Of a stretch of 64,000 nt of DNA, positions 1-64,000 are shown one piece after another. The stretch covers positions 3,732,775 through 3,796,774 of the forward strand of contig OZ014418.1 of the NCBI GenBank assembly GCA_963965975.1, read 5' to 3'. The position numbers and the translations under genes were made by a program. How positions within the stretch are numbered: the stretch's first letter is position 1; each line of letters starts with the position of its first letter. The notes below the pieces were generated by a model. The model was not told the DNA's origin. It saw only the letters and a program-made list of their open reading frames with translations, and ran no database searches. The stretch comes from Xestospongia bergquistia (lineage: Eukaryota; Porifera; Demospongiae; Haplosclerida; Petrosiidae).

Positions 1-325
1 TGGTACTCATTAAAGAAAGTTAAACTAAATCAAAAATGAAATTGCTTTAGTACTAACTGACCTAGCATATCGTATTACTACTTAGTCAATATTAAATGTT
101 TAATCAAAGAATAAAAAATATTTTATAGCTACAGAGATCTAGTTGACTTATCATCACACAGACTAGGAGGTTCATCTACTTGTAAAAGCAAAACATCTCC
201 CATTATCTTGACACATTGGGACTTCTACAATTTGAAGGGCCACATATTACTCTTGGTACTTACTCTTACTACTGGTAAACAAGACAGTTATAGTTTACAA
301 TTTTATACATAGTGTCTTTAACATA

Positions 326-535
326 CTACAATAGTGATATAACAGCAGCATCATTGCTGTCCCATCCTTGTCTGCATACACCCACGTAATGACTACTATT
401 ATATATTTCAACTGCTCCAGTATTATCGTTAGGACCATTCACTAGTTGGACATCTCCCACTGAACAGAGTGGCTGTTGAACTAATAGAATACAAAGGTTG
501 ACAGTAACTATAATGGTGTAATAAATCTTCCACAT
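326..535 (-). CDS. First exon of a secreted or membrane SRCR-domain protein (partial)
   Basis: The minus-strand frame begins MWKIYYTIIVTVNLCILLVQ, a short basic start followed by a hydrophobic stretch that fits a signal peptide. After a likely cleavage near residue 24-26 it reads VGDVQLVNG, then GAVEIY and VCRQGWDSNDAAV. These match the opening of a scavenger receptor cysteine-rich domain, whose family pattern is VRLVNG, GRVE and WGTVCDDGWD. The frame closes about five codons after the DAAV motif, and a strong donor-like GTATGT overlaps the stop, so the domain probably continues in another exon at lower coordinates. The expected C after DAAV is not in this frame, so the exon end is uncertain or the copy is decaying. 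SRCR receptors are abundant in sponges and act as surface or secreted recognition proteins; the ligand cannot be inferred. Confidence 0.6.
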   Translation of the reverse strand: MWKIYYTIIVTVNLCILLVQQPLCSVGDVQLVNGPNDNTGAVEIYNSSHYVGVCRQGWDSNDAAVISLL

Positions 536-1380
536 GGTATATTTACTAACTTGTTTAGTATTTTATGATTTAACATTTAATATAACGTGTTTAAGTAGTA
601 CAATGAAAGGTAGTCTTGGTAATTACAATATTGTCATTTATGTAATACAATAAGGTGCTATATTCTTAAAGGACATATGAACCAGTCAAACACCCCTTAG
701 TAAACTGGGAATGAGAGATGATCACTTGAAAGTAGTTCAAATTTGATAATTAGTTCATTTACAACTTGTTAGATTATCTATCTGTCTGCATCCATCATTT
801 CTGCTTTTCTCAAACAATACCTGGTTGACATGTTAAGGACACAGGTTCACCAGAATTTAATGTTCCTCTGGAGTCCATAGAATGTTGTAATATTACAGGA
901 TCACCTTAAATTGAAATTGAACACATTGCCCAAATCCAAATTCAATTTGTATTTAATGGTTCATCTTCTCCTGTTGTATCAGCTGTAATTAGTTCTCTTG
1001 AAAACTTCAATGTAAGAATGCTATTAGCAGAAACAACTGTTGTGCCTCTCATAACTCCTGCTATGACAATATCAGCAGGGAACTGGAAATTAACGAGAAA
1101 TATTTCAAGGGATACTCACAATTCACTTACTAAACAACCACAAACTTTTCATCACTATTTCAGTGCCATTCCAAGCCATGGCGAGTTAATCTACAACACT
1201 TACAAATGTGAACTGTATATATCTTATGACTCTTTCTCTGCAAAGAACACTTCTTTGATATTGACAGTTTAAAATAGCTATCAGAGTTCAAGAAAACAAT
1301 GGAATATAAACAGAAGCTGTTAGTATATAACACTCAAATCATCATTAATTTTGTAGTATTATTATTAGTAGTAATACAAA
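536..1380. other. Unassigned stretch with one plus-strand open frame
   Basis: An open plus-strand frame runs from about 965 to 1272. It contains SSPVVSAVISSLENFNV near the start and a possible Ig-like or extracellular beta-strand pattern (KCELYISYDSF) near its end. I do not recognise a family and see no convincing splice sites. It could be an exon of an extracellular protein related to the neighbouring SRCR gene, or chance. Nothing else is visible between 536 and 965. Confidence 0.15.
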
Positions 1381-2129
1381 AATGGCGGTCAGACCACGTT
1401 GTCAGAGCAATGGTTCAAATGCTAGTGCCTCCGCTGTTCTTGTGTCAGGTCAAAGAGCCCTGCTCTTCCTACAATCCCAGTCGATCACGAAGATGTCGTA
1501 ATATCACAAGTACCCATGTCCCTTCCAACCAGGCTCCATCTTCAACCGTAACTCTCTCCGCCACGTGCCCTGCTGCAAGTCCTGATCCAGTTTCTCCCTG
1601 GCCGAATCAGCAAGCAAGGGATGGTCCTCTCCTATCATCCTTGTTTAGCCTCCCTTCTCTCCTTTCAATCTCCTGTGTCCATGTTTTCATGCTTCAGCAC
1701 GTACCCAAAGGCGCCCGTGACACGTGGTCAGGTCTGGTCACCACTGAATTGAATTCCAACTCTTGGTGCAAGTTCATGATGCTGGCTAAATGAATTTTAA
1801 TCAACCCTTCTGGTAGACACTTTTCCTGGGAAGACACTCTAAGAATTGTCAAGGACCGAGCAAAGCACTGGTCTGAGAGTGACTTTAAAGGTCTTTGGGC
1901 GGAGGTCATTGCTGAAGAGTCCAAGGCCAGCCATAGAAGTGAGGGAAGACCAATTTTTCTAACAACTCACTGAGATCCAACAATGTGCGTCGAGCCCGTT
2001 GGGCAGTTCAGGATGCCCACTTCAGTAAAGCCATTCAAGCTCTTTCCTCCAATGGTTTGGCTTAGGCTAAGATGAACTCCTTATGAAGCACCCACACTCC
2101 ACCTCAACTGCCAGATGGGACACCTCCCA

Positions 2130-2993
2130 CCCCTGCTCAGATTAGTGACACCATTTTGCTCAATTGTCTTAAGTCTTTTCCTTCAAGGTCTGCTCCAGGT
2201 CCTACAGGCTTCAGAGCTAATCACCTAAAGGAGGCAATCCTCTGCCCAACTCCCTCAAGAGCATCCTCAGCCTTGCAGTCTATTTCCAAGATTGTCAACT
2301 TGCTGTGCTCAGGACAAGCCTCACCTGACCTCATGCCTACTTGCATCTCAGAAGAAAAATGGAGGCCACCGTCCTATAGCTGTAGGGGAAGGTCTACACC
2401 GGTCTCCAAGTGCCTCACTAGAACAGTACAGCATGAAGCGGCTAACATCCTCCCACCTCTTCAAGTGGGCGTCTGCATCCCAGTTGGGGCTGAGGCTGTC
2501 ATACACACTGTCAGCAGCATCAAAAATGATCACCACATTCCTCCCTCTCATAAATGGACCCTCCTCCTAGACTTCTCAAACACTCAACTCCATTGATCGC
2601 AGAGAGATGTTTAAGGAAATGAGATCTTGTATCCCTAGTCTATCAATCTGGCTAGAGTTTTGCTATAGTTGTCAATCCCTCCTCCACTTAGGCGATCACA
2701 CCATCAATAGCATTTGTGGAGTCCAACAGGGTGACCCTCTGCGCCATTTAGGTTTGGCTTTGACCCTCCACCCCATCATTGAAAAAGTTAAAAATGAGGT
2801 TTCAGGTCTACTGGTAAACTCCTGGTACCTGGATGATGGTACTCTTTGTGGTTCACCTGATGATCTTAACTTAGCTCTAACTATCATAGCCCCCACCTGG
2901 GGCCTCTTTCTGAACCCTAGCAAATCATTACTCGTCATCCCCAACGCCCCACCTCACAACCCACTTCCAACTGATATTCCTTTCCACCAGTGA
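2130..2993 (+). pseudogene. Reverse transcriptase domain of the LINE, YLDDG type
   Basis: Polymerase motifs appear in order. SAPGPTGFRANHLKEA is the fingers motif. GGHRPIAVGEGLHR lies in a second frame at about 2360-2405. LLLDFSN is motif A at about 2562. GVQQGDPL is motif B at about 2716. WYLDDGTLCG is motif C at about 2824, with the two catalytic aspartates kept. The core needs at least two frame changes between 2290 and 2610, so it cannot be translated as one protein. YLDDG in place of the common YADD sets it apart from the minus-strand LINE near 59.4 kb. Known role: target-primed reverse transcription of the element's own RNA. Confidence 0.8.
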
Positions 2994-3734
2994 AGGCTTT
3001 GTCTTATTGGGCTCTCCTATAGCCCCCCCCCCCTCCTTCAGTAATTCCTTTGTGCTAAGGAGAGTGACAAAACTAAAACACACTCTTTCTTTCTTACATG
3101 ACCTACAGGACTCGCAAATGGAAACAACACTCCTTAAGTCCAGTCTTGCCTTCCCCAAAATATCCTTCTCCCTCAGAACTTGCCCTCCCTCCTATATCAG
3201 AGACACCACTACCTCCTTCGACACTGTTATATTCGAATCCCTCTCTGATCTGGTGGTTGGCCCTCTACCAGACTGGTCTTGGACCAAAGCTTGTCTCCCC
3301 ACCTCTCTCGGTTGCCTCAGCATCCGCAGGGCCTCTGTACACTCCCCCACTGCTTATATTGGCTCAATCTCCTCCTCCCAGCTTCTGGTGTTGGAGATTC
3401 TGGGATATTACCCTAATCACTCTTCTCAGCTTACAGAAGCTTTTTGCGAGTTTTTGTTCTCATCCAGGCACCTAGAAAGGTCTTCACCTGATGCTATTCA
3501 CTTCCTTCTCTAGCAACACCATCTTTCCAGAGCCATCAACCACCTTTGACTCCCTCCTCTCAAATGCTACTTCCTCACATCTGATAGCTCTTGCCCTGTC
3601 CTCTGCTATCCCCCATGCAGGAGATTGGCTCAATGTGATCCCCTTTTCTTGCCTTAGGTCTCCACCTCCATGATCAAGAGTTTCGTCGGTGCCTCCAGTA
3701 CTAGCTCGGTCTCAAAATGTTCTCTGTTGGTTTA

Positions 3735-4290
3735 ACCATGTCCCTTTTGTAAATCATCCTGTGACCCTTACGGTGATTATCAGATTGAATGTGGCAACAA
3801 TAAAGACCATATACAATGACATGACTCTATCAGGGATGCCCTCTTCTCCTCAGCCTAGTCTGCAGGTCTTTGCCCAAGGAAAGAGATGCCATCACTGATA
3901 CCAGGCTCTAAAAGTCACCCCGCTGACATCTACCTGGCCCGTTGGACCCATGGTAAACCTGGTGACCTGGACCCATCTCCAGAAACTTACTCTGGAGAGC
4001 TTCTCCATGTTCCAGGGCCACGCCCTCTTTGTTGGGGAGGAACGTAAACATTCTGCTCACACAGACACTTGCCGAGAGGTTGGTGTTTCCTTTGTCCCAC
4101 TTTTGGTAGAGACTATAGGTGGTTGGAGTGAGAAGGCATCCAACACAATTACTTCAATTGGCCGCCTCATAGGTCAACGCCTAGATTCCAACTCCGAAGA
4201 CACCAGGTGTCACCTCTTCTAACGCCTATCGATCTCTCTGTGGAAGGGTAATTCTGCCATGTGGCTCACTCGTTCCTCCACCCCCTCTCC
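3735..4290 (+). pseudogene. Zinc knuckle and restriction-like endonuclease region of the LINE
   Basis: One frame reads CPFCKSSCDPYGDYQIECG, then HDSIRDALF, EMPSLIPG and HPADIYLARW. The pattern CxxC...GDH..C, followed by H..IRD, E..LI and PADI, resembles the C-terminal knuckle plus PD-(D/E)xK-like nuclease of R2-type non-LTR elements. One stop lies just before HDSIRD. After a frame change the region continues through FMFQGHALFVGEERK (in the frame starting at 3950) to the conserved end near 4222. The nuclease assignment is inference from motif order only. Confidence 0.5.
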
Positions 4291-4304
4291 TTCTGTTCAT
4301 GGTA

Positions 4305-4390
4305 TCATATAACAATAATAACAATAATAATAATAATAATAATAATAATAGTGGTAATAATAATAATAATAATTATTATTATTATTATAG
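4305..4390. repeat. (AAT)n / (ATT)n microsatellite at the LINE 3' end
   Basis: The tract is (AAT)n on the plus strand that switches to ATT units in its last 20 bases. It sits exactly at the end of the LINE 3' region and is most simply its tail, extended by slippage. Confidence 0.85.
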
Positions 4391-4559
4391 TTTTAGTGAA
4401 AGAAAGTGAAGTTGACTGTTGAACCCTCCACTGTATATTGTACACTGTACAGTTCATCTGCTTCAGTAAATGTTCCAGAACACTCACCATTAACCGATCT
4501 CATTAAAGACATTATTGCTAGTAGCACAGAAAATTTATTTGCACTGAATATTCTGTTGT

Positions 4560-4975
4560 ACTAAATATAGTGGAGGATGCTATAAAATATCTACAAAATA
4601 AACATCATCATCCTTTAAAAGTTTACAAATCAGAATCAGTTGAATCTTACAAAAAAAGGTATTTTTGACGACTGTCATATTGGTTAAGGATCAGCTTATG
4701 TCTCTATACTATTAGTAATTGCAACTGTTATTCTGTATAGGTCAGGAACCCTGAGAATCACCTTCTGAAAGAGTTGTGATTGGATATACTTGTAAACATT
4801 TTGGCTCATTCAGGTGTAAATCAAAAGGTCTCCGCCCACATCAAAGTATCCTACCTAGTGGATGTCCCTTTGAAGTCCAGTTTAATCATGATCACAAGAT
4901 AAATGCATTTGTCATCCATAGGTGTCACAAAAGTCATAACCATCCAATTAGTGCTCACATTGCAGGGCTAACCTC
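4560..4975 (+). pseudogene. ZSWIM1/3-like N-terminal FAR1-like domain (plus-strand part)
   Basis: Two plus-strand pieces fit the N-terminus of ZSWIM1/ZSWIM3-type proteins. The first (about 4560-4664) reads EDAIKYLQNKHHHPLKVYK and SESVESYKKR. A GTATTT...TATAG intron follows. The second piece (from about 4740) reads NPENHLLKEL, YTCKHFGSFRCKSKG, RPHQ, LPSGCPFEV and HNHPIS. C..H...GCP...HNHP is the FAR1/WRKY-GCM1-like zinc pattern that precedes the RNase H-like domain in this family. The coding sense stops near 4975, and the next part of the same protein is found on the other strand, ending just to the right. Confidence 0.65.
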
Positions 4976-4989
4976 CACATGTTTCAATA

Positions 4990-6150
4990 CTTCCACCTCA
5001 GTATTCTCACTTGAAGTAGCCACATTCTGATATTCACTGCAGTTGTACTTCTTGTCCATCGTTCTCCAATAAGGTTTGCAACAAAGATATCTTTTTTGTT
5101 GTTGCACTAATAAATGAATTAAATGATGACAAGGAAACTTCTTTTTTGCAGAGAAAAAGGAGGATGTGCAAGAAGACATCAATTGAGGTATTACACAAAC
5201 TGTTGTAACACAAACATTAAAGCTATCAACACTTCATAATTTGGTAAGATCTGTTTGAAGCTCTTTTGTACTCTTTAGCTATTTTATGTGCTGCAAGGAT
5301 GTACAGTGCTTGAAAAAAGGCTGCAATATGCCAGAGTGCTCAGAAGTATTTAGTGATATGTACATTTTTTCAAGAGAAGCAGAGCTCTTTAAATAGAGCT
5401 TTAATACTCGATGATGAGCTTCAATCCTGTTGGTTGTTGTGTTGAACATCGTGAAAAGATCTTTTTGCTCATAAGTATACTAACTTTGTTTACAGGATAA
5501 CCAGTTCTTGGACATGTACTCATGAAATTGAGGCGATAAATCTTCTAAACATTTCATTGTCTCATTTAGTTCTTGTGCTGAATGTGAATAAACTGCCTTT
5601 TTAGTAAGCTTCATTAGCTCTTCCTTTTGGTCTTGACTACAAGAGTAAGATGATATCTTTGTACAGATGTACTTCAACATGTGAAAATGGCAGAGTAGAT
5701 TAACTGTATGTGGTAATTCATCATTTATAGAAACAATTTCTGTCATATCTTTGTCTCTTAGAGTGACTTTGATGTCTCCCCACCTTGGATTATATTTCTT
5801 AAATATCTGAAGAAAGTTTACAAGTGAGACTTTAGTTTCTTGAGCAACAAAACAATAGGCTACAATGCATGAATTACCACACCCATAGAGGGCCATAACA
5901 GCATTATTGATCTTGTATGTGCCATCTAAAATAGTCAGTTCAGGAAACTTCCTGAAACATTGTCAGACTCATTGAGATGTAAAAACTTCCTTTTCATGTT
6001 GTGAATATCCTGGTTAGTCATAACCTTTCCTGTATTTCTTTCAAAGTAATTATGAACAAGGGTATAGTGTTACCTCCAATATCTAAAAGTGTCAATGCTT
6101 CTTGACATTCATTAGGGTCCAAGTGACGATTAGATGGAGAATATTTGGCA
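4990..6150 (-). pseudogene. ZSWIM1/3-like RNase H-fold and SWIM region, inverted
   Basis: Read on the minus strand from 6150 downwards: HLDPNECQEALTLLDIGG, then GKVMTNQDIHNMK, LTILDGTYKINNAVMALYG, VAYCFVAQETKVSL, YNPRWGDIKVTLRDKDMTEI, NLLCHFHMLKYI, then NTTTNRIEAHHRVLKLYLKS and a SWIM-type zinc finger CTSSFFSAKKKFPCHHL. This is the order of the MULE-like RNase H fold and SWIM finger in ZSWIM1/3-type proteins. The clean block is 5480-5896 (138 codons). Outside it there are stops and frame changes, and the first SWIM cysteine pair is incomplete. Function in sponges is unknown; the fold derives from MULE-type transposases. Orientation is opposite to the N-terminal and C-terminal flanks. Confidence 0.7.
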
Positions 6151-6164
6151 AAGACTAGAAAGTT

Positions 6165-6375
6165 GTCTAGACATCAAAAGTATCGACCAGTGAATCAGAT
6201 GAAAACTCACCATCTCAGCAAGACCAGTCCCTTTGTGACAACTTAGGCAGCAACCATCAATCATCTTCACTAGAGCACATATTTAGTCATATGGAATCTC
6301 TTTCTCATCCAAATTTTGAAGTACTAAAATATGTCCATTATACAGAAGGCACCAAAGAAATGTTGGAGACCACCA
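6165..6375 (+). pseudogene. Serine/acidic tail, probable ZSWIM-like C-terminus (plus strand)
   Basis: An open plus-strand frame reads TSKVSTSESDENSPSQQDQ, LGSNHQSSSLEHIFSHMES, HPNFEVLKYVHY and ends ETTTEE before a GTATGT donor-like site. The low-complexity Ser/Glu composition followed by a helical end suits a C-terminal tail. Its position just beyond the inverted block suggests it belonged to the same gene as the 4560-4975 piece. There is no recognisable domain, so this is inference from position and open frame. Confidence 0.35.
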
Positions 6376-6406
6376 CAGAAGAGGGTATGTTCATCTTTTG
6401 CAAATT

Positions 6407-6709
6407 CTAATCATACCAAGAAAAAGAAGAGAACAGAGAAGTAAAAAGAACTGAGGATGAAAAAGCCAAAGGATAAAACAGTGCCAAAGGATGAAACAGT
6501 ATATGTTCACAAGATAACTGATGAAAATATCTGACATGTTTCTCTGAACATTTGATCCATGAGCTTTTTGGAGCTAAAGGATTCTTCCTAAAGTATAGTT
6601 CTGTTTTGTTTACCTTAAAACAGACATCCATTTGTTCAAGGTAGGCTGTGATGCTTTCCACATTGAGGCTGAATTTCCCAATAGGGTCTATACCCATCCT
6701 CGTCACCAT
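6407..6709 (-). mobile_element. Gypsy (Ty3-like) LTR element, gag remnant
   Basis: The minus strand begins MVTRMGIDPIGKFSLNVESI and continues TAYLEQMDVCFKVN, then LAPKS. This is the start of the gag protein common in animal Gypsy elements (the usual form is FDLN.E.I..YLERV..FF..N). Only this scrap is visible, with no LTR or pol attached, so it is an old broken fossil. Confidence 0.6.
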
Positions 6710-7190
6710 TTGTAATGTTCTTTAAGTAACTTAAACTCAATGGTAAGTATACAGAAAAACAACAATTTTTAAAAAAATAACTCAAACGTCAACAAGGAAC
6801 ATGTGCCTTCTTTTCCATTTGAGCATGTGCACTATCTACCAATTAATACCACAAAATAGTCTCATAATTAATTTGGAATTATGGTCTTTATTGTCTATGA
6901 TCAAAATTAGGCTTGACTAGTTCTTTGGTGGTATAATTGTGGACCTTGTATCTTTATAATGCGACCATGAGCACACAGTGCATGGAAAAAAACTTTCATA
7001 TGACACTGTGGTATTAGGTGAAGCTTCAGGAGAGACTAATTTTGGTAAATCGTTTAGCTTAAAAACATTTGATAGGAAAGTACCCAACACTTTAGCCTTT
7101 GATCTTTATATCATTCATTCATTATGCTTGTCCTATGGATGTAATTGAAGATCTTTACTTTATTTTATTTGACATTATTTGTTTCATAAT
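6710..7190. other. No recognised feature
   Basis: AT-rich sequence. No open frame of note, repeat end or splice pattern was recognised before the ankyrin acceptor near 7200. Confidence 0.4.
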
Positions 7191-7200
7191 TATCATTTAG

Positions 7201-7750
7201 TATGGACATACAGCACTTTATGCAGCTTATTGGACTAAAAATGATGTCATTGCAAAGATGTTAGTTAATGCTAATGCCAACAATTTAGAATCTGTACAGG
7301 CTGTAAGTCATATATTTATACACATTTGAATTTATTATGCACCAAATCTTTCTTTAACTTGCTCTATATTTGTAGTGCTTGTTGTGATGTACACTTTATA
7401 TAATTATAGCATATAAATATGCTCATATTTGTATCCTAAACATGTACAACAATTATTAGTAAACATTGTTTGGGTTATAGTAAGAACATTTTGTTGAATA
7501 AACAGTTGTTAGTGTAACAAAGTAATTTCACATTTATAAGTTCATACATACTCAAGTATAAGCATTTTATGTGTGTGTATGTGTACATCTTATAATTCTG
7601 AAAGAGTAATCTGTTTTAATATTAAAAGTAAGAAACTTTACCTTTCTATATAGGACACTTTACTTTTAGTGAGAGTCTTTAAGAAAAGGAAATTTGGAAG
7701 GTGCTAAGGATGCTCTGTCCAGGGGAACTAATGTTAACATTGGAGACAAA
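7201..7750 (+). CDS. Two ankyrin-repeat exons of a host gene (partial)
   Basis: After an acceptor ending ATCATTTAG, the exon at about 7201-7301 reads YGHTALYAAYWTKNDVIAKM and LVNANANNLESV, followed by GTAAGT. G.TALY.A.W and the following helix are the ankyrin consensus. A second exon (about 7669-7749) follows TTACTTTTAG and reads ESLRKGNLEGAKDALSRG, then TNVNIGDK and GTATGC; the helix-turn pattern plus N.G.K is again ankyrin-like. One-repeat exons separated by short introns are typical of ankyrin genes. The rest of the gene was not found on either side: the next 500 bases lack a further repeat and a transposon starts at 8308. Binding partner unknown. Confidence 0.6.
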
Positions 7751-8307
7751 GTATGCTGACTTGTAATTGATAGTGTTAAGTATACATACACAACCATGAG
7801 GGTTATATGGCAGATAAAGGTGTTGTGATGTAAAACAATTCCAACAGCCAACAACTCATGGTTTGTCAATGTTACAGCAAAACATATGTGAAATACAGTA
7901 TGATCTGTGTTGGATTTTAATGTGTGTGTTCCTTAAGTAGAATTTCAAAGTCATGTCACAGCCTTGTATCTGATAAAGTGATATGCTATATCTGATTCAG
8001 TTATTTAGTAAGTTGTAACAGCTTGTTGACACTTTGAACCTTTATATATCATGTCAAATCTAACATGTTATATGTTATAGAAAAACAACTTCAGCTACTT
8101 AGTGATATAGTTTGACTCAAATGTGGTCATTATGTAAGCACACAACAGCCTAAGGATGAAGACTATGACTCATTTAGAACTCTCTCAAAACTTCTGTAGT
8201 GAGAAGGAAAGATGTAGCTTTTTTTTCAAACGCTTTAATGTTTTTTATATATGCACTAACAATCCTTTCTTATATATATGCCTTTAAGATGTATACATGT
8301 TACAGTA

Positions 8308-9461
8308 AGATTGTGAAACTAGGGATTTCACTAAAAATGACTGTTTTCCTGAGGGATTTCATGAATTCACTAAAATCTCTAGGGATTTTGTGTAATTACT
8401 GAAAAAAATAGTTTTTTATTTCACAACTTCACTAGATACATATTAGGAAGATTGTGAAATAACATAGTGAGGCACACAAAATGATTTTTTAATAGTTTAG
8501 TTTTAGTTTAATTATTTATAATAGTGACTAGTCTTATATAATTTTAATATGATTTAATTTTTTTTCTGATAATAAGATTTTTTAAAATTTTGATGTATCC
8601 TTTTATCATAATTTGGATTGATGATTTTTTCATTTGGCTTTATGCTTCCCTTTGATGTTTTCTAAGGAATGGATTATAAATATCTTTAATGTGTTCTTAC
8701 TCCCACTGCTGCATGCATAATTGCAATTACAATTGAAAGGATTTTTAATAGCTTTGATGTGTCTTTTTATCATTGATTGCAATTACAGTTACTATATAAG
8801 AGAGGTGTAAGGCATGCTAAATCAATTCATTCTGGGATTTCAGTCAAAATGGCACAACCTAGCTTTGAATTGGAATTCAAGGGAAAATTATATGGTAAAA
8901 ACTCACAGTGTCAAAAGTATCTTATTCCTAAAGAGGTGTATTACAAGACCATTGAAGATCTGAAAGCAGTAACTGAAGTTTCAACTAGTAAGTCACATCA
9001 CCAGTACTACATCCTACAGAAGTATGAAGTGCTTATGCGTAGTGATGTTGAGAAGCTTATCAAGAAGCGAAAGTCACCAGAAGAGCACCCAGTCTACTAT
9101 GCCACCATAGAAGACACCTACGACATAATTAGCAAAGCCCACATAGCCACTGGCCATGGTGGTCGTGACAGGATGCTGAAACATTTTGGGCAAATGTATG
9201 CTAATATCATAACAGAAGCTGTTGAATTATTAATAAGTGTGATTAATGAATAAAGTCATTGCTTACAAAAAAATTTAGTGTTAGTGTTAGTGGCTTAAAT
9301 TTGAATAACAGTGATTTTGCGAAAAAACTGGAGTATCATTTCATTAATTACATGAAATCCTTAGAGATTTTAGTGAATTCATGAAACCCTAAGTAAAACA
9401 GTCATTTCACAAATTTACTGAAGGTTTTAGGGACTTCACGAAATTCCTAGTTTCACAATCT
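8308..9461 (+). mobile_element. Compact TIR element carrying half an integrase
   Basis: The left end AGATTGTGAAACTAGG (8308) recurs inverted at the right end (9446-9461). The inverted similarity continues inwards for roughly 100 bases on the left (to about 8405) and 140 on the right (from about 9318), including the shared stretch around CATGAATTCACTAAAATCTC. Inside each arm the motif 'aattCaCtaaAatc / ggGatttC' recurs, so the arms themselves are repetitive. No direct target duplication is evident at the edges. The single coding region between the arms is an integrase N-terminal half. This is a short DNA transposon or a deletion derivative of one; the superfamily is not settled, with Ginger-like the best guess from the integrase. 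Confidence 0.7.
8777..9253 (+). CDS. KRBA2/SCAND3-like integrase zinc-binding (H2C2) half
   Basis: The 158-residue frame has an N-terminal region (MAQPSFELEFKGKLYG from residue 25) and then YYATIEDTYDIISKAHIATG, HGGRDRMLKHFGQ and YANIITEAVELL. The H...H spacing in AHIATGHGG is the integrase zinc-binding motif, close to the KRAB-A domain-containing protein 2 type integrases. The expected CxxC after ELL, and the DDE core beyond it, are absent: the frame ends ISVINE and the right TIR follows. M25 is a plausible alternative start. As it stands it could bind DNA or zinc but not cut, so it is probably a relic of an internally deleted transposon. Confidence 0.65.
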   Translation: MQLQLLYKRGVRHAKSIHSGISVKMAQPSFELEFKGKLYGKNSQCQKYLIPKEVYYKTIEDLKAVTEVSTSKSHHQYYILQKYEVLMRSDVEKLIKKRKSPEEHPVYYATIEDTYDIISKAHIATGHGGRDRMLKHFGQMYANIITEAVELLISVINE

Positions 9462-9828
9462 GAAATATATATAAGCACATTAAAACATGGTTGGTCTTGG
9501 ATAAGCATATTATCTTTCTATGTGATTACAGGTCCTGTACTGGTGTTACAAATCAACCAAAAACAAACGAATGGTTTTGTCAGTCCTCTTCTGACAGCAC
9601 AATTTGATTCATGTTATCATATTTAACATAATTCAGTATGCATGTGGTATATTAAATACTTTATTTACACAGCATCTAAAACAAGAGAAATCACTGATTT
9701 TTAAAATAAACATTAGTTTTGGTGCAAATAATGAATTTAAGACAAAGACATGATTACAAAATCAGTGCAAATAACCATTAGGGACAAATTTTGACCGAAA
9801 TTTCAGTGCCAGTCCTAGTAGCAACATC

Positions 9829-10945
9829 ACAGTACAAACATTAAGAATCACGTATAAATATAAAATACAGCAGAGGTGCAGTCATATTAATCTGTTTCAC
9901 TTAAGAGAAGAAAGGAAAGCATGGTGATCACAATCGCGACACCGAAAAACTATAATTCTAACTTCAATTTGATTTAGCTTTTAAAAATCATGGAAAACAA
10001 AGTCAGATTGCAAGAAGAAAGTGCTGCCCAATTGTCTATGAAGAAAAGTAGGAGAGGTATGACCTTGTTAGTTTTGGGGTGTAATCCTTAGGTCAAGGGA
10101 GGAGCTGGGCTTGTCTGCTATTTTTTCCACTTAATAATTCTGATGTTGCTTTATTAGGAGCAAAAAGAAAAGCTGAGGAGGAACCAGATAGCAATAACAA
10201 AACTGAACGGAAAAAAGGATCAGGATATTCTATACTAAAGAACAGTTACTTACTTTAGAGTCACTGGTTGGTCAAAACAACTTCCCTGATATGTTTAAAA
10301 GAAAAGAAGTTGATATTAAGCTAAAACTGGAAGAAAAGAACGTACATGTAAGTCTAGATTACACATATATATAACTAAACTAAAGTGTGGCAAATATATA
10401 TATTTTTATTTTTTTTCAAACAGAATTGGTTCCAAAATAAACATTCCATGGAAAAGACAATTTCTGCCCAACTAAGTGCATGTGTACCTCTTTTACCTAG
10501 CTAATGTTCCATATTAACCAGTAGTGCTAGTAAAGAAAATGTCAGTCTCCCGATGACCTACACTACCACTAAATGATTTTCTGAACCCCCATTTTTCCCA
10601 CTGAGGTATTCCCCTAATCTCAACTCAATCAATACCCGTCAACCAATGAAGACTCAATACACAAAACAACAAACATCAACAAATTATTTTCAGAGATCCT
10701 CTACAACATGTCACTATGGATATGACTCATATGTCTATCCTTCACATCAACAAAAATTACATCAAACAGATCTGACAAACATGACATTGTTTTCCTCTAC
10801 CACTTATTCATACTCAGCTCCAATCAGGGCCAATTAACCACTACACCCACTCTTCATCCTGTCTTACCTCTATGTAGTCAATTGTTCTCTTATCCAAACT
10901 ACAGTTTACCTCCTACCACAGATGCAACCAATCCTGGCTCAAGAA
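9829..10945 (+). pseudogene. Divergent homeobox gene, copy A (three exons, decayed)
   Basis: Exon 1 starts at 9990 (MENKVRLQEESAAQLSMKKS) and ends at 10056. Exon 2 (10158-10347) begins with a basic/acidic linker (KRKAEEEPDSNNKTERKK) and after a one-base frame change reads the homeodomain helices 1-2: FYTKEQLLTLESL, FPDMFKRKEVDIKLKL, EEKNVH, then GTAAGT. Exon 3 (from 10424) supplies helix 3, NWFQNKH, with W48, F49 and N51 kept but R53 lost. The spacing PD.F.R.EVA.K..L.E..V resembles paired-like/Otx homeodomains. A Tyr/Ser-rich C-terminal part follows (SYVYPSHQQKLHQTD, TYSYSAPI). A stop after exon 3, the frame change, and a break at 10945 where copy B begins make this copy non-functional. Role if intact: DNA-binding transcription factor. 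Confidence 0.6.
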
Positions 10946-12056
10946 CCATATTAACCTGCAGTGCTGGCAAAGAAAATGTGAGTCTCCTAATGACCTATGC
11001 TACCGCTAACAGGGTTTCATTTAGGGGGGACGGAGGATTTGCCCCCCCTTGCCAGTCTTGCGCCCCCCCTCTTGGAAGTTATGTTAGCCATTTTTTTCAA
11101 GGGGTAATTGGAACAGAAACAGAACAGAAACTCAACACAAGGAATATATAGCATAAGATAACCTTAGGCTAAACACAAGGAGAATGTACAGTTTTAACCA
11201 ATAGTCTATGGGTGTTAAATTACTCCTAAGTGTCTTATCAGCACCAGAAATATGGTCATCTTGTCATGTCATTTGAAAACCACAAATGGTCTGAAAATGT
11301 GCCAGAAGCAATCTCAGAGGATCTAAAATTCAAAAATTTTCTGGGGGCATGCCTCCAGACCCCTCTAGAGGGCGCGCTGTTGCCCGCAGTCCCTTTCCCC
11401 CCCCTAAATTTTCTCTAAGTATTATTTCCCCCCCCCCTTGTCCATTTTTCTAAATGAAGCCCTGGCTAAACCATTTTCTCAAGCCCCTTGTTTCCCATCA
11501 AAGTGTTCTCCTAATTTTGCCTCAATGAACACCCCTCATCCAATGACAACTCAATACACAAGACAACAAACATCAAAACATTAGACCCTCTACAACAGGT
11601 TACTGTGGATACAAGTCATATGCCTATCCTCCACATCAACAAAAATTACATCGAACAGATCCGACAAACATAACATTGTCTTCCTCTACCAGTTATTCCT
11701 ACTCAGCTCCAATCACACCACCATTAACCACCACACCCATTGTTTGTCCTGTCTTACCTCTGTGTAGTCACTTGTTCTCTTATCCAAACTACAGTTTACC
11801 TCCTACTGCAGATACAACCAATACTTTGATAAATCCCCTGGAATTTACTTCACCACATCCTTGTGTCAATGATTACTTGGTATATCCACCCACTAACTAT
11901 GATATGACAATGAACCACATAATGTAAAATTGAAATGTAGTATTTTTTGGTATTTAACTTTATTAGTTAATTTACCTATTAAAAACTTTAAATTCAAATC
12001 ATTTTTTTGACTTATTATTGTGCATTAATTTAATATGTAACGGAATGTTACTTTTC
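10946..12056 (+). pseudogene. Homeobox gene copy B: C-terminal part and 3' flank only
   Basis: Sequence matching copy A from about 10511 restarts at 10946 (SAGKENVSLLMTYATA). After an inserted 455-base element it continues to a C-terminal frame with SYAYPPHQQKLHRTDPTN, TSYSYSAPI, LFSYPNYSLPPTADTTN, CVNDYLVYPPTNYDMTMN and a stop at 11925-11927. The 3' flank (TATTAGTTAATTTACCTA and on) is repeated after copy C near 17400. The homeodomain exons are missing. The junction at 10945/10946 joins two different points of the unit, as expected from unequal recombination. Confidence 0.6.
11010..11464. mobile_element. 455-bp MITE with C/G-tract ends, target duplication GCTAA
   Basis: Ends are CAGGGTTTCATTTAG and its inverse CTAAATGAAGCCCTG. 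GCTAA lies directly on both sides (11005-11009 and 11465-11469). Subterminal runs of G or C (11025-11074 and 11395-11440) and a GGGGGCATGCCTCCAG-like palindrome near 11342 lie inside. The CAGGG termini look hAT-like, although a 5-base duplication is short for hAT. No coding capacity of its own was recognised. It interrupts homeobox copy B. Confidence 0.75.
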
Positions 12057-12301
12057 ATAGTACAAACATTAAGAATTCATGTATGAACATAAAATACAGC
12101 AGAGGTGCAAACATTTGTCATATAAGTTTGCTTCACTTAAAGAAGATAGGAAAGCATGGTGATCACAATCACGACATTGAAAAACTAGAGTTCTACAATT
12201 TGATTTAGCTATTGAAAATAATGGAAAAAGAAGTCAGCCCACAAGAAAAAAGCACTGCCCAACTGTCTATGAAGAAAGGTTAAAGAGGTATGACCTAGTT
12301 A
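12057..12301 (+). pseudogene. Homeobox gene copy C, 5' flank and exon 1
   Basis: The sequence aligns with 9829-10065 of copy A, including the upstream flank. Exon 1 at about 12218 reads MEKEVSPQEKSTAQLSMKKG and then meets a stop before the GTATGACC donor, so it is broken. Similarity ends inside the first intron at about 12301, where a hAT fragment begins. The C-terminal remnants of this copy lie at 14589-14623 and 17155-17470. Confidence 0.6.
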
Positions 12302-12980
12302 TAGTGATCGGCAATACTATCGTTTAAGTATTGATACATACACAGTATCGAATACTAATCAATAAAAAAAAGACATCGAAATAATTAAACAAGCTTCATT
12401 CGATAAAGCCCCAGTGGGCACGATTTGGAATAAAAGTCAGTATGTAATAAATATGTTACTAAATGATTTTACTGCATATGCGCAAATGTAATAACACGTG
12501 CTTACGCTAGCTCATGCACAGCAGCAGATCCGCCTAGCACCTGTGTAGGTGTTTGCTTTTGGAGATGCTACAGCATGCTTACAGGCTGCTGAACGATTGA
12601 AGGCTGAAGTGGTCTCAACAATCACAGCTGAAAATAGCTCTCAAAACCTGGAAATACCGACAGAGCAGACATCTGGACTGTGGTCAATGATAGATAAGTG
12701 TTGTGGCCATTAGTTCACACCCATCCTCCACCACCTCAATACTTACATTGATGAGCCAAACCTTCCAAGAAAAGAGGATCCTATGAGGTGGTGGAAGGAA
12801 AAACAGGCAAGCTTTTCTACTTTTGCTCATCATGCCAGTACATATCTTGCCATTCCTGCTACCTCTGTACCAGCAGAACGACTCTTTTCTAAAGTTGGGG
12901 AGCTCACTTCGTTAAGAAGGAACAGAATTAAGTCCAAACATGTGGACATGATCCTCTTCGTAAATAAATAATGATGAACT
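12302..12980 (+). mobile_element. hAT transposon fragment with C-terminal dimerisation domain
   Basis: A plus-strand frame from about 12550 reads FGDATACLQAAERLKAEVVS and, after one stop, the frame 12783-12971 (62 codons) reads MRWWKEKQASFSTFAHHAS, TYLAIPATSVPAERLFSKVG and LRRNRIKSKHVDMILFVNK. WW...YL.IPATSVP.ERLFS..G...RNR..P..V is the hAT-C dimerisation motif. The 5' part of the transposase is absent, so only the last fifth or so of an element is present, inserted in the first intron of homeobox copy C. Confidence 0.75.
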
Positions 12981-13017
12981 GTAAAGTGAACATGTCTCAT
13001 TCATAATGTATACTGTA

Positions 13018-13487
13018 CAGCCATGGCTATATGTGGCCCCTGGTGTCACTTATGGCCCTTAACAATTTTTTTGTGGCCACAATCATTTATCTTGTTAATT
13101 ATATGATACTGTATTGAAATACTCCCAGTACTGTCAAATAGACTCTATTACAAAAATTTTTATCTCATGATCACAAATTCATCATTGAATGCAGCACATG
13201 GTCTACACTTAGACTAACAGTCATTTCAGCTTCTGGGCCTTCATCTATGTCAATTAGTTCTGAGCCTCTATTTTCAGAGACTGAAACTGATTCTAGTAGT
13301 ACAAGGTTAAGATCAGGGAAAAAGCCAAATGTACTGAAGTGATTGTGGCATCCTGAATGGGAGACTGCTTATCTTGTTTCATATGACAAGAAAACAGATA
13401 CATGTATGTGCTTGAAATGTAACAAAAATATTGACAGTATAAAGAAATATACTTTGCAAAGACACTGTGAGAAACTCCATCCAGATA
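13018..13487 (+). mobile_element. hAT-like transposon, 5' fragment with a zinc finger
   Basis: A possible terminus CAGCCATGGCTATATG lies near 13018. A plus-strand frame from about 13220 (SGPSSMSI, FSETETDSSSTRLRSGKK) passes one stop into WHPEWETAYLVSYDKKTDTC, MCLKCNKNIDSIKKYTLQRH and CEKLHPDT. This CxxC...H....H finger is the N-terminal module of a common animal hAT group, related to ZBED5/GTF2IRD2-type sequences. A Tigger element interrupts it directly after at 13488. Confidence 0.55.
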
Positions 13488-14095
13488 CAGTAGACCCTCG
13501 GTTATCCGAACCTTGCACATCCATCACCTCGAATATCCGATTTTTTTTGGAAGAACACACCCACGACACCATACCATGTGGTACCTAACTTAGTCACAAA
13601 TGGAAGTTGCTCCTCCTGCAAAAAAAAGAAAAAGAAAGGTCCTTACCATCAACCAAAAGCTGGAGATAATAAAAAAACTCGAAGCTGGTACTTCACAATC
13701 TAAAATTGGTGAAGAGTACGATATTGGGCAATCTACTGTTCTAGATATCAAACAAAACAAAACAAAACTAGAATCGTTTTCACGGAAAATGGTTGACATG
13801 GGAATGAATAAAGGCACAAAGATAATGAAAGTTGGTGAATATGAAAAGCTCGACCAAGCTTTATATGTCTGGTTTAAACAAGAAAGGGAGAAAAATACAC
13901 CTATCACTGGGCCAATAATCGCTGAAAAGGCCAAAGTTCTGTTCCCTTTACTTTATCAAGAAACAAGCAAACCTTTTAAAGCAAGTCAAGGATTTTTGTG
14001 GCACTTTTGCAACACGGAGTAAGGGAAATTAGCATTCAAGGGGAAAAATTGTCAGCAGATATGGTTGGGGCTACTGTTTTTCAAGAGAAGTAATG
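13488..14095 (+). mobile_element. Tigger/pogo DNA transposon, 5' fragment
   Basis: The left terminus CAGTAGACCCTCGGTTATCC follows a TA target dinucleotide, as in Tigger elements of the Tc1/mariner superfamily. It carries the first part of the transposase. The right end is not found: no inverse of the terminus occurs before 14600, so the copy is truncated near 14095. Confidence 0.8.
13600..14022 (+). pseudogene. Tigger transposase, CENP-B-type DNA-binding region
   Basis: The frame begins MEVAPPAKKRKRKVLTINQK and contains LEIIKKLEAGTSQSKIGEEY and IGQSTVLDIKQNKTKL, the first CENP-B/pogo helix-turn-helix. YEKLDQALYVWFKQEREK, PITGPIIAEKA and FKASQGFLWHFC form the second helix-turn-helix (CENPB HTH). 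A frame change follows, with ISIQGEKLSADM in the next frame. The DDE nuclease core is missing entirely. It would bind DNA at most. Jerky-like host genes share this fold, but the flanking terminus marks it as a transposon. Confidence 0.8.
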
Positions 14096-14420
14096 CTAGT
14101 TAAATGCTTGGAAGATTGTCTCAAAATCAAATCCGATTTCATAAACACCATTTGTCACTGCTTCCAACATTCCCTTTGAACTACACGTTGTAGGTAGCTG
14201 TATTGAAAGAAAATCAATGCTGAGTTCACCACTATTGTCTATTGTACAAACGGCTAAAAACCGTATCTCCACAGAAACAGTATTTGTGGGCTCAGAATGA
14301 TGCTCCTTTGTCCCTTCATTTTCCTTTAAAGGCAAGGGATGTGGCCTTTTGCCTCTTGTTTTCTTAGTAGAATTGAAAATTTTAGCCAATTGAGGATCCA
14401 TTTTTAGTTTGACACCTGGA
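14096..14420 (-). CDS. Unidentified minus-strand exon, 100 codons
   Basis: After an acceptor-like TTTTCCAG the minus-strand frame reads GVKLKMDPQLAKIFNSTKKT, a charged linker (RGKRPHPLPLKENEG), VSVEIRFLAVCTIDNSGELS, IDFLSIQLPTTCSSKGMLEA and ends FETIFQAFN. Amino-acid composition is balanced and the frame is clean, which suggests real coding sequence, perhaps the 3' exon of a transposon gene or a host exon. I do not recognise the family. It lies between the truncated Tigger and homeobox remnants. Confidence 0.3.
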
Positions 14421-14588
14421 AAATGACAGCTGCTACAGTTATACTTATATGTTTAACATATTATAATTAATTGCATTAGTCATTGTACATGCATTGTGAA
14501 ACTATAGGCAAGCATGGGCTAGTTGAGGTCCTCTGACTGATCATCCAACTAGACAATTTTCTTTTGGGCTAGTCCAAAGCCTACTTTT

Positions 14589-14623
14589 AGGGGCTGGATA
14601 CAACTCATATGTCCATCCTCCAC
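14589..14623 (+). pseudogene. Homeobox copy C, small C-terminal remnant
   Basis: GGCTGGATACAACTCATATG and the following bases match copy B around 11611-11640 (YKSYAYPPH). The match stops at the left end of the hAT element at 14624. The other side of the element resumes about 90 bases further along the copy B coordinate. Confidence 0.55.
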
Positions 14624-14787
14624 CAGTCTTGCCAACTAGTCAGATTTTTGTCGAACTTCTCAGATTTTGTTACCCTGTGTCGATGGTCAGACAGTTCATA
14701 CTAAAGTCAGATTTTTTAAAATTACTTTACTGATAATTACAAAATTAATAGAAATACACATGGCAGAGCAAGAGGACCAATCTTTTG

Positions 14788-14951
14788 TAGAGGCGGATCT
14801 ATGGGGGCCAGGCCCACCCTAAAATTTTGTCCCACCCACGTTACTTAGTGATGATTGATAGACTACGCCTTAATTAGTTAAGACTAATCGCACCTCTATG
14901 AATGATTAGCCTCAGGGCCCAACCAAGAACTTTTTCCTAGATCCGCCCCTG
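14788..14951. mobile_element. 164-bp hAT-type MITE with perfect 8-bp duplication
   Basis: ATCTTTTG flanks it on both sides (14780-14787 and 14952-14959). The left end TAGAGGCGGATCTA and right end TAGATCCGCCCCTG are inverted copies of a CAGGGGCGGATCTA-type terminus with two changes on the left. There is no coding capacity. It sits in the 5' region of the larger hAT, so it is the younger insertion. Confidence 0.9.
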
Positions 14952-15000
14952 ATCTTTTGATACCACTTATAGCAGTGAAGATAGTGATGAGTCATGTGAA

Positions 15001-16960
15001 GTGACAACTTTAACTAATGTCCTGAAACTAAACTACAAATTACTCCTCCCACTAAAAGGAAGAGAATTAGATGTGCATATAATGATGCATGGAAATCCAA
15101 TCCATGGAGCAAACCATATCCAGCAGGAGGTAAGGACTATGCTTGGTGTACGTATTGCTCTAAGTCTGTCAACATCAAAGCTGGTAGTAATGAATTTAAA
15201 AAGCATTCTTTGACAAAAGCACATAAAAAATGAAAAATCAATTCTTTCATCTACTTCACTCACTTCCTTAATAAATCAACATGATGTTGTGCGAGGAGAG
15301 ATTCTTATTGCAATATTTATTGCTGAGCATCATGTAGCTATAAGAGCTGTTGATCATTTGACAGAATTAATTAAAACCATATGTCATGATTCTAAAATAG
15401 TGAGTAAAACGAGATTTCATAGAACCAAAGCAACCACATTGATCCAGGTTATTGCAAGTGACATACAATCCTTGTTGATATATAAAGTCTGTAATTTCTT
15501 CAGCATTGCTTTTGATGAAACTACCGATGTGAGCACTACCAAGATTGTGGTAACCATGCCAAGATATTTTGATGAAGCCTGTGGCTCTGTGAATACTATT
15601 CTGTACAAGATTGATGAAGTACCAATTGCTGATGTAGAGACTTTATTTAATGTTCTTGACACTAACCTTACCAATGATTTGTTATCTTATGAGAAAATTG
15701 TGAGTGTAAGTACCAAAGGAGCTAAAGAAATTCAGTTACATCACGACTAATAGTGAAACAACCAGCTATATTTTCTTTACATTGCCCATGCCATGTCAGT
15801 GCTCTCATTTCATCTTATGCAGCAAAAAAGCTACCTAAGGATATTGAGGAACTTGTGTGTGATATTTTTTCTCATTTTAGTATGTCACCCAGACAAAAGT
15901 TCCTGTTTACAGAGTTTAAAAATTTGTTGAGTGTAAACCACACAAGTTGCTACATGCTACATAAACTAGGTGGCTGAGCTTGCAGCAAGTATTTGACAGA
16001 ACTTTAGAGCAATACCCTGTCCTTGTGTCATACTTTAGCAGTTATGAGAAAGAGTTCGTTTCAGTTATAAGAATTCATTCTCAGCTTTAAAATCATATCA
16101 CAAAATGTTACCTACTCTTTTTATCTGAAGCTCTGCCAGTTCTTAATAGCTTTAACCTTTTAATACAAGCTGGAGGGATTACTATACACCTCCCTTATGG
16201 TGAAATGTAAATGCAGTATCAAAAGATTTTGATGGCTTTTCTCAGACATGATGTTGTAGTTCTAGTTTCTCAAGGCTCGTTAAAAGACCTTGAAGAATGC
16301 CTTCATACAATTTCTTAAGATTAGAACATTGCGATATTGGTATTAACACTGAAGCTTACCTTCAAGAGTTAGTTGAAGGTGAGGGAAATGAAGAACAGAG
16401 AAGATATGTATCTGAGAGAGAAATCCAACAAGTTTGTGAGATCTGTGTGGAGTTTTGGATTGAATCTGCCTGTCAAACAAGGAAATGACTTCCTTTTAAT
16501 AATGCATTAATCAAAAATTTAGAGTGGCTACAACCACAGGCAGTATCAAGATTAATTGCTATTAGCAAGCAGGTAATAGAATGTGCTAAATGTTTGCCTA
16601 ATGTGGTTCAAACAGTTGAGATAGCACCATTAAAAAGAGAATGTACAGAATACCTGTGCACTTCCATCAATAGTGACAGTGACATTATTCTTGACAAATT
16701 CTGGACAAATGTATCTGTGATCAAGAATCCTGCCAATTTGCTTCGCTTCCCTTTGCTTAGTAAACTGGCTAAGGGACTGCTCATATTTTTCCATAGTAAT
16801 GTAGATTCAGAGCGTCTCTTTCTCAGTATAACTTGAGTAAGACAAAGCACAGGAATAGACTTAGTACTAAAATGATAAATGCACTACTTTGTATCGAGAC
16901 AAACATCAAGTCTGATTGCTACAAGTTTTCACCCACCAAATCACTTTTAAGAGCCTCCAG
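15001..16960 (+). pseudogene. hAT transposase (several broken frames)
   Basis: Pieces in order: GRELDVHIMMHGNPIHG with a BED-like finger (15040-15215); FIAEHHVAIRAVDHLTELIK and CHDSKIVSKTRFHRTKA; then FFSIAFDETTDVSTTKIVV holding the first catalytic aspartate region (15289-15750); SLHCPCHVSALISSYAAKKL (15753-15977), the CxxH region; and PLLSKLAKGLLIFFHSNVDS then ERLFLS (16740-16836), the dimerisation motif. At least four frames are needed. This matches hAT transposases of the type with a DESTD motif. It is inactive as read. Confidence 0.75.
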
Positions 16961-17154
16961 AAATCCTATTTCATCATTGAAAAACACATCAGAAAAATCT
17001 GACTCGGATGCTAATGAGTAATGAGTAAACATTGTACTGAGTAACTTTTAGCATGGTCAGATATATATTCAGATAATTGTATGTTAATGTCAGATAAAAT
17101 AAGATTTTTCTTGCAAAATGTTCAGATTTGCATGTGAAAAAGTTGGCAACACTG

Positions 17155-17470
17155 CTATTAACCACCACACCCACTCTTTGTCCTGTTTTACCTCTGTGTA
17201 GTCACTTATTCTCTTATCCAGACTACAGTTTACCTCCTACTGCAGATACAATCAACCCTTTGATAAATGCCCTGGAATTTACTTCACCACATCCTTGTGT
17301 CAATGATTACTTGGTATATCCATCCACCAACTATGATATGACAATGAACCACATAATGTAAAATTGAAATGTAGTATTTTTTGTTATTTAACTTTATTAG
17401 TTAATTTACCTACTCAATATCTTAAAATTCAAATCATTTTTTGACTTATTATTGTGCATTAATTTAATAT
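17155..17470 (+). pseudogene. Homeobox copy C, C-terminal end and 3' flank
   Basis: The frame reads LTTTPTLCPVLPLCSHLFSY, PDYSLPPTADTINPLINALE, CVNDYLVYPSTNYDMTMN and a stop at 17359-17361. It is about 90% identical by eye to copy B at 11727-11927, and the 3' flank repeats as well (17375-17470 against 11941-12040). Confidence 0.65.
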
Positions 17471-17829
17471 TTACAAAGTTAAAAGCACAACAAGTTAAGA
17501 CAATGTATACAACACAATAGAGTGTTGGTATACTAACAAAGGTTAACTATCTATAGTACATTGATTGCAAATAAAAATAAAATACAGTGAGTACAAATAG
17601 AAGAGTGCTTTGATCATGTTTCTTGTAAGTGGAATATGTTCCTCTTATATGACAGTAAGTATTAGCTATTTGTATGGACCAACTATAGTTTCTTTATTGA
17701 GTTTAGTTAACTATTACAGTAAAATTATTTCAAATTCATCATCTGTACTCCCTAAATCAGCTCTTAAAGCATGACATTAATTGGAACTGTATTCCAGAAT
17801 GTGATCAAAATGTAAGTACTGTTAAATAG
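17471..17829. other. No recognised feature
   Basis: AT-rich sequence between the homeobox 3' flank and the first Gypsy remnant. No gene, LTR end or repeat was recognised. Confidence 0.4.
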
Positions 17830-20800
17830 AAATTAATGTCTACAAGATTAGTACATCACATTAGTCAGTTACAAATTGGAACGTCTAGTGATGATGCAGC
17901 AATGGGATTGGTCCTTTACTTTTCGATTGTAATGGTGATAGAGAAACATCATGTAGCATTCATCACAGTACAGTGCAGAAAGAATAATTCCCAAGTAGAA
18001 AAAGAAGCTCTTTCATTATTATTTGATATAAAACAGGTCCACTAATACTTGTACAGCAGAAGTTTTATATTAATAACAGATCATAAACCACCCTCCTAGA
18101 CTTGTTGCTGCCAGATTGCAACGGTAGGATATTTTTTATCTGCCTATACTTATGACATTGAATGTCAATACACTCTGTTATGTACTAATACCAACACCTT
18201 CTCAAGATTGCTATTAACTTTACAAAAAGGTTCAGCAGGTTCTTTTCACACTACACACAGAAATCTGTGAATCATGATGGAATATAATAGAATGTGTTGC
18301 AAAAGGAGGTAAAATGCTGAGAAAGAAAGCAAATGAAAATAAAAAAATATTGATCGAGGTAAAACAAAGTCTAGAAGAATGTTAGTAATGTGTCTTAAAA
18401 ATTTGGAGAAAAAGAGATATAGGGCAGTAGTCAGAGAAACCCATCGCTTTCATTTCACATACTTTGACACCCGCATAAAAAAAATTATTCGCAACTGGAG
18501 AAGGAAGGTCTGGCGGTGGTATTTGCTGTTAAAAAGTTCCATCAGTTTTTTTTAGGGCGGAAATTTATCATATATTCAGATCATCAACCTTTGAAGTATT
18601 TGTTCAGTGAGAACCACCCATGTCCCTCAGATGGCTGCTCCTAGGATCCAGCGATGGTCTCTATTCTTAAGCTCTTATCAGTATGTTATCAAATACTGAC
18701 CTGGTCACAAGATTGCCTATGCTGATACTTTTATCAGACTACCTATATCTGACAAAAAGTTAAATTTTAGTTTTGAGGGTGGAGAGGTTGTTAATTTCCT
18801 TCTTAATCATCTTTCAGAAGCAATAATTACAGCATCCCAGATCAGACACTGGACCAGTAAGGATCAAATTCTCTTTTGTGTACATCATTTCATTCTACAT
18901 GGTTGGAATACCAGTAATTCTGGTGATTTACAACCTTCCTTTTATTGTTGAAATGAATTAAGTGTCGCGGACGGCTGTGTACTATGTGGGTCACATGTCG
19001 TGATTCCACCTCAGGGTCATGCCATTGTGTTAGAACAACTTCATGACACTCATCCCGGCACCAATCGAAAGAAAAGTTTGGCTAGATCTTATGTCTGGTG
19101 GCCGCATCTTGATTCTGATATTGTTACTAAAGTAAGACATTGTCACATTTATCAAAACAATCGTTCATCACCCTGAATGTCTTTACACCCATGGGATTGG
19201 CCTATTAGACCTTGGGCAAGATTACATATAGACCATGCCGGACCCTTTCATGGTAATCTTTTTCTAGTAGTTGTAGATGCACATTCCAAATGGATAGATG
19301 TTCAGATAGTGAAATCTACATCTTCCAATTCAACAATTGCAGTGTTACGTTACCTTTTTGCCACACATGGCCTTCCAGAAGACATAGTATCAGACAATGG
19401 ACCTGATTTTAGAAGTTCTGTATCCAGCTTCAAACAAGTTGGCTGAATGTGCTGTCTAAACATTTAAGCATGCTGTCTTAAAAATAGAAGGACACATGGA
19501 ACTTAGGTTAGTTTGATTTTTGTTGAAATACTGTGTAACACCTCAGACTACCACAGGAGTTTCACCTTCTGATCTATTAATGGGAAGATGACTCCACACA
19601 TCATTAGATTTACTACATCCAGACACTTCATGCAAAATGTCATAGAAACAAGACAAGTTGATTAGGAATAAAGCTCCTCATAAGTTTGAAATTGGTGACA
19701 CAAAATATTTCCATGAAACGGAATGGATACCTGTTACGGTTACAAAAGTCACTGGTCACTTTCAGATTGAAACACTGGCATTGTCCTAAGACGTCATGTT
19801 GACCATCTTAGACGTAACTATTCTGACCATATTTCACAGGAACCAGTTGAAGATTGGTGTATGTCAGATACGTTCACTCCAAATCCAGACCCTCCTGCAG
19901 TTCAAGTTGATATACCACCACCTGCACAAGTTCGTCCAGTTGCTGTATGCCATTCTACTCATGTACCTCGACCTGTTGATCATTTTGCACCCCTACTTCA
20001 AACTTAAGAGGGGGAAATGTGATAATTATGAATATGGTAATAATGTATAATATTTATGTATCCCAGAATATTCTACAATAAGCCAGGCCTGGGGTAATAG
20101 TAATATGTAATAGTAATAGTAATAGTAATGATCACATTTTTTCAAGTAATAGTAATAGTAATAATAATATATGTTTGAAAATAGTGGTGTAATAGTAATA
20201 GTAATAGAATGGAAAGTAATATGTAATTTCATATTACATCTCTATTACATTCCTGTTTAGTCCTATGTTGTGTTAGTTAGCAATTTAGCATATGTCTCTG
20301 ACTCTCTGACCAGTTAGCAAGGTATAGCAAGGTATTTTCTGACCTGACAGGTGCTCCCTGAGTGACTCTGTATTTCAAAAACTAATCACCATAAAATGCA
20401 ATGGACATGTTAGTGATGTTACAACTGCTTGATTTAATTTTTTAAATACAAATTACAAAATCTTAACCCTGTCGTGAAGTAATAGTAATAGTAATAGACT
20501 TCAAAGTAATAGTAATAATAATATATTACTATGAACTTAGCCAGTAATATAAATAGTAATAATAATATATTACTATGAACTTAGCCAGTAATAGTAATAC
20601 TAATAGAAAAATTTTAAAGTAATAGTAATAGTAATAGATTACTTTGCAATGTAATTGACCCCAGGCCTGCAATAAGCACATGTATCTATTGTGTGAGCAC
20701 GTTTTGGAGCAGTGAGCTCTGTTTTTGCCATGTTGACTCTCTCTCTTGATTCTTATATATGTGCTGTTAATGTTGAATCAATCTCAGTCAGATTACAACA

Positions 20801-20830
20801 TTGCCCATAGTCACAATTATGAAACCAGAC
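17830..20830 (+). mobile_element. Gypsy LTR retrotransposon A (old, broken), with 3' LTR
   Basis: Pol parts read in order on the plus strand: an RNase H-like region (VEKEALSLLFDIKQVH near 18000, and again around 18500-18760), an integrase zinc-binding region (about 19010-19170), and integrase core (ARLHIDHAGPFHGN near 19210 and DIVSDNGPDF near 19383). The 3' end is a purine-rich AAGAGGGGGAAA tract, and the 3' LTR probably starts TGTGATAATTATG at about 20018. The LTR is split by a MITE. No gag and no 5' LTR were found. The copy has many breaks and looks old. Confidence 0.7.
20084..20669. mobile_element. 586-bp MITE made of TAATAG repeats, duplication CAATAAGC
   Basis: A perfect 8-bp duplication CAATAAGC flanks it (20076-20083 and 20670-20677). 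The ends CAGGCCTGGGGT and ACCCCAGGCCTG are inverted. Much of the interior is irregular (TAATAG)n / (TAATAT)n on the plus strand, with a non-repetitive middle at about 20240-20470. The termini and 8-bp duplication fit hAT-type nonautonomous elements. It lies in the 3' LTR of Gypsy copy A, so it came later. No coding potential: the long open frames over it are repeat artefacts. Confidence 0.9.
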
Positions 20831-22870
20831 AACTCAATACATATCAGTGGAGATTACAAAACCACTATTAATACAGCATCTAAGCTTGATACTTCCTACC
20901 TGTTACCTAAAGTTGATTTTTTTCCTCGCTAGTGAGAGGGATGTTTTTCATGATTGCTGATCTGTCAAGCACATATCAACAAGTAGAATCGATCTATAAT
21001 CTCATCTATATACTAACATGAATACACACAAAGGTTACACACATAAACATGTAACTATCATTCAGATTCAACTCAGCACTGTCAATATTTCACCACCTGA
21101 TAGAGAATCTCCTCTAAAAACTACCGCATTTCAGTTTATATATATGATACACTAATCAGAGGCCATACTGAATGAGAGGATGTAGTCAATGAAGAGAAAG
21201 TATTAAAAAGATCGTCATTAGCTGGAATGAAACTTAGATAAGAAAAATGTACATTTCTAGACATAAATCTCTAAAAATGGAATTGAGCCTACATAAGAGA
21301 AAGTAGAAGCCATTGTACACAATGTACAGACACCCCATCCTACCAATATGTCAGAGCTTAAAGGAGTTTTAAGCTCAATTAATTACTATGATAACTACAA
21401 CTTTCAATCTGTTATATTCACTTTTGCACAAAGATAGGCAATGGAACTGGAAGTCAGAATAAGAAAACAATAAAGCTAAGGATTTGATCTAATCACCTAC
21501 TGTACTCCCTCATTATGATGGTACATAGAAATTGGTCTTAACTTGTGATGCATCACCCATTGGAGTACAAACAGTTATAGCAAATTGAAAAAGATCCAGT
21601 ACTATTGAGAGTAGCTACTTTACTTGGAGGCAGGCCAGAGAATTCATCAGATATTCCATTGGATTGCATACACTAATATTGATGACAAACTGACTTAAGT
21701 TTACTTGATAGATGTGTATTGTGGTGCACATGAGTCATCATTCCAATCAAGTTAGGAACTCAGGTCTTAGAATAATTACACTATACTCACCCAGGAGTTG
21801 TGAAAATGAAAGGATCACCTTGTAGATACATTTAGTGGTATGACATATGTTTATAGTTGTTATTGATTCTTACACTAAACGGTTAGAGGTTTTTCCTGTA
21901 CACATAACAATGTTGAGAAATTAAGAATGATATTTTCATCATTTGGTTTACTAAACAACACAGTGAGTGGCAAGGGTTCTCTTTCACAAGCCAAAAATTT
22001 CAGGATTTTATGAAGAGTAATGGAATTATTCATGTGAAGTATCAGCATACCACCCATTGTCTAAGGGACTTGCGGTGAGAGTGGTACAAATTTTCAAGAG
22101 AGTTCTAGAACCACAAACAGAAGGATGTTTGGAGGGTAAAATATCTATGGTTTTGTTCAATTACAGAGTCACTCCTCAATCTTCTACAACCAAGTTCCTG
22201 CAGATTTGCTTTTTGGTAGAAAACTTAAATCTTGTTTGGATTTATTACCCCCAGATCTTCAGAGGAAGGTAGAATCTAAAGTGGAGAAACAGTAAGAAGC
22301 TCATGTCTATTCAGAGAGCTCAGAGAAGATGATACTGTGTTTGGTAGGAATGATAGAACTGATCTAAATGATAGAAGGAACTGTTTATAACAGATTAGGT
22401 CCAGTATCCTACATTGTGAAATTGAAGAATGGCATTGAACATAGAGCAGTTACATAAGAGGACATCTCTATTATCTGAAACAGATGAATCAAACATCTCT
22501 TTTGACGATTTCCCTGGAGTTAGCTCAGTTACTGTAGACTCTAGATTAGTATAACCATCAATTCCAGGACCAATAAGATCTACTAGAATTTGTAAACCTT
22601 CTAACCAATATTTTTAATCATAAGGTGGGAGGAATATACTCTATTATTGTCTGATGTAGTTTTGTGTTTAATTAGAATTCTTTATGTTTACTTATGAATA
22701 TTATTACCCTCTTTAAACTTTTTGTCCCTCAACTGATTTATGCAACTTACAGTTTAAAATGTCCATGTGATCATATCAGCTATTTTGTGTTATGTTAAAT
22801 GTAGGTATGTTTATACTCAAATAAAGTTACTAACTATAACAGAGTGAATACATCACAGAGGTAAACAAAG
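20831..22870 (+). mobile_element. Gypsy LTR retrotransposon B (old, broken)
   Basis: Reverse transcriptase pieces begin at about 20860 (SGDYKTTINTASKLDTSYLL, MIADLSSTYQQV), continue through a connection region near 21180-21370 and an RNase H start near 21540 (LTCDASPIGV). Integrase pieces are at 21850-22280 (DSYTKRLEVFPV; ITESLLNLLQPSS). A purine-rich tract near 22620 and the following AT-rich stretch to about 22860 may be the 3' LTR. There are many breaks and no intact domain. The left edge joins the LTR of copy A directly. Confidence 0.65.
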
Positions 22871-25262
22871 AAGAGCTACTCAACATACAAGATGTCAACC
22901 ATAAAACCAAAAAGGGGTCAACAACTTAAGAGGCCAAGTACAATCAATTGTACCAGATGTGGTGTAAATTACAGTACCCAGCTTGTAACCTTTTTGTCAC
23001 AAATGTAAGAAGATAGAACACTAGCAAATTTTTTGCTGTAATCCACCTAGCAAAATAGACTCTATTCAAAAAAGTGAGTTCCTAGGACAGCTGCAAGCTG
23101 TTACAGGAGATAAGAAGTCATGGATTACTCTCCATTTGAATGGTCAGTCCTGTCAATTCAAGCTTGATGTAACAATAATTTCCGAAGATGGAGTCAAATT
23201 ACAATCCTCAGATCGAGCACCGAGAGGTATTAGCTTAAACCAGTTAAAATAAAAGGAAAATTAACTGGGACAATATGCAATAAAGATCAAGAGAATAAGC
23301 AAGAAATTTATGTTATTGAAGATTTAGTAAGCCTATTACTAGCTAGGACATCCAGTAATTGACATTTTTGACTCTGTTATTGACTGTTGTAAAGAGCAAA
23401 CCACAGAAGGTAATCTTCATCTTTTAGAAGCATTGATACATTCAAAGGAGAATATGAAATTAAATTAATGGACAACCTGACTCTATATTCATTGACAACA
23501 CCTCAAAGTGTACCACTCCCATTGTTCTATAGAGTCAAAGAAGAGATTGATCAAATTGAAAAAACAGGAGTAATCTGTAGAGTTGATGAACTGAACCAAT
23601 GGTGCCCAGGAATGATTTTTATAACAAAATCTAATCCTAAATACATATATGTGTTGATCTTACTAAATTGAATAGGCAAATAATTTGATAGAGGCAAATC
23701 CTACCTTCGGTGGAACAGTTGTTGACAAACACCAAACTATTTTCTGAATTGGACACTAATTAATAGCTGTAATTGACTCAACAGGATAATGTTCTTCACC
23801 AAGAAGCAACTGATTTTGTCAACATTGTCATTGATAGTCTTCCAGTGTTAGAGGGACGCCTCAAAGATTAAAAAAGTTACCAAGAGAATCAGGCAGTTAA
23901 CATACAATAATCAAGTAGTGTTTGGATGAATGGCCACTACAACATCTAATAAGTGAGTCACTAACCTTATTATCTCTTTGCAGCAAAAGAAACAATAAAT
24001 AATGGACTACTACTTCAATTAGGACTAGTGGTACCACCTATAATAAAATCAGAGATAATGAAGAGGCTCCATAGTGCACATCAAGGCATTACTAAAACCA
24101 GAGAAAGAACTAGAACTTCCATATGGTGGCCTAGTATAAGGTAGCAAATTACTAAATGGTCAATCTAAGCCATTAATACCATGTGAACATCCACTGTTGC
24201 CATGGCTACCTGCTGCAAGTGATTTATTTGAGTGGAAAAATTCAGTGTATGTATTAGTTGTCAACTATTTCTCATAATATATTAAAATACCAAAACTCTT
24301 AAGAATCATGTCAGAAGAGGTTATTCAAGAATCAAAATCAATTTTTTCTTGACATGGTGTACTTAGATCTGACAATGGACCACAATATTCATCTATGTTT
24401 TCCAACAATTCTCAAACGAGTATGGATTTGATCATGTGACTGGTTATCTCAAATATCCACAGAGCAATGGAGAAGCCAAATGTGTGGCAGAAAGTCAAAA
24501 ACTTACACAGGAAATCTGACAGCCTTTAATTAGCTCTACTATTCTATAGATCAACTCCACTAAATAATGGATATGGTCCATTGGAACTATTAATGAAGAG
24601 AAAGTTATGTACCATTATTATCAATTATAGGATCAACTGAAACCATCTATATCAGAGTATGAACAAATCAATTTAAAAATCAAATTAAAAGAGAGGCAAA
24701 AAGAGAATTATGACCATCAGAGTGAAGGAAAAAGAACCTCTGAGATCTAGAGAAAATGTATGGATACCAGATTGTACACTAATGGGACAGTCATTGAAGA
24801 AATGTTATATCTATCTTATAATTTCATGATCTGTAATAAGGAGAAACTGAAGACATATTGTTAGTAACCCTCAAGAGAATTTTCCAATTATTGATAAAGT
24901 ACATTAGAAGATCCAATTAGTGATGAGACCACTCAAACTCAAACTAATAATGTTCCTATTTCAGTTAATTGTAATACTAGAGACATCATCAGTAGAAGTG
25001 GAAAAATATCTTGTCTGCCAGTATAATAATGTAATATATATTGACCTACAAGAAGGGGTGATGTAATAATATCACTTAGCTTCATAACTAGGTGTTCACA
25101 AAAGTAAAGAACACCTGGTAATTACTGCTTGTGCATGTGTATAATTATTAAAATATGTTGACTTCATAATTACAACATTTTAAAGAAAATGATGAATCAA
25201 TATGCTGTGCTTTATATTGATGACATTCCATTTATGATAGATCACATTTATGTACATAGATC
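22871..25262 (+). mobile_element. Gypsy LTR retrotransposon C (old, broken)
   Basis: The order is gag zinc-knuckle-like (TINCTRCGVNYST, 22940), protease (WITLHLNGQSCQFKLDVTII, 23120), reverse transcriptase (TTPQSVPLPLFYRVKEEI, 23500; WCPGMIF), integrase zinc and core (RSDNGPQYSS, 24368; YRSTPLNNGYGPLELLM, 24550), then a chromodomain-free tail and a purine tract AGAAGGGGTGATGTAATA near 25050 where a 3' LTR may start. Domain order is that of Ty3/Gypsy elements. Many breaks; old. Confidence 0.65.
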
Positions 25263-25561
25263 GCAGGGGTTCAGGGGAAACTTGGGATATCCCCTCCCCT
25301 TTCAAGAATTTTCCAATACATTTTTCATTTCTATAATTATTTAAGTTAAAGTTCAATGCGCCTATTTTTTTTGTTTGAAAATATCCATTATTGCATTAAA
25401 GTCAACAACTTTTAATGGAGGTCCTTCTATTGCAACCTCATTAAATGTTCAAGATTTGAATCAGATAGTCGACTACGTAGAAAATGCTAATATGCAACTG
25501 TTACATGTTACATTGTGTAATACAATAAGTGATGATTTTCTAAAGAAAGAACAATGAAATA

Positions 25562-27248
25562 CTGTAAAGTATTAATATTAGCGTGCAACTAGTTTAAGCG
25601 ATATTAGTGATTTGAAAAAAATCGCTAAATTTAATATTCGCTAAAGTTAAGAGCGAGTCACGTGCGTTGAAAAAGAAGAAGTGTGCAAACTGAACAGCGA
25701 AAGTCATGTATCTTATAAGATGGCCTTGTGGGTCATCATCGTCAGAACTAATGAGGATGGAGTAACAACAGCTGCAAACAAAGAGGTTGAAAGGTGAAGC
25801 AAGTGTGAAGGAAAAGGGGCAGGTATCATCATTATGATGATGAAACACGTGTTAAAATTGCCAAGTACTCGTGTGAATGTGGAATAAGGCAGATGCTGAC
25901 AAATTCACTAAGGAGCTTGGATTTTTGGTTACCGAAAGTACAGTAAGAAACATGAAAAAGAGCTACCTTTCTATACTTAGAAAGGAGAAAGATCCTGAGA
26001 GAATACAGTCTTCCTCATGGATCTAGAGGGAGACCACTGATGCTTCGTGATTATGACCAGGATGTATCAAACTACATCAAAAGCCTAAGAGAAGCAGGAG
26101 GTATTGTAAATTGCTCAATAGTTGTTGCTGCAGCTAAGGGTATCTTGTCCCATAAGAACCCAGGACTCCTGAAAGAACATGGTGGTCCAATCTGTCTTAG
26201 TTCAACCTGAGCAGAATCATTCCTTCGTAGAAATGGGTATGTGAAGCTCAAGGCCACCAAGGCTGCCCACAAGTTGCCTGACGATTTTTCAGAAGTAAAG
26301 CAGGCATTCCTTCAGAGAGTCAAGAGTGAAGTTGAAACATGGAACATTCCACATGTCCTCATAATCAATTGGGACCAAACTGGATCCAAGTTAGTTCCAG
26401 TAAGTGAATGGACCATGGAAAGGGAAGGCACAAAACAAGTTGCTACCATAGGACGGGAAGATAAAAGGGAAGTTACTGTTCTTATGTCTGTAACTGCTTC
26501 TGGTATTCCACTTTCATTTCAAGTCATCTATCTGGGAAAGACAATTGGGTGCCATGCTAAAGTCACATTTCCTAACGATTGGAACATTACTCAGAGTGAC
26601 AGTCACTGGAGCACTGAGTCAAACATGTTGGAGTTTATCGACAAAGTTATTGTACCTTATGTTACACAGACAAGAGAAAAGCTCCAGCTTGCTTCAGACC
26701 AGCCAGCTCTTGCTTTATTTGACATTTTCAAGGCAGATCGCTGTGAGTCTCTCCTAGAAAAGCAACATCAACATCATATCCATCAAGTGTTCATACCAGC
26801 AGGATGTACAGGGGAGCTACAACCCCTCAATCTTACTGTTAATTCATTGTGTAAAGCATCTATGAAAGCTCACTTTTCCCGTTGATATTCTGCTGAAGTC
26901 AAAGAAGCTTTAGAGCAAGGACAAGAAATAGCTAATGTGAAGGTTGACCTTTGAGCTACAATTGTGAAACCTCTGCATGTGCTTTGAGCTTCAATTGTGA
27001 AACTGGCTATTGATGGCATTCTCATTTCTCAAAGAAAAGAAAGATATCATAGAAAAAGGATTTGAGAAAAGTGGAATTTTGAGTTCCATTGCAATTACCA
27101 ATACTTGATATACTCATAAAATGCAATTTTGATACTTTTGATAACAGTACTAGTAATTGTTTTTAACAACATTAAATTTTAAAGCCACTAATATGGTAAT
27201 GAAGCAAAAATGCTAAAAAAGTAGCCGCCAACATCAGTAGTTTTACAG
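25562..27248 (+). mobile_element. Pogo-like (Tc1/mariner superfamily) DNA transposon, 1.7 kb
   Basis: TA is present at both edges (25560-25561 and 27249-27250). Ends are CTGTAAAGTATTAATATTAG on the left and its imperfect inverse on the right (CTGTAAAACTACTGATGTTG when read inverted). Further inverted similarity includes TTTTTAGC-like blocks. The transposase reads from about 25735 to 27060. Length and structure are whole-looking, but the coding region has frame changes before 26241 and after 26885. Confidence 0.8.
26241..26885 (+). pseudogene. Pogo-like transposase DDE domain (third acidic residue changed)
   Basis: The 214-residue frame covers the nuclease: NIPHVLIINWDQTGSKLVP (first Asp, residue ~44), EWTMEREGTKQV, VTVLMSVTASGIPLSFQVIY, HWSTESNMLEFIDKVIVPY, ALALFDIFKADRCESLLEK (second Asp, ~159) and FIPAGCTGELQPLNLTVN. 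The family normally has LQPLDVTVN here; the D is N at about residue 198, so the catalytic triad looks broken. Upstream, in other frames, are KFTKELGFLVTESTVRNMKK (about 25890) and further N-terminal pieces. The M at 26241 is not the native start. Confidence 0.75.
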
Positions 27249-27341
27249 TACAGCATGATGCATATATAGTACAATACTGCAATGCATTGATAGAATTTCT
27301 CCCCCCCCCCCCCCAAAGTTCAAATCTTGTATGAACCCCTG

Positions 27342-28483
27342 ACATGCAATGTCTTGCTTTAACCAGTCAATTTGTTGTTTGTGCAGAGGTTTAGTGCAAG
27401 CTAAAGAGCATTACACTTGTTCAGTACAATTGTGATTTAAAATCATTTGGTTTCACAAATAACTTCTTGATCCATCATTAGAGCTACTAAAGTACTTATT
27501 ATCATGATCAACGCAGAATAGCTCTTCTCAGTGCCAACAAGACAAAGCTTGTAATCCATCATGAATGAGCAGAATTGGTGACTACACAAAGATATTCCTT
27601 CTGTCAGTCATATACAGCTTAAACAGACAAAAAGCTCTTTTTAAGAGATAGATTTAGTCTTACTAGCTACTTTAGATTGTAAAGTAGAGCAGCAGAGAAG
27701 TTACCATTATAGATAGTGGAAGATTGCAGTAAAAGAACTTTTACATCATAGTTGACAGAGGATTCCTATAGAGCATACTATTTTCCAAGAAATAAGTGGA
27801 ATTACGCGCATGTGCAAGCAGTAGTTACACCAGGCATTCTCTTTTTTCACAAACACCTGGGTACAAGGCTATTCTATGACTATGTATCATTTGTCCATGA
27901 TTATTATTCATGGCTTGTCTTTGTGTGTCTAACTTTTATATATATCTGATTTGTTTATTCTTTCATGTATCTACTATTATTACTAAGAGATCTTTATCAA
28001 TCAACTAAACATATAATAAGAAACAATACAGTAGACACCATTTTTACTTGTTGCTTTATATATCCATGTAGAACAATATGAAGGAAAAGGACATTGATAT
28101 ATTTTAGTTTGTATAATTATATTAAGAAATATAAACCATATGGTGGAAAACGCCTAACAGAGAACAAATTAATCACTTGTTAATCCTCACTGCTCTCTGA
28201 GAAGACAATGGTAATAGTACTTGGTTTGTGTGTGTATATGTCTGTTTAGGTAACAAATATTTTATGTCTGATCAAATTAAAGTTTATTTACACAAGTTTT
28301 GCATGGTAGTTACTTTATATATTGCTAGGTAATCAGTAGGAACAACATGTATAGCATGTTTTATCCTGACTTCAAACGTTATGTCAAAGTAGCAACAATT
28401 GTTAGAAACTAATTGTGAAACCTGTTGACAAGTTTAAATGGTTTTAAGTTGCTTTTGTTCCTTTTCAGGAAAATGCTCACACA
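27342..28483. other. No recognised feature
   Basis: AT-rich DNA with short chance frames (for example 27752-27949) and no splice pattern or protein similarity that I can see. It separates the transposon block from the 3' end of the minus-strand gene. Confidence 0.4.
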
Positions 28484-31400
28484 TCAAATGGCGAGGGTTA
28501 ATGACATATTATGTATATTGCAATGTTGATCATTAAGAATTGATGTATAATTATAATCATTGTCGATGGAATATGGTTCTTGAAGATGTTCAGCTAGACT
28601 CTGATCCAAGTCTTCATTATTAATTGACATTACTACTTTCATTGAATCTAGAACACAGTACTCACAATCAGTCATCACTGATATCTCTGAGTCTACAAAG
28701 TAACATAACAATATTACATATAAAGACAAAGTCTCTTTCATGAAGTGACATTACTTTTTTTGTGGTTCAGTGACATTATGTGAAGAACCAGGGAATACTT
28801 TGAGGTATTCTTTAATGACTTTTGATTCCTTGTCTGATACTTCACTTAAAATAATAATAATAAATTGATGAGTTTTATCTTCTATTGGAGACATTGGCAT
28901 TGTAGTTTTTAGATCAACCAAGACACACAATGAATCATTGTTCTTGGTGAAAGTTATACAATTGCTGGACTTGATGACAGTAGACTGATTATTATAATGA
29001 TCATTTCTTCAACATGAAATGATATGCGTGAGTTAATTGGAAATAGAAATCTCAACTTGTTATTTGTGTCTTTACAAATGTGACTGAGTCCATTGTTGAG
29101 TGTTTTCACTTCAGACTCTAATAATTCAGTTAGTTTTGTGTGACAATTAGCAGTGGGAGAAAATGATGTGATAATTTTTGCTAGAAATCTTAAGTCAAAA
29201 TGTTCGCTGACACAAAGATGTTTTACGACATTATAATCAATAATGTTTGAATTGGTATCTTTGACTTGTAGTGCACAGTTAGTTAAAATTGAAAAACATA
29301 TAAGCATTAACCAAGATATACCCTGAAAAAATAATAATCAGTAAATCAATGACTGAAGTAAGTATAGTTAGTAATTATTTAATGAAGTCTGTACACTTTC
29401 TTGAGTAGTGTCATATATTGTGTACTTATAAAACAATGTTGATGTGTAGCTATTCACCTAATGCTTCCATATTCATAGCTACATAGGGACTACATATGTA
29501 CATAAGAACACTACTGTAGAACAAAATATTTGTCTTTACTATGAATTTACTTTTTATACTAAATTTTGTATCCATGAAGACCAATTATTTGTATTTATAT
29601 AAATGAGGGGATGCCAATGAGGGGATTTGTAAAGGTATTGTCCAAGAGCCATAAAAATGATTGCGTTATCTTTTATAAAATCCTCAGTTAGTTGGTTATG
29701 TTGATGAACTATGATATATCTGATATATCTTATTATGAGATTCATAGTAACCTGCTACTAACACTCCATAATATAGAACAATGTTGTTAAGCAATATTCT
29801 TTTAAATCTTAAGTTGGCAGGTTAATAATGCTTATTGATCTATTATCAATGGTAGAACCAAAAAACTGGTCTATATAAACCTACTGCTAAGTTGTTTATG
29901 ACGATAAAACTAGTTATGTGAAGCAACTAAAAATGCTGTATAAAATTTAACTCTATTTTTAAGACAATTTTTAATTGTAAAGTTATTAGAAACATAATGT
30001 GTCATGCTTACCAATACAATAGGCTTTAGTGTAGATGGGTAGTTAATGTATTATCATTTATAGTAAGTGGGAAACAATAATAAGCTAAGTGTACATATTG
30101 ATTTCAATAAAATATGTTATATGTGATTCCTATATAATACATAAGAAAATACACTAGTCCAATTCTTTTAATGACATTGGTAATACTAAAGCATATGTGA
30201 TATCAGGTGTAGCACTGTCTATGTAGAGATGGCGCTATCTCTTTTGTCTTATTATTATTACTCTGTTTCCCTCATAACACTAAAACTAGAAGGATTAAAT
30301 GACTATCAAAAAGAAAGGTATAATTTTAGATCAAATATCTAAAATTATACCATTTACTAGTACTCTGGTATTGTGCTTTTTAACAAGTAACAGATTGATT
30401 TAGACAGTTCTAAACTATGTAAAATATTCATAAGAAAATAACAAAGTCAATACAAAGATGTACGCTACTAAACCAGTGTTCAATTTATAAAAAGGCAAAA
30501 AGTGGAGTCTACTCGAGTTCCTTTTTGCTTTGATGTTGATATTGTCATTCCTATGTACTTTGGGCTCATTAGACAGATTTTATTGCCATTCCTATATAAA
30601 ATAATTTTTTCTAAAAATCTACACACATTTGTTCATGCAAGTGTGATGCTACTAACATCATTATGACATGTCATTTTATATCAGCTTGATTATAGTGTTT
30701 GCATAAAAGTAGTAGAGGCTTACTTGTAAATGTTCACTTAATAATTACAAAACAGCTTTTTTACATAATAAGAAATAGTACTTGTCCTGAAGTTAATAAA
30801 TAATTTGTGCTATAAACTACAAGACAAGTCCAATATGTCACTATGTTAATTCTAATACCTTGTGTAGATTTGGAAGAATTGTTAAAGCTTCTATTTCACT
30901 CATAATGAGACATAATACATTGCTTTGATTTTTGATTTGATTTTTTAGCATTTTTTTAGCTTCAGAGCTTGAGTTACTGAGAACATGGAAGAAGACATGA
31001 AATAAAAGGAGAGGATGAGTTGAAGGAAGTTGTAATAGGTCTTCAGTAGTGTTCTTTAGTACACCTGGAAAAAGAAAACCTGATAATATTCCAGTGTAAT
31101 GAATTAATGACTTCATAAATTTACTTGCTGTACAATAAGTATATTAACTTATAGTCTTAACATCAATCATACCATCATATTACTAGTTATATAACTATTA
31201 CTGTGTGACCTACCAGTGAACATCCAAGTGAGTAATCACACACTATAACAAGTAACTCTGACATCTCCTGAGCACACTGAAATAAAACAATGGAAACTTG
31301 TTCCTCACCAATTAATGTGAGTACTTGAAACAAGCTGACAAGGATGCTTATTTGAATTCATAAGTCAAGGTCATAAACAAAAGTGATTGTTCTGGTTTGG

Positions 31401-34400
31401 ATCTTTAAAAGATAGCTTTTTAAACAGTTAATACAGACTCTTAAAAGTGACAGAAAGTTTCCTGATAACATGGTATATCTCATCATTTGTGGATAATTCT
31501 ACAAAATAAAATGACAAACAGGTTACAATAATGTGCCCAGAAATAAAAAAATAATAGCAGAATTGTTGAGTACGTATGATCAACTGGTAAAATTACATGA
31601 TGTCACTCACTATATGTAAGTAATGTAATACAAACATACCAGGAGATGTGTCATTTGCATTGATCAAAATTTTTTCTGCAGTAGTAGCAGCAACAGAACT
31701 CACTAGATCATTTCCAGAAAAAGAAAGTTCCTCCAATTTTGACAATAACTCAGAATGACTAGTACAAATAATCAGAGCATGTTCATAATTGGAACAGATA
31801 CTGGATAATAGTTTAAGTCCATTAGGTAGTAAGGCCTCCTTTTGAAGTATTGCTTGAAACAGCATTAAAAACGCAGGATCTTTAAACAGACCAAAATTAG
31901 CCTGGTGCTTGGAGAACAAATAGAGATATAGCAACAAGTCAGGAGCATCATAACTGTTAGCTGGATCTTCACAACTATCATGTATAATGACAGGGATAGG
32001 GATAGATAGATAGGGAGATTCTAAGGATTTTGTTAGCCCTCTCTGTATGTTAGAAAAATTTAATGTTGTTCAATTTCAGAAAGGGTAAAAACTTCTCACT
32101 CAGTTTCTCATAATCAAATAAGATAGCTAATACAGTCTTAGCTAAGAGGGAGATATTGACATAGTGAAGATTAGCATAATATGGTAATATATGATGTATT
32201 GTAAATCATACTGCTTGTTTAATTACAAGTGGTATCTGCTGATGCTAGACAGCAATTACAGAGAGTAGTTAGCAGAAGTCCTATAATATCTGTCTGTTTC
32301 TATATTACAAAAAGACAACATGTAATTGATTGGTCATCATGATCATATTGGTCATCATGATCATATTAGAAAGTTATCACACAAAGAACATCAGTTAGTA
32401 GTCATATACTCTTAAATTAAACATTACACAATTCACGGTCTATTTTAAAAATATTTATCAATAATAACATAATTACAACTGAAATAATTGTCCTATAGTA
32501 GTTTTGAAAACACTGAATTCACAATCAAAACAATGACTAAATAAGCAGTTCAATAGATGTGTATGTAGAATATTACAGCATGTTAAAAATATCACTTTAT
32601 TATTGGCATACAAACATGTTAGTGTAATGCATTAAGCCTTTGATACATGATCAGTCATGTAATGGCCACAAATATAGGGTTAATGAAGTTCATTGGTTGC
32701 TATATGTTTCAACATTTAAGGGAGAGGATTAATTTATTCATTGTTATTGATTGTCACACACAACACTAGAATAAAACAATGAAAGGAGACTTATTGTATC
32801 TATTGTCCTCCTTATGAACACATAATACATCAGTAATGGGTAAGTGAAAGTCTAATACAAAGTGTGAATTGAGAATCATTCATTGATATTTTTATTAAGG
32901 TAAGTGAGTAGCTTATAATACAAATATATTAATATTATTAACAGTATATGGTCATACTGTACATTTCTAAAAAAATGACCTCAGAATAAGACCAAAAAAT
33001 TTCCAAACATTTTAACTGGTGAACTGCACAGTGTATGAAGTTATTGCCCATTCAAATAGCTTCAGTTCTATTACATGAACACATCTGTACAATAACATTA
33101 ATGGATGCTATTCATCAATAGGTCTGCTCTCCATCACAGTAGCTACAGAAAAAAGTTATAATCTAAATAGTTATGGGGTGGCTATAAGGCAGAGTAGCAA
33201 CTACAAACTTCAATCAGACAAGATACTGTTATCTTTCCTGGTTTATATTAAAAGTCTAGAAAAGTTAACATCAGGACTTCATTTACTTATGATAAGAAAA
33301 ACTAAAGAAGCCACACACACACATATGGATAAGCAACAATCTCATTAATTATTGTAAACTGTTTACTGTTATAGATTAGTTCACTTTATAAAACCACAGG
33401 TTACCATGTTATTGACTATTGACTATTATTGACTATAAAACAGTCCAACCTTAATAGTAAGCACTAAACAGTTTGTTAGCTTATAGAAATAAGATAGATA
33501 TTAATGGCTCTAACTAATACTACTTTCTGCTTCCCATGCTACCCAGATTCTGGGTAGTGGAATCTAATATGTCAAGTGAAGTACAATTCATCATAACCTT
33601 GTTAGACCAGTAGTAGTGCATGAAGAAAAACAAGGGAGTGTCAAACACATACTTTCATGTACTATCTGTTAGGACAAGTCCTTATCTTAGTTTTACCTTA
33701 TAAGGTATATGATTTTATAGTCTTAAGTGGTTACTAACTTTGTAGTTGTGTTTTTGTCATTTGGTAAAGCACCCAGTATCAACCTTGTCTTGGTTTCTAT
33801 CTGTAGAACATCGACATTTAGGGGTCTCTTCAGTGTTACAAACTGCTCCATGATACCATTATAATACTTACTATCAAGCATAATAGAGAACAGCTAAATA
33901 GTATATGTGTTAATGGCAAAACATGACTACATGGTTTAAGCTTAAATACTAGATAGGTACTAAAAAAGATTTCTATATATGGGCAATGGACTGACATAGC
34001 TACAACACATCTTCCCTCTTCCTCAAGAAGAACCTTCTCATGCATCAGCAAAGAGGAAGGTCTAGCTCTAAACATGTCCATCTTAATAAATAGTTCCAAG
34101 TATGGTTCAAATTTAGTTACAACTTATTTGAGATCTGATGGATTGGTAATATTAATTAGAGATAGTGATATATAATGTACACAACTCACTATTAAATTGC
34201 TGATTGATAAAACTAATCAACATGGACATTAGTTGGTTATGACTTGAACTTGATAACATTTGATATATTGTATCTTTAACTTTAGTTTGGTCATTCCTCA
34301 GTAGTTCTACAACCTCTAATAAACCAGATCTAACCTCTTCAGTATCATAATGTTCAAGTTAACCAGTATCATCTCCAGTATACTTAGCTAATAATATGTC

Positions 34401-35513
34401 TTGACAAGAAGATCATTACAAAAGCTCTGTATTTCATCACTTAGAGTTGATAAGTCAATGGTAGGAGACTGCATTATGTCAAAATCAGAGAGAACCGGAG
34501 GATATACTCTAATTAAAAGTAAACGTAATAGTTATTTTAAAAAATTAGTAATATTAATTATTTTTTATTAAATAATTTGTTAAATTAAAGAATAAGTTGC
34601 TTGGAAACTAAGATCAACAACACAATAAAATTATATTCTAGTGGCCCAAAATAAGTAACTACTAGTCTAAGTGATGCTAGCTAGACCTAATATTATAGGC
34701 TCTGAAAAATTCAACTGAAAGTTTGTAAAGTTGCCTTAGGAAAGTGTAGATTGGCAATGTTCCTTATAACATAATTCAGTAGATAATGAACCAATAGATA
34801 TTCCACAAGCAGATAGTGAACTTGTCAGTATTAAAAACTCTATCAAACTAAGAGCAATGAGATGACCACAAATACAAAATACTCCAATACAAAAGTGGCC
34901 TATTCAACATACTGAGCTGAGCAAGTACAAATAATAAATTAATACATTACAAGTTAATAACAATTCACTTCAACACACTTACATTCCTCTATTCCTATTA
35001 AAATAGTAGACATTCTATTATGAAGGGGATATCAGGTTTCAGTCTGTGATGCAGAGAGAATTTAGTAGTAGAAAAATTGTTCATATCTGAATGATTTGAG
35101 TTACTGGAAATGTGAACATTTGTATCTTGGCCATTGTTAATTTTAGCAGGAATGTCTCTTAATTGCTTAACGTAAGATTTGGATTAAACCAATCTGTGTC
35201 ACTTCTTGGCTCAGCTAGTTCACTTAAGATCTTATTTGTGTACTGACTAGACTTCAAAACATTTGAATTGACCACACGTGTCTTCCATGTCAAATCTCCA
35301 ACCTTGACTAGATAGAGGAATGCTCCATTTATCAATTTAACAATTTCACATACTGTGCTACAGTAATCATGTGCTAAGACTATCTGTCCTTTATTAGATT
35401 CTTTCATCTTAGTGTATCTATCATAAAATACTCCTGCTTGTCTTGATTCACTTAAACCACATTGTCAATTCAGGTCTTAAGAAATGTAGCATTTTACTTG
35501 AAGAATACCCTAG
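28484..35513 (-). CDS. Multi-exon helical-repeat gene, unidentified, partly decayed
   Basis: Minus-strand exons, 5' to 3': 35513-35160 (YCSTVCEIVKLINGAFLYLV; SDTDWFNPNL); 34506-34187 (MQSPTIDLSTLSDEIQSFC; LRNDQTKVKDTIYQMLSSSS); about 34110-33965 (LELFIKMDMFRARPSSLLMH); 33897-33742 (LFSIMLDSKYYNGIMEQF, before GTTAGT); about 31990-31639 (FGLFKDPAFLMLFQAILQ, before GTATGT); 31073-30859 (HPLLLFHVFFHVLSNSSS, after TTTTTCCAG); 29318-28955 (FSILTNCALQVKDTNSNIID, after TTTTTCAG), and in a shifted frame down to about 28750 (TKNNDSLCVLVDLKTT); and 28691-28484 (SEISVMTDCEYCVLDSMK), ending in TGA. Amphipathic helices in pairs suggest ARM/HEAT-like repeats. I do not recognise the family. Frame changes or stops in the first, second and seventh exons suggest decay, or a poor assembly. 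Confidence 0.5.
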
Positions 35514-35519
35514 AAAAAA

Positions 35520-36379
35520 ATCATAACTTTAGATGGTCATTTTAAATGTCTAGAAATTATTGAAATGAAAGAACTACTTCAGGAGCTACTACTGTCAATG
35601 AATAATCAATATGTAGTGTCTACTAAGACTGACTAGGTGGAGTTGTGCTAATGGAGGCACTTGCTGTACACATGAATTAACCATAGATTCTATTTCTTTG
35701 TTAATCTGAAGCTACCAAACACATGTTCTTGTAACCATTTTCAATTAAAGTATATAAAAGATCAATCTTACATAGAATAGATACTGGGAAATCCTTACTA
35801 TATGTCTCTCCAGCCCAGTCATCAATGTTAGCCACTATTAAAGAATTAAGGAATATATTTTTATACAATCTTGTCAATTTAATGATGGATCAGATAATCT
35901 CAGTGTTTTGTGTTATAGTAGATCAAAATCTCACTAAATTATTAGATACTTTTAATATAAGACTGTCTATATTGTTATATAAATGACATAACTTACACTA
36001 GCCATCAGATAATCTTTATCAGTGATCATCAACTTATCCATTTGACTATATGGAACTAATACAATTCAATAAACAATCATAATATCTAACTAGTTAAACT
36101 TACAGTTTTAGTTATTAACAAATGTCATCAGATCATCTCCAGTATGTCTACAAATCAACCTATTATAGGTAACAGAATTTGTTTGATCTAAAATTATAGT
36201 TAATATACAACTCATGATGACCATTAAAATATTATTACAAGTTATAATTACACTACAAAATAATAGAAGTATGCAGTAAATTAATTAATTCAAGTAATAG
36301 ATTGACTTACATTACACTGATATATAGAACAAATAGTAAAAAAATCAATTAATTATCATCTGTTTCTATCAACTTACTA
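35520..36379. other. No recognised feature
   Basis: AT-rich stretch upstream of the first visible exon of the minus-strand gene. More 5' exons could be here, but no convincing one was seen. Confidence 0.3.
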
Positions 36380-38340
36380 GATGTAGAATACCCATCTCCA
36401 GTACATCAGGAAACATTTGCACTCTAAAATAAAAAGAAAAGACTAGAGAAAGGGATCATTTAGTTTATAACAGCATGGAGTTGATCATTTCTAGCATTCT
36501 TGGCCTACTATCAAATGAACTATATTTTCTTATAATTGACAGGAGTCTATTACTTAATATGTTTCAGCTACAACAGTATATATCAATAAAAAAGGGCAGA
36601 CCCCAAAAGAATGAAAATCCAGATGTTACATATAACCTTCTAAGCTAAGAAAGCTTCCAGATACCTGCTAGAAAGATGGACCAAAACTTAATAAACCTTG
36701 ATATTAGATATTATTAATAAACAAATGTCTAATAAATTCTCAAATATTCCATGTCATAAGAACCAAGTAAAGTAACATCAAGTGTTATAAGAAATGTCCA
36801 TACCTCATAAAGAAATCTTCAAACTATCAAGATGTTATTAGAATAAAAAGACTTATGTCAGTACAAAATTAAATGCTTCAAATCTTCAAGGCCAACAAAG
36901 AATAAAGAAGAATTCTAGACACAAGTAAATACAGAAAAGAAATAAAAAAATCAAGTAAATTTAGTACCTCAGTAAAATTCTAGATGGCAGCAAGACAATG
37001 AGAAATGAACTATTGCTTTAAATGCAAGCATAATAAATTTAAAATAAATGTTTTGAGTCATTGACAATACACTATTGAAAATACCAGAAAATAAAGTTTA
37101 TGTATGCCAGTAAAATACCAAAAAGATAAAATGCCAACTTAATTTTAAACAATTGAATAATGATAAAATCCTAAAATAGTATCTTATAATAGGAATATAA
37201 ACCTCAGTCACCAGTCATGATTGCTAGGCTGTAGTATAGTATTACTATAGTACCAATATTGTCAGTAAATCATAAAAAATGGTAACACTAGAATCATTAC
37301 CAATAAAAATATGAAATTTTAGGTGTCACTAAAAGTTAGTCATTGATCACAGATGAAAAGTAAAATCCAAATAACAGTGAAATAAATTAAATTGTTGATA
37401 CCTATTAAAAAATGAAAGGTCTTACTTGAAAGTGAAATACTGGTAAACATTGATATTAAGAAACTCCAAATGCTGGTAAATGTTGAACATTAGTATAATC
37501 AATAAAATGAAATTACATATCACTAAAACATAGATTGTAATGAGCAATAGAGAGCAGTAAATATACCAGAGATTACTATAATTAATAGTAACTAATAAAG
37601 TACCAGTGTCATCATGACAATCAGACATGATAGTAACATGAGAGAGACTCTCCAGATAATATAAATCATTCAATGGTATCTCTAAACAGCTAAATTAATT
37701 ATAAAGGAAATAAATTGATGTTAACTTAACAACCAAGTGTCATTTTAAACAGTATAAAGATATGAAGTAGAAGGAACTGGATGAGATATAGTGTATATAA
37801 AAGTACACAAGATACAAGACAATACTCATCAGATATAACAGCAGACAGAGTTAAAATTTGCAAAAGGAGACGTGAATATACTAAAATAATAAAATGACAC
37901 TAGTGGTCTATATGTCAGGATTACACAACAGACACAGTTCAATTCAGCCTATACAGCTATACCCAAGAGGGATAACAATTTAGGAATATACAACAAGACA
38001 TGATATATCTAAATGAAACAACAAACATAGACTGCACAAAAATTTGGGATTATATGACAGAAATGAGGGGTTATTTTTTCATAGTTATGCAAAAGAAAAA
38101 AGATGGTTGCAGCTTTATATGACAGACACAGAGGATTGATAATTTACAAATATATGACAGCAATTGGCAGATTGCCTTAATTGACAGACATATATGGTTA
38201 ACAAACAATTCAGGGTTATATGAGACACATGGGGGTTCAACAAGACAATAATTTCTGTCACAAGTTAAAAATTGAAGGTTAGAATGAGTTAATTGACAGA
38301 TGTACAGAAGGTCTGACATCAGGTTTTATATAATATCAAG
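36380..38340. repeat. Diffuse low-complexity repeat, second copy near 54.4-55.5 kb
   Basis: Short degenerate units built on 'ggatTATAcaacAGACAcag' and 'aaatAccAgtaAA' recur irregularly. The block 37850-38050 matches 55230-55460 closely: both contain AATGACACaAGTGGTc-like and AGGATTAtACAACAGACA segments and then ATAACAATTTAGGA, in the same order. TCTAGATGGCAG.AAGACAATGA occurs at 36980 and 55203, and ATAAACCTTGAT at 36691 and 54521. No TIR arms like those at 54-56 kb were found here. Probably the interior of a nonautonomous element. Open frames across it (38071-38319) are artefacts. Confidence 0.55.
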
Positions 38341-40500
38341 GAAGTGGGTCAATATTACATGTTAAGTATGCATTATAAAAGGAGGAGAGTAAAATAATAA
38401 TGAAATCCACTAAAGTGCTTAACCTCGCTGCAGTCTTATCCAGAGACTTTATTTATTCTTTTTAGCCTCCTCAAGTGACCAATACCACAGAATATAGACA
38501 AGAGATATCTCACGTGATGCCCCAGATGATTATTGATAACTCAGCATTTCTCTTCAATCAAAGGGGAAAAAAGCTTTGCCTTTTAGTGTGTCTACTGGGT
38601 ACTTTGCACTCTAATTGATAAAAGGTCCAGTATCGACAAAGATAACTGTCAAAAGTTAGTAAAACTGTCATAACTTTCCAAAGTATTTTTGCAAAGTTCT
38701 CACTTTAAAAAGTTGAAATATGTGAAGTATATCCAGGAGGTTTTTATTGAAGTTTTGACTCTTCTCTGAAAGCTGTGCTTTTTTTCAATGGTTTTTCAGA
38801 CTTTTAAAGCTTTTTGTTCATTTGACGCTACTTTTGGCAGTATTTTTAAGAAGTACAGACGTTTTGCTACTGTCCACTAGAGTTTGGTGGCTACCAGTGC
38901 CATGATTGCCTAGTTAAAGCAGTTCAAAGCCATTTACCCGGGTAACAGACACATATACACACAGTCACACTGACTGACTACAGTAAGCCTCGCTATGCAC
39001 CCACACACATTGAGGTTAACAAGACCATGCGTGACTAGTTGTTTTGCGTCTAAATCTTCAAACAGTTGTCTATCAATTGCTGAAACCTCACAAACCATCA
39101 CAAAAATGATCTATACAACCAACAAACTGATGATGTTTAAGCATAAAGTCTATAATCAACCTTATGATCAAAGTGGAGCCACAACCAGTGATTGATGCTA
39201 AATAATTCTCCAGATACAAACAGTTATTGATGTCATAATACTAGGTTGTGTATTGGAGTTATAATACATTGATGAAGATATGTGTCTTTAGTTGTATTAT
39301 GTAGGATATCAGGGTCACAATGAATTTGTTTACATGTGTGTCACAAGACAAAATTGTATTTTATATGACAAGATTACAAGGGCTCTGTATGTTCATGCTG
39401 CATAATTAACAAGGGTATGCATGCTATAATGTAAGTCTTCCATATATTAGGACTTGACTTATAGTAAGTTTGATACATCCTGTGGAAGTTATGTGATTTC
39501 GAAAGGTATATTTGTATGACATGTTAAAATTCGTATCTTTACATCTTATAATACTGACACATGTTTATTATAGGAGTATCTAAATGCTACCACATATATC
39601 AATTATGTAAATAGATTACTACTGGTTAAATAAAGCTCTATACTATGCACATATATTACAACACTAAGATACAAGAAGATTACAAGAAGGCTGAATATGT
39701 TTTAAGATTAGACTTTCGACCTAAAGAGTTCATGTACTTATTTGGCAGGGAGGCTCTGCTAGTTGTAAAACTATTAATACAGTTCATTAGGTAGTATCAA
39801 GTAGCTAGATTATATATTTAAGAGGTAATAGGATTACAAATTTTGTAACAAAAGAGTGTAAAGCTATAGAGCAAGATTATGTACAAATAACCAGGGCTAT
39901 TACATTGGGAACTTCCTATATCATTTAGTATACTTTACTAGTATCATGTATATCAGTATTTTGTGGTCACATAACCAGCCAGCTCTCAACTCAGGGTCCA
40001 AGAACAACTACTCACAGCACAGGGCTATAGGTAGGCAACTACACAGGTTTTAGGATAGAAGGTTCTATTAGGATGGATGGCCAGTTCTCATTGTAGGGTT
40101 CACGTACACTCATAGCAGATAACCAAGGAATTTTATACAATATGGGATAGCAAGCTCTAGACTATATAGTTGTGACATTGATAAGAAGTTATATGCAGAA
40201 CTTGAGTCTATGAAGACCTTTGAACATTAAGGACACTTTCAGTAAGGTAAGTAGTGAATGTTATCGTTCAAAACATGTCATTTCAACCAAATTAAGCTAA
40301 TGTATAAATTAAGTTACAAAAGGTTGTCTAGCAATTTTATATTGACAAAAAGAAGATGCTACAAGGTTTTCATATAGTAAATGTAGTGTATGTTTATTTT
40401 GACCTTATTGCTCTTTCTGTGCTGTATATTTGAACAAAAGTTTAGTTTCATTTTTGTTGTCTCTGGTAGGTTGTAACGTTTTTCCGTATGGAAGAAGAGT
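38341..40500. other. No recognised feature
   Basis: No protein-like frame, TIR or LTR was recognised. A 66-codon plus-strand frame at 38995-39195 (MHPHTLRLTRPCVTSCFASK) resembles nothing I know. Confidence 0.35.
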
Positions 40501-40519
40501 AATAAGATAAATTGATTGG

Positions 40520-40700
40520 AGATTACTGACTGATGACCGAAGTGGCTGCGTTCTTCATGATAAAGAGTGACCATACATCGTCCATATGATCGTTCTGAGG
40601 AAACGGGGTGGTACTAGTACTTTTAGGCGGAAATTGGCGCATTAAACAGAATGTAGAAGTGCGCATGCTCAGTTCACCCACTACGTTATAATAGTGTAAT
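40520..40700. promoter_or_regulatory. CpG-enriched, E2F-like promoter candidate
   Basis: Against a CpG-poor background this 180-base stretch has about ten CpGs. TTTTAGGCGGAAATTGGCGC at about 40619-40638 contains two overlapping E2F-like half sites (TTTCCGCC on the minus strand and TTGGCGC on the plus). A minus-strand frame starting MDDVWSLFIMKNAATS lies close by (ATG at about 40583) and could be a first exon. No downstream gene was recognised on either strand, so this is a weak inference. Confidence 0.25.
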
Positions 40701-41139
40701 AAGATAACAAGAAAAATAAAATGATATTGATAACAACAAGACACATATTCTACAATAATGTCTATCTGAAAGGATGTTTATAACAATGCATACAATGCAA
40801 ATATCTCTAAGGTACATGTAGCATATTACTTAGGGGTGTCCTCATCAAGTTTTTTTTCTACCTGCAAATTCTGAAATGTTATTGCTATGACATAAATCAA
40901 AAAAACACCATCATCATAATCATTTTTCAATTAGAGCAATATCAGTTGTTATACCACTGACTACTGTTAAGAACATTCCCTCTTGATGTATAATAATCAT
41001 ATCAGCTGTGCAGACATTTAGTATCCATGACAGATAGTACACAGTAAAACAATTGTCAAAGAAGAGATTGCTTTTCATGTAAAAATCTGAACTAATAAAG
41101 ATAATTTTCATCAATAAATGAGTAAATCTGATTATGAAC
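40701..41139. other. No firm feature; a possible minus-strand exon
   Basis: A minus-strand frame at 41114-40920 (SSDFYMKSNLFFDNCFTVYY; LNVCTADMIIIHQEG) has protein-like composition but no recognised family or clear splice sites. Confidence 0.2.
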
Positions 41140-42560
41140 TTAATAGTTCAGCTCGTCCTCCAAATTGTGTTGCTCAACTCCATGCAATATGTGCATTCCT
41201 CAAGGAGAAATGGATTTAAAAGGATCTTCACAAACCAAACAACCTGGACCTGGTATCTAGACCAATTCTTAAAGTACATGAAGTGGACAAAGAATTTACA
41301 TTACATGTTAATACATCAGATCAGGGCTTAGTCAAGGGAATACCAATGGCACTTTTCATATCATGCTTATGCAAGCAAAAAACTGCTCAGTAGACTCACA
41401 AGTTAAAATATGTAGTCATTGAGAAGGAGTGTGTTGCAATTATCTTGGCATTCAAATTCTTTAATGCCTAATTGTATACAGACAGATGTTTAAACTGGTT
41501 ACTGATCAAAAGCCTGGTTGGACACAATCCTTGACTCACCAGATATGATGATATCTCCCTGCAACAACATACTTGTTATGATGTATGAAATTTCTAGGAA
41601 TTGATAATATGATCTCAAAGGTCCGTCTCAATGAATGCCTGAGCTTAAGGGAAGAAGTGTAACAAAGCAATTAAAATGATTATATGTGTACAATGTTTCA
41701 CATGTATCTCAGTTAACTTTGTAATGACATTAATGTAATGTTTTTTGTCAGTACCCCTTCATTAAAGTCAAAGTATTAAAGTTTCTCTATGAGGGAGGAA
41801 ACACTAACGCACCACTTTGTGACATTAATTTATCACATGATTTAGTCAAATACATGTCTACTAGACCATAAATATTGTCAAGAAATGGCTCTTCAATTTT
41901 TCTGCTAATATTTATTTCTACTTTATAACTGTTCTAGTGGAGAGATACGTACACTAACAGTATCAAAAAATGGAAATAACTCAACTGTTTATATCACTAC
42001 AGTATGGGGAGTCTATTCTCAAGTTAACTCATGAAATTCCTAGATCAGGCCACATAGGAAAGCATGCTATTAATCGAATTTTACAGAGATTCTACTGGCA
42101 GACAGTGTTTTAACATTTTGTAAAACATGCCCAGAATGTCAGAAGTTTGTAGATTGAAAAACACCAAAGGTACCATTGGTATCTTTATCTATTTTGCAAT
42201 TTGTGCCTTTTAGATGGATTACAATGGACATTGTGGGATCTCTAACAAAAAGAACATCAGGCAACAAATACATTCTAATCATTGGTGATTATAAAACCAT
42301 TAACCAGACCCTATCACCCACAGATAGATCGACTAGTGGAACAGTTCAATCAAACACTTCTGGAAAAGAGTCAGAGTAACCAGCAAGCCTGGTATGATCA
42401 CAATGCATAACTACGTGAATTTACATGTGGATATGAAGTCTTACTTTTGTGGCATAATAAAAAAATTATTTCTTGTGAGGATCAATGACAAAAATCACTC
42501 CCATGTTGTGCACATGGAGAAATGTGGCAAAGGAAAGACATGTTGATTTTATGAGGGGCT
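41140..42560 (+). mobile_element. Gypsy-class LTR retrotransposon D, pol remnant
   Basis: RNase H-like pieces (KEFTLHVNTSDQGLVKGI near 41290; VVIEKECVAIILAFKFFNA near 41415), an integrase zinc-binding piece near 42030-42150, and the start of the integrase core (FRWITMDIVGSLTKRTSGNK near 42209) are in order. Neither LTR was recognised. Heavily broken and old. Confidence 0.6.
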
Positions 42561-42930
42561 CAACAAAGTGGAAACTTGCATAATCATTCCTTTATGTGAA
42601 ATGAACTTCTTGACTATATACTTATATATTCATCTATTTCACCTTGGTAGTAGTCTAAAAGCTGGTGTTGATGTAAAATTACCTCTGCTAAGTAAAGGTG
42701 AGTGCTTCGGTTCAATATTGAGAAGAATTGGAGTTGATACTGCATCATTAAATAGCACATTTTTTATATTTGTTTCTACTAGAAACATAATAAATCTAAG
42801 AACTAATATTTAATTCTAATTACATTGTAAATTCTAATAATGATGACAAATTATGGCTTGAGTATTTATACATCTATATATTCACTAGCATTTTTATTCC
42901 AGTGTTCTATCAACAACTAAAAACACCATA

Positions 42931-44265
42931 TAAAGTTGTTCACCTTGTTTCTCCATAATGTTCACTCCAAATTGTGAATTGGCTATATATTATCGTACTG
43001 TGAAAGATCTTTTCTCATCGTTACAATATTCAAAACATCCCTTCATCTTCTTGTATTACTTGATAAGGGTGCACAGACTTTTGAGTAAGAGACTATTGCT
43101 CCATTGTGTTTTAGCTAATAGGAATACTAAGATTGTTATTGCAGGAGATAACAAACAAGTGAGTTAATTATGACCATATCTAATTATATAATACTTCTAT
43201 AATTTATGTCAGTTACTTCTTTGTATTCAACAAAAAGATTATGTTACAAATGGATATTTCAGTGTTTTATCATCTTCTAATTGGCACAATTTAAACTTTA
43301 CATTTGCACCTCAACATACAAATATAAAGATATGACTGGTTCATTATTATCTAGCATATTTTGAAATATACTATGTATATATGTTGGTCCTTCATTGCTG
43401 GTCTTGGATATTATAGCAATAAAACATGGCCTAAGCATTTCTCTCTTGGATATTTGAAGTATTCACAAAAGTTGTTTATCAATTCTCAAGCACACTGTGC
43501 CACAATTCTGATTATGTATCGATTGTCATCATGCATTGCTATCTTTACCTTCCTATGTCTTTTACTGTTCTGCTTTAGTAACTGTAGCTGAACAGTCAGC
43601 ATCTTTGCACTCAAAAGCTAGATATGCAATTTGTTCTTTGTACAATCCTTAGCAATGAAGCAGAAGTAAATGAAAGCATAAATATGATAGAAATTGAGTT
43701 GCTGCTTCAATATGTATTGAAATATGTTAACGATTGCCCTGCAAGTCATTAGGAGAAAAAGATCTATTTAAGATCTTTGAAGTGGCTACAACATCTAACC
43801 AGGTATATGTGTACTTTGTGATTGCATTGACTTAATTTTTATTAGAAATACATGAAATCAAAGCTAAATAAATCAAATAAAATTTAATATGAAGTATGAG
43901 TAACTCAGCAGCACTGATGAAGATTGGTCATTTATTGTTTAAATGATGTTTTATCATTTTTAGAAATTCAAGGTATGGCTTTATGTGCTAATATCTTGGA
44001 ATTTTATGTTTTATTTTAAGTTGATAAATATGAGGCCATTTTTTTGAGTACAGCATGCCAAGAGCTCAGTGCAGGTGAAGGAAAGTCTAACAATTCAACC
44101 AAGAGTTTATGTAGTCAATATGTCTTTAATTCTGGTTTAACATGTTCTAAGTCACTTGTAGCATGTGCTGGTAATCCATTCCTCTTAATGAAGATAGAGG
44201 AACAAATGAACAATGAGTATTCCTGTTGGGAGGATTACATCAGACAATGTGTAATATTATACTAA
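42931..44265 (+). pseudogene. HELZ2/ZNFX1-like SF1 RNA helicase remnant
   Basis: Exon-like pieces carry superfamily 1B helicase motifs. Around 43050-43158: a Walker B-like LLDKGAQTFE in one frame and ANRNTKIVIAGDNKQ (motif III region) in another, before GTGAGT. Around 43421-43802: KHGLSISLL, then HHALLSLPSYVFYCSALV and VAEQSASLHSKARYAIC, ending GEKDLFKIFEVATTSNQ before GTATAT; this matches the helicase 2A end and the approach to motif V. At 44054-44265: FNSGLTCSKSLVACAGNP and CWEDYIRQC (motif VI region, where the family has TRA[KR]SL). The usual DE of DEGAQ is DK, and the R of motif VI is lost (TCSKS). Several frame changes. Upstream motifs I-Ia were not found. Confidence 0.6.
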
Positions 44266-44269
44266 ATAA

Positions 44270-45532
44270 AAAATTGTTACATTATATGTAATGTGCAGCT
44301 TTTAGTCCACCTTTTTATTATAATTAATAGAGAAGCGGGACTTTTGATAGTGGATGATAGTAGAAATACACTTTCAAGCTTGAATATCTCTTGTAAAAAC
44401 TTTTACGGCCAATGTCATGGTTGAACATTAACTCCAAAGAGACAAAGCCCATGATGACATCAATAACAGCGTCAAAACAGGACCTATATGCTTTTCTCTC
44501 CTATTGATGTGTTACACTAGATACACTAGAGTCAATCTACACCTAACAACTGGAACAGAAATCAAGAGCTATATCATGGCGATAAACACCAATGACTTTA
44601 TTCAGCAGAGGACCCTGTAAAGAGATTAATATATAATTAGAATATTTCAAGTCAGTCTGTTAAGAAACTTGAAGAAGGATTTCAGGAGATAATCCATGAA
44701 GGTACTATATTTTATCTGAGAAGGAAAAAATTTTGCCCTGAATCGAATCAATAAGTGTTTTGTCAAGTAATGCACAATATAATATAGATGGTGGGTTTTT
44801 GTAGGAAAAAGGAAGAAAGCTACATGACAATTTTGAGCATCAGTTTAATCTTAAATAATTAAAGGTAAAACTAATTGTTTATGAACTGTAGTCTATTGTG
44901 ACTGCAGCTCCAATAGCAAAGAGAATACCGGTGTCAGGAGAAATTGATACCGGAGTTAAAGGAGAATGAATTTACTGAAAGTAATTGATCATTGAATTAA
45001 ATGATATTTTGATATTATAAATGGAAGCTCGTAAAAGAATACATGAGACAAGATTATAATGAAAGTTTACCAGGCAAAGAAGAGAAATCGGAACAATTAA
45101 GAAAGTTTCAAAAAGTGATCACACAAACAAAGTAAGTCTAATCAATGTTTGTATAATTGTCATTCATAGTAGTTATTTCAATGACGCACAAAACGTGTGT
45201 ACAAGAGGGACAGGGAAGGTGGCAAGATACCACACTACACTATATGAGTGAAGAGTCAGATGGTGAAGACAACACAATAATTGTACACAAACTAGTTTGG
45301 TGACACAAGGTCTTTAGTTTTCTTCCATCATATATATTTATTTACTTTATCAGAACTAAAGTAACGACTTTGTAAAGATTAGACAAAAGAATAGAGCAAG
45401 AGAATGAATGGCAACAAGGCTATATTTCTAGCTGATTAGCTTATGTATATGGTGCTCCATCTCTAACAATGCCCCTAGATGATGCTCTAGAAAGGAAAAT
45501 ATGATTACAGAATCATGATATGGTTGAGGTAA
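44270..45532. other. No recognised feature
   Basis: Nothing protein-like or repetitive was recognised up to the left end of the first Ginger element. Confidence 0.4.
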
Positions 45533-45536
45533 GACA

Positions 45537-47110
45537 TGTCACGGTAAAATTGGTCCGGTAAAAAAACGGTCCGACAGGCCATAAAAAATGACCCGGTGAC
45601 ATAAAATTTTTGGTCCGGGGATAAAAAAATTAGTCCACTACAGTCTGCGCATGACAACACGTTTTAAAACGTTTAATATCTCAAGATGCTGATGGAGAAC
45701 GAGCTCGTTGAACAAGTTTACACATATATTACCACAGGAAGGTATCCAAATTGCACAGAAAGCAGAAAACGTGTGATCAGGAAGAAGTCTAAAAGGTTCG
45801 TTGTTGAGAATGGAGAGTTATACTATGTGCAGAGGAAAAATCAGGTTTGATGTGACATTTCTAATTTTTTTTAAATTTATTAACCTATGTGTATAGGATA
45901 ACTGCCTTCTAAGGTTTATCTTTTCTAAAGAAGAACAACAGAAGGTTTTATTGAGTTGTCACATAGACCCGACCTCAGGGCATATGGGAAAAACACAGAC
46001 CATAATACAGAATTAAAGAAAGATTTATGTGGCATGGAATTGTCAAAGATGTTGAAGGAATGGTCAGTATTAATTTTTTAGACATAATTTATTAATACTC
46101 ATAATTAGATTGCAAAATGTGATGTTTGTCAACGAATGAATAGGAAGATGACAACTGGTGCTCCACAGCTACATCCTGTACCAGTTAAATCACCATGGTA
46201 CCATATTGGTATTGATTTCATTGGTCCATTGACACCAGTTGCACAAGATGGCAGCCAATACATACTAACAATATCTGATTATTTCACAAAATGGGTAGAA
46301 GCTGTGGGAACACCTGATAAACTTGTTAGTACTGTTGCAATTACGTTATTCAAGGTATAGATATTATTATTTTTATATAATTGTCATCATTATTCCCATA
46401 CCTCTCTAGTTATTTATGCGTATGGGACTACCAAGTGTAATTACGTCAGATCAGGGCAAAGAGTTCAATAATAGACTGGACAAGACATTAATGAACCTAT
46501 TAGGAATAGAGCACAGACTAACAACACCTTATCATCCTCAGGTAATGTTCAAATTCTTATTAGGAATTTTAAAGTACTCTGATTTTAGGCAAATGGTCTC
46601 GATGAATGTTTCAATCAAACAATCCAAAACATGTTGGTAAAGTTTGTTCATTCGAAGAAGACTCATTGGAGTTCCTACCTTGACACATGCTTTTTTGCAT
46701 ATAACACATCATAGTATTATTTTTTTTGTAAAAAATTATGACTGTAAAGGTACATATGATGATTTATTATAGTTGTACCAAGCACACTTTACAAACATTT
46801 TTTCAGGTAAAGCCTGTATTAACCAACAATAGTATTATACTTTTGTAAAGAAATAAACAATGAACAGTTAATCATTATGATGACTGTGTGTTGTTGATTG
46901 GGTGCTACCATCATGTAGGACCAGTCTGAGGACTGAAATTTTTGGACCCTGTGACAAACCATTTTTTTCAAGGTAGGACCAATTTTACATGGAGAACTGG
47001 TCCTGGGACCAATTAAAATTAATGGTCCGGGAGACCAAAAATTTCAGTCCTAGGACTGAAATTTTTGGTCCCCTGGGCCTTTTTTGAGAGATGCTGTTTT
47101 TTCAGTGACA
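45537..47110 (+). mobile_element. Ginger-type DNA transposon, deletion derivative (copy 1)
   Basis: The ends TGTCACGGTAAAATTGG (45537) and ...TCAGTGACA (to 47110) share the TGTCAC terminus. A perfect 4-bp duplication GACA flanks them (45533-45536 and 47111-47114). Subterminal repeats of GGTCC / GGACC, such as TTTTTGGTCCGGGG and GGACTGAAATTTTTGG, crowd both ends. The interior holds the integrase exons but lacks the C-terminal third of the integrase, the ULP1 protease and the PHD finger found in copy 2. Termini, 4-bp duplication and intron-containing integrase fit Ginger1. Confidence 0.85.
45686..46700 (+). pseudogene. Ginger integrase, zinc-binding and DDE core (copy 1)
   Basis: Exons: 45686-45844 (MLMENELVEQVYTYITTGRY; WENGELYYV-like end VENGELYYVQRKNQ); about 45897-46071 (CHIDPTSGHMG, the HH pair); 46109-46354 (CDVCQRMNRK, the CC pair; YHIGIDFIGPL, first Asp); 46410-46541 (PSVITSDQGKEFNN, second Asp; TTPYHPQ); and from 46589 (ANGLDECFNQTIQNML, with the catalytic Glu). 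Introns have GT/AG ends at the same places as in copy 2. A frame change lies in the HH exon, and the frame ends soon after FFAYNTS. Family role: cut-and-paste transposition by an integrase related to those of Gypsy elements. Confidence 0.8.
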
Positions 47111-47114
47111 GACA

Positions 47115-47930
47115 CACGTGCTTATCAATTATATCTTTAAAAACAATACCAAACAAATCTAAAGACTCAAGTCAAAGCTTAAAGAAAGAATGAGACAAAA
47201 CAGCTAGTATATTTGATAATGTAGACAGAAAACAAAAAGATGACAACTTGTTAAATGTTTGTGAAAGAAGTTATAACTTATTACAGTCCAATTTTAATTG
47301 AATAAGTGATTTGAAAAATGTATGAGGAAGAAAGTAGAGTTTGTAGGACTTTTCTGAAAAAGTCTTGATATCATTACTAAATAATGTAAAATCATTAGTT
47401 CCAGCATACATCTGTCTATTTTGTGTAAACCTATCTCATTAGCATGTGTGGTTTAGAGAGTTGAATGGAGTCCTTGAATAGGATAATCATTACAAGATTA
47501 GATGACCAATTTTGTAGGAGGTTTGTCTAGGTCTTTCACTTTTGGAGGTAGAAGAGGTGTTATAGAAACAGTTTGTTGATCTTTAGGAGATAGATAACTT
47601 CAGTAAAGTCATAAACTCTTTTATCTTAGTAGGATCTACCTAAACAAAAACATCAATCAAGACAACAAAAAATTCCAAACAACCATTTAAATATAACTAT
47701 TGATAATCAATGATCTTGCTTCCTTACTGATTAAAAAGTCATGAGCTGGTTCTTGATTCGTTTTTTTTAAAAAAGCTTTGTAAAGATGTTAGCAATATTC
47801 TATTCTTTGACCTATTATTAAATATTATAGTAACAGCTATAATTTTACAATAGTAAACTAAGTGTAATAGTGTATTTTCTAAACACAAATTGTACATATA
47901 TATTGATTTCTATCAATAGTAATATTTGCA
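47115..47930. other. No recognised feature
   Basis: AT-rich DNA; no coding or repeat signal recognised. Confidence 0.35.
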
Positions 47931-47999
47931 TTTATGATACAATTAAATGAAGTATATCTCCTTTTCGTGATAAGCCATTTTCCTCTCCCTTTGTTCTAA

Positions 48000-48290
48000 T
48001 AGAAAGTATAGCTTTGGAACGTTTGCTTCTACCATCTTTTCCATTGGTTTGGGCACACGCCAGCTTTGTCTTGGCATATTGTCTTGTGACTCGTGACGAG
48101 ATCATACAACCGTTGAATTTTGACGGGAGTAAAAACGTTGCATGACCTCCTGTAGTTCGCACGAGTTCGTTGTGCTATATACTCCACGCGTGCAAGCTCA
48201 GTTACCATGGCCACGGGACATTTCTTCAAAATTGGAGGGAGCTTTCAAAGCCTATCACTTGCCTTATGAGTATATCTATCTTAGCTTTGT
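48000..48290. promoter_or_regulatory. CpG-enriched promoter region of the Emi1-like gene
   Basis: CpGs cluster between about 48010 and 48220 (ACACGC, GTGACGAG, ACGGGAG, CACGCGTG) in otherwise CpG-poor DNA, directly upstream of the F-box gene. In a methylated sponge genome such islands usually mark promoters. Minus-strand frames here (48229-47932) might be a head-to-head neighbour, but no family was recognised. Confidence 0.35.
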
Positions 48291-48368
48291 GTGTGGTTAG
48301 TACATTGCTTTTCATTTGTGAACTTCATACACTCTGCTCTCTTTACTGACTCAAGACAAGCTCAAACG

Positions 48369-51300
48369 ATGAATACTCCTATCAACAAGATAACCTCTAG
48401 TGTGTTCTTGACTCCTCCTTCATCGCTGTACAAAAATAGTCAAGAGATAACAACTACAGCTCCTCTCTCACCACCCCCTGTCTTTTCTCTTCTAACACCA
48501 ACTAAAGCTGTTTCAACAACAGAAGTTGTGGATTTCATCTCTCTACTCTACCCTTCATTCCGCCACATCAGTGACCAGATTTTGTCAAGTCTTGATCCAG
48601 TTGATCTCACTAACTGTCTTTCTATCTGTAAGAACTGGAGGCAGGCTGTAATCTCAAACAAGAACTGTGCACAAAAGATCAGAACTTCCAGAAAACTAAT
48701 CAAGAAAGATTCTGAAACTATTCACCACATTAAATCCACATTACAAACTTTACCACAACCTCATAGAGCATTTGGAACAACATCTATTAATGTCATTACC
48801 ACTAGTACTGTCTCTATGGAGTCTCTAAAAGTCACTTACAATACTATCACTGCAAATTCCATTACCAATCTAAGATCTTGTTCCAAGTGCAGTTCTCCAG
48901 CTAGAAAAATCAATGTTCATAATGTTCATTGTAATTTCTGTGATTACAACTTCTGTTGTCAATGTTTCAAGTCATCACATAAACAGAGCTGTACAAGACC
49001 ACTTAGTCTTAAGAGACCTGTCACGCAAAAATTGAACCGGGGAAAAGTGTGGACCCCCGGTCTAATTTTGGTAACGCCAAAACCGGACCCCCATTGCCAA
49101 AATAGATCCTTGTATTCACACGTTCTATCACGTGGCTGTTATAAGTAATGGAAGATTATATAGTTGAAGATATTGATTTAGTTGATAGTGCATTTCTCTA
49201 CTTAACTCAGTTTCAATATCCCAATGGATGTAGTGATGCTCGCAAGAGAGCTATTAGAAAGAAAGCTGGGATGTTTATTATATGGGATGGAGAGATGTTT
49301 TTCAAGAAGAAGAAAAAAGGAAAGGTAATGATGAAAGTGAAGTCTTTTGTTGATTTACAATATTAATTTTATTTTTAAAGATAGTTGAGCTTCGATTTAT
49401 AAGAACAAGAGAAGAATAGTTGAAAATACTTAAAGCATGTCACATTGATGCAACTGCTGGTCATATGGGGGAAAAAAACTATTGGTAGGATTATGGAGCG
49501 ATTTATGTGGACTGGAATAGTCAATGATGTAAAGAAAATGGTAATGTTATATAACTATAATATAGCTATTTAAATGATCTTGTGAGAAATGTGAAAGTAT
49601 GTGTCATCAAAAACCTCTAGTCATTTAAGGGCATTTCATTTTGTTTCTAGATATCTTCATGTGATGTCTGTCAACGAGTAAATCGTAAAGTGATGAATCA
49701 AACACCAGAGTTACATCCTGTTCCTGTGAAAGCTCCCTGGTATCATGTTGGTATCGATTTCATTGGCCCAATAAGACCAACTTCCAGGCAAGGAAATCGA
49801 TATATATTAACCCTAAGCGACTATTTTACCAAGTTTGTTGAGGCTATCCCACTCCCTGACAAATGTGCATCAGGTGTTGCAAAGGCCCTTTTTAAGGTAT
49901 CATTAGATATTACAATTAAAAGTACCAATATAAATTAATGAATGGATCCTACATACTTGATGCATTCAATTTTTTACTCTGTTAGATCATTATGAAGATG
50001 GGAATCCCAAGAATAATCACAACTGACAATGGTAAAGAATTTAAGAATAATTTGGATGATGAGTTGTCTAAACAATTGGGAATTAAACGTATTTTGACAA
50101 CTCCTTACCACCCTCAGGTATTTAGAAAACCTGTAGTTTTGGTCAATCTTTTTTGATCTTTTTACAGGCAAATGGACTTGATGAAAGGTTTAATCAGACC
50201 CTTCAAGGAATGCTAGTTAAATTTGTCCTGGACAAAAAGGATGTGTGGGATGACTTTCTTGACACATGCACATATGCCTACAATACTTCGATTCATGATT
50301 CCACTGCCTTTACTCCATTTGAACTCATATTCGGTCGCAAAGCCTTCCTCCAATTGACCTCGAAACAAAAGTCCAGAAGAGCTATTAGACCACCAATCTA
50401 AGGAAAAAGATGACATTCAAGCTGTTCAAGCAATCACTAACCGTAGGCTAAAGAAACTTCAAGTAGCTGAAAAAAATATCAAAAAAGTACAAGAGAAGCA
50501 AAAAGAAATTTTTGATAGAAAGCATGCTCGTCCCAATGCCTTTGCAGTGGAAGGAAAAGTATTGATGAAGGATATGAGAAGGAAAAAAAGAGCAGGAGGA
50601 AAGATGGATGAACACTACATTGGTCCATATGTCATTACCAAACATTATGGTAAAGGAATTTATTCCCTTCAAGGAGTTGATGACCCAGGTGAAATAATTC
50701 CAAGAGTTAGTGGTGCTCAACTAAAACCATACATAGACCAGTCTGATGAATATGTAAGCTTGGTGAATATTGTATATTGTTATATATTATGATTTATGAA
50801 ATATTTTGTAGCATACTGATCGACTTCTTGACGACTCTATTCCTCCTCTGCCTCCTCCAATAGCACAACTAACCTCTCACAATAAAAGTCAAAGTCAGAC
50901 TAGCTCTTTTGATAAGCACGTAAGTCCTGTTATTGGTTGTTGGATAAAAAACAAATGTGATAACTTGTTTGTGCTCTTGTAGGATGAAGCATTCAATGAT
51001 ATCTCAGCAAGTTTCCTAAGTAGTACTCTAATAATTTGTGGAGGATTTTTCCCTGATTTTTTCCCTAATGGTGATATGGTCATGTCACCAATAAGACATG
51101 ATACCTCCACACCCTTAAAAGCAGCGAAACCCAGACCAGTTACACTTAATGATACAACAGAACCATCTTCTCAGCCACAATTTAAACCCTCAATGTCTAG
51201 TAATACAACCCAACCATCTTCTCAGCCACAACCTAAGCCAATAATGTCTATAGCTACGTCTGATGATAAGACACAACCATCTTCTCAATTTCAACCCAGG

Positions 51301-52690
51301 GTAGTTACATCTAACAGTAAGATGAAGGAATGTCATTGCTTGGTTAAGAATGTAGTGAAACTACACAGGCAAGAAAGAAGAGAGAAATGTAAAGTGAAGA
51401 TTATGGATCCTAAAGCTGATGTTATAGATGCTGATATGTATAAACCTAGAAGTAAGTCACCCAAGAAATGGATTCCAGAGCTTGGCTTTGATCTTACAGA
51501 CAAGAAGATTCTACTCTCTTCTACAGAGTGGTTGAATGACAATATTGTCAACGCTGCACAGAAATTACTGAAAAAAGTTAATCCTGCCATGTCTGGACTT
51601 CAAAATGTTAATCTTGGTCTGACAATGAGCTTTAATGTTGAGCCTGGGGAGTTTATCCAAATTTTACATGATGGTTGTAGTCATTGGCTGACAGTTTCGA
51701 CAGTTGGATTAAAACATCCTGAAGTGCATGCTTTTGACAGCCTTTATACATCTACATCTACATCAACAAAGATGCAAATCTCAAATATACTTTATTCTGA
51801 CAAACCAACCACAACAGTTTCATTCAAAGATGTTCAAATGCAGTCTGGCTTTTCAGATTGTGGGCTCTTTTCCATTGCTTTTGCAACTGCATTGATCTTT
51901 GGGAGACAACCTGGAGAATTCATGTTTCAACAAAGAGAAATGAGATCTCACCTCATTCAGTGCTTGGAATCTCGTTCGATGTCCATGTTTCCCATATTAA
52001 GGCTCAGACGTGTTACTAGAAAAGTCAAGTCGACTGACGAAGTAGATATTTATTGCATTTGCAGAATCCCTGAATTCACAAATTCTCAATGGATTCAATG
52101 TTCAGGTTGTAAAGAGTGGTATCACTCAAATGTCTGTGTGAAAGTGGATGAAAAATATTTTGAACTCAAAATTGGCCTGGTACTGTTTTAGGTGTAATAA
52201 TAATTAGAAACTTTATTTTCATAATTGTAAACTGTACAAAATCATCGAATTTACTTTATTGTACAAAATGTTTTTTGCCTAACCAAAATCGAAACCAGTC
52301 CATGCACTTTTGGCTAACCTAAAATGCACCCAGTCCAGTTTTGGTCAGCCATAACTGAACTGGGTCCACTTTTGGCTGCCCTAAAATGGACCCAGTCCAG
52401 TTTTGGTCAGCCAAAACTGGACCTGGTCCACTTTTGTCCGACCAAAACTGGACCGGGTCCACTTTTGGTAAGATGGGTCCACTTTTTGCTGCCAAAACTT
52501 GACCCCCGGTCCAATTTTTTCTGCCATAATTGGACCCCTAGGTCCAGTTTTTTTCCTGGTCCAATTTTTGCGTGACAGACCAGCCGAGTCTGACTCTATC
52601 ATTGGCAGCAAGAAGAGCAAAAAAAAGATTAAGAAGACTTTAGTTTTGTATTTGTTATATCTATTGATGTTTTCTTTGTATTTGTTTTAA
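48369..52690 (+). CDS. FBXO5: Emi1/FBXO5-like F-box protein, split by a Ginger transposon
   Basis: The coding block 48369-49018 is followed, after the 3.56-kb insertion, by 52582-52690. From the ATG at 48369 (MNTPINKITSSVFLTPPSS; an in-frame ATG also lies at 48291) there is a Ser/Thr/Pro-rich N-terminus and then an F-box (ISDQILSSLDPVDLTNCLSI, CKNWRQAV). The zinc-binding region is CSKCSSPARKINVHNVHCNF, CDYNFCCQCFKSSHKQSC, spaced as in the IBR-like ZBR of Emi1/Emi2. The part beyond the insertion reads PAESDSIIGSKKSKKKIKKT and then L, matching the basic tail KKSKKNLRRL of vertebrate Emi1; the frame runs 16 codons further to TAA at 52688-52690. Emi1-family proteins inhibit the APC/C in the cell cycle, using the ZBR and tail. 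In this allele the reading frame runs past the ZBR into transposon DNA for about 43 codons (stop at 49146-49148), so the tail is lost. Symbol by similarity only. Confidence 0.7.
49148..50753 (+). pseudogene. Ginger integrase (copy 2), near-complete with a few breaks
   Basis: Exon 1 reads MEDYIVEDIDLVDSAFLYLT and WDGEMFFKKKKKGK. Exon 2 has ILKACHIDATAGHMG (HH) and, after an A-run indel, RIMERFMWTGIVNDVKKM; a stop precedes LKILK. Exon 3 has CDVCQRVNRK (CC), WYHVGIDFIGPIRPTSRQG (first Asp) and LTLSDYFTKFVEAIPLPD. Exon 4 has PRIITTDNGKEFKNN (second Asp) and TTPYHPQ. Exon 5 has ANGLDERFNQTLQGML (Glu), YAYNTSIHDSTAFTPFELIF, then two small frame changes near 50350, and a coiled linker (RRLKKLQVAEKNIKKVQEK) with a chromo-like or SH3-like end (YIGPYVITKHYGKGIYSLQG). 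Integration gives 4-bp duplications in this family. The conserved triad D-D-E is intact. Confidence 0.85.
50983..52191 (+). CDS. Ginger C-terminal region: ULP1-type cysteine protease plus PHD finger
   Basis: An open frame runs from exon 7 (DEAFNDISASFLSSTLIICG). From the M at 51076 it has Pro/Ser/Gln-rich repeats (TQPSSQPQPKP, residues 35-75), then a C48 protease fold: STEWLNDNIVNAAQKLL (~146), GCSHWLTVST with the catalytic His (~202), VHAFDSLYTS with Asp (~220), VQMQSGFSDCGLFSIAFA with the oxyanion Gln and Cys (~262). A PHD finger follows: YCICRIPEFTNSQWIQCSGC, KEWYHS. Its last cysteine pair (WYCFRC) lies in the next frame after one indel, so the annotated stop at 52189-52191 cuts the finger short. 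The protease may process the transposase or remove SUMO-like modifiers; the PHD may read histone H3. Both roles are inference from the folds. Confidence 0.85.
   Translation, partial: DEAFNDISASFLSSTLIICGGFFPDFFPNGDMVMSPIRHDTSTPLKAAKPRPVTLNDTTEPSSQPQFKPSMSSNTTQPSSQPQPKPIMSIATSDDKTQPSSQFQPRVVTSNSKMKECHCLVKNVVKLHRQERREKCKVKIMDPKADVIDADMYKPRSKSPKKWIPELGFDLTDKKILLSSTEWLNDNIVNAAQKLLKKVNPAMSGLQNVNLGLTMSFNVEPGEFIQILHDGCSHWLTVSTVGLKHPEVHAFDSLYTSTSTSTKMQISNILYSDKPTTTVSFKDVQMQSGFSDCGLFSIAFATALIFGRQPGEFMFQQREMRSHLIQCLESRSMSMFPILRLRRVTRKVKSTDEVDIYCICRIPEFTNSQWIQCSGCKEWYHSNVCVKVDEKYFELKIGLVLF
52290..52577. repeat. Right TIR and subterminal GGACC/CCAAAA repeats of Ginger copy 2
   Basis: About ten copies of a ~20-base unit of the form 'CCAGTCCAnTTTTGGnCnnCC' are arrayed head to tail, then the TIR. 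Similar but fewer units follow the left TIR (49035-49100). They may be transposase binding sites, as in other elements with repeated subterminal motifs. Confidence 0.8.
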
Positions 52691-52928
52691 TGTTTAATAT
52701 TTATTTTTTGTTTAAATTATTTTTCACTTCAAAATCAAAAGATAACTTTCAAAATGTAATTTCGGTTATTCATTACTAAATCTCACTAATTACTATAGCA
52801 CGTCTAAAAAGAAATTTTATTTAGCGGCCAAGTTATTATCATTATTAGTGGGAAAGAAAAAAATGGTGTTATAAATGAAACAGTAGGTTCTTAGAACGTT
52901 TATCTAAGCAGCAATATCACCTTTTTTC

Positions 52929-53807
52929 ACTTCACAAAAGAGTCCCTCTCTCTACCACTATAGCAGAGTTGAAGGTAAAAGATCTGCTTGAGAGTATTTA
53001 TAGGAGTATGTCTCACAATCATCATGGTTCAAATGTGTATTAGGGTGAATTGGAGTTTCTTGAGAGTCATAAAAAATTGATCAGATCATTACATGATGAC
53101 ACAACGTCATTAGAGGCTTGTTAAGTTCACAATGACATGATCATTTGTGTAAATACTATGTTTGTCTCCATAACCTCGTATACCTCTTTCTATGAAAGTG
53201 AGATGTTAAGGATTAAAATTGTTGTCTAAATTAAAATGATATAATACTATTAAAATATGGATGCTATTGTATAATAGCCTAGACAAATCATAGTGACTAT
53301 TGTAATTACCCCTTTCCCCTTAAACATTACGTATTAACATTATAGGATTCATAGAATTTGTTACTGAAGTAAAATATGGTTACTGTGGGTGGGGTTGAAC
53401 TGATGGAACTCCACCTATAACTCCATAATTCATATATGTGATTGATAGCAAAGCAACCATTGAAATCTCTTGGAGAGTTCAAGATTTATTTGAAGTTGAG
53501 AAATACAAAATGTTAAAAGTGTAATATGTTAAAAAAGGAGGTATTAAATGCAACCTTACATTGAAACTCTACATAACTTGATTAGGTTCAGAAATATTTC
53601 AATGATGATATAATGTTTATAGACATTTCATAGTCTATAATAATTTTAGAGTCTTTATTTGCTTCGAAGGAGAAGATGAAGCTTGTGAGGGAAATCAAAT
53701 ACAAGCTCAATGAAGAGTAGGAGTCAACTAAAGCAACTACTGTGGGTGCTCATTGTGAAGTGACAGCACCACCCAGAAGAGGTGCTGTGATGTTTGTAGA
53801 TATGTAA
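52929..53807 (+). pseudogene. Tubulin-folding cofactor B (TBCB)-like remnant
   Basis: Pieces match TBCB in order. UBL start: HKRVPLSTTIAELKVKDLL (52929-52985). UBL middle: GELEFLESHKKLIRSLHDD and TTSLEAC.VHNDMII (53044-53140), like the vertebrate DALLGSYPVDDGCRIHV. UBL end: YVIDSKATIEISWRVQDLFE and VEKYKM (53435-53512), like RIHVIDHSG...VEKY. Linker and CAP-Gly start: KEKMKLVREIKYKLNEE (53660), TTVGAHCEVTAPPRRGAVMF (53738), like VGSRCEVRA...RRGTVMYVG. In-frame stops occur near 53040, 53122 and 53718, and the CAP-Gly core (GKNDG) is missing: a foldback element starts 217 bases later. In animals TBCB helps fold alpha-tubulin. This copy is dead or partial. Confidence 0.55.
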
Positions 53808-54024
53808 TAAGTAACTAACTATACATATACATACAAATTTTTAATATGTAACTATTTTTTTGTTTAACAAGAGTGGGGTTAAATTTAAAAACATATATCT
53901 GAATGGCAGTTTGACATTAGCTTTAATGTCAGGGAGGTGCAGTCACAGCAGTCTTACATATGGCAACAAGACAAAGAGGAGTATATGATAGTAGAAAGTG
54001 ATGACAAAACAATGCACAACCTAT

Positions 54025-55982
54025 TTTTTTGTTGTCTATGTCCAGTAGTTGTCTATATTGATGCCTTTACTCATGAGCCATTTTAATATGTCAATAGTCT
54101 CAACAAGCTTCAGATTTACAAGGCTGAGACATGATAAGCTGATCAGTACTAATTATTATCCAAAGTCACAGTCATAATAAGCAGTTGTTGATGCCCAGCA
54201 TTAGATGTAGATAAACCTACTATAAAAGAGATCAAAATAGACAGTAATATATATAGTATAACAATTACTATGATACAGTTATCATATTGTCATTTCAAGC
54301 AGTTAAAGGACATCAATTCAATTAAACAACAACTACAGTATGAAAATGAAATCAATAGTACAAGATCATGCAAATTTGCATTAGAAAAGATGTCAGGTAA
54401 ATTGGCAGATGCCACATAATTTAAATATGAAGTCAAAAATTGATGCCAAATAAAAATTCTTAGATGTCAGTTTAACAGCTGATTAAATATAGGTGCCTAG
54501 CAAAATTCTAAGACACAGGATAAACCTTGATGATAATTAAATCAAAATGACAGTTTAAAATGTAGATTCATGTTAGATATTTGCATGTTTTGGGGCCAAG
54601 CAGCCATATCAACAGAGATGCTTGAATGTAGTGAAAATTTTATGCCAAATAGATGAAAGGTAAAAAGAACATCCAAAAATTAGAAGCCAGATTGAAAACT
54701 TTAATGTAAGAAAAAGAATGAAAGGAGTGTATATGTCATATATACAAACAATAGTAACCAGTGTTACCAGTTGACCCATCAAAACTAAGTGAAATATATA
54801 GTTTAAATCATGTTTTACTAATAGTATACTATATGTACTGTTAATTATAAAATAGTAGATATAGCATGTAGGGAACACACAATGAACAAAACAATACATA
54901 GTTTTAATGATGCATGCGAGCGCGAGTGTGTGCAGTACATTACCTCTGTGGGTTACATAGAGCAAGACCATATACATTATGTTTTTAGGGAGATAAAACA
55001 CACTCTATTGTACAACTGTATAGGACTAAACAGGGATTATATAAAATAATGAACACAATAATAAGGAAAACATAAGTACATATTAATTAGTTCATTTTGC
55101 AGAAAATAAGATCACATAAAATAAAATACTGAAGTTATTTTCATACAAAAACATTAAATAAATAATAGCAGAGTCATGATGGTCACAGGACCTCAGAAAA
55201 TTTCTAGATGGCAGTAAGACAATGAAAATAACAGACAAAATATTTAGAAAAGGCCGACATAAATACATCAAAATAGTAAAATGACACAAGTGGTTTTTTG
55301 TCAGGATTATACAACAGACAAGAGAAAAACATTATACAACAGACACAGAATGTTAATTAACAAATTGGAGCCAGTTATATGATAGACACTGCCAGTCAAA
55401 AGGAGAATAACAATTTAGGATAGTTCAACAAGACACAACATATCAAAATTATACAATACACACTAAGGGAAACAATTAAGAATTAAACATCAGACACAAA
55501 AAGTTTAATAATTCAGTATATGCATGTTGCTTTTGGTCATACAAAAGGAGATATTAGTTCTGGACTGGTCTGTTGTCAATATTTCCTTTACTATTGACAT
55601 CATATTCATTAATATTTCAGGATGCTTTGTTAATGATTATCAATGACACCCTTGTTCTAATTGTTATACTTGGAGAATAAATGTTTGTTATTTTGTGCAT
55701 TAACATCTGACATTTTATTTATTAATGGTTATATCTCTTCTCTCTTATCCTCAACGTAACTGTAACTGTGGCAATTAATGACAGTTTAACAACAATGAGT
55801 TTAGGAATTTTTTACTTCACATCTAAATTATCTAGCATCTGCCAATTTACCTGGCATCTTTTCTAATGCAAATTTGCATGATCTTGTACTATTGATTTCG
55901 TACTGTAGTTGTTGTTTAATTGAACTGATGTCCTTTAACTGCTTGAAATGACAATATGATAACTGTATCATAGTAATTGTTA

Positions 55983-56016
<34 letters not shown>

Positions 56017-56227
56017 CTGTCTATTATGATCTCTTTTATAGTAGGTTTATCTACATCTAATGCGGAACATCAACAACAGCTTATTATGACTGTGACTTTG
56101 GATAATAATTAATACTGATCAGCTTATCATGTCTCAGCCTTGTAAATCTGAAGCTTGTTGAGACTATTGACATATTAAAATGGCTCATGAGTAAAGGCAT
56201 CAATATAGACAACTAGACAACAAAAAA
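54025..56227. mobile_element. Foldback element with ~400-bp terminal inverted repeats
   Basis: The left arm 54025-~54440 and right arm ~55806-56227 are inverted copies, with about 90% identity by eye. Both start TTTTTTGTTGTCTA outside and run through TTGATGCCTTTACTCATGAG, CAACAAGCTTCAGATTTACA and GCAAATTTGCAT to GGCAGATGC inside. The right arm carries a (TA)n expansion at 55986-56014, and the left arm has a 9-base insertion near its tip. The centre (54440-55806) holds degenerate ATTATACAACAGACA-type units shared with 37.8-38.0 kb and has no coding region. No target duplication was recognised. Confidence 0.8.
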
Positions 56228-58334
56228 CAGGAAATTTGGCACCCCAGGAAATTAGGTACCCCCATTCCAAATATTGTAGGATATTTTGCACCCCCTTAGG
56301 AAATTTTGCACCCCTTAGAAGTTTGGAATTTCAGTACCCCCATATAAAATATCTTAGGAAATTTGGTACTCCCTCTCAAACAAACTATCGTGGAACAGGT
56401 TATATAGATTCAAGTATTTATATCAAAATTAATAGCCAATGTCATTTTCTTTGACTACAATAATTATTATATAGCTTTAAAACAATATACAGTAAAAGTT
56501 ACCAAAATCAAATTAGATAAAACTTATGTAAATGGATGTGTCATTTAGTACAGTTTTCACAAAACCCACTAAAGTTATCTATAGTCCAGACCTGTTCAGG
56601 TATATGTTCACATTCCTTATGGAACCATTCTTCACATCCGTCATATCCCACCATAGGTTCCTCTTCTAATAGTTTGCAGTGGCAAAAACTTGTACCTTTC
56701 CTAACGTTTAATTATCTTGGCATACTTCCTTACTTTTGTAGGAAAATGTTTCATTTGCTGGTCCTCCAGACAGTCATATAGATGTCGTCCATCACAGTTG
56801 TGTCAAACTGAAGCCCCTCTGGTTCCTGTCTATTACAGATTGTCATTGCATAAGCAATGAAAAAAGCCCACACTCACATCCATTCTTCCACTGTTGTACA
56901 TTGGCATACTGAATAGTAATGCTGTCTTCAGTGGAATGAAGAAGGGATGTAATCTGCAGTATTGCTGAGTGTGGTAATCTGGAACCCGAGCTGTCATATA
57001 CCTTCACAGTAGAATTTGGAAGGCCGAATGTGCTAATAGTAAGCCAATGGCAGCCATTATTGAGCCACACCCAACGAGTACCGGTGTCATAGGAAAACCA
57101 ATCCTTACCCAGATCTTCTGCAATGGTGTATGGACCACTTTTAAACTTGATTTCAAGTTTTCCACCCTTTCGGTCTTCATTTTTCATTGATTGCACAAGC
57201 ACTTTGTCTCCAACCTTAAGTTTGGTGTTTGTGTTGTGCTTTGCATCATACTGCTGCTTTTGATGGCTTGTGGTTTCTGTATATTGCTAAGTTCATTTTC
57301 ATGCAACGTCTTCTGTAGATCCAACATTTGTTGCACCTTGGCTGTTAGGTCAAGTTCTTGCTCTGGTTGTGAGTCACTACTACCTATGTGTGGAGTAAGA
57401 TCTATTGGAAGCCGAGCTTCTCTACCATACATCAACAGAAATGGTGTGCATTTTGTTGAATCATGTCGGCTTCTGTATGCGGAAAGAATGTTATCTAGAA
57501 GCTCATCCCAGTCATCTTGATGCTCATTAACAAGCTTTTGAAGCTGCGCTTTAAGTGTTTGATTGAAACGTTCATCAAGGCCATTGGATTGAGGATGGTA
57601 TGCACTTGTAATTTTGTTCTTGAATCCAGTAAGTTCTTTAATCATTGTGACAAGCCTCAAGGACCTTCAGTTTTGTCCTGCTATCTGATACAACCTGCAT
57701 TTAATATTTAAAGTAGTTTAACAGATAACAAAACATACACACATGAATATGCACTGTATGTTACATTATTGTAGTATATGAATCCATGCTATCAACAATG
57801 GATGCAATTAAAATAAAATTTTACTGATACATATCCTTATGCTACTGAACTTTATTATCAAAACTGCTAACCTGTCGTAGACTTCCTCTCTGGCTTTTGT
57901 AATGAAGAATTTTTTGCTCTCTTTCTAATGATGCATTTATCCTGCTTGGTGCTTTCTGGTGGATAGCAGTGTTCTGAGAGATACAGGTGAACCTCTTCGT
58001 AGATTGACTCCTCTGACTTGATCTCGTTCTAGCTCATGTCCTCTTTGATTTTTTTGTTCATATCTCCACTGATGACTATTGGGGAATCTAGATCGCTTAT
58101 ATAGCATTTCATAGCATAAAGTATACAGCTTTTCGATTGGCTCTCTTCTCCTTCTGTACAATTAGTCTCTTCTTCTGTACAATTAAGGCCTAGGGTTTGG
58201 GGGTTCAATTTTTCCTAACGCGTACTATTAGGGATGCCAAATATCCTTAGGAAATATTGAATGAGAGTGCAAAATATCCTAGGATATATTACACGGGGAT
58301 GCCAAAATTATGGGATGTCATATTTCCTATGACA
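56228..58334 (-). mobile_element. Ginger-type DNA transposon (copy 3), internally deleted, minus strand
   Basis: The right end reads, inverted, TGTCATAGGAAATATGACAT (58334 inwards), with subterminal blocks of 'taGGAtATTTtGCA..CCC' (58190-58330). The same blocks fill 56230-56380 at the left (AGGAAATTTGGCACCCC and on). The left tip lacks TGTCA because the foldback element begins exactly there. Coding runs on the minus strand: an integrase with the core deleted, then part of a ULP1-like protease. No duplication can be scored because the left tip is missing. Confidence 0.7.
56843..57960 (-). pseudogene. Ginger copy 3 integrase C-terminus and partial ULP1-like protease
   Basis: Minus strand: exon near 57955-57875 (INASLEREQKILHYKSQRGS), then after TTAAATGCAG a piece VVSDSRTKLKVLEACHND (57694-57641), which is the start of the HH zinc motif. 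It joins directly to IKELTGFKNKITSAYHPQSN, GLDERFNQTLKAQLQKLVNE and YGREARLPIDLTPH (57650-57190), so the zinc cysteines and both core aspartates are deleted. A frame change near 57200 leads to LEIKFKSGPYTIAEDLGKDW and the protease piece GCHWLTISTFGLPNSTVKVY, DSSGS, then CECGLFSLLMQ (His, Asp and Cys visible). It ends at 56843. Confidence 0.75.
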
Positions 58335-58885
58335 CCGTCTAATTTCGTATAAAATATTCTATTGTCGTACACTTAGCTCTTTTCATTGAAGTGAAAAATG
58401 AAACCGTTGGAACCTAATAGTAAACAAATGTCCTACTAAACCTCTACAAATTCTACTACGGAACGTTCAAATTTATTAGTGGCTTTGGCAGTGTTCCATG
58501 ATCCAAAAGCAGGAGGCGTGGCATGTATATTTGTCCATATTTAAACTCGAGTTTGAGTGAAAATATCGAGACAGTCTTGGCTCAGTCGTGTTGTTAGAGT
58601 TCTCTATTTCAACTTACAGTACGAAGTCAACAAATTTTACAACTATTCAGCTACTACTGTTTTTTATCATCGTGGAGTAAATCTTTTGCTACGACCACAG
58701 ACTAGAACTGCAATTATCCTTACTTTTTATCACGATTTGATATGGTAGATCAATCTGTTTCTTCCTAAGTTACAAATTAAAATGATCACTACATCAGACA
58801 GTGTGTTTTTTAAGATGATCTTGATTTATTCACCGCTGTTGTCTGTGTCAATTCAATAGTGAATTCTTTTAGTTTGTAACTGTTA

Positions 58886-58888
<3 letters not shown>
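58335..58888. other. No recognised feature
   Basis: CpG content is slightly raised at 58360-58470, and a plus-strand frame at 58557-58748 (MKISRQSWLSRVVRVLYFNL) has no recognised family. Nothing else was seen. Confidence 0.3.
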
Positions 58889-58929
<41 letters not shown>

Positions 58930-59830
58930 CACACACAGAAGACTGCCCAGCCACCAATGGCTTAAGAATGACAAGTTAATTACAAAATAAGATAAAGTGA
59001 TGTGATATAGATAAAAATTTTGGATTAAGTAATAAACTTACTGTGACTATACAAACATGAAAAAAAAACAAAATTAATGATTGCAAGACTAAATTCGATT
59101 TTAAAATGGACATTTCATTAAGATACAATGATGACATTATGACATTGGTCTAATATGCAGTACTTTAGTTTTATTGATGTTCATAGCTAAACCACACCAT
59201 GTAGCTACTCTACAAATAAGCTGTTGTAAATCGTTTTCATTATTGGAAAACAATGCAATATCATCAGCATACTGAAGGATACACATAACTATGTACTCTT
59301 CTGCATTTACTCCTAAATTTAAATTTTTAACATAGGGAACTAAGTCATTAATATATAAATTAAAAAGTGCTGGAGATACGAGGCAACACTGTTTGACACC
59401 CCTATTTACTGTAAACCACTCAGTGCCAGTACTATTTATTTCTAAACAATAATTAACTCTAGAATATAATGCTTTAAGATTTTCTAACAAATTACCATAA
59501 CATAACAACTTATACAAAAGTAAATTCCTATCTACACTATCAAATGCCTTCTTTAATAAAACATATAAATGTATTTTTATTGATAATTTTCTATTTTGTG
59601 CCATTAAGTAAACAGTGAGATCATGCTCAAGACAATTATGACCACTTCTAAATCCTAGTTGTTCTTTTACAAGTATTTCATTGTCTTCTAGCCAGTAAGT
59701 TAATCGTTTGTTTAATATACTTGTATATGCTTTAAGTAAATTATATTGGAGGGCAATTCCCCTATAATTTAGAGTGTCTGTAAGATTACCTGATTTCGGA
59801 ACTGGTATTATAATTGCTTTATATCATAAA
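58889..59830 (-). mobile_element. LINE remnant, YADD reverse transcriptase, (AAT)n tail
   Basis: The minus strand from 59830 reads IIIPVPKSGNLTDTLNYRGI, QLGFRSGHNCLEHDL, then the clean frame 59604-59137 (155 codons): KKAFDSVDRNLLLYKLLCYG (motif A), VNRGVKQCCLVSPALFNLYI (motif B, where families have G.RQGC.LSP), ILQYADDIALFSNNENDLQQ (motif C, both Asp kept) and MNINKTKVLHI. The first Asp of motif A is replaced (YVLLKKAFD). The element ends at an (ATT)n tract at 58889-58925, which on its own strand is an (AAT)n 3' tail. It is 5' truncated at about 59830. The clade is probably CR1/Jockey-like; not certain. Confidence 0.8.
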
Positions 59831-62033
59831 TTAGAGAAACAACTAGATATTAGTTAGTATGATAAATGCATACAGTATGCATATTAACGTTGCCATTCTC
59901 ATCAACATAAAATAATGATGCATTTCTGATTGTATATGCCTTCACAATAATTGATTATATACTACATTATTTTTAAAAATATTAACTAAAAAGTTAATAC
60001 ATACATTCAGTAAACATGTGATCAAAATTCCATTTTTTTAAAACATGTGATATACACTTCAATATTAGGAAATAGAAAGGAATATTGGCAGCACTCACAT
60101 TTAACAATTCACTACTTATATTCTTCACATAGCTCCAAACTTATGTACATTCAGTAATGATAAAATAAGCATGATATTCTTTAAATCACATTCTAAACTA
60201 CTAGTTAATTGCACACTACAGCACTTCAGTCCTCCATTTTGAAAGATTGATCAATTCTTATGTTTTTGGGTACAAATCATCCTTGTAAATATAAGAAACT
60301 ACGGGATGATACTCATATATATATGGATTATATTGAAATCATGTCATATCAACTTTGTCATGTTTATTCTATAAGTCTAAACAATGCTTCCCCATTCCTG
60401 CTCCAACTTATTATATACTCCATAGTCCTTTGAAAGCTTTTAAATGCCTTGATCACCTTTTACAGAAGTATAATCTGTACATAATGTTTAGTTGTTACTG
60501 TTATTGTTCTAGTGAGTCATAAAGCACTGCAAGTGAATTGTATTTTACCAGTCAACTTTCTTTAGAAATAATGGAAGCAGCTATTAAAGTATCTGACCCA
60601 ATGAAAAGCGATTTTGTGGTTATTACAATCATCAATATCCATTATATTTAAGCTATTATGAAATAAGTCTACTGACGTATCAAATTTACATATTTGGTAA
60701 AACATGTGGTTTTGCTCAGGAAATACTAGTAGTTATTATTGAGCTCATGACTGCCTAGATCAAAGCAATGTTGAATTACACTATTGTGCATGATCTGTGG
60801 CATACAAGAGGCGCTACCTTTAAAAGCCACAAAATATTCCACTGATATCACATGTGACTATACAAGTCTACAACTCTGTTTGTGCTGACTATAACCATTT
60901 ACTGCCTACACTAGTTGTCAATTTGTTTGCAATGACCCAACATCTTGTTACTATCACCATTGTGCTGAACTTTCATAATTTTTACATATTTTCTCTGTCA
61001 TTGCTTAGCTTTGCTAACTACAGTGTATACACTTCTACTGGACAAACAATAATATTAAATATGAGTTAGAATTTAGGAATATTATGTTCAGAACACAAAC
61101 ATGATCTCTAATTTGTGATATATATGTGACTTATCATTTACCTTGAGTAGAAAATTTAGAGTTGTATACGTAGTTCATGAAAACTAAAATTTAAGACTGT
61201 AGAAAGGTTTCTTTAGATCTTACACCAACAGGCCCATCTAGCACTGCCAAAGAACAATTTCCTCTCTTGTACTATGAATTGGTGGTTCAGTATGCTATGT
61301 GAAACTACATAAGGTGTAAACTCGATGACTGATGGATCTAAGTTATATATTCAATATATTATCAGCCTCCCATGTATGCTCTATTTGCCAAAAGACATAC
61401 AAAGAATTTTACTACAAGCATTTACATTGTTATCAAAGTCACATGGATTTTAAATTTTGATGTAAACAAATTCAAAGGTATTATCAATACAAAAATTGTA
61501 TATAATTATATTTAATTACTGTTACTATATATTATGTAATTAAAAGTGTCAAAATGTCAATGCATAGAAATGAAGAACTTCAGCTTACAATGAAAAACAA
61601 TTACACAAAATTGGAAAAATACCTGTAACAAACAAAAGAGAAAAATCAGTAAAATCATTAATTGAATGGTTACCATTAATACATGATATATCTAGCATAA
61701 ATATTATACATCTTTTTAAGGACGTATAGTAATTAATTATACCTCTTGCATTTAGCAGTCATTATTGAGTTACATGAGATCCAGTAAATGTACCCTCCAC
61801 ATCTAGAAAACATTGAGATGTAATTATAAGTCTATAAGTTAAAGTATTAACTAACTCTACCAGTATAAGTCTATACACAATTTGAAATAATTACTAATTT
61901 TAAAAATCATTACAACTATTGTTTATAACAAATTTATTAACTCAGTTATGTTTTTAGCAGTTGTGGAGATAGTACAACAAAACAAACATGACCCTATATT
62001 TTGTGGTCCAGACAATGCTGCCACATAGACAAG
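59831..62033. other. No recognised feature
   Basis: AT-rich intergenic DNA. Chance frames such as 60854-61069 lack similarity or splice context. Downstream flank of the death-domain gene. Confidence 0.35.
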
Positions 62034-64000
62034 CTAATGGACATTCAATAATACAAAGACATTAAACCCTCTACATAATGTTATAAAGTGGGAAACAAAT
62101 GTACCTCCTTTTATAAGATACTGTATAATAACAGTAGCCAATGACTTCTCTTGAAGAGGTCCTTCTATAATGTTGATGATGTTTTTCCAAGTAGTTGGGG
62201 TTGGTTGGTTATTGAGCCAATTCTGAAGTGTTTTTGACAACTTTACTTGAGGAGAATCATTTGTAGCATGCAAACCATCAAGAGTATTATAATCAACTCC
62301 AAGTAAGCCACCAATCTCATACCATTTAGAAGAAACTGGAGATAGAAACTTTAGCAGAACATGGCCCTGTGGCTTTGAATCTGTGACAAGGTAAAGATAT
62401 ACTTATTTTGCAGGTACAGTAACTTTAATAGAGTTAATGTAACTCATAAATTTTAACATCTGATCCTGTTAACCTTTTAAAGAAACAAGCTTTTTAAATG
62501 TATATTAAAACTTTTCTTTATGAAAGACACTAGCTGCTAGTTAACTTTCTACATCACTTTAGACATTATATATATAGGTTGCTATGATAACATCTAAATT
62601 AGCCAGTTGCATTGAGTTAGCACTATTAATTATGTCAACAAATCCATTAATTCATTAGAATAGCATGTACTCTGTGCATAACAGCCTTTACGTTAAAAAT
62701 AGCGGGAGTTGTATGTTATAAAATAAATTGTGTCAATATAAAATAATTGTGTAAAACTGCTGAATAATTAATATCCTCACCTAGATTAGGTATCTCATCT
62801 AACTTTTCAGACACTAATAGGAGATATTATTTAATAAATCAAGTAACCACTAGAACTATACACAAACCTTCAAGGAGGAGTTGCTCAGATATACTTTCTA
62901 TATCATGTTCATTTAATGGAGGATAAGCAAGATCCTATAACAGAATATGGTATAATTATGATGGAGTACAGAATGATACATGACATTAGATTTATTGTAT
63001 GCTCAAACTAACACATACTTACCAAAGGATTTCGTCCAGCAAACACACTAAGTTGACTGCAATGCTCTTTTACTGACATGTATAAAAGTGATGATGAGAA
63101 AAAACAACATTTATTCACTATGTGTTGAAGGTCACTATGTGACAATTTAGCACTAAAAAGTGCTTTTGTGACTGAAGGAGTAATGCAAAGGAAAGGGTCA
63201 TGAACTCCCACAATCTGTTCAATACCTACCCTCTTGGTTTCGTTGTCATCTCTAACTTTACCTTTTGTAAGCACTGATCGAGCAACATCTTTTATATTAT
63301 AAAGTGTGCGTTTATCCATGAGAAGACTACGAGCTTTTCCTACATCACTAGGAGCAATGAGGTACTCCTCACATTCAAAGGAGTGCATCTGACTCTTCAA
63401 TGTTAATATGGCCTGAACAACATCATTGAAAACTTTGTGGCTTTTTTTAATGTCATTCATTGATGTAACTACTGTAACACAACGATAGTGCTCTGTCAAT
63501 TCAACAATAACTTCAATGTTATCATCGTCATTCTCCCAATAAATGCCATTTGTCCATACATCACATCGACGAGCTAACATTTGGACTTGTGGATCACCAG
63601 CAATTTTTCCAGCTTTGTTATGACGTGGAAGACAAAAAATGTAGGAAAGGCTAAAAAGGAGAAGATGAAGAAACCGTGTTGAAAGAAATTGGTTAGGATC
63701 AGGACACCAGAGGCACCATCCCAACCCATTTTCTATTTTAATATCTGTAGGGGGTTTAGCATGAATGAGGGATGGAAAAAATAACAGCTCATCTAATGGC
63801 AGAGGAACTGAAGCTGATATATTGGTTTTGAACATTTGTAGTGTATTAGCTTGCAAAACATGACAGAACTGAAGACTTCTAAGAAACCCAATTAGCATAT
63901 AAATATCATGCTTTGGAAATAATCTTTCCAGAACAGATGTAGGCACAATGCCAGTATTACTAGCAATATCTTGATGGGCATGTTCGATTTCCTTTGGAGC
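62034..64000 (-). CDS. COR-like and death-domain protein of sponge type (3' part)
   Basis: Minus-strand exons: 64000-63023 (open at the window edge), 62934-62868, 62813-62781 and 62380-62034 (stop). All junctions have GT/AG ends and phases agree (0, 1, 1). Exon 1 reads APKEIEHAHQDIASNTGIVP, TSVLERLFPKHDIYMLIGFL, RSLQFCHVLQ, FFPSLIHAKPP, CLWCPDPNQFLSTRFLHLLL, ARRCDVWTNGIYWENDD and VIVELTEHYRCVTVVTSMND. This is the winged-helix plus beta-sheet pattern of COR regions in ROC-COR and related sponge proteins. The last exon is a death domain: LLKFLSPVSSKWYEIGGLLG, DYNTLDGL, LSKTLQNWLNNQPTPTTWKN, IINIIEGPLQEKSLA. The combination suggests an innate-immune or cell-death signalling adaptor with a GTPase-like module upstream of the window. 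The final 20 residues after IIQYLIK may be out of frame if a donor at GGTACA is used. Confidence 0.75.

Follow-up and report, generated by a model that had tools for sequence, protein, structure and literature searches.

We consider it likely that a Ginger1-like DNA transposon has split the last coding exon of an Emi1-like gene, that the product keeps the F-box and the ZBR without the LRRL tail, and that the tail stranded beyond the element is frame-broken. The locus lies in the 64-kb stretch of DNA that was analysed as a whole (the window), and the coordinates below are window positions on the plus strand unless the minus strand is named. The kinds of element and gene involved are already known. 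Human EMI1 blocks the APC/C with several arms, and an animal genome that keeps the ZBR while parting from LRRL would provide a natural test of how much the tail matters.

The Emi1-like host gene

The coding sequence of the host gene is open from its ATG to the insertion (48369..49018) and comprises 216 full codons followed by CC. The encoded F-box (48570..48665) scores above the Pfam cut-offs of both PF00646 (E = 1.9e-5, 24.8 bits against 20.5) and PF12937 (25.2 bits against 24.3). The ZBR (48879..48992, residues 171-208) retains all eight zinc ligands in a test against the pattern C-x2-C-x13-C-x2-C-x4-C-x2-C-x4-H-x3-C, which the ZBR of human EMI1 also fits, while the IBR model PF01485 gave 15 bits there, below its Pfam cut-off of 24.3. 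Human EMI1/FBXO5 is matched in the PDB from residue 52 of the host protein onward, and EMI1 chains are the top three of the 10 PDB matches listed. Judged by its sequence, the gene probably belongs to the Emi1/FBXO5 family, and its F-box score, complete set of zinc ligands and leading PDB matches bear out the earlier note, which had described it as Emi1-like.

The layout is that of human EMI1/FBXO5, with an F-box, then a ZBR with the same eight ligands, a GxKKSKK tail and an LRRL-stop in the DNA. With the in-frame tail in the query, EMI1 was matched with E = 6.7e-4 (9gaw) and 7.4e-4 (4ui9); with the tail given as GSKKSKK-X-LRRL, these values improve to 1.7e-5 and 1.6e-5, respectively, and the alignment extends to the final residue of EMI1 (447/447). 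Unlike human EMI1, the host protein has a short N-terminus and no RxxL D-box, KEN box or DSGxxS motif in its coded part; RxxF is likewise missing from the 216 coded residues, to which upstream exons may add sequence. We use the name Emi1-like rather than Emi1 because the D-box and KEN box are missing from these residues. It is very improbable that the gene encodes a different F-box protein, with its zinc finger and LRRL there by chance. The similarity to EMI1 is remote, the D-box and KEN box are missing and the IBR score is below cut-off, as such a protein might show, but its F-box, ZBR, GxKKSKK and LRRL-end follow one another as in EMI1 and align with residues 242-447 of that protein (E = 1.6e-5), and the PDB matches listed are headed by EMI1 chains. 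An AlphaFold2 model of the 216 host residues, built without an alignment, had a mean pLDDT of 37.8 and a pTM of 0.20, and nothing is therefore concluded from it.

The roles of the ZBR and LRRL in human EMI1 are described in PMC11579458, PMC5717348 and PMC6534075, according to which the ZBR obstructs UBCH10/UBE2C and the LRRL tail competes with UBE2S on APC2. The C-terminal LRRL of EMI1 is identical to the C-terminus of UBE2S, as stated in PMC11579458; the likeness of the host protein to UBE2S is confined to this tail, and no E2 domain was found in the host. In PMC5717348 and PMC6534075, Emi2 and fly Rca1 are given as relatives of Emi1, and Emi1 is termed a metazoan inhibitor; the present gene would accordingly come from an animal. 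The stranded LRRL-stop would indicate that the combination of F-box, ZBR and LRRL existed in this lineage, which is apparently distant from vertebrates.

The Ginger1-like element and its insertion site

The element is 3,559 bp long (49019..52577) and is flanked by a GACC target-site duplication (49015..49018 and 52578..52581), as in the earlier description of an element of about 3.56 kb with a perfect GACC duplication. It sits in the last coding stretch of the host, downstream of the ZBR and upstream of the C-terminal tail. Removal of the element and one GACC copy joins the host frame, which then reads ...SLKRPAESDSIIGSKKSKKKIKKTLVLYLLYLLMFSLYLF-stop; the claim that coding for the tail resumes in frame once both are ignored was thus reproduced. 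The left terminal inverted repeat (TIR; 49019..49055) starts with TGTCACGCAAAAATTG, and the right one occupies 52541..52577 on the minus strand. Read in inverted orientation, the two ends begin with 16 identical bases and agree at 19 of their first 20 positions; the arms are 84% alike over 37-38 bp, with TGTCA at the termini. Imperfect palindromic repeats, mostly 31 bp apart, are found in the subterminal region (52299..52536).

Seven transposase exons and six introns were inferred by eye from the translation and GT-AG boundaries. Exon 1 (49148..49324) contains a YPYY-like motif; exon 2 (49381..49540) the first half of H2C2, along with an in-frame TAG and a frame change; exon 3 (49651..49896) the second half of H2C2 and the first D of the DDE triad; exon 4 (49986..50117) the second D; and exon 5 (50168..50753) the E and a GPY motif, with two internal frame changes. 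These are followed by exon 6 (50812..50919) and by exon 7 (50983..52188), which encodes an Ulp1-like protease and a PHD finger and changes frame near the end of the latter, so that the last PHD cysteines sit in a different frame. Counted by eye, the frame changes four times over the exons and meets one in-frame stop. The rve integrase core is recognized over exons 3-5 (51 bits, cut-off 32.6), and the PFV and Ty3 integrases are among the best PDB matches to the transposase; the D, D, E, GPY and YP...MFF residues were identified by eye. H2C2 (15.3 bits, cut-off 25.5, the query piece having an X at its stop), Peptidase_C48 in exon 7 (17.6 bits, cut-off 20.7) and PHD (20.6 bits, cut-off 24, rising to 23.9 with an X across the frame break) remained below threshold. 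The Ulp1-like and PHD matches are weak, but they stand in the order expected for Ginger1.

Ginger1 elements have a gypsy-like integrase with H2C2, DDE, GPY/F and YPYY, a C-terminal OTU or Ulp1 domain with a PHD finger in one family, TGTNR ends, TIRs of about 40-270 bp and a 4-bp target-site duplication (PMC2836005). The element shares with them the 4-bp duplication, the YPYY-like, H2C2, DDE, GPY, Ulp1 and PHD parts and a length of 3.56 kb; its TGTCA ends have the TGTNR form, with a similar arm of 37-38 bp. On the strength of its domains it is a Ginger1-like DNA transposon; the earlier assignment to Ginger holds against these published features through the integrase core, DDE, YPYY-like, GPY, Ulp1-like and PHD parts. 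We call it Ginger1-like and not Ginger1 because its GACC duplication departs from the typical CCGG (75%) and CCGT (24%), a preference measured on 112 Hydra elements (PMC2836005). The nearest Ginger1 by domain make-up, compared by description, is Ginger1-9_HM of Hydra, which has Ulp1 and PHD, 3,758 bp, a TIR of 120 and two introns (Table 1 of PMC2836005). In contrast, the similar TIR arm of the present element is shorter (37-38 bp), six introns are inferred and the transposase frame is broken.

The stranded tail and its frame break

Beyond the element, the stranded host tail (52582..52643) reads PAESDSIIGSKKSKK in the ZBR frame and then LRRL-stop in the +1 frame. The frame appears to change at or near a run of eight A residues (A8; 52619..52626), two bases past which the LRRL-stop codons begin (52629..52643). 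The in-frame continuation ends unlike Emi1 because LRRL-stop lies in another frame: it agrees with Emi1 only through GSKKSKK and then overruns the conserved end. The resemblance to Emi1 KKSKKNLRRL that had been reported for the tail therefore stands through GSKKSKK, whereas the LRRL-stop belongs to the +1 frame. LRRL-stop occurs once in the six frames of the 64-kb window; by chance it appeared in 4/20,000 and 7/20,000 random 120-base sequences drawn from two first-order Markov models and read in three frames of one strand. From these agreements in sequence, the tail is homologous to the KKSKKNLRRL of Emi1. A programmed frameshift at the A8 run was set aside; the change needed would be +1, and it had no independent support.

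This copy of the gene appears to have been damaged twice, by the insertion and by a loss of frame in the tail beyond the element, unless the latter is an assembly error. The break may have arisen by decay once the element had inserted, may be a mutation that predates it, or may reflect faulty assembly. We favour decay, since the transposon holds similar frame changes; selection on the tail would presumably have ceased with the insertion. It is quite possible, though not the reading we prefer, that the break arose in sequencing or assembly, as an error at the A8 run, that the true tail reads to LRRL-stop and that the transposon is the sole lesion. The break coincides with a homopolymer, GSKKSKK and LRRL match EMI1 on either side of it, and the frame changes in the element also adjoin short runs by eye; on the other hand, length errors leave the in-frame TAG of the element unexplained, and both the host frame, over 648 bases, and exon 7, over its first 1.2 kb, stay open. 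An error of this kind is compatible with the main explanation, of which it would replace only the last step.

The two lesions within one short tail, together with a neighbourhood dense in transposons, could also mean that the locus is an already dead second Emi1 copy, a pseudogene or redundant paralogue, while a full gene functions elsewhere. A recent polymorphic insertion and a second, dispensable copy were the two candidate readings of the earlier note. We regard a dead second copy as rather unlikely, since the 216-codon frame with F-box and ZBR is intact with all eight zinc ligands, and no second Emi1-like copy was found elsewhere in the 64-kb window.

Predicted product and surroundings

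By the preferred explanation, a Ginger1-like transposon would have entered, by cut-and-paste, the final coding exon of an animal gene of the Emi1/FBXO5 family, duplicating 4 bp (GACC). The mode of transposition is deduced from the family of the element, and the element, the duplication and the split frame are visible in the sequence. Translation would pass through the ZBR into the transposon end, where the open frame continues for 42 foreign residues (49019..49148) to a TAA stop (49146-49148). A transposon-coded end had been predicted at 43 residues; such an end exists, but the count reaches 43 only if the split proline codon at the junction is included, whose third base is supplied by the element. 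An annotation of this gene would receive a transposon-coded end.

The product would retain the F-box and the ZBR, the arm that obstructs UBCH10/UBE2C in human EMI1, and would lose the LRRL tail, by which human EMI1 competes for the APC2 site of UBE2S. By analogy with the human protein, the loss of this tail would make it a partial loss-of-function APC/C inhibitor. In contrast to human EMI1, the host tail is both split off by the transposon and frame-broken. The earlier note attributed the loss of the Emi1 tail to the insertion; the tail is indeed split off, but in frame it lacks LRRL by itself, and because the exon has this second lesion (or assembly error), an empty-site allele with the same tail would still be without LRRL. 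As the tail is cut off and apparently out of frame, the gene copy is probably impaired. It is doubtful that the locus represents a natural separation-of-function allele of an APC/C inhibitor, with the LRRL arm removed and the ZBR arm still expressed; if it did, and both alleles occurred in the population, it would show the role of each arm in an animal far from vertebrates.

It is highly unlikely that the element is removed as an intron, with a junction that places the tail in the LRRL frame and yields a working tail. An LRRL-ended product resulted from 74 of the 551 GT-AG combinations tried, with best donors at 6 of 9 consensus positions, a score at which donors remain conceivable because the six inferred introns of the element themselves reach only 6 to 8. 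However, the SLYLF end of the other frame resulted from 87 of the 551 with an equal best donor score, and the LRRL frame is not preferred.

Among the literature matches listed (title and start of abstract), there was no Ginger insertion in an Emi1 gene and no paper on Emi1 in sponges, which is not proof of absence. The Emi1-like protein gave 30 stretches fitting the search pattern in genome_contigs (prokaryotes), none of which was confirmed, and no match in viral_contigs; the Ulp1-PHD exon gave 21 stretches, none confirmed, and one unconfirmed stretch, respectively. As these two collections comprise prokaryotes and viruses, a miss in them says little about animals. Rfam at gathering scores and a tRNA scan were both empty over the window. 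The window has a GC content of 34% and contains a Death-domain exon, two features that may point to a sponge. It is transposon-dense around the gene, and a neighbouring element within it has the target-site duplication GACA.

The Interrupted Emi1-like Gene and Its Stranded Tail

The last coding exon of an Emi1/FBXO5-like host gene is interrupted by a DNA transposon (the element) of 3,559 bases at 49019-52577, which carries TGTCACGCAAAAATTG at both termini in inverted orientation. The GACC duplication that the earlier note placed around a ~3.56-kb insert is borne out on both flanks (49015-49018 and 52578-52581). When TGTCA...TGACA pairs with a 4-base duplication were scanned at spacings of 200-9,000 bases, the element ranked second by end identity (19/20) among the best 15 pairs. 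First rank (20/20) went to a separate inverted repeat at 54288-55953, possibly a fold-back element, whose ATAT duplication says little in its AT-rich surroundings. Imperfect palindromic repeats, mostly spaced by 31 bases, are present in the right end of the element.

The host frame starts at ATG 48369 and runs for 216 full residues up to the insertion. Its F-box exceeds the Pfam cut-off, and its zinc-binding region (ZBR) reads C-x2-C-x13-C-x2-C-x4-C-x2-C-x4-H-x3-C, a general pattern shared by human EMI1. With the flanks of the element joined, the top PDB matches of the host protein are human EMI1 (9gaw, E=6.7e-4; 4ui9, E=7.4e-4), and the EMI1 ZBR-tail fragment 2m6n is matched at E=0.026; the proposed identity as an Emi1-like gene with F-box and ZBR is supported by these three lines. 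No RxxL-type D-box, KEN box or DSGxxS was found in the 216 host residues; unless there are exons further upstream, this argues against an inhibitor fully like the human one.

The Emi1-like tail, that is, the host coding end stranded 3′ of the element, stands only in part. The ZBR frame in which it had been followed ends in GSKKSKKKIKKTLVLYLLYLLMFSLYLF-stop, whereas human EMI1 terminates in GTKKSKKNLRRL. An LRRL-stop is present in the DNA in the +1 frame (52629-52643, TTA AGA AGA CTT TAG), starting two bases past a run of eight A; no further instance turned up in any of the window's six frames. Among random 120-base sequences read in three frames, 4/20,000 and 7/20,000 contained it; it was noticed by eye prior to counting, the motif itself being set in advance by EMI1 and UBE2S. 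With the tail written as GSKKSKK-X-LRRL, the EMI1 alignment extends to the final residue (E=1.6e-5 for 4ui9, 1.7e-5 for 9gaw) and the 2m6n match improves to E=7e-4. The exon therefore most likely once coded the canonical Emi1 terminus, and in the present sequence a frame break parts LRRL-stop from the ZBR frame.

Predicted Consequence for APC/C Inhibition

EMI1, an inhibitor of the APC/C, is described as blocking the D-box receptor, hindering UBCH10/UBE2C through its ZBR, and competing with UBE2S through an LRRL identical to the UBE2S C-terminus (PMC11579458; PMC5717348; PMC6534075). By analogy with human EMI1, the product of the present allele would retain the ZBR but have 42 transposon-coded residues at its end in place of LRRL. 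An LRRL ending might in principle be regained if the element were spliced out, and 74 of 551 site pairs give this ending; however, 87 of the 551 lead to the other-frame ending, so there is no pointer to splice rescue.

A Ginger1-like Transposase and Its Broken Frame

Seven exons separated by six GT-AG introns are predicted in the element, with splice sites picked by eye. An integrase core is recognized across the joined exons 3-5 at 51 bits (cut-off 32.6), and PFV and Ty3 integrases are among the top solved-structure matches (best 60 of 106). By eye, the D, D and E residues lie in GIDFIG, TTDNGKEF and GLDERFNQT; the motifs IGPYVI and, at the N-terminus, YP...MFF were likewise recognized. Exon 7 holds a Ulp1-type protease (17.6 bits, cut-off 20.7) and a PHD finger (20.6 bits, cut-off 24), both below cut-off. 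These integrase, Ulp1 and PHD features are included in the Ginger1 description by Bao and colleagues, in which Hydra Ginger1-9_HM has the same Ulp1 and PHD make-up and a similar length (PMC2836005). The Ginger identity proposed earlier is hence upheld as Ginger1-like, a label chosen because GACC differs from the Ginger1 target duplications reported from 112 Hydra elements (CCGG, 75%; CCGT, 24%; PMC2836005). At 49146-49150 (TAATG) the TAA stop of the chimeric reading frame overlaps the ATG of transposase exon 1, probably by chance.

The transposase frame is broken: when frames were compared by eye, exon 2 showed an in-frame TAG and a single shift of frame, exon 5 two such shifts, and exon 7 another where the PHD ends. 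Four frame changes and one stop thus fall in 2,615 bases of transposase exons (to the open-frame end), against neither in the 648-base host frame and one frame change in the 62-base stranded tail. This fits decay of element and tail after insertion, and also a source copy already broken before insertion or assembly errors at homopolymers. The in-frame TAG speaks for at least part of the decay being real, but such small counts do not settle which timing reading holds.

Neighbouring Elements and Other Features

A second Ginger-like element (45537-47110, 1,574 bp; GACA duplication on both sides, TGTCAC ends) precedes the host ATG by ~1.3 kb. With exons 3 and 4 of the interrupting element its integrase shares 64% and 59% identity, respectively, and the Ulp1 part has no match in it. 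A third Ginger-like copy, a minus-strand remnant at 56798-58334, comprises integrase and Ulp1 pieces, both below cut-off (rve_3, 22.9 bits; Peptidase_C48, 19.1 bits), with a possible end TGACA at 58334 followed by CCGT, the classical Ginger1 target; the opposite end was not found. Weak integrase-like matches to exons 3-4 at 19183-19443 (26% identity, E=8.6e-6) and 42110-42352 (24%, E=0.001) are perhaps additional remnants.

Among other transposon pieces, Pfam identified a reverse transcriptase (59140-59823), MULE/ZSWIM (5483-5962), CENP-B/Tc5-type (13594-14019) and DDE_1 (26211-26882) matches and, below cut-off, a hAT dimerisation region (16489-16833). A reverse transcriptase-like piece at 2087-3513 was recognized by eye only, and its one scanned portion, 2571-2990, gave no Pfam match. 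On the minus strand, a Death-domain exon (62037-62402; 21.5 bits, slightly under the 22.6 cut-off) and a nearby 330-residue open frame (63011-64000), with no Pfam match above cut-off, perhaps belong to a single host gene extending beyond the window.
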